Below are positions 1 to 64,000 of a DNA stretch of 64,000 bases, piece after piece. The notes under the pieces were generated by a model. It saw nothing but the letters and a program-made list of their open reading frames with translations, ran no database searches and had not been told where the DNA came from. Position numbers and translations under genes: made by a program. The stretch's first letter is position 1; the number at the start of each line of letters is the position of its first letter. Source of the stretch: Microbacterium esteraromaticum (GTDB lineage Bacteria > Actinomycetota > Actinomycetes > Actinomycetales > Microbacteriaceae); NCBI RefSeq assembly GCF_028747645.1, contig NZ_CP118100.1, forward strand, positions 1 to 64,000. The letters are read 5' to 3'.

Positions 1-1395
1 ATGAGCGCAGCAGAACAGCCCGATGTACCGATCTGGTCGACGGTGCTCGAGAAGCTGACCGCCGATGAACGGGTCAGCCCGCAGTTGCACGGCTTCCTGA
101 GCCTGGTCGTTCCGGCCGGCGTCATGGGCGGCGTTCTCTACCTCGATGTGCCGAACGATCTGACGGCGGCGCAGATCAACAAGCGTCTGCGCGCTCCGCT
201 GATGGAGGCTCTCTCAGCGAGCGGAAACGAGGTCACCTCGTACCGCACGGTCGTGAACCATGAGCTCGCTGACCAGCCCACGGCGCCGATCAGCGTTCCC
301 GACTTCACCACGCCCGAGCCGCTCCGCGTCGAGTCGCCGATCGAACAGCATCCGACCCCTACGCGGCACGAGTCGCGACTCAATCCGAAGTACACCTTCG
401 ACAATTTCGTCATCGGTCAGTCGAACCGATTCGCGCACGCGGCCGCAGTCGCGGTCGCCGAAGCGCCGGCCAAGGCCTACAACCCCCTGTTCATCTACGG
501 TGACTCCGGACTGGGCAAGACTCACCTGCTGCACGCGATTGGCGACTACGCGCAGTCGCTGTACGCCGGTGTGAAGGTCAGGTACGTCTCGAGCGAAGAG
601 TTCACGAACGACTTCATCAACTCGATCGCGAACAACCGGGGTGCCGCGTTCCAGAGCAGGTACCGCGAGGTCGACATTCTGCTCATCGACGACATCCAGT
701 TCCTGCAGGGTCGCGCCGAGACGCAAGAGGCGTTCTTCCACACGTTCAACCAGTTGCACGACCACAACAAGCAGGTCGTGATCACCAGCGATGTCGCGCC
801 GAAACTGCTGACCGGGTTCGAGGACCGCATGCGTAGCCGGTTCGAGTGGGGTCTGATCACCGACGTTCAGGCACCCGACCTCGAGACGCGCATCGCCATC
901 CTGCGCAAGAAAGCGCAGAGCGAGTCGCTGCACATCCCCGACGAGGTACTGGAGTACATCGCCAACGTCGTCTCGTCGAACATCCGAGAGCTCGAGGGCG
1001 CACTCATCCGCGTCTCGGCGTTCGCCAGCCTCAACCGGTCCTCGCTCGATATCGCCTTGGCCCAAACGGTGTTGCGCGACATCGTCGACACCACCGAAGA
1101 CAACGTGATCTCGCCGACCGACATCATCACTGCGACGGCGGCGTACTTCAAGCTCACGGTCGATGATCTGTACGGCTCGAGCCGCTCGCAGCAGATCGCG
1201 ACCGCCCGGCAGATCGCGATGTACCTGTGCCGTGAGCGCACGAGCCTGTCGTTGCCGAAGATCGGTCAGCTGTTCGGCAACCGCGATCACACCACCGTCA
1301 TGTACGCGTGCAAGAAGATCAGCGAGCTCATGAAGGAGCGTCGTTCGATCTACAACCAGGTGACCGACATCACCACCCAGATCAGCCGCCGCTGA
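1..1395 (+). CDS. dnaA: Chromosomal replication initiator protein DnaA
   Basis: DnaA binds 9-mer boxes at oriC, melts DNA in its ATP form and recruits the helicase. The 464-residue product has an N-terminal interaction domain, a variable linker (about 85-125), and an AAA+ core with Walker A GDSGLGKT at 167-174 and Walker B LLIDDIQF at 227-234. The C-terminal box-binding helix-turn-helix carries the DnaA signature around LSLPKIGQLFGNRDHTTV. Length is normal for actinobacteria. The gene begins at the first base of the window, so its own promoter is not visible and the sequence has evidently been rotated to dnaA. It is followed by DnaA boxes and dnaN, the standard oriC arrangement. Confidence 0.98.
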   Translation: MSAAEQPDVPIWSTVLEKLTADERVSPQLHGFLSLVVPAGVMGGVLYLDVPNDLTAAQINKRLRAPLMEALSASGNEVTSYRTVVNHELADQPTAPISVPDFTTPEPLRVESPIEQHPTPTRHESRLNPKYTFDNFVIGQSNRFAHAAAVAVAEAPAKAYNPLFIYGDSGLGKTHLLHAIGDYAQSLYAGVKVRYVSSEEFTNDFINSIANNRGAAFQSRYREVDILLIDDIQFLQGRAETQEAFFHTFNQLHDHNKQVVITSDVAPKLLTGFEDRMRSRFEWGLITDVQAPDLETRIAILRKKAQSESLHIPDEVLEYIANVVSSNIRELEGALIRVSAFASLNRSSLDIALAQTVLRDIVDTTEDNVISPTDIITATAAYFKLTVDDLYGSSRSQQIATARQIAMYLCRERTSLSLPKIGQLFGNRDHTTVMYACKKISELMKERRSIYNQVTDITTQISRR

Positions 1396-1812
1396 TCCCG
1401 CGAAACACCTGTCCGCACGCGGTTAACGTGTAGTTATCCGCAATGGGTGTGGATAACTTGTGCAGAACTCGAGGTTCGGATGCCCGTTTTGCAACGCGCT
1501 GTGGATAACTCGAGCTCGAGGCCCCAGACCGGACTCCCCCGAATCCCGCGGATTCCTCAGCGTTTCCACAAGTCACACGGCTGTAGTTTCCTACTCTCGA
1601 GCGCTATCCACCGAGTTATCCACAGAATCCACAGTTGTTAACACCGTTAAGAGATCTTCAGTGATTTCAGGTGATTCGATCACCGGACGGATGTGGACAG
1701 ATCGCTCGAACCGCTCGCAGATCGGTAGCAGCACGCCAACGGCGTGCGGCTAGCATGGGATGGCTTGTGGTGGGCCCACCACAAGCGCCAGATGTGCAAC
1801 GAGGGAGCGCCC
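1396..1812. other. oriC: Probable oriC region with DnaA boxes (dnaA-dnaN intergenic)
   Basis: This 417-bp gene-free stretch between dnaA and dnaN contains exact DnaA boxes TTATCCACA at 1616-1624 (+) and its complement TGTGGATAA at 1448-1456 and 1500-1508, plus near matches around 1432-1440 (AGTTATCCG) and 1604-1612 (CTATCCACC). An AT-richer patch follows the 1616 box (TTGTTAACACCGTTAAGAG, about 1634-1652). A short inverted repeat GCACGCC/GGCGTGC lies at 1731-1747 just before the dnaN promoter. Position and box cluster match bacterial oriC; origin function is inferred. Confidence 0.9.
1751..1756 (+). promoter_or_regulatory. Candidate -10 box of dnaN
   Basis: TAGCAT lies 57 nt upstream of the chosen dnaN GTG and directly after the 1731-1747 inverted repeat. 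No convincing -35 hexamer is visible. Inference from the TAnnnT boxes seen at other starts in this window. Confidence 0.4.
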
Positions 1813-2955
1813 GTGAGGTTTCAGGTCAACCGCGATGTGTTCAGCGAGGCTGTGTCCTTCGTCGTCAAGCTGCTTCCGCAGCGCAATCCGCAACCGATCC
1901 TCGCGGGAGTGTTGATCGAGGCCAACGAGAACGGACTCACGCTCTCGGCCTTCGACTACGAGGCATCCGCACGCACAACGATCGAGGCGACAGTCGATGA
2001 GCCGGGCACGATCCTCGTGCACGGGCGCCTGCTCTCCGACATCGCGAGCCGGCTTCCGAACGCTCCGATCCAGATCGCTGTCGAAGAAGATGGCGGCATC
2101 GCCGTCACCTGCGGGTCTGCACGCTTCACCCTGGCGTCCATGCCGGTCGAGGAATATCCCTCGATCCCCGAGGTCGCTGGAGCAACGGGTGTGGTTCCCG
2201 CCGAAGAATTCGGCACCGCGATCGCTCAGGTCGCTTTCGCCGCATCGCGTGACGATGTCACCCCCGTGCTCACCGGTGTGCAGCTCGAGGTCTCCGGACA
2301 GACGCTCAGCCTGGTCGCGACCGACCGCTACCGCGTCTCGCTGCGCGACGTCCCGTGGGACGGCGCCGAGGCAGAGCAGACCGCGCTCGTTCCGGCGCGT
2401 ACCCTGACCGAGGTCGGCAAGACCTTTGCGCACGCCGGCACCATCGAGATCTCGTTCTCGGGCGGCGGCGACCGCGAGATCATCGCGTTCACGGCGGGCA
2501 ACAAGACCGTCACTTCGTTGCTGATCAAGGGCAACTTCCCGCCGGTACGGCGACTGTTCCCCGAGCAGACCGACCACTACGCCGTGATCAACACCGCCGA
2601 CCTCGTTGAGGCCGTCCGCCGTGTTGCCCTCGTGCTCGATCGGTCCGCTCCGCTGCGTTTCACCTTCAGCAGCGACAGCGTGACGATGGATGCCTCGGGC
2701 AGTGAGCAGGCACGGGCATCCGAATCGGTTGACGCGCACCTCAACGGCGGCGACGAAGTCACGCTCGGTCTGAACCCGCAGTACCTCCTCGAGGCGCTCG
2801 GCGCCGTCAAGAGCGAGTTCACGCGCGTGACGTTCACCTCGAGCGACAACGCCAACAAGCTCAGCCCTGTGCTGGTCACCAGCCAGACCTCGGTCGACCA
2901 GGCGGGTCTTGACTCGTTCAAGTACTTGCTGCAGCCGAACCTGCTGCTGCGCTGA
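1813..2955 (+). CDS. dnaN: DNA polymerase III beta subunit (sliding clamp)
   Basis: DnaN forms the ring-shaped clamp that tethers DNA polymerase III to the template. The 380-residue protein starts V/MRFQVNRDVFSEAVSFVV, the usual first-domain opening of actinobacterial clamps, and contains the three repeated clamp domains (about 1-120, 130-250, 255-380). The reading frame is open 69 nt further upstream, but that extension is not clamp-like; GTG at 1813 is preceded by a good ribosome-binding site, GAGGGAG at 1801-1807. It sits between oriC and recF as expected. Confidence 0.96.
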   Translation: MRFQVNRDVFSEAVSFVVKLLPQRNPQPILAGVLIEANENGLTLSAFDYEASARTTIEATVDEPGTILVHGRLLSDIASRLPNAPIQIAVEEDGGIAVTCGSARFTLASMPVEEYPSIPEVAGATGVVPAEEFGTAIAQVAFAASRDDVTPVLTGVQLEVSGQTLSLVATDRYRVSLRDVPWDGAEAEQTALVPARTLTEVGKTFAHAGTIEISFSGGGDREIIAFTAGNKTVTSLLIKGNFPPVRRLFPEQTDHYAVINTADLVEAVRRVALVLDRSAPLRFTFSSDSVTMDASGSEQARASESVDAHLNGGDEVTLGLNPQYLLEALGAVKSEFTRVTFTSSDNANKLSPVLVTSQTSVDQAGLDSFKYLLQPNLLLR

Positions 2956-3006
2956 GGCCTCGAGCCCACCTAACGATCCCGCCGGGCCGATGTCGGTCAC
3001 CGAAGG

Positions 3007-3012
3007 TAGGCT
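3007..3012 (+). promoter_or_regulatory. Candidate -10 box, leaderless recF transcript
   Basis: TAGGCT ends 6 nt before the recF GTG at 3019, so transcription would begin at or next to the start codon. The same spacing recurs at many genes of this window, which supports a leaderless mRNA. Confidence 0.5.
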
Positions 3013-3018
3013 GATGCG

Positions 3019-4203
3019 GTGATTGTGGAGCACCTGAACCTGGTCGATTTCCGCAATTATGCGACCGCCGACCTCACTCTGCATCGCGGCCCGAACGTGC
3101 TCGTCGGCAGCAACGGGCAGGGCAAGACCAACCTCGCCGAAGCGATCGTCTTTCTCGCGACGCTCGGATCCCACCGGGTGTCGTCGGATGCGCCGATGGT
3201 GCGAGATGACAAGGATTTCGCCGTTGTGCGCGCCAGGTTGGCGCATGGAAAGCGCACCGTCCTTGTCGAAGTGCAGATCAATCGACAGGGATCCAACCGG
3301 GCTCGCATCAACGGCTCGCCGTCGAAGACCAATGAGCTGCCGCGCTACGCGCACGTCGTGCTGTTCGCCCCGGAAGATCTGCAGATCGTGCGCGGTGACC
3401 CGTCGTCCCGTCGACGCTTCGCCGATCAGTTGCTGATCCAGCGCACCCCGCGCATGGCCGGTGTGATCGCCGACTACGACCGGGTGCTGCGCCAGCGAAC
3501 GGCGCTGTTGAAATCCGCTCGCGCGCGCGGTGTGCGTGGCGAAGGGCTGAGCACCCTCGACGTGTGGGACGACAAACTGGTCGCGCTGGGCTCCGAGATC
3601 ATCCATGCGCGGCTGCGCCTCGCTGCAGATCTGCGCGGTCCATTGGCCGAGGCGTATGCGGCCATCGCCGGGGCCGACCACCAGCCCGAGCTCGAGTGGG
3701 CGCTGTCGGTGCGCGGCGCGGATCCGGATGCTGACGATTCCGCGGCCGATGCACCGGCATCCGATGAGGGCGACATCCCGACCATGTTCCGCGTCGCGCT
3801 GCAGCAGCGCCGCGCGAAAGAGATCGAGCGGGGTCTCACCCTCGTCGGCCCACACCGTGATGACCTGCTGCTGCGTGTACGCGATCTGCCGGTGAAGGGG
3901 TACGCCTCGCACGGCGAATCGTGGTCGGTGGCGCTCGCCCTGCGGCTCTCCTCGGCGGAACTGCTGCGTTCCGAGTCCCCGGCCGGCGATCCGGTGCTGA
4001 TCCTCGATGATGTCTTCGCCGAGCTCGATGCCGACCGCAGGCGTCGCCTGGCGACGTTGACCGCCGGGTACGAGCAGGTGATCGTCACCGCCGCGGTCGA
4101 GGCCGACATTCCCGAGATGTTGCACCGTCACGTGGTGCGGATCAGCGCCGGCACGATCACCGATGAGAGGGACACAGACGAGAGGGAGGATGCCGATGAC
4201 TGA
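3019..4203 (+). CDS. recF: DNA replication and repair protein RecF
   Basis: RecF is an SMC-like ATPase that loads RecA at gapped DNA with RecO/RecR. The 394-residue protein has Walker A GSNGQGKT at 30-37, an ABC-type signature region around SHGESWSVALALRLSSAELL, and Walker B LILDDVFAELD near 328-338. An acidic, Asp/Ala-rich insertion (about residues 235-255) lies in the arm domain. The GTG start has no leader and a -10 box six bases upstream. The last codons overlap the start of dciA (ATG inside ATGACTGA), so the two are translationally coupled. Confidence 0.96.
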   Translation: MIVEHLNLVDFRNYATADLTLHRGPNVLVGSNGQGKTNLAEAIVFLATLGSHRVSSDAPMVRDDKDFAVVRARLAHGKRTVLVEVQINRQGSNRARINGSPSKTNELPRYAHVVLFAPEDLQIVRGDPSSRRRFADQLLIQRTPRMAGVIADYDRVLRQRTALLKSARARGVRGEGLSTLDVWDDKLVALGSEIIHARLRLAADLRGPLAEAYAAIAGADHQPELEWALSVRGADPDADDSAADAPASDEGDIPTMFRVALQQRRAKEIERGLTLVGPHRDDLLLRVRDLPVKGYASHGESWSVALALRLSSAELLRSESPAGDPVLILDDVFAELDADRRRRLATLTAGYEQVIVTAAVEADIPEMLHRHVVRISAGTITDERDTDEREDADD

Positions 4204-4681
4204 TCCGCAACCCCCGGAGACGGTCGCCACCTACCTGCGCCTGCGCGGACTCAAGCCGAGTTCGACGAACTGGAAGCGCAAGAAGCGTCTCGTCGTCGAT
4301 GATGACAATGCCCCGTTCACGAAGGGGCGGGATCCGGGAACGCTCGGCGACGTTCTGGCCAAGCTCACGCGCGATTCGGGTTGGGAGAAGACGCTCGCCG
4401 CCGAGGATCTCGTACGCCAGTGGGCCGAACTGGCCGGGGCAGGCACCGCCAAGCACTCCGAACCGGTGTCGCTCGAGCGCGGCGTGCTCACGGTGAAGTG
4501 CGATTCGACGGCGTGGGCGAAGAACCTGCAGTTCATGCGCGCAGTCATCATGACCGAGATCACGAATCGGTATCCGGATGCCGGTGTGCAGAACCTGCGG
4601 TTCATCGGACCGGACGTTCCGTCGTGGAAGTGGGGACCGCGGGTGGTGCCCGGACGCGGCCCACGGGACACCTACGGGTAG
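4196..4681 (+). CDS. dciA: DUF721 family helicase-loading protein DciA
   Basis: DUF721 proteins, now called DciA, are the ancestral bacterial loaders of replicative helicase DnaB; the mycobacterial equivalent lies at the same place between recF and gyrB. The 161-residue product starts MTDPQPPETVATYLRLRG; the frame is open for 11 more codons upstream, but ATG 4196 overlaps the recF stop and fits coupling. Core features are the early Arg/Lys stretch (WKRKKR), the helix EDLVRQWAELAG and the KH-like segment SVSLERGVLTVKCDS-type strand followed by WAKNLQFMR. Assignment relies on this pattern plus synteny. Confidence 0.9.
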   Translation: MTDPQPPETVATYLRLRGLKPSSTNWKRKKRLVVDDDNAPFTKGRDPGTLGDVLAKLTRDSGWEKTLAAEDLVRQWAELAGAGTAKHSEPVSLERGVLTVKCDSTAWAKNLQFMRAVIMTEITNRYPDAGVQNLRFIGPDVPSWKWGPRVVPGRGPRDTYG

Positions 4682-4758
4682 GGCATCACGCGCGCACCCT
4701 CAAGCGCTCAGAACGCCCCACACGGCCTTAGAGCCGCATCTCGATGCTCGAAACCCGC

Positions 4759-6849
<2,091 letters not shown>

Positions 6850-6892
6850 GCGCGTCGCCTCGTACGTGAACGACCGGAACTGAAAGACACTC

Positions 6893-9430
<2,538 letters not shown>

Positions 9431-9450
9431 TCTGAAGAGAGCAACGACAC

Positions 9451-9855
9451 ATGAGCACAGTCGCGGACAAGCTGGCGAAGAAGTCCACCCGCAAGACCGC
9501 CGGCAAGCAGGTTCGCCTGCGCCTGGTCTACGTGGACTTCTGGTCTGCCGTGAAGCTGTCGTTCCTCGGGGCGGTCGCCCTGGCGATCGTGACCATGGTG
9601 TCGTTCTTCTTGATCTTCATGGTGCTGCAGGCGACGAATGTCATCGCGCAGGCGGGTGAGATCCTCACGACACTCACCGACGGCAGCGTCGACCTCGAGA
9701 GCCTGCTGGGTCTGCCGCAGGTGATGGCCTTCGGCGCGGTCGTGTCGATCCTGAACCTGATCGTGTTCACGGTGCTGGGCGCTGTCATCGCCGGTATCTA
9801 CAACCTCGCGGTCAAGGTGACCGGCGGTTTGCTCGTCGGCTTCATGTCGAACTGA
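9451..9855 (+). CDS. DUF3566 membrane protein downstream of gyrA
   Basis: A 134-residue membrane protein of the DUF3566 family, which is regularly found directly after gyrA in actinobacteria; its role is unknown. The N-terminal 25 residues are Lys/Arg-rich (cytosolic). Two strong membrane segments follow (about 33-58 and 90-120) with a loop LTTLTDGSVDLESLLGLPQ between them, and the C terminus has the family-like NLAVKVTGGLLVGF. It begins 20 bp after gyrA with AGAGAGC as a ribosome-binding site. The stop codon lies inside a terminator hairpin. Confidence 0.9.
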   Translation: MSTVADKLAKKSTRKTAGKQVRLRLVYVDFWSAVKLSFLGAVALAIVTMVSFFLIFMVLQATNVIAQAGEILTTLTDGSVDLESLLGLPQVMAFGAVVSILNLIVFTVLGAVIAGIYNLAVKVTGGLLVGFMSN

Positions 9856-9884
9856 CGCAGCGGGGTTGGACCCCGCCGCGTCAG
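9852..9884. terminator. Bidirectional hairpin terminator
   Basis: CTGACGC-A-GCGGGG at 9852-9865 pairs with CCCCGC-C-GCGTCAG at 9871-9884, a 13-bp stem with one mismatch and a 5-nt loop. It separates the gyr operon from the convergent VIT1 gene. Confidence 0.7.
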
Positions 9885-9913
9885 TAAACCCGCCGAGCCG
9901 GCGACCTCGGGGG

Positions 9914-10627
9914 TCAGACGACTCCGGTCGTACCCAGCAGGGTACCGATGACCCAGGTGACCAGCAGCGCCAATGCGCCTCCGAGCACAAGGCGCACGGT
10001 TGCTCGCACCGGTGAGGCGCCACCCACCTTCGCCGAGATCACTCCGGTGAACGCGAGGGCGAGCAACACCGCGACGAAGGTCACGGGCACGCGCAGCTCG
10101 GGCGGCGGAAGCAGGATCGCCAGCAGCGGCAGCAGCGCGCCGATGGTGAACGAGATGGCTGACGAGATCGCCGCGTGCCACGGGTTCACCAGATCATGCT
10201 GATCGATACCCAGTTCGATGTCGAGGTGCGCCGCGAGAGCATCGTGCTCGGTGAGCTCGGTGGCCACCTGACGGGCCGTGCTCTCGCTGAGACCGCGCTG
10301 GCGGTACAGCTCGGTGAGCTCATCGAGTTCCTGCTCGGGCATCGTGCGCAGCTCTTCACGCTCCTTGGCGATCAGTGCACGCTCGCTGTCGCGCTGGCTG
10401 CTGACCGACACGTACTCGCCGAGGGCCATCGAGATGGCTCCACCGACCAGGCCGGCGATACCCGCGATCAACAGCGGCGCCGAGTCCGTCGACGCGCCGG
10501 CGACACCGACCACGAGGGATGCCACCGAGACGATGCCGTCGTTCGCGCCGAGCACTCCGGCGCGCAACCAGTTCAGTTTCTGACCGAGACCTGCTCCGTG
10601 TGGCTCGGCGGGATGCGTAGCGCTCAT
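9914..10627 (-). CDS. VIT1/CCC1 family iron/manganese transporter
   Basis: VIT1/CCC1 proteins export Fe2+ or Mn2+ from the cytosol. The 237-residue product has the family opening KLNWLRAGVLGANDGIVSVASLVVGVAGA, a second helix with GLVGGAISMALGEYVSVSSQRD, a cytosolic helical metal-binding domain rich in Glu/His (about 80-150), and three more C-terminal membrane helices. The start MSATHPAEPHG at 10627 was preferred over an 11-codon longer form because a GGGGG ribosome-binding stretch directly precedes it. The gene is convergent with the gyr operon and divergent from the kinase gene at 10745. Confidence 0.9.
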   Translation of the reverse strand: MSATHPAEPHGAGLGQKLNWLRAGVLGANDGIVSVASLVVGVAGASTDSAPLLIAGIAGLVGGAISMALGEYVSVSSQRDSERALIAKEREELRTMPEQELDELTELYRQRGLSESTARQVATELTEHDALAAHLDIELGIDQHDLVNPWHAAISSAISFTIGALLPLLAILLPPPELRVPVTFVAVLLALAFTGVISAKVGGASPVRATVRLVLGGALALLVTWVIGTLLGTTGVV

Positions 10628-10731
10628 GCCCCCATGATGGCCGAGTTCGGCCCCGATCACAGCCCGAAGGGTAGGGAAAACCCGAATGGGGCTCTCGGGC
10701 TGGCCCCGTGTCGGGAAACGACGAACGACCG

Positions 10732-10737
10732 TAGCGT
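10732..10737 (+). promoter_or_regulatory. Candidate -10 box, leaderless histidine kinase
   Basis: TAGCGT ends 7 nt before the ATG at 10745, fitting a leaderless transcript for the kinase-regulator-DUF4097 operon. Confidence 0.45.
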
Positions 10738-10744
10738 TGTCGAC

Positions 10745-12070
10745 ATGACCACGAATCCGTCTCCCCCGCCGCCACCGGTGCCGCCGGTTCCCCCGGCACC
10801 CGCACCGCCCGTGGCCGATGCCCAGGCCAAGGACGGCAACACACCACCGTTGCGCATTCTGCTCACCATCCTTGAGCTGGCCGCTCTCGGTGCCATCGGC
10901 ACCGGGGTCATCAGTGTGCTGGCGGGCGCTCTCGGCCTCGGTGTCGGGCTGTTGTTCGCGTTCGGTATCGGAGCGATCGTTCTCGTGGGTGTGGTGTACG
11001 GCCTGTTCGGCGTCGCCTGGTTCGAAGTGCGTCGCGTGAGCACGCTGTACGACATCGACCTGCCTGATCTGAGATGGCGCGCCCCCAGCAAGCCCGGCTT
11101 CAGCGGCTGGCTCGGATCTCTCGCACGGCAGTCGATCAGCGGCCCGATGTGGCGCGCGGTCGCGAACTTCACACTCGCCTGCATCGCCGGCTCGCTGGTG
11201 ATCCGCCTGTTCGGGGGAATGATCTGGTCAGCGTTCTTCGCGTTGTCGCCCTTGACCGGACAGGACACCACCCCGGGGCCGTTCGGTGCCGTGATCCACT
11301 CCGCATGGGCGCCGTTCGTCGGCATCCTCGGTGTACTTGCGGCGGGCGCCGCGATCGTCGGCCTCGCGTTGCTGCATCGCGTCATCAGCCGTGCTCTGGT
11401 GGTTCCCAACCGTGAGGCCGAGCTGACCGCGCAGGTGCGCACGTCCAGCGCGCAGCGCGCGGGCGCGGTGCGCGCCGCCGAAGTGGAACGCACCCGCATC
11501 GAACGTGACCTGCATGATGGCGTCCAGCCCCGGCTCGTATCGGTGGGCATGACCCTCGGCCTGGCGCAGCAGAAGATCGACAATGATCCCGCCGCGGCCA
11601 AGGAGCTGATCGGCGAGGCACACACCTCGACGAAGGCGGCGATCACTGAACTGCGGCAGCTGGCCCGTGGCATCCACACCTCAGTGCTGGACGATCGCGG
11701 ACTCGACGCGGCGCTGTCGGCGCTGGCGGGGCGCTCACACATCCCCGTGCATCTCGACGTGCGTATCGAGCCGGGTGCGGTGGGCGGATGCCGGGACGCC
11801 GAGGCGGCCGTGTACTTCGCGATCGCCGAGTCGTTGACCAACGCCGCCAAGCATTCGCGCGCCAGCGAGTGCCGGGTCGTGGTGCGTAGTCGAGACAACG
11901 GTCTGTGGGCCCGTGTCGAGGACAACGGACTGGGTGGTGCCCAGGTGCAGCCCGGTGGTGGCCTCGACGGCATCACCAACCGGGTGCTGGCGGCCGGCGG
12001 AACGTTCCGCCTGGAGAGCCCCGCGGGCGGTCCGACGAGCTTGGAGGTGACGGTGCCATGCGCATCCTGA
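10745..12070 (+). CDS. Sensor histidine kinase (NarL/LiaS type, HisKA_3)
   Basis: Membrane sensor kinase of a two-component pair with the gene that follows. The 441-residue protein has a Pro/Ala-rich cytosolic N terminus (about 1-35), a four-helix membrane sensor region (about 38-225), the dimerisation/phosphoacceptor motif ERTRIERDLHDGVQPRLVSVG near 245-265, and a HATPase_c domain with AESLTNAAKHSRA (N box) and VEDNGLGG (G1 box). ATG at 10745 was chosen because the open frame upstream runs over the divergent VIT1 gene and a TAGCGT box lies seven bases before it. The 3' end overlaps the regulator by 13 bp. The signal sensed is unknown; a downstream envelope protein suggests envelope stress. 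Confidence 0.92.
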   Translation: MTTNPSPPPPPVPPVPPAPAPPVADAQAKDGNTPPLRILLTILELAALGAIGTGVISVLAGALGLGVGLLFAFGIGAIVLVGVVYGLFGVAWFEVRRVSTLYDIDLPDLRWRAPSKPGFSGWLGSLARQSISGPMWRAVANFTLACIAGSLVIRLFGGMIWSAFFALSPLTGQDTTPGPFGAVIHSAWAPFVGILGVLAAGAAIVGLALLHRVISRALVVPNREAELTAQVRTSSAQRAGAVRAAEVERTRIERDLHDGVQPRLVSVGMTLGLAQQKIDNDPAAAKELIGEAHTSTKAAITELRQLARGIHTSVLDDRGLDAALSALAGRSHIPVHLDVRIEPGAVGGCRDAEAAVYFAIAESLTNAAKHSRASECRVVVRSRDNGLWARVEDNGLGGAQVQPGGGLDGITNRVLAAGGTFRLESPAGGPTSLEVTVPCAS

Positions 12071-12729
12071 TCTGCGAGGACTCCGTGCTGTTGCGTGAGG
12101 GGCTGGTACGTCTGCTCGAAGACGCCGGTCACGAGGTGGTCGCGGCCCTGCCCGACACGGACGGGCTGATGGATGCCGTTGTCGAGACCGCACCCGATCT
12201 GTGCATTCTCGATGTGCGCCTGCCGCCGTCGTTCACCGACGAGGGCATCCGTGCGGCTCTGGCGCTGCGCGCCGGGCATCCGACACTCCCCTTGCTCGTG
12301 CTCTCGCAGTATGTCGAGGAGCGGTACGCGAGCGAGCTGATCGCCGCGCAGGGTGGCGCGCTCGGGTACCTGCTCAAGGATCGTGTCGCCGACGTCGGTG
12401 ACTTCGTGGGATCGGTGGAGCGGATCGCGGCGGGCGCAACCGAGCTGGATCCCGAGGTGGTCGCGCAGCTGCTGACGCGTCGCAATCGCGACGAGCGGAT
12501 GCTGCGGCTCACCGAACGGGAGCGCACGGTGCTTGCGCTCATCGCCGAGGGCAAGTCGAACGGTGCGATCGCCGGATTGCTGTTCCTCAGTGAGGCGAGC
12601 GTCGAGAAGCACATCACGTCGATCTTTCAGAAGCTCGGGCTCGATCCGGCGGACGGCAATCGCCGAGTGCTGGCGGCGCTCGCGCACATCGACAACACGA
12701 ACAATGGCAAAGAACAGGGAGGCCAGTGA
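12058..12729 (+). CDS. LuxR/NarL-type response regulator
   Basis: Partner of the preceding kinase. The 223-residue protein has a receiver domain with acidic pocket E7/D8, phosphoacceptor D52 (CILDVRLPP), conserved K around LGYLLKDR, and a C-terminal GerE helix-turn-helix (LTERERTVLALIAEGKSNGAIAGLLFLSEASVEKHI). The receiver has a slightly long beta3-alpha3 loop. ATG at 12058 lies within the kinase gene and the stop TGA overlaps the next ATG (TGATG), so all three genes are coupled. It likely autoregulates the operon. Confidence 0.94.
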   Translation: MRILICEDSVLLREGLVRLLEDAGHEVVAALPDTDGLMDAVVETAPDLCILDVRLPPSFTDEGIRAALALRAGHPTLPLLVLSQYVEERYASELIAAQGGALGYLLKDRVADVGDFVGSVERIAAGATELDPEVVAQLLTRRNRDERMLRLTERERTVLALIAEGKSNGAIAGLLFLSEASVEKHITSIFQKLGLDPADGNRRVLAALAHIDNTNNGKEQGGQ

Positions 12730-13526
12730 TGGCGAGCAAAGCGGTGACGATTGTGCTGGCCGTGGTCGGTGGAGTGGTGCTGATCAGCGGGGGGACCATG
12801 GCGGCAGTCGCCGCGGTGGGTGCCATGGCACCGGTGTCGGAGGTCAGGGACGTCGACATCAGCGGAGTACAGGGACTGGATGCCACGGTCGATGCGGCTG
12901 GCCTGACCATCGAGTTCTACGACGGCGACGACGCACGTTTGCGTGCGGATGAGGGATCCACGGATGGGTGGACGCTGCGCACGCGCGGCGAAGAGCTCGT
13001 GGTGCGCACCCCACAACCGTCGTGGCTCGGGTGGCTCTCGCCCGACTGGTTGCGCGGCGATTGGTTTGACGGTGGTGACCAGGTGACCCTGCTGTTGCCG
13101 GAGACGCTGAAGGGCATCGACGCCGATCTCACACTCAACGCCGGTGCGCTGTTCGCCAATGGGGACTTCGATGAGATCGAGGCGCAGGTCAATGCGGGAC
13201 GTATGGAACTGCTCGGTTCGGCCGATTCGGTGGACCTCGCGCTGAACGCCGGTGCCGGTAGTGTCGAGCTCGAGGGTGTCGATGAGGCGGGCTTCCACGT
13301 GGCTGCAGGGCGGATCGATGCCGAGTTGACCGGCACCGCACCTTCCGAGGTGACGATCGATGTGTCGGCGGGCGATGTGACGCTGACGCTTCCGCGCGGC
13401 GACTACGACGTCCGCCAGGACGTGTCGGCGGGAGACCTGAGCAGTGAACTGCGTCAGGACCCGGACAGCACGAACCGGGTGCGGGTCTCGATTTCGGCGG
13501 GTTCGGTGAACCTCCACGAGGGGTGA
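12729..13526 (+). CDS. DUF4097-like membrane-anchored beta-repeat protein
   Basis: The 265-residue product has one N-terminal membrane anchor (about 5-32, rich in Val/Ala/Gly) and an extracytoplasmic region made of repeating short strands (for example LNAGAL, VNAGRM, LNAGAG, VAAGRI, VSAGDV, SISAGSV), typical of DUF4097/putative adhesin beta-solenoids. No catalytic motif is seen. TGATG overlap with the response regulator makes it a probable output or sensing accessory of that system. A GTG one codon earlier is an equally possible start. A GC-rich hairpin follows the stop. Confidence 0.8.
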   Translation: MASKAVTIVLAVVGGVVLISGGTMAAVAAVGAMAPVSEVRDVDISGVQGLDATVDAAGLTIEFYDGDDARLRADEGSTDGWTLRTRGEELVVRTPQPSWLGWLSPDWLRGDWFDGGDQVTLLLPETLKGIDADLTLNAGALFANGDFDEIEAQVNAGRMELLGSADSVDLALNAGAGSVELEGVDEAGFHVAAGRIDAELTGTAPSEVTIDVSAGDVTLTLPRGDYDVRQDVSAGDLSSELRQDPDSTNRVRVSISAGSVNLHEG

Positions 13527-13533
13527 TCAGTGA

Positions 13534-13569
13534 CGGGCGCGCCGCGGGTTTCGACCGGCGGCGCGCCCG
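13534..13569 (+). terminator. GC-rich hairpin after DUF4097 gene
   Basis: CGGGCGCGCCGC (13534-13545) and GCGGCGCGCCCG (13558-13569) form a perfect 12-bp stem with a 12-nt loop. No T tract follows, so it is a plausible but unproven terminator. Confidence 0.5.
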
Positions 13570-13636
13570 GGATTCACCCTCTCGGCGCCCGATTGGATTT
13601 CTCCCGTGTTCTTCGGGTAAAGTCTTCAAGGTTGAC

Positions 13637-13710
13637 GGGGCTATAGCTCAGGCGGTTAGAGCGCTTCACTGATAATGAAGAGGTCCCAGGTTCAAGTCCT
13701 GGTAGCCCCA
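13637..13710 (+). tRNA. tRNA-Ile (GAT anticodon)
   Basis: A 74-nt cloverleaf: acceptor GGGGCTA pairs with TAGCCCC, the D loop contains AGCTCAGGCGGTTAGAGC, anticodon loop CTGATAA gives GAT, and the T arm is CCAGG-TTCAAGT-CCTGG. The 3' CCA is not encoded (CTCC follows). Confidence 0.97.
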
Positions 13711-13747
13711 CTCCGTTCGCGGAATCCCCACGGTGACCGTGCCGCAC

Positions 13748-13820
13748 GGGGCCTTAGCTCAGTTGGTAGAGCGCTGCCTTTGCAAGGCAGATGTCAGGAG
13801 TTCGAATCTCCTAGGCTCCA
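13748..13820 (+). tRNA. tRNA-Ala (TGC anticodon)
   Basis: A 73-nt cloverleaf: acceptor GGGGCCT pairs with AGGCTCC, D loop AGCTCAGTTGGTAGAGC, anticodon stem TGCCT with loop TTTGCAA (TGC), and T arm AGGAG-TTCGAAT-CTCCT. It lies 37 bp after tRNA-Ile, a pair normally found in rRNA spacers but here free-standing. CCA is not encoded. Confidence 0.97.
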
Positions 13821-13824
13821 CAGT

Positions 13825-13853
13825 AAAAACCCCCGTGCTTTGCACGGGGGTTT
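13825..13853 (+). terminator. Rho-independent terminator after tRNA-Ala
   Basis: CCCCCGTGC (13830-13838) pairs with GCACGGGGG (13842-13850) around a TTT loop, preceded by AAAAA and followed by TTTCTT. Confidence 0.9.
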
Positions 13854-13979
13854 CTTCGTTTACGACGCCCGTCCCACACCCGAGGCAGACGGTCGAAGAA
13901 CCCGGCGCCGAGTATCTCGCCGCTAACTGATCGCCTGATATCCACGGGCGTACGGCGCCCGGAATCCCCGCGGAATCAA

Positions 13980-13985
13980 TAGAGT
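13980..13985 (+). promoter_or_regulatory. Candidate -10 box of the universal stress protein gene
   Basis: TAGAGT places the transcription start near 13992, which would leave about 20 nt of leader containing GGAG before ATG 14012. This argues for the 14012 start rather than 14000. Confidence 0.4.
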
Positions 13986-14011
13986 GGAAGTCCTCGCGGA
14001 TGGAGACGGAA

Positions 14012-14857
14012 ATGACCGAGAAGATCGTCGTCGGAGTCACTGGGGCCTCAGGCAGCCGCCGTGCTGTCGATTGGGCCGCGGCACGTGCAGTGGCACGCAA
14101 GCAGCAGCTCGAACTGATCAACGTCGTCGGTGGTGCCGTCGGCATGATCGGTGAAGGAGCCGTGCTGCAGGCCGCCAGAGAGGCCGCGGACGAACTGCTC
14201 CGCGAAGAGGCCGAGCGGATCGCATCCGATGGTCTCACCGTCACCACGCGCATCGAGACCGGCGACCCGGTTCACACGCTCATCGACGCGTCCAAGGACG
14301 CCGCCCTGCTCGTGATCGGCAGCGACTACCAGGGGCCGGGACAGGGTCCTGCCCGTGGTTCGCACGGTATCCGCATCGCGGCCGCGTCGTCGAGCCCGGT
14401 CGTCGTCGTCCCCGACTTCGACATCACCGGGGAGCGCTCCGGTGTCGTCGTCGCGGTCGACGGCTCCCCCGTCTCGGAATCGGCCATCGCCTTCGCCGCC
14501 GCCGAGGCCGACCGACTCGGCGAGCCGCTCACCGCGCTGATCGTATGGACGCCCATCGCGGTACCCCGCAACGCGCTGATGGTGATGCCGCAGGCCTACC
14601 GTGAGGGCATGGAGCAGAGCGCCCGTGAGGCGCTGTCGCTCTCGTTGGCCGGCCTGCGTTCGCAGTACCCGGGTCTCGAGATCGAAGAGGCCGTCGCTGA
14701 GGGCTTCCCGTCGGTGATCATCAACGAGCTCGCCGAGAGCGCGCACCTCACGGTCGTCGGCAGCCGCGGTCACGGTGCCGTGCGTCGCTTCCTGCTGGGC
14801 TCGATCAGCCACGAGGTGCTGCAGCGACTCGCGACGGTGACCGCCGTCGTGCGCTGA
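14012..14857 (+). CDS. Tandem universal stress protein (UspA family)
   Basis: The 281-residue protein contains two UspA domains (about 1-140 and 150-281). The second keeps the ATP-binding signature GSRGHGAVRRFLLGSISHEVL near the C terminus; the first has GSDYQGPGQGPARGSHGIRIA at the equivalent place. Tandem USPs in actinobacteria bind ATP and act in stress adaptation. ATG 14012 has GGAG with 6-nt spacing; a longer start at 14000 is in frame. The gene appears monocistronic. Confidence 0.93.
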   Translation: MTEKIVVGVTGASGSRRAVDWAAARAVARKQQLELINVVGGAVGMIGEGAVLQAAREAADELLREEAERIASDGLTVTTRIETGDPVHTLIDASKDAALLVIGSDYQGPGQGPARGSHGIRIAAASSSPVVVVPDFDITGERSGVVVAVDGSPVSESAIAFAAAEADRLGEPLTALIVWTPIAVPRNALMVMPQAYREGMEQSAREALSLSLAGLRSQYPGLEIEEAVAEGFPSVIINELAESAHLTVVGSRGHGAVRRFLLGSISHEVLQRLATVTAVVR

Positions 14858-14888
14858 TCGCTGATCGACAGGTGATCGATCCGCGCAC

Positions 14889-14894
14889 TACTGT
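14889..14894 (+). promoter_or_regulatory. Candidate -10 box, leaderless Nudix gene
   Basis: TACTGT ends 6 nt before ATG 14901. Confidence 0.45.
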
Positions 14895-14900
14895 GAACAG

Positions 14901-15329
14901 ATGGATCTGCGGGTAGCGGCGTACGGCGTCGTCACGGACGATGCCGGTCGCGTCCTGCTGGCGCGGTGGGTCGAGGGCCGTCGCGTCGCATGGACGATGC
15001 CCGGCGGAGGCCTCGAGGCGGGCGAGGATCCCGAACTCGCCGTGCGCCGGGAACTGCGCGAAGAGACCGGTTTCGATATCGAGCCGACCGAACTGCTCGG
15101 CATCCACTCCCGGGTGATTCCCGCGTCACGGCGTGTGCGCCGAGACGACATGGACACGCCGCTGCACACCCTGCGCATCGTCTACCGCGCCAGGATCATC
15201 GGAGGCACCCTGCGCTTCGAGAAGAACGGCTCGACCGATATGGCGGCCTGGTTCACTCTCGACGAGGTCGCCGAACTGCAGCGCGTCCGGCTCGTCGACA
15301 CGGCGCTGCGGATGGCGCAGATCCTCTGA
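14901..15329 (+). CDS. Nudix hydrolase
   Basis: Nudix enzymes hydrolyse nucleoside diphosphates linked to another moiety. The 142-residue protein has the complete Nudix box G-x5-E-x7-REUxEExGU, seen as GGLEAGED...LAVRRELREETGF at about 36-58. The substrate cannot be told from sequence. It is a compact single-domain protein, probably translated from a leaderless message, 37 bp upstream of an amidohydrolase gene on the same strand. Confidence 0.94.
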   Translation: MDLRVAAYGVVTDDAGRVLLARWVEGRRVAWTMPGGGLEAGEDPELAVRRELREETGFDIEPTELLGIHSRVIPASRRVRRDDMDTPLHTLRIVYRARIIGGTLRFEKNGSTDMAAWFTLDEVAELQRVRLVDTALRMAQIL

Positions 15330-15366
15330 AGCGACTCCCGCGCCCGCCGTGCCGCAAGATGGTGGG

Positions 15367-16551
15367 ATGCACTCGTCGTTGCTCGCCGTATCCGCCGTCC
15401 GCAACATCCGCCCGTGGGGCGGTGACCGAAGCGACATCCTCATCGAGAACGGCCTGATCACCGCCGTCGTTCCCGCCGAAGATCGCGCGCCTGCGCACGG
15501 AGAGATCGACGGCCGGGGCATGCTCGCCCTGCCCGGGCTCGTGAACGCGCACGCCCACGTCGACAAGTCGTGGTGGGGCCACCCGTGGCAGTCCTACGGT
15601 GGCGAGCCGGGCACCGACGGACGGATCCGCCATGAGCGCGCCCGCCGCGACGAGTTGGGCATTCCCAGCGTCGAGACCACCGCCCAGGTGCTCGAACAGT
15701 TCGTGCGGCACGGCACCACCGCGATGCGCACGCACGTCGACGTCGACACGGGCATCGGTCTGCGCGGCATCGACGCCGTGCGCGAGGCTGTAGCGGCTTA
15801 CCAGGGGGCGTTGGCGTGCGAGATCGTCGCGTTTCCGCAGGACGGTGTGCTGCGCAGGCCGGGAGTGCTCGAGCTGCTCGCCGACGCCGCGCGCGCCGGC
15901 GTGGAGCACATCGGTGGCCTCGATCCGGCGGGCATCGACCGTGACCCGGTGGGGCAGATCGATGCGATCTTCGCGCTGGCGGCTGAGCACGGGTGTGGCC
16001 TGGACATCCACCTGCACGACGGTGGATCGCTCGGGGCGTTCCAGTTCGACCTGATTCTGGATCGGACGCAGCGCCTCGGTCTGCAGGGCAGGGTCAACAT
16101 CGCGCACGGCTTCGCCATCGTCGAGGTGGATGCTGTGCGCCGCCGCGATCTGCTGCACACCATGGCCGAGCTCGACGTGACGATGACGACCGTCGCACCG
16201 GTGCGGATGCCGCAGCTGAGCGTGCACGAGTTCGATGACGCCGGCGTGCGCTACGGACTCGGCACCGACGGCATCCGCGATCTGTGGAGCCCGTACGGAA
16301 CGGGGGACGTGATGGGCATTGCGTGGCAGCACGCGCGCGGTGGAGGCATCGTGCGTGATGAGGACCTACGGCGCGTGGTCGAACGGGCGACGTCGGCCGC
16401 CGCCCCGTTCGCGGGCGTGGAGCGCGCTGATCTCACGCCGGGATCGCGCGCGGATGTGGTTCTGGTCGACGCCGAGAATCCGATGGATGCCCTGGTGCGC
16501 GTTGTTCCGCGCGAGATCGTCATCGGCGCCGGGCGTGTACTGCACGGCTGA
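15367..16551 (+). CDS. Amidohydrolase, cytosine deaminase-like subgroup
   Basis: Metal-dependent hydrolase of the amidohydrolase superfamily, 394 residues. An N-terminal beta-sandwich (ILIENGLITAVV) leads to LPGLVNAHAHVDKSWWG, the HxH-D-K motif typical of cytosine deaminase/AtzC-like members. Later ligands are visible in DIHLHDGG, NIAHGFA and LGTDGIRDLWSPYGTGDV, and the C-terminal sandwich ends GSRADVVLVDAENP. The substrate may be a pyrimidine or another cyclic amidine. ATG 15367 was selected because the upstream open frame overlaps the Nudix gene out of frame. Convergent with the YbaK-type gene 9 bp away. Confidence 0.9.
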   Translation: MHSSLLAVSAVRNIRPWGGDRSDILIENGLITAVVPAEDRAPAHGEIDGRGMLALPGLVNAHAHVDKSWWGHPWQSYGGEPGTDGRIRHERARRDELGIPSVETTAQVLEQFVRHGTTAMRTHVDVDTGIGLRGIDAVREAVAAYQGALACEIVAFPQDGVLRRPGVLELLADAARAGVEHIGGLDPAGIDRDPVGQIDAIFALAAEHGCGLDIHLHDGGSLGAFQFDLILDRTQRLGLQGRVNIAHGFAIVEVDAVRRRDLLHTMAELDVTMTTVAPVRMPQLSVHEFDDAGVRYGLGTDGIRDLWSPYGTGDVMGIAWQHARGGGIVRDEDLRRVVERATSAAAPFAGVERADLTPGSRADVVLVDAENPMDALVRVVPREIVIGAGRVLHG

Positions 16552-16560
16552 CGACCGAGA

Positions 16561-17034
16561 TCACTCCGGGACGGAGATGTCGGCGATCGTCGCGTCGTAG
16601 GCGCGCACGAGGGCATCCGCGTCGACGAACAGGCTGAAGCCGTGACTTCCGGCGCCCATCGCGACCCGTCGGCCGAGCACCGTCTCGTCGACGTACACGG
16701 GCCAGTCAACCGTGCTGCCGATCGGGACGATCGTGCCGCGTTCATATCCGGTCGCGGCCAGTGCGAGGTCGGGTTCCGGCAGCCGAAGCCGGTTGACGCC
16801 GACGACGGCGCGCAGCTTCGGCCACGAGATCGATCGGCCGCCGGGCACCAACGCGAACAAGTACGTGTCATCCGACTTCTTGACCACCAGGGTCTTCACG
16901 ATGTCGGACGGCGTGAGCCCGAGCAGTTCAGCGGCCTCGTGCAGACTGCGCGCGTCAGGCCGCTCGCGGATCTCGATCTCGAGACCGCGAGCGGTCGCAG
17001 CGTCGCGCACCCTGCGGTGCGGATCGGATGTCAC
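16561..17034 (-). CDS. YbaK/EbsC family aminoacyl-tRNA deacylase
   Basis: YbaK/ProX-type domains hydrolyse mischarged aminoacyl-tRNAs in trans. The 157-residue single-domain protein shows the family core: LGLTPSDIVKTLVVKKSDDTYLFALVPGG (catalytic lysine region), SWPKLRAVVGVNRLRLPEPD, and GYERGTIVPIG with GAGSHGFSLFVDADAL near the end. It starts with GTG overlapping the stop of the 162-residue gene upstream (GTGA), so the pair is coupled. Specificity (Cys-tRNA-Pro, Ala-tRNA-Pro or other) cannot be decided here. Confidence 0.9.
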   Translation of the reverse strand: MTSDPHRRVRDAATARGLEIEIRERPDARSLHEAAELLGLTPSDIVKTLVVKKSDDTYLFALVPGGRSISWPKLRAVVGVNRLRLPEPDLALAATGYERGTIVPIGSTVDWPVYVDETVLGRRVAMGAGSHGFSLFVDADALVRAYDATIADISVPE

Positions 17035-17519
17035 ACGTTGGGCGGCGACAGCGGGTCGTCAGCGACCCACAGCTCATCATCGGCACGCAGCGCCTGCCAT
17101 GCGGCGACGACAACGCCCACGGCGGCAGCGGCACCGAGCACGATGGCGATGACCGAACCGAGGCCCAGGCCCTTCTTCTCGGGCACGGCCACGGGGACGG
17201 GCCGACCGGTCAGCACGTGCCGCTTCTGATTCGCGACATCCCATGCCGACAGGGCGGTGCCGACGACGCCGCCGACGATCGGGACGACCCGCTCATCGAC
17301 GACCTTCTTGCCGCGGTTCACCGTCGGAGCGACGTGGCGCTCGTAGGAGTCATGCATCGCGGGCACGACCTGCTCACGGTTGAAGTTGCCGAGCTGGCGT
17401 CCGGCCTCGCGTGCGATCTCTGCGGCATCGGCCACGAGAACCTGCTGCGATTCCCAGAGTCGGCCGGCGTTCTTTTGAAGCTGGCGCAGTTCCTTCTTGC
17501 GCTTACGGCTGAGGTTCAC
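17031..17519 (-). CDS. Conserved hypothetical single-pass membrane protein
   Basis: I do not recognise a named family. The 162-residue product begins with a very basic stretch (MNLSRKRKKELRQLQKNAG), continues as an amphipathic helical region (about 15-95), has a tail-proximal membrane segment (LGSVIAIVLGAAAAVGVVVAAW, about 121-142), and ends with an acidic tail DDELWVADDPLSPPNV. The start is GTG. It overlaps the YbaK-type gene by 4 bp, suggesting one transcript. Similar basic-helix plus tail-anchor proteins are common in Microbacteriaceae. Confidence 0.75.
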   Translation of the reverse strand: MNLSRKRKKELRQLQKNAGRLWESQQVLVADAAEIAREAGRQLGNFNREQVVPAMHDSYERHVAPTVNRGKKVVDERVVPIVGGVVGTALSAWDVANQKRHVLTGRPVPVAVPEKKGLGLGSVIAIVLGAAAAVGVVVAAWQALRADDELWVADDPLSPPNV

Positions 17520-17656
17520 GTTGCTCTCCCGTCGGTCGGAGTCCGTTCAGCACTCATCTAACCAGAACAGACTGAACGACAGCACAGTCTTGTCGATGTG
17601 CTGTAGGCGTACACGATACGCGGCTTGTTCAAGAGTCGCTCTGAGACAATGGAGCC

Positions 17657-18214
17657 ATGGCTCACGCTTCTCACGTCGCAACCCTGCACACCAACCACGG
17701 TGACATCGTCATCAACCTGTTCGGCGACCACGCGCCCAACACGGTCGCGAACTTCGTCGGCCTCGCCGACGGGTCGAAGGACTGGACCGACCCCGCCACG
17801 GGCAAGCCCGGTGAAGGCCCCCTGTACAAGGACGTCATCTTCCACCGCATCATCCCGAACTTCATGATTCAGGGCGGCGACCCGCTCGGTCAGGGCATCG
17901 GTGGCCCCGGCTACAACTTCAACGACGAGATCCACCCCGAGTTGAACTTCAACGCGCCGTACATCCTCGCCATGGCCAACGCCGGTCAGCGTCGCAACGC
18001 GATCACCGGTCAGGCCGAGGGCACCAACGGCTCGCAGTTCTTCATCACCACCGACCCGACCCCGTGGCTGATGGGGAAGCACACCATCTTCGGCGAGGTC
18101 GCCGATGACGCTTCGAAGGCCGTCGTCGACGCGATCTCGGCCGTTCCCACCGGTGCCGGCGACCGCCCGGTCGAGCCGGTCGTGCTGCAGTCGATCGACA
18201 TCGTCGCGGCCTGA
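17657..18214 (+). CDS. ppiB: Cyclophilin-type peptidyl-prolyl isomerase
   Basis: Catalyses cis-trans isomerisation of proline peptide bonds. The 185-residue cytosolic protein has the catalytic cyclophilin motif FHRIIPNFMIQGGDPLGQG, followed by MANAGQRRNAITGQAEGTNGSQFFIT and the WLMGKHTIFGEV closing motif. There is no signal peptide, so it is cytoplasmic. GGAG at 17649-17652 precedes ATG 17657. The rhomboid gene follows after 21 bp and is probably co-transcribed, as in other actinobacteria. Confidence 0.96.
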   Translation: MAHASHVATLHTNHGDIVINLFGDHAPNTVANFVGLADGSKDWTDPATGKPGEGPLYKDVIFHRIIPNFMIQGGDPLGQGIGGPGYNFNDEIHPELNFNAPYILAMANAGQRRNAITGQAEGTNGSQFFITTDPTPWLMGKHTIFGEVADDASKAVVDAISAVPTGAGDRPVEPVVLQSIDIVAA

Positions 18215-18235
18215 CGAGAGCACGAGCCGATCCGG

Positions 18236-19123
18236 ATGACCTCGCCAGACCTCACGCAGAACCGCGAGAACTTCTGCTACCGGCATCCGGATCGGCAGAG
18301 CTTCGTGCTCTGTCAGCGATGCATGCGCACGATCTGCCCCGAGTGCCAGACCCAGGCACCGGTCGGTGTGATCTGTCCGGAATGCATGAAGGCCGAGCGC
18401 AAGGCGCGCACGCCCGCCCAGCGTCGGGCGCAGCGCCGCTGGGGCGGATCAATCGCCGCTGACGGGCGTCCGCTGGTCACCTACGCGATCATCGCCGTCA
18501 CCGCGGCGGTCAGCCTGCTGCAGATGGTTCCGGTCATCGGCGGCTACATCCAACGCGCGCTCATCTTTGCGCCGGCCTTTCTCTACCCCGACCTGTCGGG
18601 TGCCCCGTTCGAGCCGTGGCGCATGCTCACCGCGATGCTGCTGCACGGCGGCTTCATCCACCTCGGTCTGAACATGCTCGCGCTGTGGATGCTGGGGCGG
18701 TCGCTCGAACCGATGCTGGGGCGCTGGCGCTTCTTGAGCCTGTACCTCATCAGCGGGTTCGGTGGCTCTGTCGCCGTCGCATGTCTGGCGCCCAACACGC
18801 TCACCGTCGGTGCATCGGGTGGCGTCTTCGGTCTGATGGCCGCGCTGCTGATCATCGGCCGCCACATCGGTGCCAACGTCACGGGCATCCTCGTCGTGCT
18901 CGGCATCAACTTCGCGTTCGGGCTGTTCGTTGAGCGCATCTCGTGGCAGGCACACCTGGGTGGTGCCCTCGTCGGTGCCGCCGTGGCCTACATCTTCACG
19001 CGCACACGGCAGCGGAAGCAGCGCACCGCACAGATCTGGCTGCTGGTGGCGCTGGTCGTCGTGCTGATCGGGCTCACCGCGTTCGTGCCGCCGGCGTTGA
19101 TCGCCGCGGGCGTCTTCGGCTGA
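18236..19123 (+). CDS. Rhomboid family intramembrane serine protease with zinc ribbon
   Basis: Rhomboids cleave substrates inside the membrane. The 295-residue protein has an N-terminal Cys/His zinc-binding module (CYRHP, CQRC, CPEC, CPEC at about 14-50), an Arg-rich linker, then six to seven membrane helices. The catalytic dyad is Ser194 in GASGG and His240 in WQAHLGG; the L1 loop WR motif is at 128-129 and HLGLN near 142-146. The zinc module is typical of actinobacterial rhomboids between a cyclophilin gene and crgA. Substrates are unknown. Confidence 0.95.
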   Translation: MTSPDLTQNRENFCYRHPDRQSFVLCQRCMRTICPECQTQAPVGVICPECMKAERKARTPAQRRAQRRWGGSIAADGRPLVTYAIIAVTAAVSLLQMVPVIGGYIQRALIFAPAFLYPDLSGAPFEPWRMLTAMLLHGGFIHLGLNMLALWMLGRSLEPMLGRWRFLSLYLISGFGGSVAVACLAPNTLTVGASGGVFGLMAALLIIGRHIGANVTGILVVLGINFAFGLFVERISWQAHLGGALVGAAVAYIFTRTRQRKQRTAQIWLLVALVVVLIGLTAFVPPALIAAGVFG

Positions 19124-19156
19124 GTCCTGCGCGGCATCCGCAGGTTTTACACGGAG

Positions 19157-19217
19157 TTATCCACAGGACTCTCCACAGATGGGGAGAATTACACCGGTGT
19201 TATTCACAGTTCTCCCC
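19157..19217. other. Cluster of DnaA-box-like sites with inverted repeat
   Basis: A perfect DnaA box TTATCCACA is at 19157-19165, a near match TCTCCACAG at about 19170-19178, and TTATTCACA at 19200-19208. GGGGAGAA (19181-19188) and TTCTCCCC (19210-19217) form an inverted repeat around the palindrome ACACCGGTGT (19191-19200). TGTTAACAAC follows at about 19220. This 174-bp gap (19124-19297) holds no gene. DnaA binding is inferred. Confidence 0.55.
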
Positions 19218-19243
19218 CGCTGTTAACAACTTTCTGGGGATAG

Positions 19244-19279
19244 CACGAGGCCCCCTCACGTTCGTGAGGGGGCCTCGTG
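19244..19279. terminator. Strong bidirectional terminator between rhomboid and crgA
   Basis: CACGAGGCCCCCTCACG (19244-19260) and its exact complement at 19263-19279 give a 17-bp perfect stem between convergent genes. Confidence 0.85.
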
Positions 19280-19297
19280 TGAAGAAACGGATGCTGG

Positions 19298-19537
19298 TCA
19301 GCGCCAGCGTGTGGTCATCAGGAAGCCGATCAGCGCGATGCCCAGACCGATGCCGAGGTTCCAGGCGTCGAGGCCAGGGATCGGAAAGCGCGAACCTGAG
19401 ATGTAGTACACCAGGATCCAGATGAGCCCGAGCAGCATGAAGCCGACCATGACGGGCTTGAACCAGACAGCGTTGGGGGCCTCATCGGTGCCCTCGGGGC
19501 GGTCGACGGGCTCTTCGGGTACGCGGGATCGTGCCAT
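19298..19537 (-). CDS. crgA: Cell division protein CrgA
   Basis: CrgA is a small actinobacterial divisome membrane protein that modulates FtsZ/septation and recruits PBPs. The 79-residue product has a hydrophilic N terminus rich in Pro/Glu, two membrane helices (about 27-46 and 59-75) and the characteristic WFKPVMVGFMLLGLIWILVYYISGS / GLDAWNLGIGL pattern. ATG 19537 was chosen over a much longer open frame because the protein matches CrgA from here and a TAGACT box lies seven bases upstream. It is divergent from the sortase gene. Confidence 0.95.
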   Translation of the reverse strand: MARSRVPEEPVDRPEGTDEAPNAVWFKPVMVGFMLLGLIWILVYYISGSRFPIPGLDAWNLGIGLGIALIGFLMTTRWR

Positions 19538-19544
19538 GCGAGTC

Positions 19545-19550
19545 AGTCTA
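19545..19550 (-). promoter_or_regulatory. Candidate -10 box, leaderless crgA
   Basis: TAGACT on the minus strand, 7 nt before the crgA ATG. It faces the sortase promoter 11 bp away, so the two promoters are back to back. Confidence 0.5.
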
Positions 19551-19561
19551 GCCCGGGTGAA

Positions 19562-19567
19562 TAGACT
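19562..19567 (+). promoter_or_regulatory. Candidate -10 box, leaderless sortase gene
   Basis: TAGACT, 6 nt before the sortase ATG at 19574; same hexamer as the divergent crgA promoter. Confidence 0.5.
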
Positions 19568-19573
19568 TTCCCT

Positions 19574-20386
19574 ATGCACGAACACGGCTCCTCGCGCCGA
19601 TCGCGCCGCGCAGCGCGCCGATCGCGCCCGAGGGCGACCTTCACGAGCGTCCTCGGTGAGCTGCTGCTGACGGCCGGCACGCTCGTGCTGCTGTTCGTCG
19701 CCTGGCAGATGTGGATCGGCGACATCATCATCGGCGCCGAGAACAACGCCAAGGGCGCCGAGCTGTCGCAGGAATGGGCGGCCGTTCCCGCCCCTGAGCC
19801 GCCGCCCGCCATCGAGCAGGACGGCGAGCTCGTCTACGAGCCGCCCGTGCTGCCCCACCCGGACGACGCCGAGATCTTCGCGAACATGCTCATCCCCCGG
19901 TTCGGCGACGACTACAACGTGCACATCGCCGGCGGCACCAGCCGCGCCCGCACCCTCGACACGATCGGCATCGGGCTCTACGAACAGTCGAAGATGCCCG
20001 GTGAGGTGGGCAACTTCTCACTGGCCGGTCATCGCACCACGTGGGGCATGCCGTTCAACAAGGTCGACAAGCTCAAGCTGGACGACGCGATCGTGGTCGA
20101 GACGCCCGAGGGCTGGTTCACGTACCGTTTCCGCACTCTCCAGTACGTCACGCCCACCCAGGTGGATGTGCTGCTGGACGTGCCCCAGATGCCCGAGCTC
20201 GACACCGACGAGCGCTACATCACCCTCACCGCGTGCTCACCGCTGTACTCGCTCGCCGAGCGCATCGTCGCCTACGGCGTGTTCGAGTCGTTCCAGCCGC
20301 GGGCCGAGGGCCCGCCGGCATCACTGGCATCGGTCGAGGCGGCGACGCCGTCTGCCGGAGCCGCACCGTCCGAAGGAGTCCGCTGA
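19574..20386 (+). CDS. Class E sortase
   Basis: Sortases join LAXTG-type surface proteins to peptidoglycan. The 270-residue protein has a very basic N terminus (RRSRRAARRSRPR), one membrane anchor (about 28-48), an acidic/proline linker, and the sortase barrel with catalytic His153 (LAGHRTTWG), Cys221 (TLTACSP) and Arg230 (AERI). The TLTAC motif and position next to crgA are typical of class E housekeeping sortases of actinobacteria. Its stop overlaps the start of the next small membrane protein gene (TGATG). Confidence 0.94.
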   Translation: MHEHGSSRRSRRAARRSRPRATFTSVLGELLLTAGTLVLLFVAWQMWIGDIIIGAENNAKGAELSQEWAAVPAPEPPPAIEQDGELVYEPPVLPHPDDAEIFANMLIPRFGDDYNVHIAGGTSRARTLDTIGIGLYEQSKMPGEVGNFSLAGHRTTWGMPFNKVDKLKLDDAIVVETPEGWFTYRFRTLQYVTPTQVDVLLDVPQMPELDTDERYITLTACSPLYSLAERIVAYGVFESFQPRAEGPPASLASVEAATPSAGAAPSEGVR

Positions 20387-20541
20387 TGTACGCCGCCCTG
20401 TGGCGCCTGCTGCCCGGCCCGTGGTGGGTGCGGCTGCTGATCGTGCTGATCGTGCTCGCCGCCGTGCTGTACGCCCTGTTCTTCCACGTCTTCCCGTGGG
20501 TGAGCCCGTACATCCTGCCCGAAGAGGTCGACCTGGCATGA
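20386..20541 (+). CDS. 51-residue membrane protein coupled to sortase E
   Basis: A small single-pass protein: MYAALWRLLPGPWWVRLL, then a membrane helix rich in Leu/Ile/Val/Ala (about 15-37) and FPWVSPYILPEEVDLA at the C terminus. It starts in the overlap with the sortase stop (TGATG) and ends in ATGA overlap with the amidotransferase gene. Proteins with this WW...VSPYILPE pattern are common in this locus of actinobacteria, but I know of no assigned function. Confidence 0.8.
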   Translation: MYAALWRLLPGPWWVRLLIVLIVLAAVLYALFFHVFPWVSPYILPEEVDLA

Positions 20542-21143
20542 GCGTGCGCGTGCTGGTCGTCGACAACCACGACAGCTTCGTGCACACCCTCATCGGATAC
20601 CTGCGCGAACTCGGCGCGGACGTCACGATGGTCGAGGCCGATGCGTCCGACGCCGACTGGCCGGCGCTGCTCGGTGCGCACGATGCGGTGATGATCTCAC
20701 CCGGGCCCGGCACACCCGCCGACGCCGGTGCATCCGTCGCCGTCGTAAGGCTGGCGGCAGACCGACGGATGCCCCTGCTCGGCGTCTGCCTCGGACACCA
20801 GGCGATCGGCGAAGCATTCGGTGGAACCGTGGCACGCGCCCCCGAACTGATGCACGGGATGGTGTCGCACGTCACCCACGACGGTTCGGCGCTGTTCACG
20901 GGCATCCGATCGCCCTTCGACGCCGGACGCTACCACTCGCTCGCTCTCGCGGATCTGCCGGCGACGCTGCGCGTCACCGCGCGCGCCGAGCACGGCACCG
21001 TGATGGCCGTCGCTCACGAGGAGCTACCGATCGTCGGCGTGCAGTTCCACCCCGAGAGCGTGCTCACCGAAAGCGGGCATCGGATGCTGCAGAACTGGCT
21101 GTCAGGGGTCGCCGCGCCGACTCACTCGCCGGCGACGCAGTGA
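20538..21143 (+). CDS. Class I glutamine amidotransferase (PabA/TrpG-like)
   Basis: Glutamine amidotransferase subunit that would supply ammonia to a chorismate-using partner (anthranilate or aminodeoxychorismate synthase). The 201-residue protein has nucleophile Cys84 (GVCLGHQAIGEAFGG), oxyanion motif SPGPGTP and catalytic His171/Glu173 (FHPES). No synthase large subunit is nearby; a trpG/pabA gene adjacent to pknB is the norm in actinobacteria. The 3' end overlaps the convergent pknB gene by 22 bp. Confidence 0.9.
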   Translation: MSVRVLVVDNHDSFVHTLIGYLRELGADVTMVEADASDADWPALLGAHDAVMISPGPGTPADAGASVAVVRLAADRRMPLLGVCLGHQAIGEAFGGTVARAPELMHGMVSHVTHDGSALFTGIRSPFDAGRYHSLALADLPATLRVTARAEHGTVMAVAHEELPIVGVQFHPESVLTESGHRMLQNWLSGVAAPTHSPATQ

Positions 21144-22804
21144 CGCAGCTCGACGGTCGAGTTGATCGGCACCTCGCCCGGGGCCTCTGACATCGAGACC
21201 ACCACACCCGGGACCTGACCGTCCGAGCACGTGCCCAACTCGACGGGCGCAGCCGTCAGGCCGAGCTTCTCGAGCTGGCGGGTGGCGGCATCCAGCGACC
21301 AGCCGGTCATGTCTTCGATGGTGACCCGGCCATTGGCGACCACGAGATCGACGACGGTGTCAGGAGCCACCTCTGCTTCGGGCTCGACGCTCGCGCTCAG
21401 CACGATTCCTGCCCCGGTGTCGGGGTCGTTCTGCTGCCGTACCGTGCCCAGGGTGAGGCCGGCATCGGTGAGCGCCTTGGTCGCGGCGTCTTGCGTGAGT
21501 CCCTCGATGCTCGGCATCGTCACGGTGTCGGCACCGGTGGAGACGTAGACGATCACCGTGGTGCCCTCGTCGACCTTCTCGCCGCTGGCGGGCTGCGTGC
21601 GGATCACATTGCCCTCGTCGACGTCGGTGCTCGCCTCATCACGCAGGTCGGCGACCAGACCCTCGTCCGTGAGCGCTTCTTCAGCCTCGCTCGAGGTCAG
21701 GTTCGCCACGCTCGGCACGGTCACCGTAGTGGTCGGCACCTCCGTCGGAGCACTCGCCAGGCTGATCACCCAGAACAGCACCGAGATCAGCAGCACGGCC
21801 AGCAGAGCGACGCCGGCCCAGATCCACGCGACCGGCGGGCCGGACTGCGTGCGGGTCATGGTGGCATCGGTGCTCAGCTGACGCAGCGACCGCGCGGTCT
21901 CCTGGGCCTGGCGCGGGCTGGGGCCGTACAGCTCGCTGGTCAGCGCCCCGATGTCCTTCTTGGTGGGTGCGTAGCCGGCGGCGACCTCCTTCAGCGCGGC
22001 CCGGAACGAGCCCGCGTCGGGAAAGCGCTGGTACGGATCCTTCGCCAGAGCGCGCAGCACGATGGCATCCAATACCCGGGGCAACGCCTCGTTCAGCTCA
22101 CTCGGTGGCTCGGGCGTCTCACTGACGTGCTGATAGGCGACCGCCACCGGCGAGTCGCCGCGGAACGGCTGACGCCCGGTGAGCAGCTCGTAGAGCACCA
22201 CGCCAGCGGAGTACAGGTCGGTGCGCGCATCGACCGACTCGCCCTTGGCCTGCTCCGGCGAGAAGTACGCTGCCGTGCCGATGATCTGCGTGGTCTCGGC
22301 GACCGTCGACGACGAGTCCGACACGGCACGCGCGATGCCGAAGTCCATCACCTTCACGGCACCGGTGGTCGTCACCATCACGTTGCCCGGTTTGATGTCG
22401 CGGTGCACGACGCCGGCGCGGTGCGAGTAGTCGAGAGCCTCGAGGATGCCGTCGGTGTACCGGATGGCGTCGGCGACGGGCACCGGTCCGTCCGCGATCA
22501 GATCCTTCAGCAACGTGCCGTGCACGAGCTCCATGACGATGTACGGCTCTGCCTGGGCGCCCGGGTCACCGGCGTCGTACACGCGCACGATAGACGGATG
22601 CGACATGCGCGACGCCGCCTGCGCTTCAAGACGGAACCGTGTGCGGAACGCGGCGTCACGAGCGAGATCGGGGTCGAGGATCTTGATCGCGACATCGCGC
22701 CCGAGGGTCAGGTCGTAGCCACGATGAACCTTCGCCATGCCGCCCTGGCCGATGACCTCGTCCACTCGGTAGCGGCCCGCGATGATGCGCGGCTCTGTCG
22801 ACAC
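21122..22804 (-). CDS. pknB: Ser/Thr protein kinase PknB with PASTA domains
   Basis: Receptor kinase that senses muropeptides/lipid II and controls growth and division. The 560-residue protein has a eukaryotic-type kinase domain (about 12-275; glycine loop IGQGGMAKV, VAIK lysine, catalytic HRDIKPGN, DFG), a linker, one membrane helix (about 327-350), and three PASTA repeats (beginning near VTVPSVANLTSSEAEEAL, VTMPSIEGLTQDAATKAL and VTIEDMTGWSLDAATRQL) ending in a short fourth-like tail. Mycobacterial PknB has four PASTA repeats. The start is GTG with AGAGGG upstream. It is the last gene of the fhaA-to-pknB block, 39 bp after pknA. Confidence 0.95.
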   Translation of the reverse strand: MSTEPRIIAGRYRVDEVIGQGGMAKVHRGYDLTLGRDVAIKILDPDLARDAAFRTRFRLEAQAASRMSHPSIVRVYDAGDPGAQAEPYIVMELVHGTLLKDLIADGPVPVADAIRYTDGILEALDYSHRAGVVHRDIKPGNVMVTTTGAVKVMDFGIARAVSDSSSTVAETTQIIGTAAYFSPEQAKGESVDARTDLYSAGVVLYELLTGRQPFRGDSPVAVAYQHVSETPEPPSELNEALPRVLDAIVLRALAKDPYQRFPDAGSFRAALKEVAAGYAPTKKDIGALTSELYGPSPRQAQETARSLRQLSTDATMTRTQSGPPVAWIWAGVALLAVLLISVLFWVISLASAPTEVPTTTVTVPSVANLTSSEAEEALTDEGLVADLRDEASTDVDEGNVIRTQPASGEKVDEGTTVIVYVSTGADTVTMPSIEGLTQDAATKALTDAGLTLGTVRQQNDPDTGAGIVLSASVEPEAEVAPDTVVDLVVANGRVTIEDMTGWSLDAATRQLEKLGLTAAPVELGTCSDGQVPGVVVSMSEAPGEVPINSTVELRHCVAGE

Positions 22805-22843
22805 AGATGACCCTCTCTCGGTGCTGTCTGATTCGCTAACAGG

Positions 22844-24619
22844 CTACCCGCCGACGGGCGGAACCACGTCGCCGGAGCCCTGTTCGTTTCCGCCGCCGTT
22901 GCCGCCGTCCGGCGTCGCCTGAACGATCAGCACCTCCATCTGGGGTGAACGGGGCGAGGGGCGCTCGTCTCCGCAGTACGCCACATATGATGCGGTGACC
23001 TGCTGCCCGGCGGTGCCGTCGTTGATCGTGATCTCCGCGGTGCGCTGGTTGGGGCCGAAACTCTGCTCGGCGTTGTTCGTGTCGCTGAAGACCGCGTTCG
23101 TCAGCTTGACCGAGTACGCCGAGAGCGCGGGCACACCGTTCGGGCATTCGAAGTTGGTCCAGTTGAGCGTCACCGGCTCGCCCTCGACGGCGTCGCCGCT
23201 GAGCGTCGGCGCCGAGCTGGGCTGCGGGATCTCGACGGGAGCCGCGTACGTCGTGAGTGTGATCGTGGTGCCCTCGGGAACATTGCCCGTGTTGCTGACG
23301 CTCTGCACCCGGTTCTGCTGATCCGCAGAGGGGGCCGGGGTGTTCCCGGCGACGCACTCGCCGACAAGCCCGTTCTGCTCGAGGATCGTCACCGCATCCG
23401 GGCAGGCCATGCCGACCAGGTTCAGATCGCCCACATTGACCAGCGCCGCCGTGGGCGTATCAGACGGTGTGGGCTCTTCGGTGGGTGTCTCGGACTGCGA
23501 GGTCGGCGGCGTTGTCGGGACCTCGTCGCGGTCCTGCGGGTTGCCCAGCAGCGCCAATAGCGTGCCGCCCAGCACGAGCACCAGCAGCACGATCAGCGCG
23601 ATCAGCGGCCAGGTCCAGGGGCTGCGCTTCTTCTTCTCGGTCTCTTCGCCCTCCGCGGCTCCCTCAGTGGGAAGCTGCGCCGTGGTCGGCATGATGCGCG
23701 TGGCATCGTCTGCACCGGTGAGCACCCGCGTGGCGTCGTCGAGCATGGCCGCACCGGCGGCCGCCGCGATGGCGGGAACGGCGATCGCGGCCGAGTTCAG
23801 ATCGCCGCGGCGCAGCGCCTGCGCGGCTCTGGCGACGGTCGCGGCCGAAGACGGCCGGTCGGCGGGCTTCTTGGCGATCATCGCCATCACGAGGTTCTGC
23901 ACCGGCTGCGGCACGGTCGCCGGCAGCGGAGGCGCCTGCTCGTTGATCTGCGCCATCGCGATCGCGACCTGCGACTCACCCGTGAACGGGCGCTTGCCGG
24001 CAAGGCTCTCGTACGCGACGATACCGAGCGAATAAATGTCGGTCGCGGGCGACGCCGGGTGCCCCGACGCCTGCTCGGGCGACAGGTACTGCACTGTGCC
24101 CATGACCTGACCGGTGGCCGTCAGCGGCACCTGGTCGGCGATGCGTGCGATGCCGAAGTCGGTGATCTTGACGCGGCCGTCGGGGGTGATCAGCAGGTTT
24201 CCCGGCTTGATGTCGCGGTGCACCAGCCCGGCCGCGTGCGCGGCCTGCAACGCGGCTGCGGTCTGCGCGACGATGTCGAGCGTCTTGTCGGCGCTCAGCG
24301 CACCGTCACGCTCGAGGATCGTCGACAGCGCCTCACCGGGCACGAGCTCCATGACGAGGTAGGCCGAGCCGTTCTCCTCGCCGTAATCGAAGACGCTGGC
24401 GATGCCTTCGTGGTTGACCAGTGCGGCGTGACGGGCCTCGGCGCGGAAGCGCTCGAGGAACCCGGGGTCGCCCATGTACTCGTCTTTGAGGATCTTGATG
24501 GCGACGGTGCGGCCGATGACGTGATCCGTCGCCTCCCACACCTCGCCCATGCCGCCGATCGCGATACGCGACAGCAGCTCGTAGCGTCCTCCGAACGACA
24601 CACCCTGCGTCGGCCTCAT
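22844..24619 (-). CDS. pknA: Ser/Thr protein kinase PknA-type with extracellular PASTA/Fn3-like part
   Basis: Second receptor kinase of the division cluster, 591 residues. Kinase domain about 10-275 (glycine loop IAIGGMGEV, HRDIKPGNLL, DFGIARI), a juxtamembrane linker, membrane helix near 340-362, then a Thr/Pro/Ser-rich spacer, one PASTA-like domain (LVGMACPDAVTILEQNGL) and a C-terminal beta-rich segment (APTLSGDAVEGEPVTLNW..., with paired cysteines) resembling Fn3. Classic PknA of mycobacteria lacks an ectodomain of this kind. Its ATG overlaps the stop of pbpA by 4 bp. Confidence 0.92.
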   Translation of the reverse strand: MRPTQGVSFGGRYELLSRIAIGGMGEVWEATDHVIGRTVAIKILKDEYMGDPGFLERFRAEARHAALVNHEGIASVFDYGEENGSAYLVMELVPGEALSTILERDGALSADKTLDIVAQTAAALQAAHAAGLVHRDIKPGNLLITPDGRVKITDFGIARIADQVPLTATGQVMGTVQYLSPEQASGHPASPATDIYSLGIVAYESLAGKRPFTGESQVAIAMAQINEQAPPLPATVPQPVQNLVMAMIAKKPADRPSSAATVARAAQALRRGDLNSAAIAVPAIAAAAGAAMLDDATRVLTGADDATRIMPTTAQLPTEGAAEGEETEKKKRSPWTWPLIALIVLLVLVLGGTLLALLGNPQDRDEVPTTPPTSQSETPTEEPTPSDTPTAALVNVGDLNLVGMACPDAVTILEQNGLVGECVAGNTPAPSADQQNRVQSVSNTGNVPEGTTITLTTYAAPVEIPQPSSAPTLSGDAVEGEPVTLNWTNFECPNGVPALSAYSVKLTNAVFSDTNNAEQSFGPNQRTAEITINDGTAGQQVTASYVAYCGDERPSPRSPQMEVLIVQATPDGGNGGGNEQGSGDVVPPVGG

Positions 24620-26073
24620 CTGCCCAGCACCGCCTCTATGACCTTCTTCGCAATCGGGGCGGCGAGCTCATTGCCCGTTCCCGACTGACCCTTTCCACCG
24701 CCGTCTTCGACGAGGACCGCCACTGCGACCTGCGGATCATCCGCGGGCGCAAAACCTGTGAACCACAGCGTGTACGGTGCGTCTTCACCGTTCTGCGCTG
24801 TGCCTGTTTTTCCGGCGACATCGACGCCATCTATTCTTGCACCCGTCGCGGCTCCCGACTCGACGCCCGCGACCATCACGGCAGTCAGCGCGGCGGCATC
24901 CTCGGCGTCGAGCACCTGATCGAACGCCTCGTCGGTGAACTGCTGGTGCACAGCGAAGTCGTCACCGATGACGGCATCCGCCATGCGCGGCTTCATGACC
25001 GTTCCTGCATTGCCGACCCCGGCCGAGACCATCGCCATCTGCAGCGGCGTCGCCGTGACCTGCCCCTGTCCGAAACCGGTGAGCGCCGTCTCGGGGTCGT
25101 TCAGTCCGCGCGGGTAGCTCGATTCGGTGACTTGCAGCGGGATCTCGAACTCGGTGTTGAACCCGAACCTCTCGGCGGTCTCGCGGATGGCCTCGTCGCC
25201 GAGCGCGACCGCCAACTGTGCCATGGGGATGTTGCAGCTCAGCTTGAGTGCCTCGGCGATGGTTGCGGTCTCCCCCGGGCCGCAGGTGCCACCCCATGCG
25301 TTCGAGATCTGCGTCGAGGTACCCGGCAGGGTGTAGCGCGCGGGGTTCGGGAGCGTCGACTCCATGGTCCAGTCACCGGATGCCAGTGCAGCGGCGACCA
25401 CGACGACCTTGAACGTCGAACCCGGCGGGTTCAGCTTGCCGGCGATGCCGCGGTTGTAGAGCGGCTTGGTGGGATCTGCGGCGAGTTCGTCGTGCGCGGC
25501 ATTGACCGCCGCGGGGTCGTGCGCCGCGAGCGTGTTCGTGTCGTACCCGGGGGTGGATGCCATCGCGAGCACGCGACCGGTGGCGGGCTCGATGGCGACG
25601 ACGGCTCCCTGCAGCCCGTCCAGGGCCTCGTAGGCCGCGCGCTGCGCGCGGGCATCCAGCGTCAGCTCGACGCTGAGACCCTGTTGGGGCTGACCCGACA
25701 GGATCCGCTCGATCTCGCTGAAGAACCGGTTCGACCCGGTGCCCGAGAGATCGGCGTTGAAGGCGCTCTCAATGCCGGTTGCCGAGTTCAGTGCGGGGTT
25801 GACGTAGCCGGTGACCGGCGCCCACATCATCGGGTCGGTGTAGACGCGCTGGTACTGGTAGCGGTCATCCGACGGCACCGATGACGCGATCGCCGCCCCG
25901 TCGACGATGATCGATCCGCGCTGGATCTCGAAACTGTCCAGACGCGTGCGGGTGTTCGCCGGGTTCTGGGCGAGGTTGTCGGCGTCGACGACCTGGATCC
26001 AGCTCGTGGCCAGGAACAGCGACAGGAACATCGCCAGCACGACGAAGCTCAGGCGGCGCAGCTCTTTCGTCAT
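24616..26073 (-). CDS. pbpA: Class B penicillin-binding protein PbpA (transpeptidase)
   Basis: Cross-links peptidoglycan in the periplasm-like space. The 485-residue protein has an N-terminal anchor (about 8-27), a dimerisation domain, and a transpeptidase domain with SxxK at 219-222 (PPGSTFK), SCN at 279-281 and KTG at 422-424 (GKTGTAQ). Length and motifs match actinobacterial PbpA (PBP2-like). It is coupled to pknA downstream and follows rodA by 16 bp, so the enzyme is made with its glycosyltransferase partner. Confidence 0.95.
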   Translation of the reverse strand: MTKELRRLSFVVLAMFLSLFLATSWIQVVDADNLAQNPANTRTRLDSFEIQRGSIIVDGAAIASSVPSDDRYQYQRVYTDPMMWAPVTGYVNPALNSATGIESAFNADLSGTGSNRFFSEIERILSGQPQQGLSVELTLDARAQRAAYEALDGLQGAVVAIEPATGRVLAMASTPGYDTNTLAAHDPAAVNAAHDELAADPTKPLYNRGIAGKLNPPGSTFKVVVVAAALASGDWTMESTLPNPARYTLPGTSTQISNAWGGTCGPGETATIAEALKLSCNIPMAQLAVALGDEAIRETAERFGFNTEFEIPLQVTESSYPRGLNDPETALTGFGQGQVTATPLQMAMVSAGVGNAGTVMKPRMADAVIGDDFAVHQQFTDEAFDQVLDAEDAAALTAVMVAGVESGAATGARIDGVDVAGKTGTAQNGEDAPYTLWFTGFAPADDPQVAVAVLVEDGGGKGQSGTGNELAAPIAKKVIEAVLGR

Positions 26074-26089
26074 CCGTTCACCACCTCTC

Positions 26090-27472
26090 TCATCCGATCA
26101 CGACCCTGGGCTGACGACGCACGGCATCGCTGATGCGCAGCAGCAGCGCCACGATCAACCAGTTCGCCACGAGCGACGAGCCACCGGCAGCGAGGAACGG
26201 CGTCGTCAGACCCGTCAGCGGGATCACCCGGGTGACACCGCCGACCATGATGAACACCTGCAGCGCGATCGTGAACGACAGGCCGGTAGCGAGCAGCTTT
26301 CCGAAGTCGTCCTGGCCGGCCAGCCCGATGCGCAGGCCGCGGCTGACGAAGACCATGTAGAGGCACAGGATGGCGAACAGCCCGACGATGCCAAGCTCTT
26401 CGCCGAGACTCGGGATGATGTAGTCGCTGTGCGACAGGGGCGTGATGTGCGGCCGGCCCTGTCCCCAACCCGTGCCGATGAGCCCGCCGTGCGCGAGGCC
26501 GAAGATGCCCTCGACGAGCTGGTAGCTGCCACCGTCGGCGGCGATCACGTCGGGGTTGAACGCGTCGAGCCAGTTCGTGAAGCGACCCTGCACGTAGGCA
26601 AGCACCCGCGTGGCGAAGAACACGCCGACGGCGACACCCGCAAGGCCGATCAGCACCCAGCTGGTCTTGCCGGTCGCGACGTACAGCATGGCGATGAACA
26701 TGCCGAAGATCAGCATCCCGGTGCCAAGGTCGCGCTGGGTGACGATGATCAGCAGCGAGATCAGCCAGACCACCAGCACCGGCCCGAGCTCGCGCATGCG
26801 CGGCCAGGTGATGCCGAGGAACTTCTTGCCCACCGAGCTGAGGCTCTCGCGGGTGCGCACGAGGTAACCGGCGAAGAAGATCGCCAGACAGATCTTTGCG
26901 AGCTCACCCGGCTGGAACGAGAACAGGCCACCGATCGATACCCACACATCGGCGTTCGCGCCCGTCGCGCCGAGCCCGGGGATGAACGGCAGGATCAGCA
27001 GCACGATGCCGGCCAGGCCCGAAATGTACGTGTACCGGTACAGCACCCGGTAATTGCGCAGCAGTACGACCAGGGCGATCGCCCCGGCGATCGAGATCGC
27101 GGTCCAGGCCAGCTGTTTGGTCGAGAACGCTTCCCAGCCGGTGTTGTTCTGGGCGATGTCGATGCGGTAGATCATCGCGATGCCCAGGCCGGTGAGCACC
27201 GTCGCGATCGGCAGCACGAACGGATCGGCATCGGATGCGACGAAGCGCAGCACGATGTGCAGCGCGAAGACCAGTACGGCCAGTCCGCCGCCGATCGCCA
27301 GGATCATCGGATCGACGACGCCTAGGGCGCCCAGCTGCACCAGGGTCAGGGCCGAGCCGGCGATCGCGATCGCGAACAGCAGCAGCCAGAACTCACGGTT
27401 GCGCTGCTTCTGCGGCATCCGAAGCTTCTTCAGCGCCTTCACGACGCTGGTGTCGGCACTCACGGCGGTCAT
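26090..27472 (-). CDS. rodA: FtsW/RodA/SpoVE family SEDS glycosyltransferase
   Basis: SEDS proteins polymerise lipid II into glycan strands together with a class B PBP. The 460-residue protein has about 10-12 membrane helices; typical segments are QPGELAKICLAIFFAGYL, LLIIVTQRDLGTGML (catalytic Asp-type loop), and the C-terminal TGLTTPFLAAGGSSLVANWL. It belongs to the RodA-type member of the pbpA-rodA pair. Its start overlaps the stop of the phosphatase gene upstream by 4 bp (ATGA). Confidence 0.95.
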   Translation of the reverse strand: MTAVSADTSVVKALKKLRMPQKQRNREFWLLLFAIAIAGSALTLVQLGALGVVDPMILAIGGGLAVLVFALHIVLRFVASDADPFVLPIATVLTGLGIAMIYRIDIAQNNTGWEAFSTKQLAWTAISIAGAIALVVLLRNYRVLYRYTYISGLAGIVLLILPFIPGLGATGANADVWVSIGGLFSFQPGELAKICLAIFFAGYLVRTRESLSSVGKKFLGITWPRMRELGPVLVVWLISLLIIVTQRDLGTGMLIFGMFIAMLYVATGKTSWVLIGLAGVAVGVFFATRVLAYVQGRFTNWLDAFNPDVIAADGGSYQLVEGIFGLAHGGLIGTGWGQGRPHITPLSHSDYIIPSLGEELGIVGLFAILCLYMVFVSRGLRIGLAGQDDFGKLLATGLSFTIALQVFIMVGGVTRVIPLTGLTTPFLAAGGSSLVANWLIVALLLRISDAVRRQPRVVIG

Positions 27473-28776
27473 GGTGTCGGCACCTCCGTGGGCAGGGGCG
27501 TCGCCGTCGGCGAGATCTCAGGAACCGGGGTCGCCTCGGGAACCGGGGCCAGCTCGCTGGCCCGCAGTCGCTCGGTGATCGCCAGCGCGTCGGTGTACGA
27601 ACGGGCGTTGATCGTGCGCTCGACCGAGGCGCGCTGGTACGAGGGAAGATCGGCGAGCAGGATGCCGGTGTCGTGCACCTCGGTCGACAGCGAGAGCGGG
27701 CCGAGGTTCTGCTGCACACCGCGGAAGATCACGACGCTGTCGTCATCGGCGCCGACGAAGTAGCGCGTCTGCGTCCAGTTGTACGCCAGCATCCCAGCGC
27801 CGACGAGCGCGGCGATCGCGAGGAACAGCGCCACCAGCCATGCCGCGCGTCGACGACGCGCGCGGCGGCGATCCTCTTCAATGATCTCCTCGAAGTAGTC
27901 GGAGTCGGGCTCGAAGTGGCTGGGCTCGTTGGCGGCCTGCCGCACCGGGTGCAGCCAGCTGCTGAGCGAGGGGCGCACGGTCGGCATCGGCAGATCCGAC
28001 GGGGTGGACGCCGCTCCGACGATGGTGGGTGTGCCGGAAGAGAGCGGATGCGCGCCACCGACGTCGACGAGGACGACCGTGACGTTGTCGGGGGCGCCGC
28101 CGTCGAGCGCCTGCTTGAGCAGGTTGTCGGCCGTGCGGCCCGGGGCGAGGCCCAGCCCCATCGCCTTGGCGATGTGCTCGTCGTCGACGACACCGGACAG
28201 GCCGTCCGAGCACAGCAACCAGCGATCGCCCGGCCGAGTCGGCATGACGAACATGTCGAGGTCGGGCGCGATGTCCATGTCGCTGAGTACGCGCATCAGC
28301 ACCGAACGGCGCGGGTGGTAGCGCGCTTCTTCGACGGTGATGCGCCCCGAGTCGACCAGGCGCTGGACGAACGTGTGGTCGGTGGTGATCTGGGTGAGCG
28401 CGTCGTCGCGGTACAGGTAGATGCGCGAGTCGCCGATATGCCCGATCACGGCGTAGTCGTCGACCATGACGATGGCGCTGAGCGTGGTGCCGAGGCCGGC
28501 GAGCTCAGGGCGCTCCTTCGACGCGCGCACGAGGTCGGATGCCGCGCTGGTGGCCGCGGCCTGCAACGAGGCCTGGGCGTCGTCGGTGCTCGCGTAGGCC
28601 TGGTCGAGGCCCTCCATGCGGGCGATGGCCATGCTCGAGGCGACGTCGCCTCCGGCATGCCCGCCCATGCCGTCGGCGACGACGAACAGGTTCGCGCCGG
28701 AGTAGCCGGAGTCCTGGTTGTTGGAGCGGACCTTCCCGGTGTGGGAGATCGCGGCGCTCGAGCCCTCGAAGACCAT
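27469..28776 (-). CDS. pstP: PP2C-type Ser/Thr phosphatase PstP
   Basis: Reverses the phosphorylation made by PknA/PknB. The 435-residue protein has a PPM domain (about 1-235) with metal ligands in RSNNQDSGY, VVADGMGGHAGGD, LLCSDGLSG and GGAPDNVT, an acidic-basic linker, one membrane helix (about 308-330) and a C-terminal extracytoplasmic part ending in a Pro/Thr-rich tail. The extracellular tail (about 100 residues) is shorter than in mycobacteria. It lies between fhaB and rodA as in the standard cluster. Confidence 0.94.
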   Translation of the reverse strand: MVFEGSSAAISHTGKVRSNNQDSGYSGANLFVVADGMGGHAGGDVASSMAIARMEGLDQAYASTDDAQASLQAAATSAASDLVRASKERPELAGLGTTLSAIVMVDDYAVIGHIGDSRIYLYRDDALTQITTDHTFVQRLVDSGRITVEEARYHPRRSVLMRVLSDMDIAPDLDMFVMPTRPGDRWLLCSDGLSGVVDDEHIAKAMGLGLAPGRTADNLLKQALDGGAPDNVTVVLVDVGGAHPLSSGTPTIVGAASTPSDLPMPTVRPSLSSWLHPVRQAANEPSHFEPDSDYFEEIIEEDRRRARRRRAAWLVALFLAIAALVGAGMLAYNWTQTRYFVGADDDSVVIFRGVQQNLGPLSLSTEVHDTGILLADLPSYQRASVERTINARSYTDALAITERLRASELAPVPEATPVPEISPTATPLPTEVPTP

Positions 28777-28790
28777 CGTGGTGCGCGCCC

Positions 28791-29285
28791 TTACGCTCGC
28801 AGCTCGAACGTTGTGGCGCCCACCTTGATGGGGGTGCCGAGGGCGACCTGCGTGGGGGTATCGCCGAGACGCTGGCCGGCGAGGAAGGTGCCGTTGGTCG
28901 AGCCGAGGTCCTGCAGGGTCCAGATGTCGCCCCGCTTCGAGAGGCGAGCGTGGTGGCTGGAGGTGTAGTCGTCTCGGATGACCAGGCCTGATTCGCTGGA
29001 CCGGCCGATGGTCATCGAGTCAGCGGCGCCGAGGGGGACTTCGAGCCCCACCTTCGGTCCCGAGGTGATCACCAGCCGCGTCGCGACCTGCGCCGATGAT
29101 GCGGTCGGGCGCGGTGCGGCGGCGCGCGCGGATGCCACGGGCGCCGCACCCGCTTCACCGGCCGGCATCTTGCGCACGCGCACGCCGAACAGGTCGGAAC
29201 GCAGCGAGTAGACGACGCCGAAGACGAAGAACCACAGCATCACCAGGAAGCCGATGCGCAGCACTAGCAGCATCAGTTCACTCAT
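28791..29285 (-). CDS. fhaB: FHA-domain membrane protein FhaB (FipA)
   Basis: Phosphothreonine reader that links PknA signalling to FtsZ/FtsQ. The 164-residue protein has an N-terminal membrane helix (about 5-27), a Pro/Ala-rich linker and a C-terminal FHA domain with GRSSESGLVIRDDYTSSHHARL (phosphopeptide Arg/Ser/His), LQDLGSTNGTFLAG. It is translated in ATGA overlap after fhaA. Confidence 0.94.
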   Translation of the reverse strand: MSELMLLVLRIGFLVMLWFFVFGVVYSLRSDLFGVRVRKMPAGEAGAAPVASARAAAPRPTASSAQVATRLVITSGPKVGLEVPLGAADSMTIGRSSESGLVIRDDYTSSHHARLSKRGDIWTLQDLGSTNGTFLAGQRLGDTPTQVALGTPIKVGATTFELRA

Positions 29286-29965
29286 CGGGTGCCCTCCTTG
29301 CTCGTGAGCGGGACGACACGGAAGGTCAGCTCGGTGCGACCGATGGTGAAGGTCGCATCGGGCGTCAGGGCGGCTTCGCGCACCTTCTGCCCCTCGAGCT
29401 TGGTGCCGTTGGTGGAGCCCAGATCGCGCAGCAGGGCGCGTTCGCCGTCCCAGAGGATCTCTGCGTGGCGCCGGCTGGAGCCCGCGTCGGCGATGGTCAG
29501 GTCGGCGTCGCTGCCGCGCCCGATCACGGTGCGCGCGCCGGCGAGAGGATGCTGTCGCCCGTCGATCTCGACGACACCCTGCCAGCTGACGCGGCTCTCG
29601 ACGGAGCTGGAGTTCACGCGGACGGTGCCGGTCGCGATGCGGTCATCGGCCTCGATGGCGATCGAGAGCGGGCCGGCGAAACTGTATCCCTGCGTGCGGG
29701 CGTGCTTGGTCAGCAGAGTGTAGAGCTCGTCATGCAGTGCGCGGCCGAGGGATCGCATCCGCTCATCGTCTTCGGGGCTCAGGCGCACCAGGTAGTCGCT
29801 GGGGGTGATGATCCGATCGCGGCTGACCACCGCGGCCTTCGTGTCGGCCTCGCGGCGCAGGGCGGAGGCGATCTCGACCGGCTGGATGCCGCTGCGGAAG
29901 GTCTTGGCGAAGGCACCGTTGACGGCGCGTTCCAGACCCTTCTCAAAGCTGTCGAGTAGTCCCAC
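29282..29965 (-). CDS. fhaA: DUF3662 and FHA-domain protein FhaA
   Basis: Cytosolic scaffold that binds phosphorylated pseudokinase MviN and PknB. The 227-residue protein starts MGLLDSFEKGLERAVNGAFAKTF, typical of the DUF3662 domain (about 1-115), and ends with an FHA domain (about 140-220; VIGRGSDADLTIADAGSSRRHAEI, LRDLGSTNGTKLEG). The linker is much shorter than in mycobacterial FhaA (about 527 residues). The start is GTG. It is the first gene of the fhaA-pknB run, which is downstream of a non-coding stretch and opposite tRNA-Leu. Confidence 0.94.
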   Translation of the reverse strand: MGLLDSFEKGLERAVNGAFAKTFRSGIQPVEIASALRREADTKAAVVSRDRIITPSDYLVRLSPEDDERMRSLGRALHDELYTLLTKHARTQGYSFAGPLSIAIEADDRIATGTVRVNSSSVESRVSWQGVVEIDGRQHPLAGARTVIGRGSDADLTIADAGSSRRHAEILWDGERALLRDLGSTNGTKLEGQKVREAALTPDATFTIGRTELTFRVVPLTSKEGTR

Positions 29966-30080
29966 GGGGTTCCTTTGGCATGCTGATCGGTCACGTCATC
30001 GTATCGGTGCGGCCTGAAAACGCGCCCCCGACGTTGCGCAGTCGTGAATCTCGCCCGCCCGCGTCACGCTCTCCTCCCCG

Positions 30081-30147
30081 TGAGAAACCACTTCCCGTAT
30101 GAGAAACCACCCCGCACGTGGTGTTTCAGACGGGAAGTGGTTTCTCA
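30081..30147. repeat. REP-like 67-bp palindromic element
   Basis: TGAGAAACCACTTCCCGT at 30081-30098 is the exact reverse complement of 30130-30147. A second TGAGAAACCAC begins at 30100, and GTGGTGTTTCA (30118-30128) is its imperfect complement, so the element folds into a nested stem. The flanks CCCCG (before) and GCGGGG (after) lengthen it. It lies in the 283-bp non-coding gap between fhaA and tRNA-Leu. I infer a REP-type dispersed element; no other copy is in this window. Confidence 0.6.
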
Positions 30148-30248
30148 GCGGGGGTGGACGGGGCGACGGGGGGGGTGACAGGGGGTGTGCAAAAGCAGGG
30201 GGAGAACCGTGATATCTTTGGGAGGTTGGCTTCTGCGGAAGACAACAT

Positions 30249-30335
30249 GCGCGAGTGGCGGAATAGGTAGACGCGCTGGCTTCAGGTGCCAGTGCCTGCA
30301 AGGGCGTGGGGGTTCAAGTCCCCCCTCGCGCACCA
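30249..30335 (+). tRNA. tRNA-Leu (CAG anticodon), CCA encoded
   Basis: An 87-nt class II tRNA: acceptor GCGCGAG pairs with CTCGCGC, anticodon stem CTGGC/GCCAG encloses TTCAGGT (CAG), a long variable arm (TGCCTGCAAGGGCG) follows, then T arm GGGGG-TTCAAGT-CCCCC, and the 3' ACCA is encoded. Confidence 0.97.
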
Positions 30336-30342
30336 CGGAAAA

Positions 30343-30380
30343 GAGGCCCGGATCTCAGGATCCGGGCCTCTCGTGTTTCC
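30343..30380 (+). terminator. Terminator after tRNA-Leu
   Basis: GAGGCCCGGAT (30343-30353) and ATCCGGGCCTC (30360-30370) form an 11-bp stem with loop CTCAGG; AAAA precedes and TCGTGTTTCC follows. Confidence 0.85.
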
Positions 30381-30429
30381 GCGCACCAGTCGGCCCCGCA
30401 ACCGCGCAGGCACTCTTACGCGGGCCTCC

Positions 30430-30435
30430 TAGGCT
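30430..30435 (+). promoter_or_regulatory. Candidate -10 box, leaderless membrane protein gene
   Basis: TAGGCT, 6 nt before ATG 30442. Confidence 0.45.
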
Positions 30436-30441
30436 CGAAGC

Positions 30442-30909
30442 ATGGAGTCTGTTGAGCAGTCCTCGCGGACGGGTACGTCCCGCGGCATCGTCGTTCTCGT
30501 CGCCGGCACGGCGCTCGCCCTGTGGATCGTGCTCGGACGCTTCCTGTTCGGCGCCGGGGGTGAACTCGTCACCGCGTACCTGATGATCGGCGTCGTGGTC
30601 ATCGTGCTGCACATCTTCATCGCCCGGGCCATCGCCCGCACGGCCGACCGCGGGTTCACGCTGCGCCCCTCGACGCGCAGCACTCTCATCGGCGCCTGGG
30701 CATGCGGCATCCTTCTCGGTCTCACGATCCCCGACATCACACCCGACGGACTGCAGACCATCATCAGCGGCACCCGCCAACCCGCCCTCGACGTCGCCGT
30801 CGGCGTCGCCAACCCGGCGGGGATCATCATGATCGCCCTCACCATCACCGCGCTCGTGCTCGCGAGTCAGGACGCCAACGGGCCGCGCCCCACCGAAGAC
30901 GAGTACTGA
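30442..30909 (+). CDS. Hypothetical four-helix membrane protein
   Basis: I do not recognise the family. The 155-residue product has four hydrophobic segments (about 14-36, 40-62, 78-97, 122-142), a basic loop ARAIARTADRGFTLRPSTRS between the second and third, and a hydrophilic acidic tail (SQDANGPRPTEDEY). A TAGGCT box six bases upstream suggests a leaderless message. It sits alone between the tRNA-Leu terminator and the LssY_C gene. Confidence 0.75.
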   Translation: MESVEQSSRTGTSRGIVVLVAGTALALWIVLGRFLFGAGGELVTAYLMIGVVVIVLHIFIARAIARTADRGFTLRPSTRSTLIGAWACGILLGLTIPDITPDGLQTIISGTRQPALDVAVGVANPAGIIMIALTITALVLASQDANGPRPTEDEY

Positions 30910-30958
30910 CCCCGAAGGTGCCGTCGCACGTCGGTGCTTGACGACCGCGCTGACGACC

Positions 30959-30964
30959 TACTAT
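30959..30964 (+). promoter_or_regulatory. Candidate -10 box, leaderless LssY_C gene
   Basis: TACTAT, 6 nt before ATG 30971; supports that start over the TTG at 30938. Confidence 0.4.
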
Positions 30965-30970
30965 GACGGT

Positions 30971-32398
30971 ATGTCCCGCGCAGAGGGTCGAGCCGCCGGC
31001 TTCGGCGATGCGAACAGCGGAGTGCCCGGCGACCCGGGCAAACGTGCGGCCCGCCCGTTGCACGTGCGGCGCGGGCGGATCGTCGACGACGTCTACTTCG
31101 TCGTCGCCACTCTCGCCGCGATCTGGCTGGCCTGGTTGCTCGCCCGCGAGAGCCTCAGCTGGGGCTGGTGGCTGTTCCTCTTCTTCGTGCTCTTCTGGGC
31201 GTTGCTCGCCTACCTGCTGCTGCCGAGGCTGCACAGCATCCTCACCCGCATCTACGTGCCCGGGTACTTCATCGGGCGTGCGCGGACGAGCGACGGACTG
31301 CTCGGCGACCCCATCAACCTCGCGATCCGTGGCAGCCAGGCGCAGCTTGAGTCAGCGATGGCGGATGCCGGATGGACGCGCGCCGACCCGGTCACCGCGC
31401 GCACCAGCATGCGTATCGTCACGTCGACGCTGACGAGACGCAGCTACGACGAGGCGCCGGTCAGCCCGCTGCTGCTGTTCGGGCGGGTACAGGACCTCGC
31501 TTACCAGCAGGAGGTCGAGGGAAACCCGGCCAAGCGTCACCATGTGCGCTTCTGGCGCTGCCCGGAAGGGTGGCGGCTGCCGGGTGGAGGCGAGGCCGAT
31601 TGGCTGGGCGCGGGTACGTTCGACCGCGCCGTGGGCTTCTCGCTGTTCACGCTGCAGATCACCCACAAGATCGACCGCGACACCGATGTGGAGCGCGACC
31701 ACATCGTCTCCACGCTCGCGACGGCGTGCCCCGATGCGCAGGTCGACGTCATCCGCGACTTCTCCACCGGGTACCACTCCCGCAACGGCGGTGGCGACAC
31801 GATCACGACCGACGGTGATCTGCCCATCGTCGACCTGCGGAACGTGCCGGCGCGCCCCGAGTACGAGGCGGCCGGTGACGTGGTCGAGGAGGCCGCTGAT
31901 CGACGTCCCGTCGCGATCACGCTCGGCGTGCTGCTACTCGCGTTGCGGGCCGTCGCCGGGCTCCTGTTCATCGCCTCCATCGTCATCGGCTGGGATGCCT
32001 TCGTCGCCTCGTTGGTGGTCGATGTCGACGATGCCGACCTGGACGCACAGGTCGTCGCGCAGACCGCGGCGATCGTCGTGATCCTGCTGGCCACGATCGG
32101 TGTCATCGCGCAGTTCGCACTCATCGGCCTGATCGATCGCGGCAGCAACTGGGCCCGTATCCTGGCGATGACGCTGAGTGTCATCTCGGTCGTCGTCTCG
32201 GCCATCGACTACTTCAACGGCGGTCCGCCGGTGAGCCTGCGCGCCAATCTGCTCGGGCTGCCGCTGGACATCCTCGTTCTGCTGGCACTGTCGTCTGCCA
32301 GTGCCAGTGCCAGTGCGTGGACGCGGCGCATCCGCTACCTGCGTCTGCGTCGCGCGCACACGACCATCCCGAAGGGGCACAGCGCGCGCGACGCATAG
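30971..32398 (+). CDS. LssY C-terminal domain membrane protein
   Basis: The 475-residue protein has two N-terminal membrane helices (about 38-80), a central soluble domain (about 95-270) that matches the LssY_C pattern: PINLAIRGSQAQLESAMADAGW, ARTSMRIVTSTL, GRVQDLAYQQ, RHHVRFWRCP, and FDRAVGFSLFTLQITHKIDRD, and then four C-terminal helices (about 310-455). LssY_C domains are found in membrane proteins and PAP2-phosphatase fusions; the function is unknown. The gene is convergent with the hexosaminidase gene, 10 bp apart. Confidence 0.82.
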   Translation: MSRAEGRAAGFGDANSGVPGDPGKRAARPLHVRRGRIVDDVYFVVATLAAIWLAWLLARESLSWGWWLFLFFVLFWALLAYLLLPRLHSILTRIYVPGYFIGRARTSDGLLGDPINLAIRGSQAQLESAMADAGWTRADPVTARTSMRIVTSTLTRRSYDEAPVSPLLLFGRVQDLAYQQEVEGNPAKRHHVRFWRCPEGWRLPGGGEADWLGAGTFDRAVGFSLFTLQITHKIDRDTDVERDHIVSTLATACPDAQVDVIRDFSTGYHSRNGGGDTITTDGDLPIVDLRNVPARPEYEAAGDVVEEAADRRPVAITLGVLLLALRAVAGLLFIASIVIGWDAFVASLVVDVDDADLDAQVVAQTAAIVVILLATIGVIAQFALIGLIDRGSNWARILAMTLSVISVVVSAIDYFNGGPPVSLRANLLGLPLDILVLLALSSASASASAWTRRIRYLRLRRAHTTIPKGHSARDA

Positions 32399-32408
32399 AT
32401 GCGCTCTG

Positions 32409-34628
32409 CTAGCGCCGCAGCCCCGCCACCAGCTCGTCGACGATCGCCGTGCGCTGCTCGATGCTCATTGGCTTGCCGGGCACACCCGGTCGGCGCTGGT
32501 CGGGACGCGGTCCGTCGAGTGGTCGGTACTGCACACCGGCGGCGGCGAGTCGGCGCAGGTGCACGTCGAGGCGGTCCGCGAAGTCGTCGAACGATCCCGG
32601 CTCTCCGCCGAGCCACAACCGCTCGGCGATCGCCGAGAGTCGGGGGAACATCGCGAAGTCGACCCGGTCGCGGGTGGGCAGATGCTCGGTCCACACGTTG
32701 GCCTGGCCGCCAACCGCCCCGTCGGGGATGCGCAGCGTGTAGGCGCGTTCGATCGGGAGCGGTGGACCCACTCTGATCGGCTCATCGACGGTATCGGCCT
32801 GCGGGTAGTCGAGGTACGCCTCGAGATCGGGGCATCCGATCACCGGGATGCCACGGCGCAGCGCCTCAGCCATCGCAACCGGACCGCGCCAGGCGAGCAG
32901 CCGCACACCGTCCGGCACATCGCCTTCGAGCACCTCATCCCAGGCGAGAGCGGTGCGTCCGCGTGAGCGCACGTGGGCGACGAACGCGCGCGTGAACCAG
33001 GGCTGCACCTCGTGCACGGACGTGAGGCCCAGCTGCAGCATCCGCTCTTGGGCGGCCGCGCTGGCGGCCCACTCCTGCGTCGACACCTCGTCGCCGCCGA
33101 TTCCAATCCACTCACAGTCGAATATGCCGCAGAGGGCATCGATTGCCGCGTAGCCGAAATCGAGCGCCGCCTCGGTGGGTGCGAGCGTACGGTGGTTGAT
33201 CCCGAAGCGCTCCCACGCGCTGGTTGCCGGTTCGGAGACGTCGGTATTGCCGAGCTCGGGGTACGCGGCCAGCGCGGCCTGCACGTGCCCGGGCAGCTCG
33301 ACTTCGGGTACGAGCGTGACGAACCGCTCGGCCGCATAGGCGACCAGCCCACGCAGCTCGTCCGCGGTGTAGAAGCCTTCGTGTCGCCCGGGCTGCACGG
33401 TGGCCTGTGGGCCGTGGCCGAGCTGCGTCGCCTCGCGCACCGCACCGATCTCGGTCAATCGGGGGTAGCCGGGCACCTCGAACCGCCACCCCTGATCGTC
33501 GGTGAGATGCAGGTGCAGCACGTTCAGGTGGTGCGCGGCGAGCAGGTCGATCAGGCGGCGCACGTCGTCGACCGGACGGAAGTGCCGCGCCACGTCGAGC
33601 ATCGCCCCGCGCCAACCGAAGGCCGGCGCCCCCGTCCACGTGCCCGCCGGCAGCTCGGAGCCCACGGGGCTCTCCGGCGTGCAGAGCTGGCGTAGGGTCA
33701 CCGCACCGCGGAAGACCCCCTCGGGCGTCGCCCCGGCGACCTCGACGAGAGTCGGCGAGACGGTGATGCGGAATCCTTCGCGGTCGTCGCTGACGTCGTC
33801 GGTGACCCGCAGGGTGATCGACGGCCGATGTGACGCATCGGAACCTTCGGTGCCGACCTGCAGCCAGTCGCCGAGCTGTCGGGCGATACCCGTCAGTTCG
33901 GCGTCCGCGACGATAGGTGTGTCGGCGCGCAGCGTGAACATTCCGTGATCGGAATAGACTTCGCGCTGCACCGCGGGAACCGTCGCCAGGTAGGGGGGCA
34001 ACGACGCCCGTAGCATCCGTCCCGGCTGGGAGCCGGTGAGAGCCCCGCCTGCGACGACCGGTACACCGGCGACGAGCACCTCGACGGGCGCGAGGTCGGT
34101 GCGCAGTCGCTCGGGTGCGAGGTCGGTGGCATCGAAGAGCACCAGGTCGGCGATCGCTCCGGCACGGATGACGCCGCGCGGCGCATCGCCGAGGTCGAGC
34201 CCCAGACGCGCGGCGGGCTCTGCGGACGCCAGGCGCACGGCATGTTCCAGCGAAAGACCGCAGCGCGGAGCCGCGGCACTCGCGTCGGAAGCCTGCGCAG
34301 ATCCGTGCGCAGATCCGCTCGCGGCGACGTTCATCACGCCGGCGGCATGTACGCCCGACACGGTGGTCACACCCACCAGCGGTGACCCACCGGCAGCATC
34401 CTCAGCAATCAGGCCCGGTGCCAGCACGAGAGCGGTGCCGTCGATCTCGACGGCGCCGGTCGGCACGTCGAACGCATCCGTGGCATCCGTCCGAGAGATG
34501 GCGGCCACGCGCGCACCCTCGACCGCGACGTCGGCGACGTAGCGCTCGGCACCCGTGCCGTCGATCACCGAGACGCCGCGGTACACGCGCACGAGCCCCT
34601 CACTTGCCAGGCGTTCGCTCAGCAGCAT
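32409..34628 (-). CDS. GH20 beta-N-acetylhexosaminidase with N-terminal amidohydrolase-like domain
   Basis: Predicted exo-beta-N-acetylhexosaminidase. The 739-residue protein has a GH20 catalytic barrel (about 335-725) with the Asp-Glu pair D513-E514 (IGIGGDEVSTQEW), HLHLTDDQGWRFE and a GH20b domain before it (about 215-330). Residues about 10-210 instead resemble the composite beta-sandwich of amidohydrolases (VRVYRGVSVIDGTG, AVEIDGTALVLAPGLI, and LEHAVRLASAEPAARLGL...IRAGAIADLVLFDA), but the metal-binding TIM barrel and its HxH motif are missing. No signal peptide is seen, so it probably acts on cytosolic chitobiose/muropeptide sugars. ATG 34628 was taken because the upstream extension is low-complexity and overlaps other sequence. 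Confidence 0.85.
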   Translation of the reverse strand: MLLSERLASEGLVRVYRGVSVIDGTGAERYVADVAVEGARVAAISRTDATDAFDVPTGAVEIDGTALVLAPGLIAEDAAGGSPLVGVTTVSGVHAAGVMNVAASGSAHGSAQASDASAAAPRCGLSLEHAVRLASAEPAARLGLDLGDAPRGVIRAGAIADLVLFDATDLAPERLRTDLAPVEVLVAGVPVVAGGALTGSQPGRMLRASLPPYLATVPAVQREVYSDHGMFTLRADTPIVADAELTGIARQLGDWLQVGTEGSDASHRPSITLRVTDDVSDDREGFRITVSPTLVEVAGATPEGVFRGAVTLRQLCTPESPVGSELPAGTWTGAPAFGWRGAMLDVARHFRPVDDVRRLIDLLAAHHLNVLHLHLTDDQGWRFEVPGYPRLTEIGAVREATQLGHGPQATVQPGRHEGFYTADELRGLVAYAAERFVTLVPEVELPGHVQAALAAYPELGNTDVSEPATSAWERFGINHRTLAPTEAALDFGYAAIDALCGIFDCEWIGIGGDEVSTQEWAASAAAQERMLQLGLTSVHEVQPWFTRAFVAHVRSRGRTALAWDEVLEGDVPDGVRLLAWRGPVAMAEALRRGIPVIGCPDLEAYLDYPQADTVDEPIRVGPPLPIERAYTLRIPDGAVGGQANVWTEHLPTRDRVDFAMFPRLSAIAERLWLGGEPGSFDDFADRLDVHLRRLAAAGVQYRPLDGPRPDQRRPGVPGKPMSIEQRTAIVDELVAGLRR

Positions 34629-34768
34629 CCCGTCACCTCCCCCATCGGAACATCGGTCGAGATCGGATGCGGGACGACGGAAGGCACGAAGCGCTCCCCC
34701 TTCTCGGTGCTGTGCGCCCGCCCGGTGGGCGGAGTTCGCTCCGCCCACCCTAGCGGGAGCAGCAGGGC

Positions 34769-36307
34769 TCAGTTCTGCTGGTACGCGATGGCGCGCATCA
34801 TGCCCGATTCGCCGTGATAGACGTTGTGGCAGTGGGTCATCCAGCGCCCCGGGTTGTCGGCATCGAACTCGACGCGCAGCCGCTGCCCGGGCAGCACGAT
34901 CGAGGTGTCTTTGCGGGGTCCGCCGCCGCTGTGCTGGTAGGTGTGACCGTGCAGGTGCATCGGATGCCACATCATCGTCGTGTTGACGAAATCGAGGGCG
35001 ACCCGCTCGCCGGCCGCGACGCCGATCGCATCGCGCATGGGCTGATCCATGTCCATGCGACGGCCGTTGATCCCCCAGTTGTAGCTCATCATCCCGCCGG
35101 TGAGTCGAAGCTCGATCGTACGGTCGACGGCGCGCTCGGCAAGCCGAACGGCTTCAACGGCCCGCAGATCTGCCGCGGTCGCCGGTGGACGGGTGCGCGG
35201 CAGGCGGTCTTCGGCGCTCGGCACGGCCCCGGGTCCTGTGCGCAGGACAGCACGCGCCTGCTGTCCTTTGCCGAGCGCCTCCGCGATCACCGCGAACGCG
35301 CCGTCGGCGGCTGTGATCACGGCGTCGTAGCGTTCTCCCATGCCGAGCACGACGCTTTCGGCGGTGAACGGCTCGATGGGGAATCCATCGGTGTGGGTGA
35401 GGGTGAGCGGATGCCCGACGATGCCGAATCGGAAGGCGGTGTCGCCGCCGGCGTTGATGACGCGCAGGCGGATGCGCTGCCCCGGCGTCGCCGTGAACGT
35501 CTCGGGATCCTGGGGACCGCGTCCGTTGATCAGGTAGAGGGGGTAGTAGACGTCTCCGGCGTCCCCGCCGAGCAGATCCGATCCGGCGCCCATGAGCATG
35601 TGCCCCTGCCGCTGCGGCTCGTCGTCATCGTCGTCTATGCCGCCGTGACCCATCGCGCCGTGATCCATCCCCGCGCCCATACCCTGCGAGAGCTCGGCCA
35701 GCACCTCGTCGGGTGTGGACGTGACGCCGTCGAGCCAGTCATCGAGCACGATGATCCACTCGTGGTCGTAGTCACCGGGCTCGGCCGGGTCATCGATGAT
35801 CAGAGGCGCATACAGGCCCCGATCGAACTGGGTCCCCGAGTGCGGGTGGAACCAGTACGTGCCCGGATGTGAGAGGGCGAAATCGTACGTGAACGTCTCG
35901 CCCGGGGCGATCGGCTGCTGGGTGAGGTACGGCACACCGTCCATGTCGTTGCGCAGCGCGAGACCGTGCCAGTGCGCGGTCGTCGAATCGGGCAGGTCGT
36001 TGGTCAGCGTCACCTGCAGGCGATCGCCGACCGTGGCGCGGATCGGCTCGGTGGCCGAGGCGCCCCGGTAGGCCCAGGTGTCAGCCGTGGTGCCCCCGAG
36101 GTCGAGGGTCATGGGGGTCGCGGTGAGCGTGCGGCGCACGACGGTGCCGGTGACGCGCCGCGCGGCCTCGGCTTCGGTCACGGGAGCGCCGGTGGGAGGG
36201 ATGAACGCGGATGCCGACGGGCGCGGCGTGCAGGCGGCGAGGCCGGCCGTGGCCAGGGTGAGAGCACCCAATGCGAGGAAGTGTCTGCGGTCGAGTGGGG
36301 AAGCCAT
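34769..36307 (-). CDS. Multicopper oxidase, Tat-exported lipoprotein
   Basis: Oxidises Cu(I) or other substrates with four copper ions; here probably a copper-resistance oxidase. The 512-residue protein starts with a twin-Arg leader (DRRHFLALGALTLATAGLAAC; RR 7-8, lipobox Cys26). The cupredoxin copper ligands are clear: HWHG, FHPHSG, HPMHLHGH and HCHNVYHGE. A Met/His-rich loop (GMGAGMDHGAMGHGG) resembles the Cu(I)-binding insert of CueO. ATG 36307 fits the Tat signal. It follows the DUF6153-like gene by 65 bp on the same strand, behind a CsoR-type operator. Confidence 0.93.
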   Translation of the reverse strand: MASPLDRRHFLALGALTLATAGLAACTPRPSASAFIPPTGAPVTEAEAARRVTGTVVRRTLTATPMTLDLGGTTADTWAYRGASATEPIRATVGDRLQVTLTNDLPDSTTAHWHGLALRNDMDGVPYLTQQPIAPGETFTYDFALSHPGTYWFHPHSGTQFDRGLYAPLIIDDPAEPGDYDHEWIIVLDDWLDGVTSTPDEVLAELSQGMGAGMDHGAMGHGGIDDDDDEPQRQGHMLMGAGSDLLGGDAGDVYYPLYLINGRGPQDPETFTATPGQRIRLRVINAGGDTAFRFGIVGHPLTLTHTDGFPIEPFTAESVVLGMGERYDAVITAADGAFAVIAEALGKGQQARAVLRTGPGAVPSAEDRLPRTRPPATAADLRAVEAVRLAERAVDRTIELRLTGGMMSYNWGINGRRMDMDQPMRDAIGVAAGERVALDFVNTTMMWHPMHLHGHTYQHSGGGPRKDTSIVLPGQRLRVEFDADNPGRWMTHCHNVYHGESGMMRAIAYQQN

Positions 36308-36372
36308 GACAAGGATCTTTCGTGTCGGTGAGAGAGTGACGAGCGCACGGGGCGAGCCCGCGCAGAATCGAC

Positions 36373-36765
36373 TCACGTGCGACTGATCGACAGTTCTTGT
36401 GGTGACAGTGCGGTGCGGCGGGGCGCGGAATGCGCGACGACGTCTGCGGTGATGGTGTGCGGTGAGAGCCGCGGCACCGCGGACAGGGGCGGGTCGACCG
36501 CGGTCGGCGCGGCGGGACCTGCCGGCGCCGACAGGCACGGCGTGCCCTCATCGCCGTCGTCCGTCGGGCACGGCATCGGCGTGTGCGCCCTGTCTTCGGG
36601 TGCGTGCTCGACCGAGGCGGTGCTCGAGATGGAACCGGAGGCGTGCGCCGGTGCGGCCCCCGCCAGTGAGTGCATCGACAACAGCCCCGCGGCTACGAGG
36701 AGGGCGAGCACGACTGCCAGGGCACCGCGCGGTGCCCTGAGGCGGATTCGGACGGGAGCCCTCAC
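36373..36765 (-). CDS. DUF6153-like secreted/membrane protein of copper operon
   Basis: The 130-residue product has a basic start (VRAPVRIRLRAPRG), one hydrophobic segment (VVLALLVAAGLLSMHSLAGAAPAHA, about 16-40), then a His/Cys-containing soluble part (HTPMPCPTDDG, PCLSAP) that is Pro/Ala/Thr-rich. It resembles the small DUF6153-type proteins linked to copper oxidases in actinobacteria. A possible ATG at 36777 lies inside the CsoR-type palindrome, so GTG 36765 is preferred. It is the first gene of the copper operon with the oxidase. Confidence 0.7.
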   Translation of the reverse strand: MRAPVRIRLRAPRGALAVVLALLVAAGLLSMHSLAGAAPAHASGSISSTASVEHAPEDRAHTPMPCPTDDGDEGTPCLSAPAGPAAPTAVDPPLSAVPRLSPHTITADVVAHSAPRRTALSPQELSISRT

Positions 36766-36775
36766 GCCGCTGAGC

Positions 36776-36792
36776 ATACCCCTCGGGGGTAT
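36776..36792. promoter_or_regulatory. Candidate CsoR-type copper operator
   Basis: ATACCCCTCGGGGGTAT is a near-perfect palindrome matching the TACCCC-n-GGGGTA pattern of CsoR/RicR operators in actinobacteria. It lies directly upstream of the GTG of the copper operon (36765, minus strand). On that strand TATGCT (36779-36774) is a -10-like box nine bases before the GTG, so the operator would cover the promoter. CsoR itself is not in this window. Confidence 0.75.
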
Positions 36793-36897
36793 GAATCGGC
36801 TCCCAATCGCAGCCACACGACATCCCTCAAAAGGTGGAGGCCGGATTCGACCGGTCGCCCGATGATTCCGGCGGCCGATCGGAGTGGAATCGTTGAC

Positions 36898-39060
36898 ATG
36901 CCGTCCTCTTCGTATCGCCCCCGCTTCTCCGACCGGCTCACGTCGCGACGCGGCGCTTGGCTCGCGCTCGGTCTTGCCCTGCTCGTGCTGACGCTCCTGT
37001 TCGGCGCGTTCAGCGGCGCGACAGCGCCGTCCGGCAACGCGCAGGCGCCGCAGGACTCGGAGTCGGCGCAGACCGCCGACCTGATGGCGCAGTTCCCGAA
37101 CGCGGACCGCCAGTCGGTGCTGGTCGTCGCGTCGCGCGACGACGGTGCAGAGCTGTCGGATGCTGATATCGCCGACCTCGAGGCCGTGCTGCCGGCGCTC
37201 GATGAGCACACCGAGGCACCATCGTCGGGTCCGATGATCAGCGACGACGGTCATGCCGCACTGCTGGTTGCGCCGATCGCGGTGGGCGAGAGCAACACCG
37301 AGAACGCGACGACCATCGACGGGCTGCGCGATAGCATCCGCGAACATTCCCCGACGGGCATGAGTCTTCTCGTCACCGGCGGACCCGCATTCGGCGCCGA
37401 CATCGCCGCGGCGTTCGACGGCGCCAACATCACCCTGCTGCTGGTGACCGTGCTGATCGTCGCGGTGCTGTTGATCATCACCTACCGCTCGCCGGTGCTG
37501 TGGCTCGTGCCCCTCATTGTCATCGCGCTCGCCGACGGCCTCGCCGGCCGGGTCACCGCCGCTGCCGCGTCTTTGTGGGAGTTGCAGTTCGACGCCGGCA
37601 TCGTCAGCGTGCTGGTGTTCGGCGCCGGAACCAATTACGCCCTGCTGTTGATCTCGCGCTATCGCGAAGAGCTGCTCACCGCTGATGATCATTGCCGGGC
37701 CCTCAGTGTTGCCTGGCGCCGGACGGCGCCGGCCATCCTGGCATCCAATGTCACGGTCGTGCTCGCCTTGCTCACGCTCGTGCTCGCGGTCATCCCGGGA
37801 ACGCACGGGCTGGGCATCACCTCGGCGATCGGTCTGCTCATCGCACTGGCCGCCGTGTTGCTGGTGCTGCCGCCGGCGCTGGCGATCTGCGGACGAGGCA
37901 TGTTCTGGCCCTTCGTCCCCCGGCCCGGGGTCGAACGCTCTCAGGGACGCGCGTGGCGTTCGGTGGCGACGCACGTCGTGCGTCGGCCGGCCCGCAGCCT
38001 GCTGGCGGGTCTGGCACTGCTCGCCGTGATGTCGGCAGGGCTGTGGGGCACCAGCGTCGGGCTGGACCAGATCGAGAAGTTCCGTGTGCAGTCGGAGTCG
38101 GCCGCAGGTCTCGAGGTCGTCTCAGCCCACTTCGCCGGAGGTGAGGCGCAACCGATCTGGGTGGTCGCCGACGCCGAGCAGGCCGATGACGTCGTCGATG
38201 TCGCGGCCGCCGTGCCGGGTGTCGTGCGCGCGCATCCGGTCGCATCGACTGAGGATGCCACCCTGACCAAGATCATGGTGACGAGCCAGTACGCGCCGAG
38301 CACGCCGCAGAGCCTCGAGCAGATCGGTGAGCTGCGCGCGGCGGTGCACGCCGTGCCGGGAGCGGATGCAGTCGTGGGCGGCGCTGTCGCCACCGATGTC
38401 GATGCCCGCGCCGGCAACACACAGGATCTGTGGGTCATCGCTCCCCTGGTGCTGGTCGTCAGTCTCGTCGTGCTGCTGGTCTTGCTGCGCGCGGTGATGG
38501 CTCCTCTGCTGCTCATCGCGGTGAACGTGGCCAGTGCCCTCGCAGCGATCGGCGCGGGCGCCTGGCTGAGCCGCGTTCTGTTCGATCAGCAGTCGCTCGA
38601 CCTGCAGGTGCCGCTGCTGTCGTTCCTCTTCCTGGTCGCCCTGGGTATCGACTACACGATCTTCTTGGTGCACCGGGCGCGTTCCGAGAGCGCGAGCCGG
38701 GGCACCCGGCAGGGCATGATCGAGGCCGTCACGCATACGGGTGGCGTCATCACCAGTGCGGGTATCGTGCTCGCCGCCGTGTTCGCCGCGCTCGGTGTGC
38801 TTCCGTTGGTCACTCTGGGGCAGCTCGGTCTCATCGTCGGTGTCGGTGTGGTGGTCGACACGCTCGTCGTGCGCACCGTGATCATTCCGGCGCTGTTCAG
38901 CGCACTCGGCGACCGCATCTGGTGGCCGGGGGCGCGACCAGCCGGCGCCTCCCGCACCATCGCGGTGTCCGCAGACTCCGCCTCGGCGCCTGCGGAACGG
39001 CTCGATGGAGAGGCAGAATCGACCCATGAGCGTCGTGAGCGCATCGCTGAACCGTCCTGA
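36898..39060 (+). CDS. MMPL family RND exporter
   Basis: Predicted proton-driven exporter of lipids or drugs. The 720-residue protein has the duplicated MMPL layout: one N-terminal helix, an extracellular domain (about 45-170), five to six helices (about 175-370 with TYRSPVLWLVPLIVIALADG and GAGTNYALLLISRYREEL), a second extracellular domain (about 400-510) and six more helices (LGIDYTIFLVHRARSE). Asp-Tyr in GIDYTIF and its GTNYALL counterpart mark the proton path. ATG 36898 fits best; a GGAG lies 13 nt upstream. The kinase gene starts inside its last codons. Confidence 0.93.
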   Translation: MPSSSYRPRFSDRLTSRRGAWLALGLALLVLTLLFGAFSGATAPSGNAQAPQDSESAQTADLMAQFPNADRQSVLVVASRDDGAELSDADIADLEAVLPALDEHTEAPSSGPMISDDGHAALLVAPIAVGESNTENATTIDGLRDSIREHSPTGMSLLVTGGPAFGADIAAAFDGANITLLLVTVLIVAVLLIITYRSPVLWLVPLIVIALADGLAGRVTAAAASLWELQFDAGIVSVLVFGAGTNYALLLISRYREELLTADDHCRALSVAWRRTAPAILASNVTVVLALLTLVLAVIPGTHGLGITSAIGLLIALAAVLLVLPPALAICGRGMFWPFVPRPGVERSQGRAWRSVATHVVRRPARSLLAGLALLAVMSAGLWGTSVGLDQIEKFRVQSESAAGLEVVSAHFAGGEAQPIWVVADAEQADDVVDVAAAVPGVVRAHPVASTEDATLTKIMVTSQYAPSTPQSLEQIGELRAAVHAVPGADAVVGGAVATDVDARAGNTQDLWVIAPLVLVVSLVVLLVLLRAVMAPLLLIAVNVASALAAIGAGAWLSRVLFDQQSLDLQVPLLSFLFLVALGIDYTIFLVHRARSESASRGTRQGMIEAVTHTGGVITSAGIVLAAVFAALGVLPLVTLGQLGLIVGVGVVVDTLVVRTVIIPALFSALGDRIWWPGARPAGASRTIAVSADSASAPAERLDGEAESTHERRERIAEPS

Positions 39061-40321
39061 CCCGCCCGGTGCAACGCACACCGCCGCACCGGGCACGGGT
39101 GCGGCGGTGCGGGCCATGGAGATCGGACAGTACCTGATGGTGCTGCTGCTGACGGTCATCGGCGTCGCGCGGGCGGTCGGCGACGGAGTTGCGGTAGCGG
39201 TGGCGATCATCACGGGTGCCGCGATCATCGCCTGGCACGTCGCCGGGGCTGTTCTGCTCGCACGGGCACCGTCGCGGGCGCTGTCGATCGGGTGGCTGCT
39301 GGGCCTTGCCGCCGTGTGGATCGGGGCCGTGGCGGTGTCCGCCGAGTTCGTCTGGCTGGCGTTCCTGCTGTGGCTGCTGGCCGGTCACCTGCTCTCGTTG
39401 CGGTGGGGTCTCGTGTTCTCGGGCGTGGTCCTGTCCGTCGTCGTCGTCGCCCCGATCCTGCACCACGGCACCACGACCTACGCCACCGTCTTCGGGCCGC
39501 TGATCGGTGGGGTGTTCGCGTTCGGGATCTCTCGGGGCTATCTGCAGCTGCTCAAGGACGCCGCCGAGCGCGAGCGCCTGGTCGCCTCGCTCACCCGAGC
39601 CCAGCACGAGATGGCCGAACTGCAGGACGAGCTCGCCGACGCGCAGCGCACGTCGGGGGCGATCGCCGAGCGCACCCGCATCTCGCGCGATATCCATGAC
39701 ACCGTCGCTCAAGAGATCTCGTCGATTCGACTACTCGCCCATGCGGCGATGGAACGCAGCGACGATCCGGACGCGATCCGCGCTCTCGCGCAGATCGAAC
39801 AGCTCGCCGGCGAGAGCCAGTCCGACATCCGCCGTATCGTCGAGGCGCTCGCGCCCGCCGAACTCGATGACGACGCGCTCGCTGCTGCGCTGCGGCGGAT
39901 GCTGGATCGCATGCACGCCGAGACCGGCCTGCAGACGGATCTGCACGTGGACGACACGCTTCCGGTGCTGCCGACTGAGGCCGAGGTGGCGCTGTTGCGG
40001 GTCGCGCAGTCGGGGCTGGCCAACGTGCGGCTGCATTCGCACGCGACCCGGGTGGTGATGAGCCTGATCGACGCCGAAGATGCCGTGCGCCTGGACATCA
40101 TCGACGATGGCACCGGCTTCGATCTCGTCGCGTGGGAGGCGGATGCTGACGCCGGGGCATCCAGCTACGGACTGCGTTTCATGCGCGCCCGCTTGCGCGA
40201 GCTGGGCGGAGGGCTCGACATCGAGAGCACGCCCGGAGAGGGCACCGCGATCTCGGCGCACCTGCCCGTGTCGACCTCGACGCGCAATCATGAGAGTCGA
40301 AGCCAGGAGGAGACCCCATGA
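39026..40321 (+). CDS. Sensor histidine kinase (HisKA_3)
   Basis: Membrane kinase of a two-component system beside the MMPL exporter. The 431-residue product has five hydrophobic segments (about 38-175), a short coiled coil ([19 protein letters not shown]), the phosphoacceptor [21 protein letters not shown] near 215-235 and a HATPase_c domain ([36 protein letters not shown]). It overlaps the MMPL gene by 35 bp and its stop overlaps the regulator's ATG (ATGA), so the set is coupled. Likely senses substrates of the exporter. Confidence 0.92.
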
Positions 40322-40935
40322 CGATCACCGTGCTTCTCGTCGACGACCACCCGGTCGTCCGCAGCGGCCTGCGCGCCGTGCTCGACGGCGACGCGTTGCG
40401 CGTCGTCGGTGAGGCTGCGACGGGGGAAGAAGCCGTGACGCTGGCCACGACGCTGACGCCCGATGTCGTCCTGTGCGATCTGCGCCTGGGCGCAGGGATG
40501 GACGGCATCCGCACCACCGTCGCGCTGCGCGCGCTCTCCCCCGCACCTGTCGTCGTCATCCTCACCACGTTCGAGCGCGATGCCGAGATCCTCGGCGCGA
40601 TCGAGGCGGGAGCCGCCGGGTATCTGCTCAAGGACGCCGCCCCCGAGGACATCGCCGAGGGCATCCGCCGCGCCGCCGCCGGAGAGACCGTGCTCTCCCC
40701 CGCGCTGGCGGGCCGTGTGCTGCGCGGCATGCGCAACCCGCTCCCGCGGCTCACCGACCGTGAGATCGAGGTGCTGCGCCAGCTCGCCCAGGGGGCGGCG
40801 AACAAAGAGATCGCGCGCGAGCTCTTCGTCACCGAGGCGACGGTGAAGAGTCATCTCGCGCACATCTTCACCAAGCTCGGCGTCGATAGTCGTTCGCGGG
40901 CCGTGCACGTGGCACGCGAGACGGGGTTGATCTGA
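40318..40935 (+). CDS. LuxR/NarL-type response regulator
   Basis: Partner of the preceding kinase. The 205-residue protein has D9/D10, phosphoacceptor D54 (VLCDLRLG), K in GYLLKDAAP, and a C-terminal GerE-type helix-turn-helix ([36 protein letters not shown]). It probably controls the MMPL and DHA2 exporter genes around it. The MFS gene follows 2 bp after the stop. Confidence 0.94.
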
Positions 40936-40937
40936 GC

Positions 40938-42629
40938 ATGAGTGACGCACCCACACGGCGGGAATGGGTCGGCCTCGGCGTACTCGCTGTCGGCCTCGGG
41001 CTGATCGTGCTCGACGGCACGATCGTCGGTGTCGCCCTGCCGGCGATGATCAGCGAGCTGGGCCTCGCCCTCGCCGACGCGCAGTGGGTCAACAGCCTGT
41101 ATGCCGTCGTGCTGGCTGCGCTGCTGCTGTCGACCGGCAAGCTCGCCGACCGCTGGGGCCGCAAACGGCTCTTCCTGGCCGGACTCGCCATCTTCATGGG
41201 GGGCAGTCTGCTCGCGGCGCTGTCGACCTCGGCCGGCCCGTTGATCGGCGCGCGGGCGGTGCAGGCCATCGGGGCCGCGCTGATCATGCCGTCGACGCTG
41301 TCGACCGTCAACGCGGTCTTCCGCGGCAGGTACCGCGCCGCGGCCTTCGGCGTCTGGGGCGCCGTCATCTCGGGCGCCGCGGCGATCGGGCCGCTCGCCG
41401 GCGGTGCACTGACCCAGTGGACGACGTGGCACTGGATCTTCTTGGTGAACCTGCCGCTGGGCGCGATCGTCTTCATCGCGGCCGTGTTCGCGGTTCCCCA
41501 GACGCGTGGCGGCACACCGCGACCGGGTGCCGATGTCGACGGCGCACTGCTGAGCGGAATCGGCTTCGGTGCCCTCGTGTTCGCGGTGATCGAGGGCCCG
41601 CAACTGGGGTGGTGGACGCCGCGGGGCGAGTTCACGCTCTTCGGATGGCGCTGGCCGTCGGATGCGCCGGTCTCGATCGTTCCGATCGCGCTCGCTGTCG
41701 CGGTGGTCGCGCTGACGCTGTTCGTGATCTGGGAACGCCACCGTGAGCGTGTGCAACGCTCGGCGCTACTCGATCTGCGACTGTTCACGTTCGCGACCTT
41801 CTCGTGGGGCAACGTCACCGCCGCCATGGTGGCGATCGGTGAGTTCGCGCTGCTGTTCGTGCTGCCGCTGTACCTGATCAACGCTGTGGGCCTCGATGTG
41901 ATGGGGGCAGGTATCGTCCTGGCGGCCATGGCGCTCGGGGCTTTCCTCTCGGGAGCGGCTGCGCGCCACCTCGCCGTGCGGTTCGGTGCCCCGGGGGTGG
42001 TGCTGATCGGACTGGGACTGGAGGTCACCGGCATCCTGGTGCTCGCGGTCGTGATCCATTCCGACACCGCCGGGTGGGCGATCGCGCTGCCCCTGGTCGC
42101 CTACGGACTCGGGCTGGGTCTCGCCTCGGCGCAGCTGACCGGAACGGTGCTGCGCGACATCCCCGTCGGAGTGTCGGGGCAGGCCTCGGCGACGCAGAGC
42201 ACCGTGCGGCAGATCGGCTCGGCGCTCGGTACGGCGTTCTCGGGCGCCGCACTCGCGACCGCGCTGGCGGTCACGCTACCCGCGTCGCTGAGCGCCGCCG
42301 GCATCGGTGGCGCAGAGGCGGAAAGGCTCGCGGATGCCACGCGGGAGTCGGCCGGGACCACGATCGCGCAGCTGCGCGCGCAGGGCGGGGCCGGTCCGCT
42401 CGGCGAGCGGACATCGAGCGCTGTCGAGGCGCTGGCGAGCGGATTCGCGGATGCCACACGCTGGTCGATGCTGTTCGCGGCGATGTTCCTGGTGCTCGGC
42501 CTGATTGGTGCGCTGCGGCTGCGCGCCGCCGCACGGCGGTCGGAAGAGGGTTCCGCGGCCGAACTGGAGGCTCGTCATGCGGCGGATGCCCGTCGTATGC
42601 CCGACGCGGAGATCCCCCCGGGCGCCTAG
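40938..42629 (+). CDS. MFS transporter, DHA2 (EmrB/QacA) family
   Basis: A 14-helix drug:H+ antiporter, 563 residues. The N-terminal helix has the DHA2 motif LDGTIVGVALPAMISELGL, the loop GKLADRWGRKRLFL is motif A, and helix 5 carries WGAVISGAAAIGPLAGGALTQWTTWHWIFLVNLP (motif C). The C terminus is a charged cytosolic tail. The gene is read 2 bp after the response regulator and is likely one of its targets. Substrates cannot be told from sequence. Confidence 0.94.
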   Translation: MSDAPTRREWVGLGVLAVGLGLIVLDGTIVGVALPAMISELGLALADAQWVNSLYAVVLAALLLSTGKLADRWGRKRLFLAGLAIFMGGSLLAALSTSAGPLIGARAVQAIGAALIMPSTLSTVNAVFRGRYRAAAFGVWGAVISGAAAIGPLAGGALTQWTTWHWIFLVNLPLGAIVFIAAVFAVPQTRGGTPRPGADVDGALLSGIGFGALVFAVIEGPQLGWWTPRGEFTLFGWRWPSDAPVSIVPIALAVAVVALTLFVIWERHRERVQRSALLDLRLFTFATFSWGNVTAAMVAIGEFALLFVLPLYLINAVGLDVMGAGIVLAAMALGAFLSGAAARHLAVRFGAPGVVLIGLGLEVTGILVLAVVIHSDTAGWAIALPLVAYGLGLGLASAQLTGTVLRDIPVGVSGQASATQSTVRQIGSALGTAFSGAALATALAVTLPASLSAAGIGGAEAERLADATRESAGTTIAQLRAQGGAGPLGERTSSAVEALASGFADATRWSMLFAAMFLVLGLIGALRLRAAARRSEEGSAAELEARHAADARRMPDAEIPPGA

Positions 42630-42674
42630 GCGTCCGGAGGGATCGTCTTCCGCGCTGCGGCGGGTGCAGGCGGC

Positions 42675-42848
42675 CTACTTGTTGAAGGCGTCCTTGATGT
42701 CATCGCCGACCTTCTTGGCATCCGCCTTGGCCTGGTCGAGCTTTCCCTCGGCCTTGAGCTTGTCGTTGTCGGTCGCGTCGCCGATGCTCTCCTTCGCCTT
42801 GCCGACGAGCTTCTCGGCGTTGTGCTTGGCGTCGTCCATGGCTCCCAT
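42675..42848 (-). CDS. CsbD family stress protein
   Basis: Small hydrophilic stress protein, 57 residues: MGAMDDAKHNAEKLVGKAKESIG, then DATDNDKLKAEGKLDQAKADAKKVG and DDIKDAFNK. The GKAKE...LKAEGKLDQ pattern is the CsbD signature; the protein is almost all Lys/Asp/Ala/Glu. ATG 42848 has AAGGGAG six bases upstream. Family members are general-stress (sigma-B-like) proteins of unknown mechanism. Confidence 0.93.
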   Translation of the reverse strand: MGAMDDAKHNAEKLVGKAKESIGDATDNDKLKAEGKLDQAKADAKKVGDDIKDAFNK

Positions 42849-43247
42849 GTCGGGCTCCCTTCATCGTGGGCGGGGTCGCCGCCCGGCGTGATCTGACGTC
42901 GTCAGCGTCTCATCGGTGAGACGGGTGCTCAACGGGATTGACACACAGAGAGGTGCGCGTTATGAGGGGTGTTCCTGCGCGGCTCGGAGGGAGACCGTTG
43001 CGGTACATCTCCCTCCGAGCCTGCAGCAACCCCATGTGGTCCTTCACGGGAGGGAGCGGAGTCCGTTGGCTCCGCGGGTTCCCTCCCTCAATGTGAAGGA
43101 GCATGCCCTGTCGTTCTCGCCGATCCCCGTCAGCGAAGGAAACTCCCCAGTATCCGAAGATCAGTGCATGCGGCTTGGTCTCTTCCCCAGTAGCGCCCCC
43201 AGAGAGCGTGGGAGATCAACCGCGATCATCCTCTCACCGATGCGCCG

Positions 43248-43273
43248 ATTTGTCCCCCTTTTGGGGGACAAAT
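43248..43273. repeat. Perfect 11-bp inverted repeat with TTTT loop
   Basis: ATTTGTCCCCC, TTTT, then GGGGGACAAAT. The right arm overlaps a possible -35 (GGACAA, 43266-43271) with TATGCT at 43289-43294 at 17-nt spacing. It may be an operator or a terminator for minus-strand transcription; this is inference. Confidence 0.5.
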
Positions 43274-43322
43274 TTCGTCGAAACTGTGTATGCTGATCTC
43301 GACGCACCCTCCGGTCGTCTTC

Positions 43323-43365
43323 GGCCCTCATCGCTCCCCCCGCGATGAGGGCCATCACTTTTCTT
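43323..43365 (+). terminator. Terminator-like hairpin upstream of cold-shock gene
   Basis: GGCCCTCATCGC (43323-43334) pairs with GCGATGAGGGCC (43342-43353) around TCCCCCC, followed by ATCACTTTTCTT. It would end a transcript begun near 43300. Confidence 0.6.
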
Positions 43366-43465
43366 GGGACGTGCGTCGCCGTCTCGGACGTGTGTGGCTT
43401 CGAATCCGGATGCAACGTTTAGGTCACCATCTGCTGAGTGCTGTTGTCGGGCGGGTCGCCTGGGA

Positions 43466-43471
43466 TAGCGT
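43466..43471 (+). promoter_or_regulatory. Candidate -10 box of cold-shock gene
   Basis: TAGCGT with TTGTCG at 43444-43449 as a possible -35 (16-nt spacer). It leaves a leader of about 48 nt before ATG 43525. Confidence 0.4.
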
Positions 43472-43524
43472 TAGCGCAGTCGGTGCATCCTGCGTCGGCA
43501 TAGCAACAAGCAGAACGGCAGTAA

Positions 43525-43731
43525 ATGAGCACCCAGGGCACGGTCAAGTGGTTCAACTCGGAGAAGGGCTTCGGCTTCATCTCCCCCGACGACGGAGGCG
43601 CCGACGTTTTCGCGCACTACTCCGCCATCCAGTCTTCCGGCTACCGCTCGCTCGACGAGAACCAGCGCGTTGAGTTCGATGTGGCGCAGGGCCCCAAGGG
43701 CCTGCAGGCTGAGAACATCCGCCCTCTCTGA
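43525..43731 (+). CDS. Cold-shock domain protein CspA family
   Basis: Single-strand RNA/DNA chaperone. The 68-residue protein is a complete OB-fold with RNP1 KGFGFI (14-19) and RNP2 VFAHY, and starts [13 protein letters not shown]. The preceding leader is about 48 nt and could be regulatory, as is common for csp genes. A strong terminator follows. Confidence 0.97.
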
Positions 43732-43740
43732 GGCGTGATC

Positions 43741-43790
43741 GAACTCCCCGGCGGACGCTGACCCAGCATCCGCCGGGGAGTTCTGTGTTT
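43741..43790 (+). terminator. Terminator after cold-shock gene
   Basis: GAACTCCCCGGCGGA (43741-43755) pairs exactly with TCCGCCGGGGAGTTC (43769-43783), followed by TGTGTTTT. Confidence 0.88.
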
Positions 43791-43798
43791 TCGGAACG

Positions 43799-44467
43799 CT
43801 ACCCCAGAAGCAGGGGCCGCAGATCGGCGGCCGTCGCGGCGATCGCGATCGCGCCTTCCGCTTCGGCAGCGTCGCCGAAGCCCCATGCCGAGAAGATCAC
43901 CGGGATGCCGTGTTCGGCGGCCCCGTCGACATCGTGATGGCGGTCGCCGATCAGTACCGGCCGAGAGACGTCCACCCCGGCGGCCGAGAGACGCTCCAGC
44001 GCCTGCGCGATGACGAATGCCTTGCCGTCATCGTTGCCGACCTGGCCGACCCGAGCTCCGGAGATCGCGGTGAACAACGGCGTCAGGGTGTAGTGGTCCA
44101 GGATCGCGCGCACCTGGTTCTCGGGCTTGGTGCTGGCCGTCGCCTGCGGAATGCCCGCCGCATGCACGGCGTGCAGCACGTCTTCGACGCCCGGATAGAT
44201 GTCGACGGATGCCGCGTACCCGTCGGCTGCGGCCAGGGCGCGGTACCGCTGGACGGCCTCCTCGGCCTGTTCGCGGTCCATGCCGGCCAGTCGCTGGAAC
44301 GACTCCAGCATCGGCGGTCCGATCCAGAGTGCCAGCGCCGCGGGGTCGGGCTGCGGACGGTCGTAGGACTCCAACACCAGACGCAGACGGGGAAGAATGC
44401 CGGCAGAGGCGTCGGCGATCGTGCCGTCGACGTCCCAGAGGATGCAGGTGTAGGGCGAGGGGGACAT
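43799..44467 (-). CDS. HAD-family hydrolase, phosphoglycolate phosphatase-like
   Basis: HAD phosphatase of subfamily IA, 222 residues: nucleophile motif WDVDGTIADASAG near the N terminus, a four-helix cap, motif II TASTKPENQ, and motif IV IGDRHHDVDGAAEHGIPVI. Likely substrates are small sugar phosphates such as phosphoglycolate, but this is family knowledge only. Two starts are possible; ATG 44467 (MSPSPYTC) was chosen over GTG 44476. It converges on the cold-shock gene. Confidence 0.9.
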   Translation of the reverse strand: MSPSPYTCILWDVDGTIADASAGILPRLRLVLESYDRPQPDPAALALWIGPPMLESFQRLAGMDREQAEEAVQRYRALAAADGYAASVDIYPGVEDVLHAVHAAGIPQATASTKPENQVRAILDHYTLTPLFTAISGARVGQVGNDDGKAFVIAQALERLSAAGVDVSRPVLIGDRHHDVDGAAEHGIPVIFSAWGFGDAAEAEGAIAIAATAADLRPLLLG

Positions 44468-44542
44468 GAGCCCCACTCTAGGCGGCGGCCCTATGAGCGG
44501 CGCCGCCGGCCCGTGACGGGGCCCGTGACGGCGCGCTGTGAC

Positions 44543-45238
44543 TCAGAACAGCCGGGGGACACCCGACTCGATGCCCTTCATGTCCTCGTAATCGAGTACG
44601 ACGCAGCGGATGCCGCGGTCCTCGGCGAGCACCCGGGCCTGTGGCTTGATCTCCTGAGCGGCGAAGACGCCGGTGACCGGGGCGAGATGCGGGTCGCGGC
44701 CGAGTAGTTCGAGATAGCGGGTGAGCTGCTCGACGCCGTCGATGTCGCCGCGCCGCTTCACCTCGACCGCGATCGCGGCGCCGTGGGCATCGCGCACCAT
44801 CAGGTCGACCGGGCCGATCGCCGTCGGGTACTCGCGGCGCACCAGCGTGGCGCCCTCGCTGATGAGGTCGACCTGCTCGGCGAGCAGTCGCTGCAGGTCG
44901 GCCTCGACACCGTCCTTCTGCAGCCCGGGATCGATGCCGAGGTCGTGCGCGGAGTCGTGCAGGATCTCGTAGATCTGCACGCGGAGCGCATCACCGGTCT
45001 TCTTGTGCGTGACGCGCCACACCTCGACGACACCCGCGCCGGCCTCTTCGTCGCCGGGTTCCTCAGATGCCAGTGAGCAGGGCGGACTCATCCAGTTCAG
45101 CGGCTTGTAGCTGCCGCCGTCGGAGTGCACGAGCAGGCTGCCGTCGCCCTTGTGCACCAGCAGGCGCGTGGCCAGGGGCAGGTGGGCATTGAGGCGACCG
45201 GAGTAGTCGACGGAGCAACGGGCGATGACGAGACGCAC
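44543..45238 (-). CDS. nucS: Mismatch-specific endonuclease NucS (EndoMS)
   Basis: In actinobacteria lacking MutS/MutL, NucS cuts both strands at mismatches and is the mismatch-repair enzyme. The 231-residue protein begins [27 protein letters not shown] (N-terminal DNA-binding half) and has a RecB-like nuclease C-terminal half with [32 protein letters not shown] (catalytic Asp...Glu-x-Lys). The C terminus [10 protein letters not shown] resembles the beta-clamp-interacting tail. The GTG start has a TAGGCT box six bases upstream (leaderless). Confidence 0.95.
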
Positions 45239-45244
45239 CCGACG

Positions 45245-45250
45245 AGCCTA
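45245..45250 (-). promoter_or_regulatory. Candidate -10 box, leaderless nucS
   Basis: TAGGCT on the minus strand, 6 nt before the nucS GTG. Confidence 0.45.
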
Positions 45251-45294
45251 CCCGCCGGCCAGGCGTTCGGGTGCGTCGTCGCGGGCTTCGGCTG

Positions 45295-46518
45295 TCATGC
45301 GACGGGTGTCTTCTCGTCGGCACGCAGCGGACGCGCGGCCGCCGAGAACAGGCCCGACAGCACGACGAGCACGACCAGGATGTACAGCGTGTTGAGCAGG
45401 CCGATCTGCTCGCTGATCAAGCCCAGCAGCGGGGGCCCGCCGAGGAACGCGACGTACCCGATGGTCGCCGCGGCGCTGACGCGGGCCGCGGCTTTGGCCG
45501 GATCGTCGGCGGCGGCCGACATGCCCAGCGGGAATCCCAGCGAGGCACCGATACCCCACAGCGCGGCGCCCAGCAGCACGAGCGGCAGGGTGGGGCCGAG
45601 GATGAAGAGCAGGATGCCCGCCGCGGCCGTCGCCGCGAGTACCCGCAGCACGGCCACACGACCGAAGCGATCGACCAGTGGTCCGCCGAGCAGTCGCACC
45701 ACCGTCATGCCGACCGAGAAGACGGCGAGGGCGAGCGCGCCCATGCCGGGTTCTTGATGGTGACCCTCGACGACACCGAGCGCGATCCAGTCGTTCGCCC
45801 CACCTTCGGCGAACGACATGCCCAGCATGACGACGCCGAGCGCGTAGATGCGCGGCTCGCGCCACGCCTCGAATGCGGTGTGCACGCGTTCTCGCCAGTG
45901 CGGCTTCTCTTCGGGGGCCGGGTCGAGAGCGGCCTCGCGCACGGGAACCTGGGTATAGCACCCGATTGCCGCGACGAGGATCAGCGCACTGATCAGCGCG
46001 CTGTGCGCGGCGACGTTCAGCCCCAGGAGTGCGGCGAGGGCGCCGATGCCGGCACCGATCACTGTGCCGAAGCTGAAGAAGGCGTGGAACACGGGCAGGA
46101 TCGTCTTGCCCATCTGCTGCTCGATGGCCGTCGCCTCGACGTTCATCATCACGTCGACGGAACCGTTGCCATAGCCGAACAGCATCATGCCGAGCACGAC
46201 GACCGGTAGCGCACCGAACACGTCGGTGCCCAGGCCGATCAGCAGCACGCCTGCGCCGAAGACCAGCATCATGATGAGCATGCCCGCTCTAGCGCCGGTA
46301 CGTGCCATCACGAGCGGACCGGTCGAGATGCCGACGATCGACGAGATGCCCATTCCCAGCAGCAGCAGACCGATCTGTGCCTTGTCGATGCCGAGTGCCT
46401 CGGCGATGCTGGGCACGCGCGAGGCCCAGGTCGCGATCGACAGACCGCTGGCGAGGAAGATCACGAAGATCGCGGTGCGCCAGCGCACGAACTGCGAACG
46501 AGTGAGGGCGGTGTCCAT
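45295..46518 (-). CDS. MFS transporter, 12-helix
   Basis: A 407-residue major facilitator with about 12 helices. It starts MDTALTRSQFVRWRTAIFVIFLASGLSIATWASRVPSIAE, a pattern of a sugar/FucP-like or drug-type MFS subset; the central loop is charged, and GGPLVDRFGRVAVLRV is the second motif-A copy. ATG 46518 was chosen because the palindrome and TACGAT box sit just upstream. Divergent from a LacI regulator, which probably represses it; a substrate sugar is likely but unknown. Confidence 0.88.
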   Translation of the reverse strand: MDTALTRSQFVRWRTAIFVIFLASGLSIATWASRVPSIAEALGIDKAQIGLLLLGMGISSIVGISTGPLVMARTGARAGMLIMMLVFGAGVLLIGLGTDVFGALPVVVLGMMLFGYGNGSVDVMMNVEATAIEQQMGKTILPVFHAFFSFGTVIGAGIGALAALLGLNVAAHSALISALILVAAIGCYTQVPVREAALDPAPEEKPHWRERVHTAFEAWREPRIYALGVVMLGMSFAEGGANDWIALGVVEGHHQEPGMGALALAVFSVGMTVVRLLGGPLVDRFGRVAVLRVLAATAAAGILLFILGPTLPLVLLGAALWGIGASLGFPLGMSAAADDPAKAAARVSAAATIGYVAFLGGPPLLGLISEQIGLLNTLYILVVLVVLSGLFSAAARPLRADEKTPVA

Positions 46519-46524
46519 TCCGCC

Positions 46525-46530
46525 ATCGTA
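46525..46530 (-). promoter_or_regulatory. Candidate -10 box, leaderless MFS gene
   Basis: TACGAT on the minus strand, 6 nt before ATG 46518 and abutting the palindrome at 46531. Confidence 0.5.
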
Positions 46531-46546
46531 ATCGAAACGTTTCGAT
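46531..46546. promoter_or_regulatory. LacI-family operator palindrome
   Basis: ATCGAAACGTTTCGAT is a perfect 16-bp palindrome with the central CG typical of LacI/GalR-family operators. It lies between the divergent MFS and LacI genes, directly against the MFS -10 box and covering the -35 region of the regulator, so binding would repress both. Confidence 0.8.
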
Positions 46547-46565
46547 GTCGTGTGCGCAAGCGGGA

Positions 46566-46571
46566 TATCCT
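46566..46571 (+). promoter_or_regulatory. Candidate -10 box, leaderless LacI gene
   Basis: TATCCT, 6 nt before ATG 46578. Confidence 0.45.
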
Positions 46572-46577
46572 CGGAGG

Positions 46578-47651
46578 ATGAGCAGCAGCGGCCGTCGCGC
46601 GACCATCGCGGACGTGGCGCGTGAGGCCGGGGTGTCGACATCGACGGCATCCGTGGTCTTCAGCGGCAAGGTCAATGTCGCCGAGGCGACGCGCGAGCGC
46701 GTGCTCGCCGCGGCCGACGCGCTGGGCTACGCCGGCCCGGATCCGCGCGCCGCGTCGCTGCGCACGGGCCGCAGTGGCATCGTCGGTGTGCTGCTCGGCG
46801 GTGATCTGCGCCATGCCTTCCTCGACCCGGTCACGACGGTGATGATGGACGGCCTGACCGAGGCGATGGCCGCGGACAGCGTAGGTCTGCTGTTGCTGCG
46901 CGATGACCCTCGTGGTGCGGAGGCACCGCCGATCGGAGAGGCGCCGGTGGACGCGGTCGTGCTGATCGGCTGCTCGGCCCGGACGCGTTCGGCACTGGAC
47001 ACGGTGCGCCAGCGCGGTTTGCCCGCCGTGGTGATAGAAGGCGACGCCGGACCAGATGTTCCCCAGATCACCCTGAATAACCGCGAGGCTAGTGCCGAGA
47101 TCGCGCGTCATCTATTCCACTTGGGGCATAGACGGGTGGAGACCATCACGCTGCCCCTGGATGCGGCACGTTCGCGAAGCGCGCTGACGCCCGAGCGCGA
47201 GGCGGCCGCCACGGTGGACGTCACGTTGGATCGACTCGCCGGTTTCCGTGAGGTGTACCCGCAGGGCGGTGGCGTCTCGGCGGCCGGAAGCCTGGTCGAC
47301 GAGGGCAACCATGGCGCGCGGATGCTGCTCGCCGATCCGGACGGGCGGCTACGAGACGACCGGCCGACAGCGATCGTCGCACAGAGCGATCTTCTGGCCG
47401 TCGGCGCGATCCGCGCCGCCGAGGAGCTCGGTCTGCGTGTACCGGACGACCTCAGCGTCGTCGGCTTCGACGGCATCTCGGCTGACGGGCTGGGGTCGCG
47501 ACGCCTGACCACCATCACGCAGCCTGCGCTCGAGAAGGGGCGTGCGGCGGGCACCCAGATCTCGCGGATGCTGGCCGGGGAGCCGGGAGAGTCGGTGCAC
47601 TTCACGTGCGTTCTGCGCGTCGGGGGGACCTCGGCCGCCCCGCGTGCATGA
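46578..47651 (+). CDS. LacI-family transcriptional regulator
   Basis: DNA-binding regulator, 357 residues: N-terminal helix-turn-helix ATIADVAREAGVSTSTASVVFSGKVNVAEATRERVLAAADALGY and a C-terminal periplasmic-binding-type ligand domain (two lobes, LRVPDDLSVVGFDGISADGLGSRRLTTITQP near the end). An ATG 33 bp upstream lies inside the operator palindrome and is rejected. It likely binds the 46531-46546 site to regulate itself and the divergent MFS gene. The sugar effector cannot be told. Confidence 0.92.
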   Translation: MSSSGRRATIADVAREAGVSTSTASVVFSGKVNVAEATRERVLAAADALGYAGPDPRAASLRTGRSGIVGVLLGGDLRHAFLDPVTTVMMDGLTEAMAADSVGLLLLRDDPRGAEAPPIGEAPVDAVVLIGCSARTRSALDTVRQRGLPAVVIEGDAGPDVPQITLNNREASAEIARHLFHLGHRRVETITLPLDAARSRSALTPEREAAATVDVTLDRLAGFREVYPQGGGVSAAGSLVDEGNHGARMLLADPDGRLRDDRPTAIVAQSDLLAVGAIRAAEELGLRVPDDLSVVGFDGISADGLGSRRLTTITQPALEKGRAAGTQISRMLAGEPGESVHFTCVLRVGGTSAAPRA

Positions 47652-47860
47652 CGCGTCGGTGTCATGCCAGCATATTGCTAGGACGACTTACAAACCCTGC
47701 TATTCCGCAGGATTTAGAGGCTCGACAGCGGTCCACAGTTTGTGCATACTTGACGCTTGACGCGCCGCCAGCACTGTGGGGGTGCACGGTTGCGACGTGA
47801 GGTGGGGACCTCCGGGCGACTTCGTTAGGGCGACGCGTCGTGATCGCTGGGGGATCAACC

Positions 47861-48778
47861 ATGTTGCATGTTCTGTTGTCGGCTGCCGTCTTGGCAGGCG
47901 CCGCCGTGGCCGCTGGTGCGACCATGCACCGCACTGCTCGCTGGATCGACCGCGAGTTCCGCTATGGCCGAGTGCTTCGCACCGTCGTTGCGGCGATCGG
48001 CATCGCGCTCGCGACCAGCGCGATGGCCATCGTGCTCACCACCGGGCACGCGCACGATATCGCGGGCCTGTTCGCCTGCTGCGCCAGCCTGCTGCTCGTC
48101 GGTGTGCTGTTCATCGCGCCGTACCTGCGCCGAACGGTGTCGGTGACGCTGCGGCCGCGTCGCATCCTCGCGATCGGGGCGCACCCGGACGACCTGGAGC
48201 TCGCCTGCGGTGCGACCCTCGCGAAGCTCGTCGACCAGGGGCACGAGGTGCACACCGTCGTGATGAGCCACGGCGCGTCGGGCGGCGACGAGCACACGCG
48301 CGCATTGGAGGCGCGCAACGGGTCGCTGTACCTTCGAGCCACGACCGTCAATGTGCTCGACTTCGAGGACACCGCGTTGCGTGAGCACGAGCAGGGCATG
48401 ATCGCCGCGATCGAGCGTGCGATCCGCGACGTACGCCCGGATGTCGTGCTCACCCACTCGGCGCATGATCAGCACCAGGACCACCACGCCGTCCACCAGG
48501 CGACCATGCGCGCCGCGCGACAGTGCCCATCGATCCTCTGCTACGAGAGCCCGTCGGTGACCCGCTCGTTCTCGCCGGAGTTCTTCGTCGACGTCTCGAC
48601 CCACGTCGACGTCAAGGTGCGCGCCATTGAACTGCACCGCGACCAGCGGAACAAGCCATACATGACCGGCGCGCGTGCGCGCGCGACCGCCGCGTTCCGC
48701 GGGGGCCAGGCCAGGGTCGGCTTCGCCGAGGGGTTCGAGGTCGTGCGCCTCGAGGCGTCGGCGATCGGCGAATTCTGA
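47861..48778 (+). CDS. Membrane PIG-L-family N-acetylglucosamine deacetylase
   Basis: Zinc-dependent de-N-acetylase of the PIG-L/LmbE/MshB family. The 305-residue protein has three N-terminal membrane helices (about 2-21, 38-60, 64-88) and a C-terminal catalytic domain with AHPDDLE at 107-113 (zinc ligands and catalytic Asp) and HDQHQDHHAVH later. Arg-rich loops after helices 1 and 3 place the catalytic domain in the cytosol. ATG 47861 is preceded by GGGGGA. It is the first of four overlapping genes; TGATG joins it to the ATP-grasp gene. Confidence 0.88.
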   Translation: MLHVLLSAAVLAGAAVAAGATMHRTARWIDREFRYGRVLRTVVAAIGIALATSAMAIVLTTGHAHDIAGLFACCASLLLVGVLFIAPYLRRTVSVTLRPRRILAIGAHPDDLELACGATLAKLVDQGHEVHTVVMSHGASGGDEHTRALEARNGSLYLRATTVNVLDFEDTALREHEQGMIAAIERAIRDVRPDVVLTHSAHDQHQDHHAVHQATMRAARQCPSILCYESPSVTRSFSPEFFVDVSTHVDVKVRAIELHRDQRNKPYMTGARARATAAFRGGQARVGFAEGFEVVRLEASAIGEF

Positions 48779-49680
48779 TGCGCGTTCTGCTCACGGGCGT
48801 CGGAGGCCCTGCCGGGCGCTCGCTCGCCCGGCAGCTCTCAGCGCGCGGCCACTGGGTTGCCGGAACCGACCTGCGCGACACCGGTGCTGAGGTGGATGCG
48901 TTCCGTCGGGTGTGCGCCGTGTCGGACCCCGCGTACCTGCCGACCCTCCACGAACTCGTGGGGGAGTGGAGCGTGGATGCTGTCATCCCGAGCATCAGCG
49001 AGGAACTGCCCCTACTCGCCGGCCAGCACGCGCTCCTTCCGGTGCCGGTCCTGATCGGCTCGCCCGATGCCGTCGGGACGGCCGACGACAAGCTGCTCAC
49101 CGCGCAGCGATTGCAGCAAGCGGGGGTTCCCGTGCCGCGATTCGCCGGCCCCGCGGACTTCCCGTCTGCCGCGGACGCCGTGAGCGCCCTTGGGGGACCG
49201 GTGATCGTCAAGCCGCGCGTGGGGCGGGGAGGACGTGGGGTACGACTGCTCGACGTGTACGAATCCGCCGGGCCCATCGCCGAGGGCTACTGGGCCGATC
49301 TCGACGAGGGGAGCATCGTGCAGGAGTTCGCACCCGGCGCGGAGTACGCGCCGGTGCTCTTCCGCGACATCGACGGCGCGTTCCCGGTCTGCACGGTCCT
49401 GCGCAAGACGGCGTTGAAAGACGGCGCCGTCGGCAACGCGGTCTCGGTTGTGCGCGTCGAGGGCACAGAAGATGACGACGTGAGATCGGTCGCTCGCGCC
49501 GCCGCCGAAGCGCTTGATCTGCACGGTCCGATCGACATCGACGTGCGTCGCCGCGCGGACGGGATGCCGGTGGTGCTCGAGATCAACGCCCGCTTCGGAG
49601 CGAACAGCGCTCATGCCCCGGAGCTGCTCGATGCCGCGCTCGCGTCTCTGTCGGAACGTACCGCGGCCGCCCGCGTATGA
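48778..49680 (+). CDS. ATP-grasp ligase
   Basis: Predicted carboxylate-amine/thiol ligase. The 300-residue protein has a pre-ATP-grasp Rossmann-like domain (LLTGVGGPAGRSLARQL, about 1-95) and an ATP-grasp fold with GGPVIVKPRVGRGGRGVRL near 140-158 and EINARFGANSAHAPELL near 260-275 (metal ligands Glu/Asn). The layout is of the carbamoyl-phosphate-synthase-like group often found in polysaccharide loci. Because it sits between a deacetylase and a glycosyltransferase, it may attach an amino or other acid to a freed amine; this is inference. Confidence 0.85.
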   Translation: MRVLLTGVGGPAGRSLARQLSARGHWVAGTDLRDTGAEVDAFRRVCAVSDPAYLPTLHELVGEWSVDAVIPSISEELPLLAGQHALLPVPVLIGSPDAVGTADDKLLTAQRLQQAGVPVPRFAGPADFPSAADAVSALGGPVIVKPRVGRGGRGVRLLDVYESAGPIAEGYWADLDEGSIVQEFAPGAEYAPVLFRDIDGAFPVCTVLRKTALKDGAVGNAVSVVRVEGTEDDDVRSVARAAAEALDLHGPIDIDVRRRADGMPVVLEINARFGANSAHAPELLDAALASLSERTAAARV

Positions 49681-51014
49681 GTCTGATGCAGGTCGTTCAG
49701 ACCATTGCGATCCTGCTGTTCGCGGTGAGTGTGGTCAAACTCGTCTTCGTGCCGCTGGCGCTGTGGTTCGAGGCGCGTCTGCGCACGACCCCGTGGCGCC
49801 GTGCGCGCCTGAAAGCGGGGCCTGGCCCAGGAGTGCGCGGGTTCGCGGGAAGGTCCGCGCGACGGCGCAGCTCACGACACCTGCGGTACCTGGACGGCAC
49901 CACGGTGTCGGTCATCATCCCGGCGTACAACGAGGGCATCGTGCTGCGCAATTGCGTTGACTCGGTGATGCGCAGCGACTATCCGCATGTCGAGGTGATC
50001 ATCGTCAACGATGGCTCCACCGACGACACCGGCGACGTCATGGCAGACATCGTCCACCGGCATCCGAGCGTCCGCGCCATCCATCAGGCCAATGCGGGCA
50101 AGGGGGCCGCTCTCAACCGGGGGATCGCCGAGGCGAGCGGTGACGTGCTGCTGTTCGTCGACGCTGACGGCCTGTTCACGCCACGCACGATCGACTGGTT
50201 GCTGGTGGGGCTCTCATCACCGGACGTCGGCGCGGTCTGCGGCGACGATCGGCCGGCGAACCCCGACCGGCCGCTCACCCAGATGCTCTCGGTGATGAGC
50301 CACGTCGGTACCGGGCTGGTCCGCCGCGCCCTCTCGCTGCTGCACTGCCTACCGATCGTCTCGGGCAACATCGGTGCCTTCCGCGCATCGCTCGTGCGCG
50401 AGATCGGCGGTTTCCGCGAAGACACCATCGGCGAGGACCTCGAACTCACCTGGCGGGTGTACGCCGCGGGCTACCGCGTGGTCTTCCAGCCCCGCGCCAT
50501 CGTCTACGCCGAATCGCCCTCGACCATGCGCGGACTCTGGCGTCAGCGGGTGCGCTGGTCGCGCGGACTGCTGCAGACGACACGCATCCACTGGCGCCTG
50601 ATCGGCAATCCGAACCACGGGGTGTTCGGTAGCTTCCTGGCTCTGAACACCTTCGCGATGATCATCGCGCCCCCCTCACAGATGGTCGTGCTGATCGCGC
50701 TTGGCGGGGCCCTTCTACTCGAGCCACAGCCCGCCGCTCCCGAGGTGATGGCCGTGCTGTCGTGGCTAGGGGTCTTTCTCAGCCTGGCACTGGTGCTGCT
50801 CGCGATCGTGTTGAACGCGGCCTGGCGCGACCTGCGCTACCTGTGGACGCTGCCGTTCTGGCCGATCTACTCGATGGCGATGGGGCTGACCATGGTCACC
50901 GCGCTCGTGCAAGAGGTGCGCGGTGCCCCGGCCCGCTGGAACAAGCTGCAGCGCACCGGTGTGGTCACCGGCGGTGCGGTTGCGGGCATGGTCCCGGTCG
51001 GGAAAGCCGCCTGA
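49677..51014 (+). CDS. Processive family 2 glycosyltransferase (PgaC/IcaA-like)
   Basis: Membrane synthase that polymerises a beta-linked amino-sugar or similar glycan. The 445-residue protein has an N-terminal helix (about 8-32), a basic linker, a GT-A domain with VSVIIPAYNE (77-86), DxD-type VDAD (161-164), GEDLE (252-256) and QRVRW (290-294), then three C-terminal helices. The Q-x-x-R-W motif marks a processive beta-glycosyltransferase such as PgaC/IcaA, hyaluronan or cellulose synthases. It overlaps the ATP-grasp gene by 4 bp and the secreted protein gene at TGATG. Confidence 0.9.
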   Translation: MSLMQVVQTIAILLFAVSVVKLVFVPLALWFEARLRTTPWRRARLKAGPGPGVRGFAGRSARRRSSRHLRYLDGTTVSVIIPAYNEGIVLRNCVDSVMRSDYPHVEVIIVNDGSTDDTGDVMADIVHRHPSVRAIHQANAGKGAALNRGIAEASGDVLLFVDADGLFTPRTIDWLLVGLSSPDVGAVCGDDRPANPDRPLTQMLSVMSHVGTGLVRRALSLLHCLPIVSGNIGAFRASLVREIGGFREDTIGEDLELTWRVYAAGYRVVFQPRAIVYAESPSTMRGLWRQRVRWSRGLLQTTRIHWRLIGNPNHGVFGSFLALNTFAMIIAPPSQMVVLIALGGALLLEPQPAAPEVMAVLSWLGVFLSLALVLLAIVLNAAWRDLRYLWTLPFWPIYSMAMGLTMVTALVQEVRGAPARWNKLQRTGVVTGGAVAGMVPVGKAA

Positions 51015-52297
51015 TGCCAGAGGCGTCCCCGCTGCACTCCTGGCGTCGGTCTCTCCTCGGCACGCTGGCGCTCGTCGTTCTGGTGGGAGCCATCGCCGCC
51101 ACCGCCGTGCTCGCCACACGGGGTGCGCCCGCCGCGAGCCCGACGCCCGTGCCGTCGTCGCCATCGTCGGAGCCGGCACGCACCGCAGCGGCCGCGCCGA
51201 CACCGACGCCCGAGCCCATCACGACGACGTGCCCATCCGAGACGGCCCCGCCACCGGCATCCGACATTCCCGCCCACCGGGCGGTCAACTTCGGCGTCGA
51301 GGACCTCGTCGACGAACGCCCCGGCCACCTGGAGGCGCTCGCCGAGAGACTCGACCAGGTCGGCGCCAACACTGTCTCGATCTCGGTCGGGCGACTCGAC
51401 TGGATCGAGTTCCCCTGGGCCGGCAACGAACGCAACCAGTCGTCGGATGTCATCAAGACCGGTCGCGACTACGTCGGCGAAGCCGTGAACGTCTTCCGCT
51501 GCGCGCCGGACGGCACCAGCCGTACCGTCATCCTCGGCATCGACACGTTGTTCGGGCGCGACATCCAGCGCGGCACGGTACCGGCCGGGCAGACGGTGGG
51601 GGGATGGTCATCCGACCTATTCGCGAGCCTGAGCGCCTGGAAGAGCGATGAACTGAGCAGCCGCCTGATCGCGCTCGCCGAAGAGCTGGCAGTGCGCTAC
51701 CAGCCCGATGCCATCAACATCACCGAGCTCTTCTTCGACACCACCGTGTACGGGCCGGCCGATCTGGTCGACTTCCGCAGCGTCAGCGGGATGAACGACT
51801 GGCCGCGACGCGACGATGGCGGCGTCGACGCACATCACCCGGCGGTGACCGCATGGAAGACCGACGCCCTGACAGGGGTGCTCGCCCAGCTCGATCAGGT
51901 GCTCACCCCGCACGGTGTCGAACTGACCGCCGACGTGCGTGGCCCGCTCGACGTGCACACGCCCACGCGCGCCGACATCGGACAGGACTACCCCCGCATG
52001 CTCGAGCACGCCGATCGCCTGAACGTCTGGGACTTCCCCGGGGTCAACCAGTGGATCGGGGTGCTCGACGCGAATGACTACGCCTCCGTGCTGTTCGGTC
52101 CGGCTCCCGAGAGATACTCGCTCGAGATCGGGCTGTGGCTCGGCGGTGGCGCGATCTCGCCAGACGTGCTTCGCAAAGAACTGGCGGTGGCGAGCGACTT
52201 CGGCATCCGCTCCGTGTCGGTGACACCCGCTTCGTTGATGACCGATGCGCACTGGAACGTGCTGCAACAGGAATGGCGCGAGAAGGCCACCCCGTAG
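51014..52297 (+). CDS. Secreted TIM-barrel-like protein of the glycan cluster (PgaB hydrolase-like)
   Basis: The 427-residue protein has an N-terminal membrane anchor/signal (about 13-35), a Ser/Pro/Thr/Ala-rich spacer (about 36-80) and a large extracytoplasmic domain. The pattern HRAVNFGVEDLVDE...LAERLDQVGANTVSISVG, AINITELFFDT, and VTAWKTDALTGVLAQLDQVLTPHGVELTADVRG suggests a TIM-barrel glycosidase related to the hydrolase half of PgaB, which trims PNAG; I cannot assign catalytic residues. It is the last of the four coupled genes. Alternative: a glycan-binding or unrelated barrel protein. Confidence 0.65.
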   Translation: MPEASPLHSWRRSLLGTLALVVLVGAIAATAVLATRGAPAASPTPVPSSPSSEPARTAAAAPTPTPEPITTTCPSETAPPPASDIPAHRAVNFGVEDLVDERPGHLEALAERLDQVGANTVSISVGRLDWIEFPWAGNERNQSSDVIKTGRDYVGEAVNVFRCAPDGTSRTVILGIDTLFGRDIQRGTVPAGQTVGGWSSDLFASLSAWKSDELSSRLIALAEELAVRYQPDAINITELFFDTTVYGPADLVDFRSVSGMNDWPRRDDGGVDAHHPAVTAWKTDALTGVLAQLDQVLTPHGVELTADVRGPLDVHTPTRADIGQDYPRMLEHADRLNVWDFPGVNQWIGVLDANDYASVLFGPAPERYSLEIGLWLGGGAISPDVLRKELAVASDFGIRSVSVTPASLMTDAHWNVLQQEWREKATP

Positions 52298-52302
52298 ACT
52301 GA
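52297..52302 (+). promoter_or_regulatory. Candidate -10 box of the mrp operon
   Basis: TAGACT overlaps the stop of the preceding gene and gives a leader of about 48 nt; GAGGAG (52348-52352) precedes the mrpA ATG. Confidence 0.4.
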
Positions 52303-52356
52303 GAGGCGAAACCTCCCTCCGCGCCGGAAGGCCCCGACGACCCCGAGGAGCCGCTT

Positions 52357-55329
52357 ATGCTGTTGCTCCTTGCCGTGTTCCTCGCGGGAGCTCTGCTGCT
52401 CCCGTTCCTGGTGCGCTGGCTGGGAGCGCAGGCGTTCGTGCTCGGGGCCCTGGTGCCCGGCGCCGCCTTCGTGCATGCGCTCACGCAGACACCCGCCGTG
52501 CTGTCGTCCGAAACGGTGCCCTTCGAGTCGTACAGCTGGATCCCGCAGCTCGGGCTGAACCTCTCGATGCGGATGGACGTGCTCGGGTGGGTGATGACGC
52601 TCATCGTCACCGGTGTCGGCGCGCTCGTGCTGCTCTACTGCCGGTGGTACTTCCATGATGACGCCGCCGACGTCGGGCAGTTCGCCGGCGTGCTCCTCGG
52701 ATTCGCCGGAGCGATGTACGGACTGGTGCTCACCGATGACCTGATCGTCATGGTCATGTTCTGGGAGCTCACCAGCATCCTCTCGTATCTGCTCATCGGC
52801 CACTACCGGCGGCGCGCTTCGAGCCGGCGTGCTGCGCTGCAGGCACTGCTGGTGACCACTCTCGGCGGACTCGTGCTGTTCGTCGGTGCGATCCTCCTGG
52901 TCGTCGACACCGGTACCTCCAGCATTCGCGAGCTGATCGAGATCGCGCCCACCGGACCCCTCATCGACGCCGCCGTGGTGATGCTGCTGATCGGTGCGGT
53001 GAGCAAGTCCGCCCTCTTCCCGTTCCACTTCTGGTTGCCCGGTGCGATGGCCGCGCCGACCCCGGTCAGCGCATATCTGCATGCCGCCGCGATGGTGAAG
53101 GCCGGTATCTACCTCATCGCACGGTTCGCGCCCGTCTTCGCCCTCGCCGACCCCTGGCGACCGATCGTCATCGGCCTGGGCGTGTTCACCATGCTGCTCG
53201 GCGGTATCCAGGCGCTGCGCGAGACCGACCTCAAGCGCATCCTCGCGTTCGGCACCGTCAGTCAGCTGGGCTTCCTGTCGGTCGTGATCGGCTACGGCAC
53301 GCCGGCCGCCGCGCTGGCGGGCCTGGCCCTGGTGCTCGGACACGCCCTGTTCAAGTCAGCACTGTTCCTCATCGTCGGCATCATCGACCGGCAGCTCTCT
53401 ACACGCGACATCGACGAGCTGTCGGGCGTGGGTCGGCAAGCCCCGGTACTGGCGACAGCGGCATTCATCTCGGCCGCATCCATGATGGGCCTCGCCCCCA
53501 CGCTCGGCTTCGTCGCGAAGGAATCCGCGCTCACCGCACTGCTGGAAGACGCCGAGCACGGCTCGATCTGGGGGTGGGTCGCGCTCATCGGTGTCGTCAT
53601 CGGATCCATGCTGACCGCCGCATACAGTGCGCGATTCCTCTGGGGTGCATTCTGGCGCAAGAAGGACGCCACGGGCGCTTATATGCCTGACACGGAATGG
53701 CCAGATCCGCCGGTGGGCTTCCTGTCTGCCCCGATCATCCTGGCCGGCGTCACGGTCGCGGCAGGACTGGGCGCACCGACGGTCGACACCGCCCTGCAGG
53801 GGTACGCCATCACGGCGCTGCCTGCGGGTTCGGCGGCCTCGCCCGAACCCGGTCACCTGGCGCTCTGGCACGGGCTCGAACCGGCGCTCTTCCTGTCGCT
53901 CGGAGCGATCGCTGCCGGCATCGGACTGTTCATCCTCAGCATCCGATCCGGTTGGGACCGGCGGCGCAAGCTGCTTCGGTTCACGGCGGCCGACGCGTAC
54001 TACGCGGTCATGCGCGGCATCGACCGCGTCTCGGTCTTCACGACCGGACTCACTCAGCGCGGCTCGCTGCCTCTCTACGTCGGCACCATCTTCATCGTGC
54101 TGCTCGCCGCCGAGGCGACCGCACTCGTGGCCGCCGCCCCCGAACGGCTCGAACTGTCGGCGTGGCACACGCCGGCGCAGATCGTCGTCGCCCCCGTCAT
54201 GGCGATCGCCGGCGTGATCGCAGTGCGAGCGCGCAAGCGCTACACGGGCGTCGTGCTGGTCTCGGTCACCGGACTCGGCATGGTGGTGCTGTTCGCGACC
54301 AGCGGTGCGCCCGACCTCGCACTCACGCAGATCCTCGTCGAGACGGTGACGATGGTCACCTTCGCGCTGGTGCTGCGGCGGCTGCCAGCACGGATGGGAG
54401 AGCACAACGCCTCGGTGGGCAGGCTACCCAGAGCGGTGCTGGCCATCGGCGTCGGTGTCACGATGGCGTTCGTCGCGATCGTCGCGACCCAGGCACGCAT
54501 CTTCGAGCCGATCTCGACCGATTTCAGCGACCTCGCGTACAACCTCGGGCACGGCAAGAACGTCGTCAACGTCGCACTGGTCGACCTGCGCGGGTGGGAC
54601 ACCATGGGTGAGCTCAGCGTACTCGTGCTGGCGGCCACCGGAGTGGCATCCCTCGTCTTCGTCTCGCATCGCGCCGACCTGCTCTCGGCCACACGCGACC
54701 TCCCGGCGACCGGCCGCCGTCGCCGGGAACGACGCCCCCTGGTCGAGACCGATCAGGGACTGCGGTTCCAGACCTCCGAGAACCAGGGTGCGCCGCGCGC
54801 CTGGCTGGTCAGCGGGCAGCAGATCAAAGCCGAAGACCGTTCGATCCTGCTCGAAGTGATCGTGCGGGTGCTGTTCCACACCATCATCGTGGTGTCGATC
54901 TACCTGCTGTTCGCCGGGCACAACCTGCCGGGCGGCGGCTTCGCCGGTGGCCTCGTGGCCGGCATGGCCATGGTGATGCGCTACATCGCCGGAGGGCGCT
55001 GGGAACTCGGCGCAGCCGCGCCGACCGACGCCGGGCGCCTGCTCGGAGCCGGCCTCGCCCTCGCCGTCGGCGCAGCCCTGATGCCACTCTTCTTCGGCAT
55101 GGCACCCCTGCAGAGCGCGGTGTGGGAATGGGAGGTTCCCGTTCTCGGTCATCTCGAGCTCGTGTCGTCGACGATCTTCGACATCGGCGTCTACCTGGTC
55201 GTGATCGGCCTGGTGCTCGACGTGCTACGCAGCCTCGGTGCCGAGGTCGACCGGCAGACCGCCCAGCTGCGGCATCCCGAGCGCGAGTTCACGGCGGCAC
55301 CACCGCGCACCGGGGGGAGAAGCAGCTGA
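52357..55329 (+). CDS. mrpA: Na+/H+ antiporter subunit MrpA fused with MrpB
   Basis: Largest subunit of the Mrp-type multisubunit cation/proton antiporter, homologous to complex I NuoL. The 990-residue protein has about 20 helices; the NuoL-like part includes MFWELTSILSYLLIGHYRRR, SKSALFPFHFWLPGAMAAPTPVSAYLHAAAMVKAG and LFKSALFLIVGI. After residue about 820 it has a MnhB-like part (GHNLPGGGFAGGLVAG, FDIGVYLVVIGLVLDVL), so MrpB is fused at the C terminus and no separate mrpB exists. It starts the operon mrpA(B)CDEFG. Confidence 0.96.
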   Translation: MLLLLAVFLAGALLLPFLVRWLGAQAFVLGALVPGAAFVHALTQTPAVLSSETVPFESYSWIPQLGLNLSMRMDVLGWVMTLIVTGVGALVLLYCRWYFHDDAADVGQFAGVLLGFAGAMYGLVLTDDLIVMVMFWELTSILSYLLIGHYRRRASSRRAALQALLVTTLGGLVLFVGAILLVVDTGTSSIRELIEIAPTGPLIDAAVVMLLIGAVSKSALFPFHFWLPGAMAAPTPVSAYLHAAAMVKAGIYLIARFAPVFALADPWRPIVIGLGVFTMLLGGIQALRETDLKRILAFGTVSQLGFLSVVIGYGTPAAALAGLALVLGHALFKSALFLIVGIIDRQLSTRDIDELSGVGRQAPVLATAAFISAASMMGLAPTLGFVAKESALTALLEDAEHGSIWGWVALIGVVIGSMLTAAYSARFLWGAFWRKKDATGAYMPDTEWPDPPVGFLSAPIILAGVTVAAGLGAPTVDTALQGYAITALPAGSAASPEPGHLALWHGLEPALFLSLGAIAAGIGLFILSIRSGWDRRRKLLRFTAADAYYAVMRGIDRVSVFTTGLTQRGSLPLYVGTIFIVLLAAEATALVAAAPERLELSAWHTPAQIVVAPVMAIAGVIAVRARKRYTGVVLVSVTGLGMVVLFATSGAPDLALTQILVETVTMVTFALVLRRLPARMGEHNASVGRLPRAVLAIGVGVTMAFVAIVATQARIFEPISTDFSDLAYNLGHGKNVVNVALVDLRGWDTMGELSVLVLAATGVASLVFVSHRADLLSATRDLPATGRRRRERRPLVETDQGLRFQTSENQGAPRAWLVSGQQIKAEDRSILLEVIVRVLFHTIIVVSIYLLFAGHNLPGGGFAGGLVAGMAMVMRYIAGGRWELGAAAPTDAGRLLGAGLALAVGAALMPLFFGMAPLQSAVWEWEVPVLGHLELVSSTIFDIGVYLVVIGLVLDVLRSLGAEVDRQTAQLRHPEREFTAAPPRTGGRSS

Positions 55330-55889
55330 TGGATGTGTCGCTCACCCTCATCGTCATCATGGCCGTGCTGTTCGCCGCCGGTGTCTACGCGATGCTCGAA
55401 CGCAGCCTCACCCGCGTGCTGATCGGCTTCCTGCTGCTCGGCAACGCGACCAATCTGCTGCTGCTGATCGTCATGGGGGTGCCGGGAAGCGCGCCGTTCT
55501 ACGGTGCGGAAGGACCGGTCAGCGACCCGCTGCCGCAGGCGTTGACGCTGACCGCGATCGTCATCACGTTCGCCGTCTCGGCGTTCCTGCTCGCCCTGAT
55601 CTACCGCTCGTGGCAACTCGGACAGGCCGACACGGTCGAGGACGACGAGGTCGACATCGCGCTCCGCGAGCGCACGGATGCCGAAGAGGAGCTGTTCGAC
55701 GATGAAGCGGAGACCGGCGACGACGACGCCACCACCGACTTCGTCGATGTCGTCACCTCGCCCATCACCGTGCTGAACATGCGCGATCACCCGTCGATTC
55801 GGGACGACGCCCCGATCGACACACCCATGGCTCCGCGGGCATCCGACGCCCCACGCGGGGCATCCGACGAACGGGAGCCGAACGCATGA
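55329..55889 (+). CDS. mrpC: Na+/H+ antiporter subunit MrpC with long acidic tail
   Basis: NuoK homologue of the Mrp complex. Residues 1-95 hold three helices of normal MrpC (RVLIGFLLLGNATNLLLL, DPLPQALTLTAIVI). From about residue 96 to 186 there is a hydrophilic extension with a strongly acidic stretch (EDDEVDIALRE, EEELFDDEAETGDDDA) and then a Pro/Arg/Ala tail; standard MrpC ends near 110-120. ATG 55329 lies in TGATG overlap with mrpA. The tail may be a regulatory or assembly element. Confidence 0.93.
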   Translation: MDVSLTLIVIMAVLFAAGVYAMLERSLTRVLIGFLLLGNATNLLLLIVMGVPGSAPFYGAEGPVSDPLPQALTLTAIVITFAVSAFLLALIYRSWQLGQADTVEDDEVDIALRERTDAEEELFDDEAETGDDDATTDFVDVVTSPITVLNMRDHPSIRDDAPIDTPMAPRASDAPRGASDEREPNA

Positions 55890-57451
55890 GCGCACTCGTC
55901 CCCCTCATCGTGATGCTGCCGCTGCTGGGCGCGGCTGTCGCGCTCATCTTCGGCCGCAATCCGCGCCTGCAGATCATCGTGACGACGGGCACACTCGCGG
56001 CGGTGTCGATCATCGCCGCTGTGCTGTTGGCCGCCGTGCATGCCGCCGACCAACCCTTTGCTGTGTCGGTCGGGGGATGGCCCGTGCCGTTCGGCATCAT
56101 CCTGTACGTCGACCGGTTCGCGGCCCTGCTCGTGCTCGTCTCGAGCATCGTGCTGCTGGCGGTGCTGTTGTTCTCGATCGGTCAGGGATCTGCCGACGGC
56201 GACGGCGAGACGCCGATCTCGATCTTCAACCCGACGTACCTCATCCTCGCCGCCGGCATCTTCGATGCATTCATCGCCGGCGACCTGTTCAACCTCTACG
56301 TCGGCTTCGAGATCCTGCTCGTGGCGTCGTACGTGCTGATCACCCTGGGCAGCACCGAGTCGCGCATCCGCACCGGAGCGGTGTACATCGTCGTGTCGCT
56401 CGTGTCATCGATCCTGTTCCTGGCCGCGATCGCGATGATCTACGGAGCCGTCGGCACAGTCAACATGGCGCAGATCGCCGAACGGGTCGCCCAACTGCCG
56501 CAGGAGACGCAGCTGGTGCTGCATCTGCTGCTGCTGGTGGCCTTCGGAATCAAGGCGGCCGTGTTCCCCGTGTCGTTCTGGCTCCCCGACTCGTATCCCA
56601 CCGCGCCCGCACCGGTCACAGCGGTGTTCGCCGGGTTGCTGACCAAGGTCGGTGTCTACGCGCTGATCCGCACAGAGACGCAGCTGTTCGCATCGAACAG
56701 CGTCGATGATCTGCTGATGATCGTGGCGCTGGCGACGATGATCGTCGGGGTGCTCGGCGCGGTCGCGCAGGCCGAGCTGAAGCGCATCCTGTCGTTCACG
56801 CTCGTCAGCCACGTGGGCTACATGATCTTCGGCCTCGCGATCGCCACCGAGGCGGCCATCGGGGCGACCGTCTACTACATCGTTCACCACATCGTCGTGC
56901 AGACGACGCTGTTCCTCGCGGTCGGCCTGATCGAACGCCAGGCGGGCAGCACCTCGATCCTGAGAGTCAGCGGCCTGATGAAGGCCGCACCATTGCTGGC
57001 CGTGCTGTACTTCGTACCCGCCATCAACCTCGGAGGCCTGCCCCCGTTCTCGGGATTCATCGGCAAGATCGGACTCTTCGAGGCCGCGGCCTCGGTGGGA
57101 ACGCCGCTGATGATCGTCCTGATCTTCGGGGGCATCCTGACCTCGCTCCTCACCCTCTACGCGCTGATGCGGGCGTGGAACCTGGCGTTCTGGCGCGAGG
57201 ACGAAGAGGGCGCCGAGATCGCCACCTCTACCGGGCGTCTGGCGCACCTCGGGAACGCGCCGGCGGCGGATGTCCAACAGGAGACGCGTGCCATCCCCGC
57301 GATCATGAAGATCGCGACCGGCGGCATGGTCGCGGTGACGCTCGCGCTGACCGTGTTCGCCGGACCGCTCTACGCTCTCTGCGACAGCATCGGTACCGGT
57401 CTGCTGCAGCCGGTCACGCTCACGCAGATCGATGAGGAGGCCGGTCGATGA
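55886..57451 (+). CDS. mrpD: Na+/H+ antiporter subunit MrpD
   Basis: NuoM/NuoN-like proton-transport subunit. The 521-residue protein has about 14 helices, with the central Lys/Glu-bearing helix segments GIKAAVFPVSFWLPDSYPTAPAPVTAVFAGLLTKVGVYALIR and SFTLVSHVGYMIFG. Its start overlaps mrpC's stop (ATGA), and its stop overlaps mrpE. Confidence 0.96.
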   Translation: MSALVPLIVMLPLLGAAVALIFGRNPRLQIIVTTGTLAAVSIIAAVLLAAVHAADQPFAVSVGGWPVPFGIILYVDRFAALLVLVSSIVLLAVLLFSIGQGSADGDGETPISIFNPTYLILAAGIFDAFIAGDLFNLYVGFEILLVASYVLITLGSTESRIRTGAVYIVVSLVSSILFLAAIAMIYGAVGTVNMAQIAERVAQLPQETQLVLHLLLLVAFGIKAAVFPVSFWLPDSYPTAPAPVTAVFAGLLTKVGVYALIRTETQLFASNSVDDLLMIVALATMIVGVLGAVAQAELKRILSFTLVSHVGYMIFGLAIATEAAIGATVYYIVHHIVVQTTLFLAVGLIERQAGSTSILRVSGLMKAAPLLAVLYFVPAINLGGLPPFSGFIGKIGLFEAAASVGTPLMIVLIFGGILTSLLTLYALMRAWNLAFWREDEEGAEIATSTGRLAHLGNAPAADVQQETRAIPAIMKIATGGMVAVTLALTVFAGPLYALCDSIGTGLLQPVTLTQIDEEAGR

Positions 57452-58029
57452 GCCCCGAATCGAAGCGCGGCGCCGTGCGCGACCTGCTGCTGCAGCTGCC
57501 ATTCCTGCTCTGGCTGGTCGTGCTGTGGATGCTGCTGTGGCACCAGTTCACGCCGCTCGCCCTGGTCAGCGGGCTGATCGTCGCGATCTTCGTCACCCGG
57601 GTCTTCCGCCTGCCCACCGTCGAGCTGGTCGGACGGGTGAACCTCTGGTACGTCCTGGTGTTCGTCGTGCTGTTCCTGGGCGCCGTCGTCGCCGGTGCGA
57701 TCAGCGTGGCGATTCAGGTGTTCGACTTCCGCCGTCAGCCCGGGGCTGCCATCATCGAGATCCCGCTCCGATACGCAGACGACATCGTTATGACCCACGT
57801 GGCCGTCACCGCCTCGCTCATCCCCGGATCACTCGTCGCAGAGAGCGACCGTGACCGTCGCATCCTGTACCTGCACGTCATCGGGGTCCGTAACCGCGCC
57901 GACGTCGATGCTTTTCGCGACGGCGTGCTGCGGTGGGAGAAGCGCATCGTTCGCGCCGTCGGATCGCCGGAGCAGTATCGTGCTCTCAAGGCCGATGAGT
58001 CCCGTGCCCGTGCCGGAGGTGCACGATGA
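57448..58029 (+). CDS. mrpE: Na+/H+ antiporter subunit MrpE
   Basis: MrpE is the Mrp-specific subunit with no complex I counterpart and helps stabilise the complex. The 193-residue protein has two to three membrane helices in its first half (about 16-50 and 63-92) and a cytosolic domain with IIEIPLRYADDIVMTHVAVTASLIPGSLVAE and LYLHVIGV. Slightly longer than the typical 160. Overlaps mrpD and mrpF by 4 bp. Confidence 0.93.
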   Translation: MSPESKRGAVRDLLLQLPFLLWLVVLWMLLWHQFTPLALVSGLIVAIFVTRVFRLPTVELVGRVNLWYVLVFVVLFLGAVVAGAISVAIQVFDFRRQPGAAIIEIPLRYADDIVMTHVAVTASLIPGSLVAESDRDRRILYLHVIGVRNRADVDAFRDGVLRWEKRIVRAVGSPEQYRALKADESRARAGGAR

Positions 58030-58295
58030 GCTTTCTGATGGTGACAATCCTGGTGGTCTTCGCCGTGGCCGCGCTGCTGTGCGTGGTGCGGATCGTCAGC
58101 GGGCCATCGATCCTCGACCGCGCTGTGGCGTCGGATGTGCTGCTGACGCTCGTGATGTGCGTGTTGGGCGCTGAGATGGCGATCAACGGTCATACCCGCA
58201 ACGTGCCGGTGCTGCTCATCATCGCCGCCGTTGGAGTTTTCGGGTCGATTGCCGTCGCGCGTTATGTGGCGCGAAGGGACAACACGACATCATGA
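58026..58295 (+). CDS. mrpF: Na+/H+ antiporter subunit MrpF
   Basis: An 89-residue, three-helix subunit of the Mrp complex: VRIVSGPSILDRAVASDVLLTLVM is the conserved MrpF core, followed by a third helix and basic C terminus. Starts in ATGA overlap with mrpE. Confidence 0.95.
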   Translation: MSFLMVTILVVFAVAALLCVVRIVSGPSILDRAVASDVLLTLVMCVLGAEMAINGHTRNVPVLLIIAAVGVFGSIAVARYVARRDNTTS

Positions 58296-58681
58296 ACGTG
58301 CTGGAACTCGAACTGCCAGAGGTCGTTGCCGACACGATCGTGCTCGTGCTCGTGCTGATCGGTGCGATCCTGTGCCTCTCAGCCGCGGTCGGTCTGCTGC
58401 ACTTCCGCGATGTGCCGTCCCGGCTCCACGCGGCGACCAAGCCGCAGGTGCTGGGACTGCTTCTGATCTGTCTGGCGATCGCCGTTTCGCAGCGGACGGT
58501 CGGCGCGATCCTGCTTGGCCTGGTCATCAGCACCCCGGTGATCCTGCTGCAGTTCGTCACCGCACCGCTGTCTGCGCACATGGTCGGGCGCCAGGCCTAT
58601 CGCAACGGCACCATTCAATCGCGTGACCTGGTCGTCGACGAGTACGCCGAGTCGAAGCGCACCCCGCCGGCCGCGGGCTGA
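58292..58681 (+). CDS. mrpG: Na+/H+ antiporter subunit MrpG
   Basis: MrpG (NuoJ-like), 129 residues with three helices: GAILCLSAAVGLLHFRDVPSRLHAATKPQVLGLLLIC is the signature of the family. It ends the operon, and its last codons and the downstream bases are part of a 19-bp tandem repeat. The complex exports Na+ (or Na+/Li+) in exchange for protons and supports alkaline and salt tolerance. Confidence 0.95.
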   Translation: MNVLELELPEVVADTIVLVLVLIGAILCLSAAVGLLHFRDVPSRLHAATKPQVLGLLLICLAIAVSQRTVGAILLGLVISTPVILLQFVTAPLSAHMVGRQAYRNGTIQSRDLVVDEYAESKRTPPAAG

Positions 58682-58724
58682 ATCACCGGCTGCGGGCTGA
58701 CTCCACGGCAGCGGGCTGACTCAC
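58669..58724. repeat. 19-bp tandem repeat at the mrpG 3' end
   Basis: Three units: GGCCGCGGGCTGAATCACC (58669-58687), GGCTGCGGGCTGACTCCAC (58688-58706) and GGCAGCGGGCTGACTCAC (58707-58724). The first contains the mrpG stop region. Confidence 0.8.
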
Positions 58725-58762
58725 AGGAGGCCCGGCCCGGGCATCCGACGCTCTCACGGTCG

Positions 58763-58838
58763 CAACTCCGGAAGAACCTGCGGCAACCCGCCCGTTTTCG
58801 TCATTTGACGTCTACTCGCAGGTGTTTCTCCGGAGTTG
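58763..58838. repeat. Inverted repeat pair inside the IS left end
   Basis: CAACTCCGGAAGAACCTGCG (58763-58782) and CGCAGGTGTTTCTCCGGAGTTG (58817-58838) are near-perfect inverted copies, each like the terminal repeat. The 76-bp unit could be a remnant of another IS end or a regulatory hairpin in the transposase leader. Confidence 0.65.
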
Positions 58839-58899
58839 TGTGCACTTCACTCGTGGCGGATTCATATGGTCGATGCATCGGTTGATGTGGAGGTCGTTG

Positions 58900-60078
58900 A
58901 TGACGTATTCGGTTGCGGTCAGGGATGCGGCGCTGTTGGCGGTGTGTCAGGGGCTCTCTTTCGGGCGCGCTGCGCAGGTCGTTGGCGTGTCAGACAAGAC
59001 GATCGGGATGTGGTGGCGGGACAGTGTCGGTATGCCAGTGTTTCGTCGCCAGAAGCCTGTTTCCGACCCTCTACGCCCGGACTCGGTGCCAGGTCGGGGG
59101 TTGACGTTGGAGGAGCGAATCGAGATCCAGTCCGGCGTGCGAGCGGGCCTGTCTCAGCGCGAGATCGGTTGGCGGATTGGCCGGGATCAGTCGGTGATCT
59201 CTCGTGAACTCGCTCGGCACCGGGGTGTGGATGGTCAGTATTGCGCGGCGGTCGCGGAGCTGTCCGCGCAGCGTGGCCGGCGACGGCCGAAGGAGTTCAA
59301 ACTCAACACGAACCCATCCCTCGCCGCGCAGATCACCGACTGGATGGACGATGGGTGGAGTCCGAAGCTGATCGCGACGGTCCTCGAAATCGACCATCCG
59401 GACGACAAGACTTGGCGGGTGAGCCACGAGACGATCTATCAGGCCCTGTATGTCCAAGGGCGCGGCCAGTTACGCCAGGATCTGGCCCGTCAGCTGTCCA
59501 CCGGGCGCACGGCCCGCAAGTCCCGGGAAGGGGCGAGCAGGCGTTCACCGAGCCCGTTCAAAGACGCGTTGAAGATCAGCCAACGCCCTGCTGAGGTCGA
59601 GGACCGTGCGGTCCCTGGGCATTGGGAGGGGGACCTGATCCTCGGCGCAGGGAACCGGTCAGCGATCGGGACACTGGTGGAGCGGACCACCCGGTTCACG
59701 ATCCTGCTGCACCTGCCCAACTGCCACACGGCAACCGAAGTCGCCGGGGCGATGATCCGCGAGATGAGCAAGCTCCCCGACCACCTGCGCCGATCGATCA
59801 CCTGGGACCGAGGAACCGAACTGGCTGACTACGTCGACATTCAACTCGATCTGCAAGCCCCCGTCTACTTCTGCGACCCACACTCACCCTGGCAGCGCGG
59901 CACGAACGAGAACACCAACCGGCTCCTGCGGCACTGGTTCGCCAAGGGCAGCGACCTATCCGCCTGGACCGCCGAGGACCTGCGCCACGTCGCCGACAAA
60001 CTCAACGCCAGACCCCGCCCCACCCTTGAGCTGAGAACACCCGCCCAAGCGTTCAACGAGTTCCTCCTAACCGCATGA
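58900..60078 (+). CDS. IS30-family transposase
   Basis: The 392-residue protein has N-terminal helix-turn-helix modules (LSFGRAAQVVGVSDKTIGMWW; GLSQREIGWRIGRDQSVISREL) and a DDE catalytic domain: PGHWEGDLILGAG (first Asp), TWDRGTELADY (second Asp) and PHSPWQRGTNENTNRLLRHWFAKG (Glu). ATG 58900 has GGAGG six bases upstream; two longer starts (58873, 58822) exist. The frame is intact, so the element may be active. Confidence 0.93.
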   Translation: MTYSVAVRDAALLAVCQGLSFGRAAQVVGVSDKTIGMWWRDSVGMPVFRRQKPVSDPLRPDSVPGRGLTLEERIEIQSGVRAGLSQREIGWRIGRDQSVISRELARHRGVDGQYCAAVAELSAQRGRRRPKEFKLNTNPSLAAQITDWMDDGWSPKLIATVLEIDHPDDKTWRVSHETIYQALYVQGRGQLRQDLARQLSTGRTARKSREGASRRSPSPFKDALKISQRPAEVEDRAVPGHWEGDLILGAGNRSAIGTLVERTTRFTILLHLPNCHTATEVAGAMIREMSKLPDHLRRSITWDRGTELADYVDIQLDLQAPVYFCDPHSPWQRGTNENTNRLLRHWFAKGSDLSAWTAEDLRHVADKLNARPRPTLELRTPAQAFNEFLLTA

Positions 60079-60162
60079 TGCATCCACCGCTTGACTTCCG
60101 GCGGGGCTTGACCGCGGGTAGCCCGGAAAACCCGAGAATCTCCGGAGTTGCGAACAGGGGCG

Positions 60163-60204
60163 GGGGGTGCGGATGCCAGGGACGGGGGTGCGGATGCCAG
60201 GGGC
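60163..60204. repeat. 21-bp direct repeat beside the IS
   Basis: GGGGGTGCGGATGCCAGGGAC (60163-60183) and GGGGGTGCGGATGCCAGGGGC (60184-60204), tandem, between the IS right end and the penicillin acylase stop codon. Confidence 0.8.
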
Positions 60205-60209
60205 AGGGG

Positions 60210-62849
60210 CTAGCCGGCCGGGGTCAGCGTCAGCGTGTCGACGGCCGCGGCCTTCACCGCCTTCGGGGTGAAGGCCCAGGGGGTCTGGATGCCCTTCGCC
60301 CAGTCCGCTGTCTGATCGGTGTAGTGCGGGTGGAAGGCATGCCCGCTGGCCCCGGTGAGGTGGTTCCATGTCGACGCGTCGAAGTCTGCCAGGTCGATCA
60401 CCATGCGCATCGACGGGACGGTCGCGGTGGCGTACGACTCGCCGAGCACCCATCCGGTGGCGTTGACGACCGATGAGCCGCCGCCGACGGGGTACGGCCC
60501 GCGGTTGAACAGCATCTCGATCGGCGCGATACCTGACGTGCCCAGCGTGTCGTGGGTGAGTGGCAGCGCGTGCAGCGACCCCCAGCTCCAGCGGGTGACG
60601 TCTTCGCCCTGCAGCTCGGCGAGTTCGGCATAGGCCTGCTCGGCCGAGAGCGCCAGCATTGAGTACATGTCGGTGGTGCCGAGGCGCTCGTTGGTCCACA
60701 TCGGGTCGACGGCGTCGTCGAGCATCGTGCCGACGACGGTGAAGAGGCGGCCCTGGTCGCCGACCGGAAGCGGAACCTCGCGTTCGACGAAGACGTTCTG
60801 TGCCAGGTTCGACCACAGCACGTTGGCGAAGGCCGCGGCTGCCGAGTCTGGATCGTTCTGGGCATCCCAGGTGCGCAACAGCTCGATGGCCGCCTGCGGC
60901 CCCTCGCCTTCGACAGCGACGCGGTCCATGACCACGGCGAGCTGCTTGCCGATCCACATCTCTTCATCCATCTGGATGTCGCGCATGTCGGCGGCGGTGA
61001 TCGGTCCGGCTGCCGCTTTGCGTTCGATCAGGTGCTCGATGCGCGCGGCGCGGTAGCCGTAGTCCCAGTCGCGGGATAGGAAGTGCTCGTAGTCGTCATC
61101 GACGATCGCGTTGTTCGCCGTGACGATGTACCCCTGCGGCGGGTTGTACGACACCGGGAGTTCTTCGAAGGGGATGAACCCCTCCCAGTCGTAGGCGCTG
61201 TCCCAGCCGGCCTGCGGCAGCCAGCCGTCGCCGGCGCCGCGGATCGGCAGCCGCCCGGGCGCCTGATATCCGATGTTGCCCTCGACGTCGGCGTAGACGA
61301 GGTTCTGCGCCGGGACGTCGAAGAGGGATGCTGCCCGCCGGAACTCCTGGAAGTTCTGGGCGGTGTTGAGCGCGAACAGGGCGCTGGCGGTGGTGCCGGG
61401 CTCGAGAGCCGTCCAGCGCAGGCTTACCGCGCTCTCACCGTCGGGGATCTCGGGCGCGCCCTCCAGCGGGAGCACCGCATCGCCTGCGCTGACGACGGGG
61501 GACTCCGCGATCGACGTGAAGTCGTCGGTGAGGCCCGAGATGATCGGACCGTGCACCGTGCGGCGGATGGTCAGCGGCACGTCGTCGCCGCCGGCGACCT
61601 TGATGACATCCTGCTCGATCTCGAGCGGCGTCAGCGCACCGTCGCGCCAGTACTGGTCACCGTCGAGCTTCTCGATGTATAGATCCGTGACGTCGGTGGT
61701 GAGATTGGTGAAGCCCCAGGCGACGGTCTGGTTGTGTCCGATGACGACGCCCGGCATTCCCGAGAACGAGAACCCGGCCACGTCGAAGGGGCACTGCTCG
61801 CCGACGGCTTCGCACTTGAGCTGGATCTGGTACCAGACCGAGGGCAACGAGGCGCCCAGGTGCGGGTCGTTGGCCAGCAGTGGCATCCCGCTCTCGGTGA
61901 GGTCACCCGAGACGACCCAGGAGTTCGACCCGATGCCCTCGCCGACCCCGCCGATCATCATGCTCGCCGCGGCGAGCACGCTCTCGGCCTCCTGCCACTC
62001 GACCGTGGCGAGGGCGTCGGTGACCCCGGCATCGCCCGCGCCACCGAAGGCCGCCGGCTCAGCATCGGCTTGTACGGGTTCGACCGCCGAGATCGTGGGC
62101 ACGATCACCGGGTTCTGTGCGAACGGGTACGGCGGGTAGGCCGTTTCGATGACGGCCGTGTTCTCAGCATCCGACGCTCCGGATGCCTGCAGCTGGGCCG
62201 CGAGCAGCGCACGGTCGGTCTCGTCCTCGACGTTGGTGCGCAGATCCCAGGCCATCGCCTTCAGCCAGGCGACCGAGTCTGCCGGCTCCCAGGGCTCGGG
62301 CTCGTAGTCCGGGTTCTGTATGCCTAGAACGGCATATTCCAGTGAGAGCTGGGCGCCGGAGCGGGAGTCCAGATAGGCGTTCACCCCGTCGGCGTAGGCC
62401 TCGTAGTAGCCGAGCGTCGTCTCGTCGAGGTTCGCGACCTCCTCTTCGGCGACGGCGCGCCACCCGAGCGTACGCAGGAACTTGTCGGTCGCGACCTGGG
62501 ATTCACCGAACATCTCGGCGACGCGGCCCGAGGTCACGTGCCGCCGGAAGTCCATCTCGAAGAACCGGTCCTGCGCGTGCGTGAACCCCTGCGCGTAGAA
62601 CAGATCGTGCGTGGTCGAGGCGGTGATCGTGGGGATGCCGCGGTCGTCTCGCTGCACCGTCACCGTGGCGTCCAGTTCGTTGAGCTGAATCTCGCCTGAG
62701 GTCTGGGGGAACGAGCGCTGGATGGTCCAGGTGAGGAAGAACGCGGCGGCGGTGGCGATCGTGATCAGTACGGCGACCACGACGAAGGCGATACGGCCGA
62801 GGCGTCCCGCGAGGGAGCGTCGGTTCGGGTCGCTGGTTGTGCTCATCAT
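60210..62849 (-). CDS. Penicillin acylase family (Ntn) hydrolase, membrane-anchored
   Basis: Self-cleaving Ntn hydrolase, probably acting on amide-linked molecules such as beta-lactams or N-acyl-homoserine lactones. The 879-residue precursor has one N-terminal membrane helix (about 18-42), an A-chain region with FYAQGFTHAQDRFFEMDFRRH, and the B-chain beginning near the nucleophilic Ser of GSNSWVVSG followed by LLANDPHLGASLPSVWYQ. Later FTNLTTDVTDLYIEKLDGDQYW is typical. A second in-frame ATG lies one codon on. The substrate is unknown. Confidence 0.92.
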   Translation of the reverse strand: MMSTTSDPNRRSLAGRLGRIAFVVVAVLITIATAAAFFLTWTIQRSFPQTSGEIQLNELDATVTVQRDDRGIPTITASTTHDLFYAQGFTHAQDRFFEMDFRRHVTSGRVAEMFGESQVATDKFLRTLGWRAVAEEEVANLDETTLGYYEAYADGVNAYLDSRSGAQLSLEYAVLGIQNPDYEPEPWEPADSVAWLKAMAWDLRTNVEDETDRALLAAQLQASGASDAENTAVIETAYPPYPFAQNPVIVPTISAVEPVQADAEPAAFGGAGDAGVTDALATVEWQEAESVLAAASMMIGGVGEGIGSNSWVVSGDLTESGMPLLANDPHLGASLPSVWYQIQLKCEAVGEQCPFDVAGFSFSGMPGVVIGHNQTVAWGFTNLTTDVTDLYIEKLDGDQYWRDGALTPLEIEQDVIKVAGGDDVPLTIRRTVHGPIISGLTDDFTSIAESPVVSAGDAVLPLEGAPEIPDGESAVSLRWTALEPGTTASALFALNTAQNFQEFRRAASLFDVPAQNLVYADVEGNIGYQAPGRLPIRGAGDGWLPQAGWDSAYDWEGFIPFEELPVSYNPPQGYIVTANNAIVDDDYEHFLSRDWDYGYRAARIEHLIERKAAAGPITAADMRDIQMDEEMWIGKQLAVVMDRVAVEGEGPQAAIELLRTWDAQNDPDSAAAAFANVLWSNLAQNVFVEREVPLPVGDQGRLFTVVGTMLDDAVDPMWTNERLGTTDMYSMLALSAEQAYAELAELQGEDVTRWSWGSLHALPLTHDTLGTSGIAPIEMLFNRGPYPVGGGSSVVNATGWVLGESYATATVPSMRMVIDLADFDASTWNHLTGASGHAFHPHYTDQTADWAKGIQTPWAFTPKAVKAAAVDTLTLTPAG

Positions 62850-62960
62850 CGGTGAAGGCCCTTGGGTAGTACGTGGGACTCCGTGTCACGGAGGCCGCGC
62901 ACGCGTCTCGGGTCGCGCGCGTCCTCGCATACTACCGATTCCCGCTCGCGCTGCCGAGGA

Positions 62961-64000
62961 TCACCCGATCAGGCTGGGCTGCAGGTCGCGCAGGGTGCGC
63001 CGGTGGGTCATCCGGGTCACTCCGACGGCCGCCAGTGCGAGGGCGCCGATGAGCCATGCGGCGAGGATCGCCAGGTCGTAGAGGGCTCGGGTGAGATCAC
63101 CGCCGTACATCAACTGGCGCAGCGCATCGACGACGTATCCCATCGGCAGCACGTGATGCAGTCCGGCGAGCGGCTCAGGTAGCGTCTGCCAGGGGAACGT
63201 GCCACCCGCGGTCACCAGCTGCAGCACCATCAGGACGAGGCCCATGAACTGGCCGACGGAACCCAACCAGACGTTGAGCGCCAGAATGATCGCCGCATAC
63301 GTCGCCGAGGCCATCACCATGACGCCCAGTGATCCCCACGGGTGTGAGAAGTCGAAGCCGAGCATGTAGCCGAGCACACCGATCAGGCCCACCATCTGCA
63401 GGGCGCCGAGCATCGCCGGTGTCAGCCATCCCGCCAGCGTGATCCGCAGCGGTGAGTGCAGCGCGGTCACTGCCCGCCGTGAGATCGGTTTGACGATCAG
63501 GAAAAGGGCGTAGATGCCGATCCACCCGGCCAGCGCGGCGAAGAACGGCGCGAGGCCCTGACCGTAGTCGCGCGCGGCCGCGACCTTGTCGCTGGAGACG
63601 TGCACGGGGTCGGCGATGGTGTCGGCCTGCGCGGCGCGCAGCTCGGGGGTGGATGCCGGTATCGCCGCCACTCCGGAGGCCAGGCCGTCGCGCAGGGACC
63701 CGATTCCGTCGCCGAGAGCACCGAGGCCGTCGTCGAGACGGGCGGCACCGTCGCGGGCGGATGCTGCACCATCGGCGGCATCCCGAGTGCCGGTGGACAG
63801 TCGTGCGGCGCCCTCGGAGAGCCGCTGCGCGCCCGCGGCGAGTTCATCGACCTGGTCGACGGCGCGTTGTGCGGCGGTGTTGCCGTCCTGAAGGCGGGCG
63901 GCCAGCGGATCGAGGTCGGTGAGCACGGCGTCGATCTGCTCGGCGGTCAGTCCGTGTTCGGCCATGCCCGCGGCGAGATCCGCGCGCACGCCGGGCAGCG
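62961..64000 (-). CDS. YhgE/Pip-type membrane protein, C-terminal part (cut by window edge)
   Basis: The gene runs off the right edge, so at least 342 residues of its C-terminal part are visible. They hold a pseudo-heptad region of repeated Ala/Gly/Asp (QRLSEGAARLSTGTRDAADGAASARDGAARL) typical of the YhgE/Pip phage-infection-protein family, then six membrane helices (about 170-330; SPLRITLAGWLTPAMLGALQM, FMGLVLMVLQLVTAGGTFPWQ, LPMGYVVDALRQLMYGG), an ABC-2-transporter-like core. Members are linked to type VII-like secretion and membrane export; the role here is not known. Confidence 0.85.
   Translation of the reverse strand, partial: LPGVRADLAAGMAEHGLTAEQIDAVLTDLDPLAARLQDGNTAAQRAVDQVDELAAGAQRLSEGAARLSTGTRDAADGAASARDGAARLDDGLGALGDGIGSLRDGLASGVAAIPASTPELRAAQADTIADPVHVSSDKVAAARDYGQGLAPFFAALAGWIGIYALFLIVKPISRRAVTALHSPLRITLAGWLTPAMLGALQMVGLIGVLGYMLGFDFSHPWGSLGVMVMASATYAAIILALNVWLGSVGQFMGLVLMVLQLVTAGGTFPWQTLPEPLAGLHHVLPMGYVVDALRQLMYGGDLTRALYDLAILAAWLIGALALAAVGVTRMTHRRTLRDLQPSLIG

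Follow-up and report, generated by a model that had tools for sequence, protein, structure and literature searches.

The window, a stretch of 64,000 nucleotides from Microbacterium esteraromaticum, contains a run of four genes encoding, in order, a membrane PIG-L deacetylase, an ATP-grasp ligase, a PgaC-like GT2 synthase and a secreted fourth protein (G4). The features of the locus are as follows:

46545..47651, + strand: LacI-type regulator (named by eye), left border of the apparent insertion and not part of the cassette; a homologue lies directly before mrpA in 11 of 29 related loci
47652..47860, + strand: cassette leader between the LacI stop and the PIG-L gene, with one promoter-like site at 47722-47750
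47861..48778, + strand: PIG-L deacetylase, predicted membrane-anchored, 305 aa (PF02585, predicted helices, invariant residues)
48778..49680, + strand: ATP-grasp ligase of the 'carbamoyl phosphate synthase-like' type, 300 aa (PF02655, invariant residues)
49677..51014, + strand: GT2 membrane synthase, PgaC-like and processive-type, 445 aa (PgaC_IcaA as nearest model, invariant residues)
51014..52297, + strand: G4, 427 aa, either secreted or tethered to the membrane and possibly a glycosidase-like barrel (N-terminal helix, conserved domain)
52357..55329, + strand: mrpA-type antiporter subunit (named by eye), right border and not part of the cassette; found in every genus genome searched

The ORF coordinates and the junctions, read directly as TGATG (48776-48780), ATGA (49677-49680) and TGATG (51012-51016), confirmed the initial annotation of four overlapping same-strand genes. 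PIG-L might alternatively start at a GTG further upstream (47840). The leader (47652-47860) contained a single sigma-70-like match, versus a mean of 0.2 in shuffled sequences.

By sequence comparison, the cassette is an insertion between the LacI-type gene and mrpA: in 11 of the 29 related loci listed (non-own loci, of 38 other genomes), only 39-116 bp lie between the end of the LacI-type gene and mrpA, leaving an empty site, versus a gap of 4.7 kb in the window. The mrpA gene was found in 39 out of the 39 genus genomes searched, own included, and the roughly 40-bp leader preceding it was similar, by eye, in loci L060 and L061. We infer a horizontal acquisition of the cassette and, with it, the direction of transfer. 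Foreign base composition was ruled out (GC 0.689 vs 0.676), and no terminal repeats framed the cassette among the repeats listed (20 of 30 direct families and 25 of 29 inverted pairs), where only short imperfect matches were seen. NZ_AP024649.1, a record called a plasmid, also carries the cassette. The genes around it there include one that is ppc-like and, by eye, look like those of L018, a locus on an Arthrobacter chromosome (Pfam identified PEPcase for L018 alone). The record may thus be part of a chromosome under a wrong label, and we did not use it as evidence of mobility.

Conservation of the four genes in other Micrococcales had been set beforehand as a test, and the same four-gene order was indeed found in other Micrococcales, Arthrobacter and Paenarthrobacter among them, with identities of 33-61%, which indicates that the grouping is more than chance. 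Of 17 regions with a PIG-L gene taken from other genomes, five contained the close PIG-L/ATP-grasp/GT2 trio and six a distant trio (28-41%) together with a PHP gene; in three of the six, PIG-L is fused to a receiver domain and a histidine kinase gene lies nearby. Judged from these alignments and gene orders, the trio, whose order is kept across several genera and again in the second, divergent form with the PHP gene, is the core of the cassette, and G4 looks like an accessory, because a match to it was missing in three of the five close trios. The cassette is patchily distributed. Across the phylum, a search of 296 genomes at E up to 1e-25 found the close-form ATP-grasp in its own genome alone, and the distant-form ATP-grasp of L053, used as query, had matches in two of 149 genomes at E up to 1e-30. 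L096 also had a PIG-L match (29%) some 3 kb from the ATP-grasp match and L097 a 30% GT2 match adjoining it; the full gene set was found in neither. A separate comparison of ATP-grasp and GT2 matches covered the 120 listed of 798 and the 120 listed of 1582, with contigs of equal length treated as one contig.

The family motifs reported for the first three genes were upheld by Pfam scores above cut-off, for PIG-L (PF02585, 97.7 bits vs 28.2), ATP-grasp_3 (PF02655, 54.6 vs 23.2) and Glyco_tranf_2_3 (122.2 vs 27), and by kept catalytic residues. All three enzymes retain the residues expected, which were invariant, or absent from one sequence, across close and distant forms in alignments of 20 PIG-L, 17 ATP-grasp and 19 GT2 sequences (matches below 60 bits, namely the ATP-grasp of L052 and L054 and the GT2 of L048, were excluded).

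In PIG-L, D110, D111, E113, H199, D203, H205, D207 and H208 were invariant in all 20 sequences and H108 was kept in 19; we take the HPDD motif and the later His/Asp to be metal-site residues. Three predicted helices (residues 4-22, 41-59 and about 67-85), combined with the positive-inside rule, give a predicted cytosolic catalytic domain, as the initial annotation had proposed. The protein scored far under the NCBIfam cut-offs for MshB (31.2 bits, cut-off 224.35), Mca (34.6, cut-off 277.15) and BshB1 (86.4, cut-off 182.5), so that a mycothiol enzyme identity is not favoured. No second PIG-L gene was found in the genome; the low MshB and Mca scores are therefore not proof against a mycothiol role, and this sole PIG-L may also serve a second, housekeeping function. 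The absence of another PIG-L, the patchy distribution and the pairing of PIG-L with amide-forming enzymes in small-molecule pathways such as mycothiol would all suit a small amino-sugar metabolite, mycothiol-like or secreted, instead of an envelope component; we consider this improbable, given the score far under the MshB cut-off and the PgaC-type membrane synthase encoded by the third gene.

That synthase was described in the initial annotation as a processive QxxRW GT2, and the motifs D, DxD, ED and QxxRW, which we take to be those of processive GT2 enzymes, are present, with D112, D162, D164, E253, D254, Q290, R291, R293 and W294 invariant in 19 out of the 19 aligned sequences. Its nearest NCBIfam model is PgaC_IcaA (TIGR03937), at 197.7 bits (197 in the genome scan) below the cut-off of 422.3, so a polymer is a putative product only; other GT2 models scored lower (EpsD, the next, 100.2; NodC 83.8; HpnI 39.5 bits). 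E. coli PgaC shares 33% identity with it over 227 aligned positions. The main rival explanation, which we regard as unlikely, though the least so of the alternatives, is a glycolipid pathway, in which the GT2 would load a membrane lipid with a single GlcNAc unit or a few of them, PIG-L would deacetylate the product and the ATP-grasp enzyme would aminoacylate it, giving a cationic or aminoacylated glycolipid. On the one hand, PIG-L is predicted to be membrane-tethered, as eukaryotic PIG-L is, and the HpnI/HpnK system employs a PgaC-related GT2. Operons of a glycosyltransferase and a deacetylase for glucosaminyl lipids are known, such as gpgSDF in P. aeruginosa (PMC12713373, which also discusses HexSDF). 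On the other hand, GpgS is of GT4 type and GpgD is a COG3233 deacetylase in that paper, both unlike the cassette families, and the GT2 scored much higher for PgaC/IcaA than for HpnI. A flippase is absent from the four genes, and the secreted fourth protein would better suit a polymer.

In the ATP-grasp protein, K145, E189, E268, N270 and R272 were invariant in all 17 sequences and K105 was kept in 16, the Lys and Glu/Asn being presumably ATP and metal residues. It scored 106.1 bits against a PRK12767-type NCBIfam model, below the cut-off of 218, and amino-acid, peptide and carboxylate ligases are among the models closest to it. It could instead be that PIG-L supplies or trims de-N-acetylated units in the cell and the GT2 polymerises them to a plain glucosamine polymer, with the ATP-grasp enzyme making a separate precursor or amidating some other group, for example a uronic acid. 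Partial de-N-acetylation is usual in PNAG-type polymers; a CE4 gene is absent from the four genes, in contrast to Streptomyces MatB, a GT2 fused to an extracellular CE4 deacetylase (PMC5972031); and L020 has a duplicated PIG-L/GT2/G4 set with a single close ATP-grasp gene. Against this, ORF coordinates place the ATP-grasp gene in contact or overlap with the genes on both sides of it in the window and in L017, L019, L021 and L042, and the gene is retained in the distant form (weak in L052). We hold this plain-polymer reading to be unlikely, slightly more so than the glycolipid.

G4 has one predicted N-terminal helix (14-32), a Pro/Ser/Thr-rich linker and a conserved domain at about 87-427; it has 24 homologues besides itself, and no Pfam family exceeded the cut-off for the window protein. 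Its description as a PgaB-like barrel was not supported: hhalign against E. coli PgaB gave a probability of 0.5% (from a single-sequence template, which limits sensitivity), and although the 25 members matched 14 Pfam families at E up to 1, the PgaB hydrolase family (GH153, GHL13) was not one of them. GHL10 (PF02638) matched six of the 25 at this threshold (best E 0.00047), the window G4 not among them; the four members displayed scored 11.7-15.1 bits against a cut-off of 27.9 (20 of 25 rescanned), weak DUF4015 matches were likewise under cut-off, and hhalign against E. coli DigH gave 3.6%. Support for a GHL10 or DigH identity is weak and not decisive; G4 is a possible glycosidase-like barrel.

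The gene order, the kept catalytic residues, the conserved trio and the extra 4.7 kb between LacI and mrpA are direct observations. Our leading reading, to which we give a probability of roughly 45%, is a horizontally acquired, self-contained cassette for a surface amino-glycan, made by cytosolic de-N-acetylation, re-acylation and polymerisation. On the cytosolic side, the membrane-tethered PIG-L would remove the N-acetyl group from a UDP-GlcNAc-type sugar or from a membrane-linked precursor derived from one; the ATP-grasp enzyme would use ATP to attach a different acyl group to the freed amine, with an amino acid or small acid as the likeliest candidate; the PgaC-like GT2 would polymerise the modified amino sugar and extrude it via a membrane channel that it forms itself; and G4, as a secreted protein, would trim or bind the polymer outside the cell. 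The substrate, the order of steps, the added group, the polymer length and the activity of G4 are what we infer. This surface amino-glycan reading is favoured by the trio conserved in order in several genera plus the divergent PHP form, the catalytic residues kept across both forms, the correlated pairwise identities of the four proteins (Pearson 0.82-0.93, species relatedness not taken out), the GT2 nearest to PgaC/IcaA with a PIG-L far under the MshB, Mca and BshB cut-offs, and the empty site in related loci. A precedent is ATP-grasp amide formation on a surface glycan by Campylobacter Cj1438C (PMC11800379), although that enzyme is of another ATP-grasp type and acts on a uronic acid. The surface amino-glycan reading is weakened by the span of ligase types among the nearest ATP-grasp models, by the lack of a PgaD/IcaD-like partner in the four genes together with a GT2 score under the PgaC/IcaA cut-off, and by PIG-L being the sole one in the genome.

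The initial annotation knew of no described pathway with this gene set, and within the open-access full-text literature searched we likewise found no published description of the combination. More tentatively, PIG-L/ATP-grasp/GT2 might represent a class of machines for surface glycans in actinobacteria in which N-acyl groups are swapped within the cell, so that the amines of the exported polymer bear amino acids or other acyl groups; in a second branch, PIG-L itself would form the output domain of a response regulator in a two-component system. In that branch, if this holds, deacetylation would be under the direct control of a sensor kinase, and amino editing before polymerisation would yield side-group-bearing amino glycans from a common sugar, which is relevant to biofilm and cell-surface chemistry; PNAG-type systems in the literature examined are edited outside the cytosol. 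The cassette is compact in this genome, with a small three-gene core.

Compared with known systems, some G4 relatives weakly match part of the model of GHL10 glycosidases such as E. coli DigH, but those displayed fall under its cut-off and the DigH alignment is of low probability. C. jejuni Cj1438 resembles the cassette in that a GT2 and an ATP-grasp amide ligase act together on a surface glycan; in the available text of PMC11800379, however, a TupA-like ATP-grasp is fused to the GT2, the target is the C6 carboxylate of glucuronic acid, and no PIG-L is named for the capsule amidoligase. The gpgSDF/HexSDF systems share a glycosyltransferase step followed by GlcNAc-lipid deacetylation, with gpgSD both cytoplasmic by prediction only, but the available text of PMC12713373 describes a GT4-type enzyme, a COG3233 deacetylase and a predicted flippase and mentions no ATP-grasp. 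With pgaABCD, icaADBC and Streptomyces matAB, the cassette shares a PgaC-like GT2 core, and an amino-sugar polymer with de-N-acetylation would be expected; its four genes encode neither a CE4 extracellular deacetylase nor PgaD/IcaD nor a detectable PgaB hydrolase, and instead provide a predicted cytosolic PIG-L and an ATP-grasp ligase. In mycothiol (MshB-MshC) and bacillithiol (BshB-BshC) synthesis, a PIG-L enzyme de-N-acetylates a glucosaminide and an amide is then formed on the amine. The cassette may follow the same logic of a PIG-L step and then an amide-forming step, with an ATP-grasp enzyme in place of MshC or BshC and, in addition, a membrane GT2 synthase.

The four-gene cassette proposed in the initial annotation is real and conserved. 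Its open reading frames lie at the coordinates proposed there, with neighbours overlapping by 1 or 4 bases:

47861-48778, + strand, PIG-L-family protein
48778-49680, + strand, ATP-grasp protein
49677-51014, + strand, GT2 glycosyltransferase
51014-52297, + strand, G4, the fourth gene product, secreted or membrane-tethered

The family labels given to the first three held up, each scoring well above its Pfam cut-off, and a family scan of the window's G4 protein found no Pfam family above cut-off. Simple hydropathy, rather than a trained predictor, gave PIG-L three membrane helices whose flanking charges place its catalytic domain inside the cell, as had been claimed; for GT2 it predicted a helix at the N-terminus and at least two at the C-terminus, for G4 a single N-terminal helix, and for the ATP-grasp protein none. 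Aligned residues that we take to be essential to each family were invariant in 20 PIG-L, 17 ATP-grasp and 19 GT2 sequences from close and distant relatives, with H108 (PIG-L) and K105 (ATP-grasp) as the single exceptions; these alignments omit matches below 60 bits (the ATP-grasp proteins of loci L052 and L054 and the GT2 of L048).

The M. esteraromaticum genome is a single contig of 3,197,365 bases, and strain GN8-5 of this species carries all four genes between the same neighbours. G4 and the ATP-grasp protein showed 87% and 98% identity, respectively, to proteins assigned to M. esteraromaticum. Scanning a G4 alignment against the species genome collection yielded six loci (L017–L022), four of which (L017, L018, L019 and L021, the last on a contig beginning within PIG-L) have the order PIG-L, ATP-grasp, GT2, G4, so that the synteny expected elsewhere was recovered. 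L020 (Arthrobacter horti, 2710-11140) holds two tandem PIG-L/GT2/G4 sets with one close ATP-grasp gene, preceded by an ORF (1654-2628) with a 30% ATP-grasp match and no Pfam match at E ≤0.001. L022 (Arthrobacter sp. MYb214, 9962-10243) has a piece of G4 alone without partner genes, perhaps a remnant.

A PIG-L protein search of 149 order genomes gave matches at E ≤1e-20 in 17, its own included, and the regions around the 17 listed matches outside its own genome (16 genomes, L041–L057) were fetched. A close form of the PIG-L, ATP-grasp and GT2 trio occurred in five of them (L041–L045, 42-60% identity). G4 accompanied two of these (L044, L045) and had no match in the other three, which suggests that it is probably accessory to the trio. 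Six further regions (L049, L051, L052, L053, L055 and L057, 28-41% identity; the L052 ATP-grasp match weak at 49.7 bits) contained a distant form, in which a PHP-like gene (by Pfam in L055 and L049) sits between ATP-grasp and GT2. The set was only partial in L048 and L054, and no trio was seen in L046, L047, L050 and L056, with weak GT2 matches only in L046 and L050. In relatives, 29 stretches of 4.5-6 kb surrounding mrpA served as a rough control, and no match to PIG-L, ATP-grasp or GT2 in them exceeded 60 bits.

Identities of the cassette proteins across 10 loci (seven for G4) correlated pairwise (Pearson 0.82-0.93, Spearman 0.49-0.72), uncorrected for species relatedness. Taking same-sized contigs as the same contig, 24 were common to 120 ATP-grasp and 120 GT2 proteins among the matches listed (best 120 of 798 and of 1582, respectively), and of 25 G4 contigs, six recurred among the 120 listed ATP-grasp and five among the 120 listed GT2 matches, which is consistent with linkage.

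In the distant form, the PIG-L ORF of L049, L051, L053 and L057 is fused to a response-regulator receiver domain and accompanied by ATP-grasp, PHP-like and GT2 genes; the L048 PIG-L ORF also has this domain (all by Pfam), and it was not seen on PIG-L in L052 and L055. A PAS histidine kinase lies nearby in L048, L049 and L051 (Pfam), with a similar protein nearby in L057 and no histidine kinase seen near PIG-L in L052, L053 and L055. No description of this fusion was found in the accessible portions of open-access literature among the matches listed. Upstream of the cassette in L018, L019, L020, L041, L042 and L098 is a sigma-70-type factor, whose protein also carries an anti-sigma-type zinc finger above cut-off in L019, L020, L041 and L042 and just below it in L018; for L098 no such finger was among the matches listed. 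The window cassette has no such gene and one promoter-like site of its own.

No full G4 was found in 77 relatives, which gave seven weak matches within residues 2-127, mostly in the leader and linker. It was found in three of 148 order genomes, its own included, and the close ATP-grasp form in one of 296 phylum genomes, namely its own. Named protein-search matches (names per sources) include Arthrobacter, Paenarthrobacter, Pseudarthrobacter, Glutamicibacter, Arachnia, Intrasporangium, Ruania, Occultella, Leucobacter and Corynebacterium.

The cassette was probably acquired horizontally. mrpA occurs in all 39 genus genomes searched, its own included, and among 29 related loci fetched (38 other genomes) a homologue of the LacI-type gene ends 39-116 bp before mrpA in 11 and was not seen there in the other 18; instead of it, mrpA is adjoined by a homologue of the window's MFS-like neighbour in L083 and of neighbour 44543-45238 in L078 and L085. 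In the window, the gap from the LacI-type gene (46545-47651) to mrpA (52357-55329) is 4.7 kb and holds all four genes, and the mrpA leader resembles, by eye, that of relatives. Repeated loss in relatives could also produce this pattern; insertion in the window is the simpler reading, judged from gene arrangement rather than a tree. The GC content of the cassette is ordinary (0.689 versus 0.676), so the donor of such an insertion would probably be another high-GC actinobacterium. A transposase-like ORF (58822-60078, HTH_38 helix-turn-helix and integrase core) lies 6.5 kb downstream of the cassette. In L018 (Pfam), L019, L020, L021 and L098 (by eye) a PEP carboxylase gene is just downstream of the cassette, a site therefore unlike the window's. 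L098 (NZ_AP024649.1, 810505-827704) is on a 1.0 Mb record labelled plasmid, its surroundings resemble the chromosome of a related Arthrobacter, and the record is possibly a mislabelled chromosomal piece.

Between the window and L017, two strains of one species, G4 (51014-52297) has 91.1% DNA identity, and 47 of its codon differences are nonsynonymous and 45 synonymous, versus ~98% identity and counts of 3:12, 4:11 and 4:22 for PIG-L, ATP-grasp and GT2. Much of the excess lies in the N-terminus and linker; for the barrel part alone the contrast is marginal (p = 0.05).

The model nearest to GT2 is PgaC/IcaA, below the family cut-off, and the cassette GT2 is that model's best match in the whole genome. 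The likeness of G4 to PgaB suggested by the initial annotation was not detectable by the sequence methods used; weak GHL10 matches in six of 25 G4 members leave a glycosidase-like barrel as an open candidate. PIG-L scored far under the MshB and Mca cut-offs. The cassette's own PIG-L is the genome's only match to this family at E ≤0.001, leaving no sign of a separate MshB or Mca; its role is likely dedicated to the cassette, and it may have a second role beside it. The ATP-grasp protein belongs to a broad carbamoyl-phosphate-synthase-like ligase group without fixed substrate.

In line with the earlier claim of novelty, searches of open-access literature yielded, among the matches listed, no described pathway with this gene set. 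The main text of a survey of synthase-dependent exopolysaccharide operons does not mention ATP-grasp, PIG-L or LmbE (PMC7112194). The cassette extends the synthase-type amino-glycan systems by a new variant, set apart by a putative internal editing pair whose chemistry is predicted. In mycothiol and bacillithiol synthesis, a PIG-L step is followed by amide formation, which resembles the pairing of PIG-L with ATP-grasp here. From this precedent and that of an ATP-grasp amidoligase, we infer that an N-acyl group would be exchanged in the cytosol, ahead of polymerisation and export. The amidoligase is that of the Campylobacter capsule, where it acts on a surface glycan alongside GT2 domains, its substrate being a uronic acid (PMC11800379).
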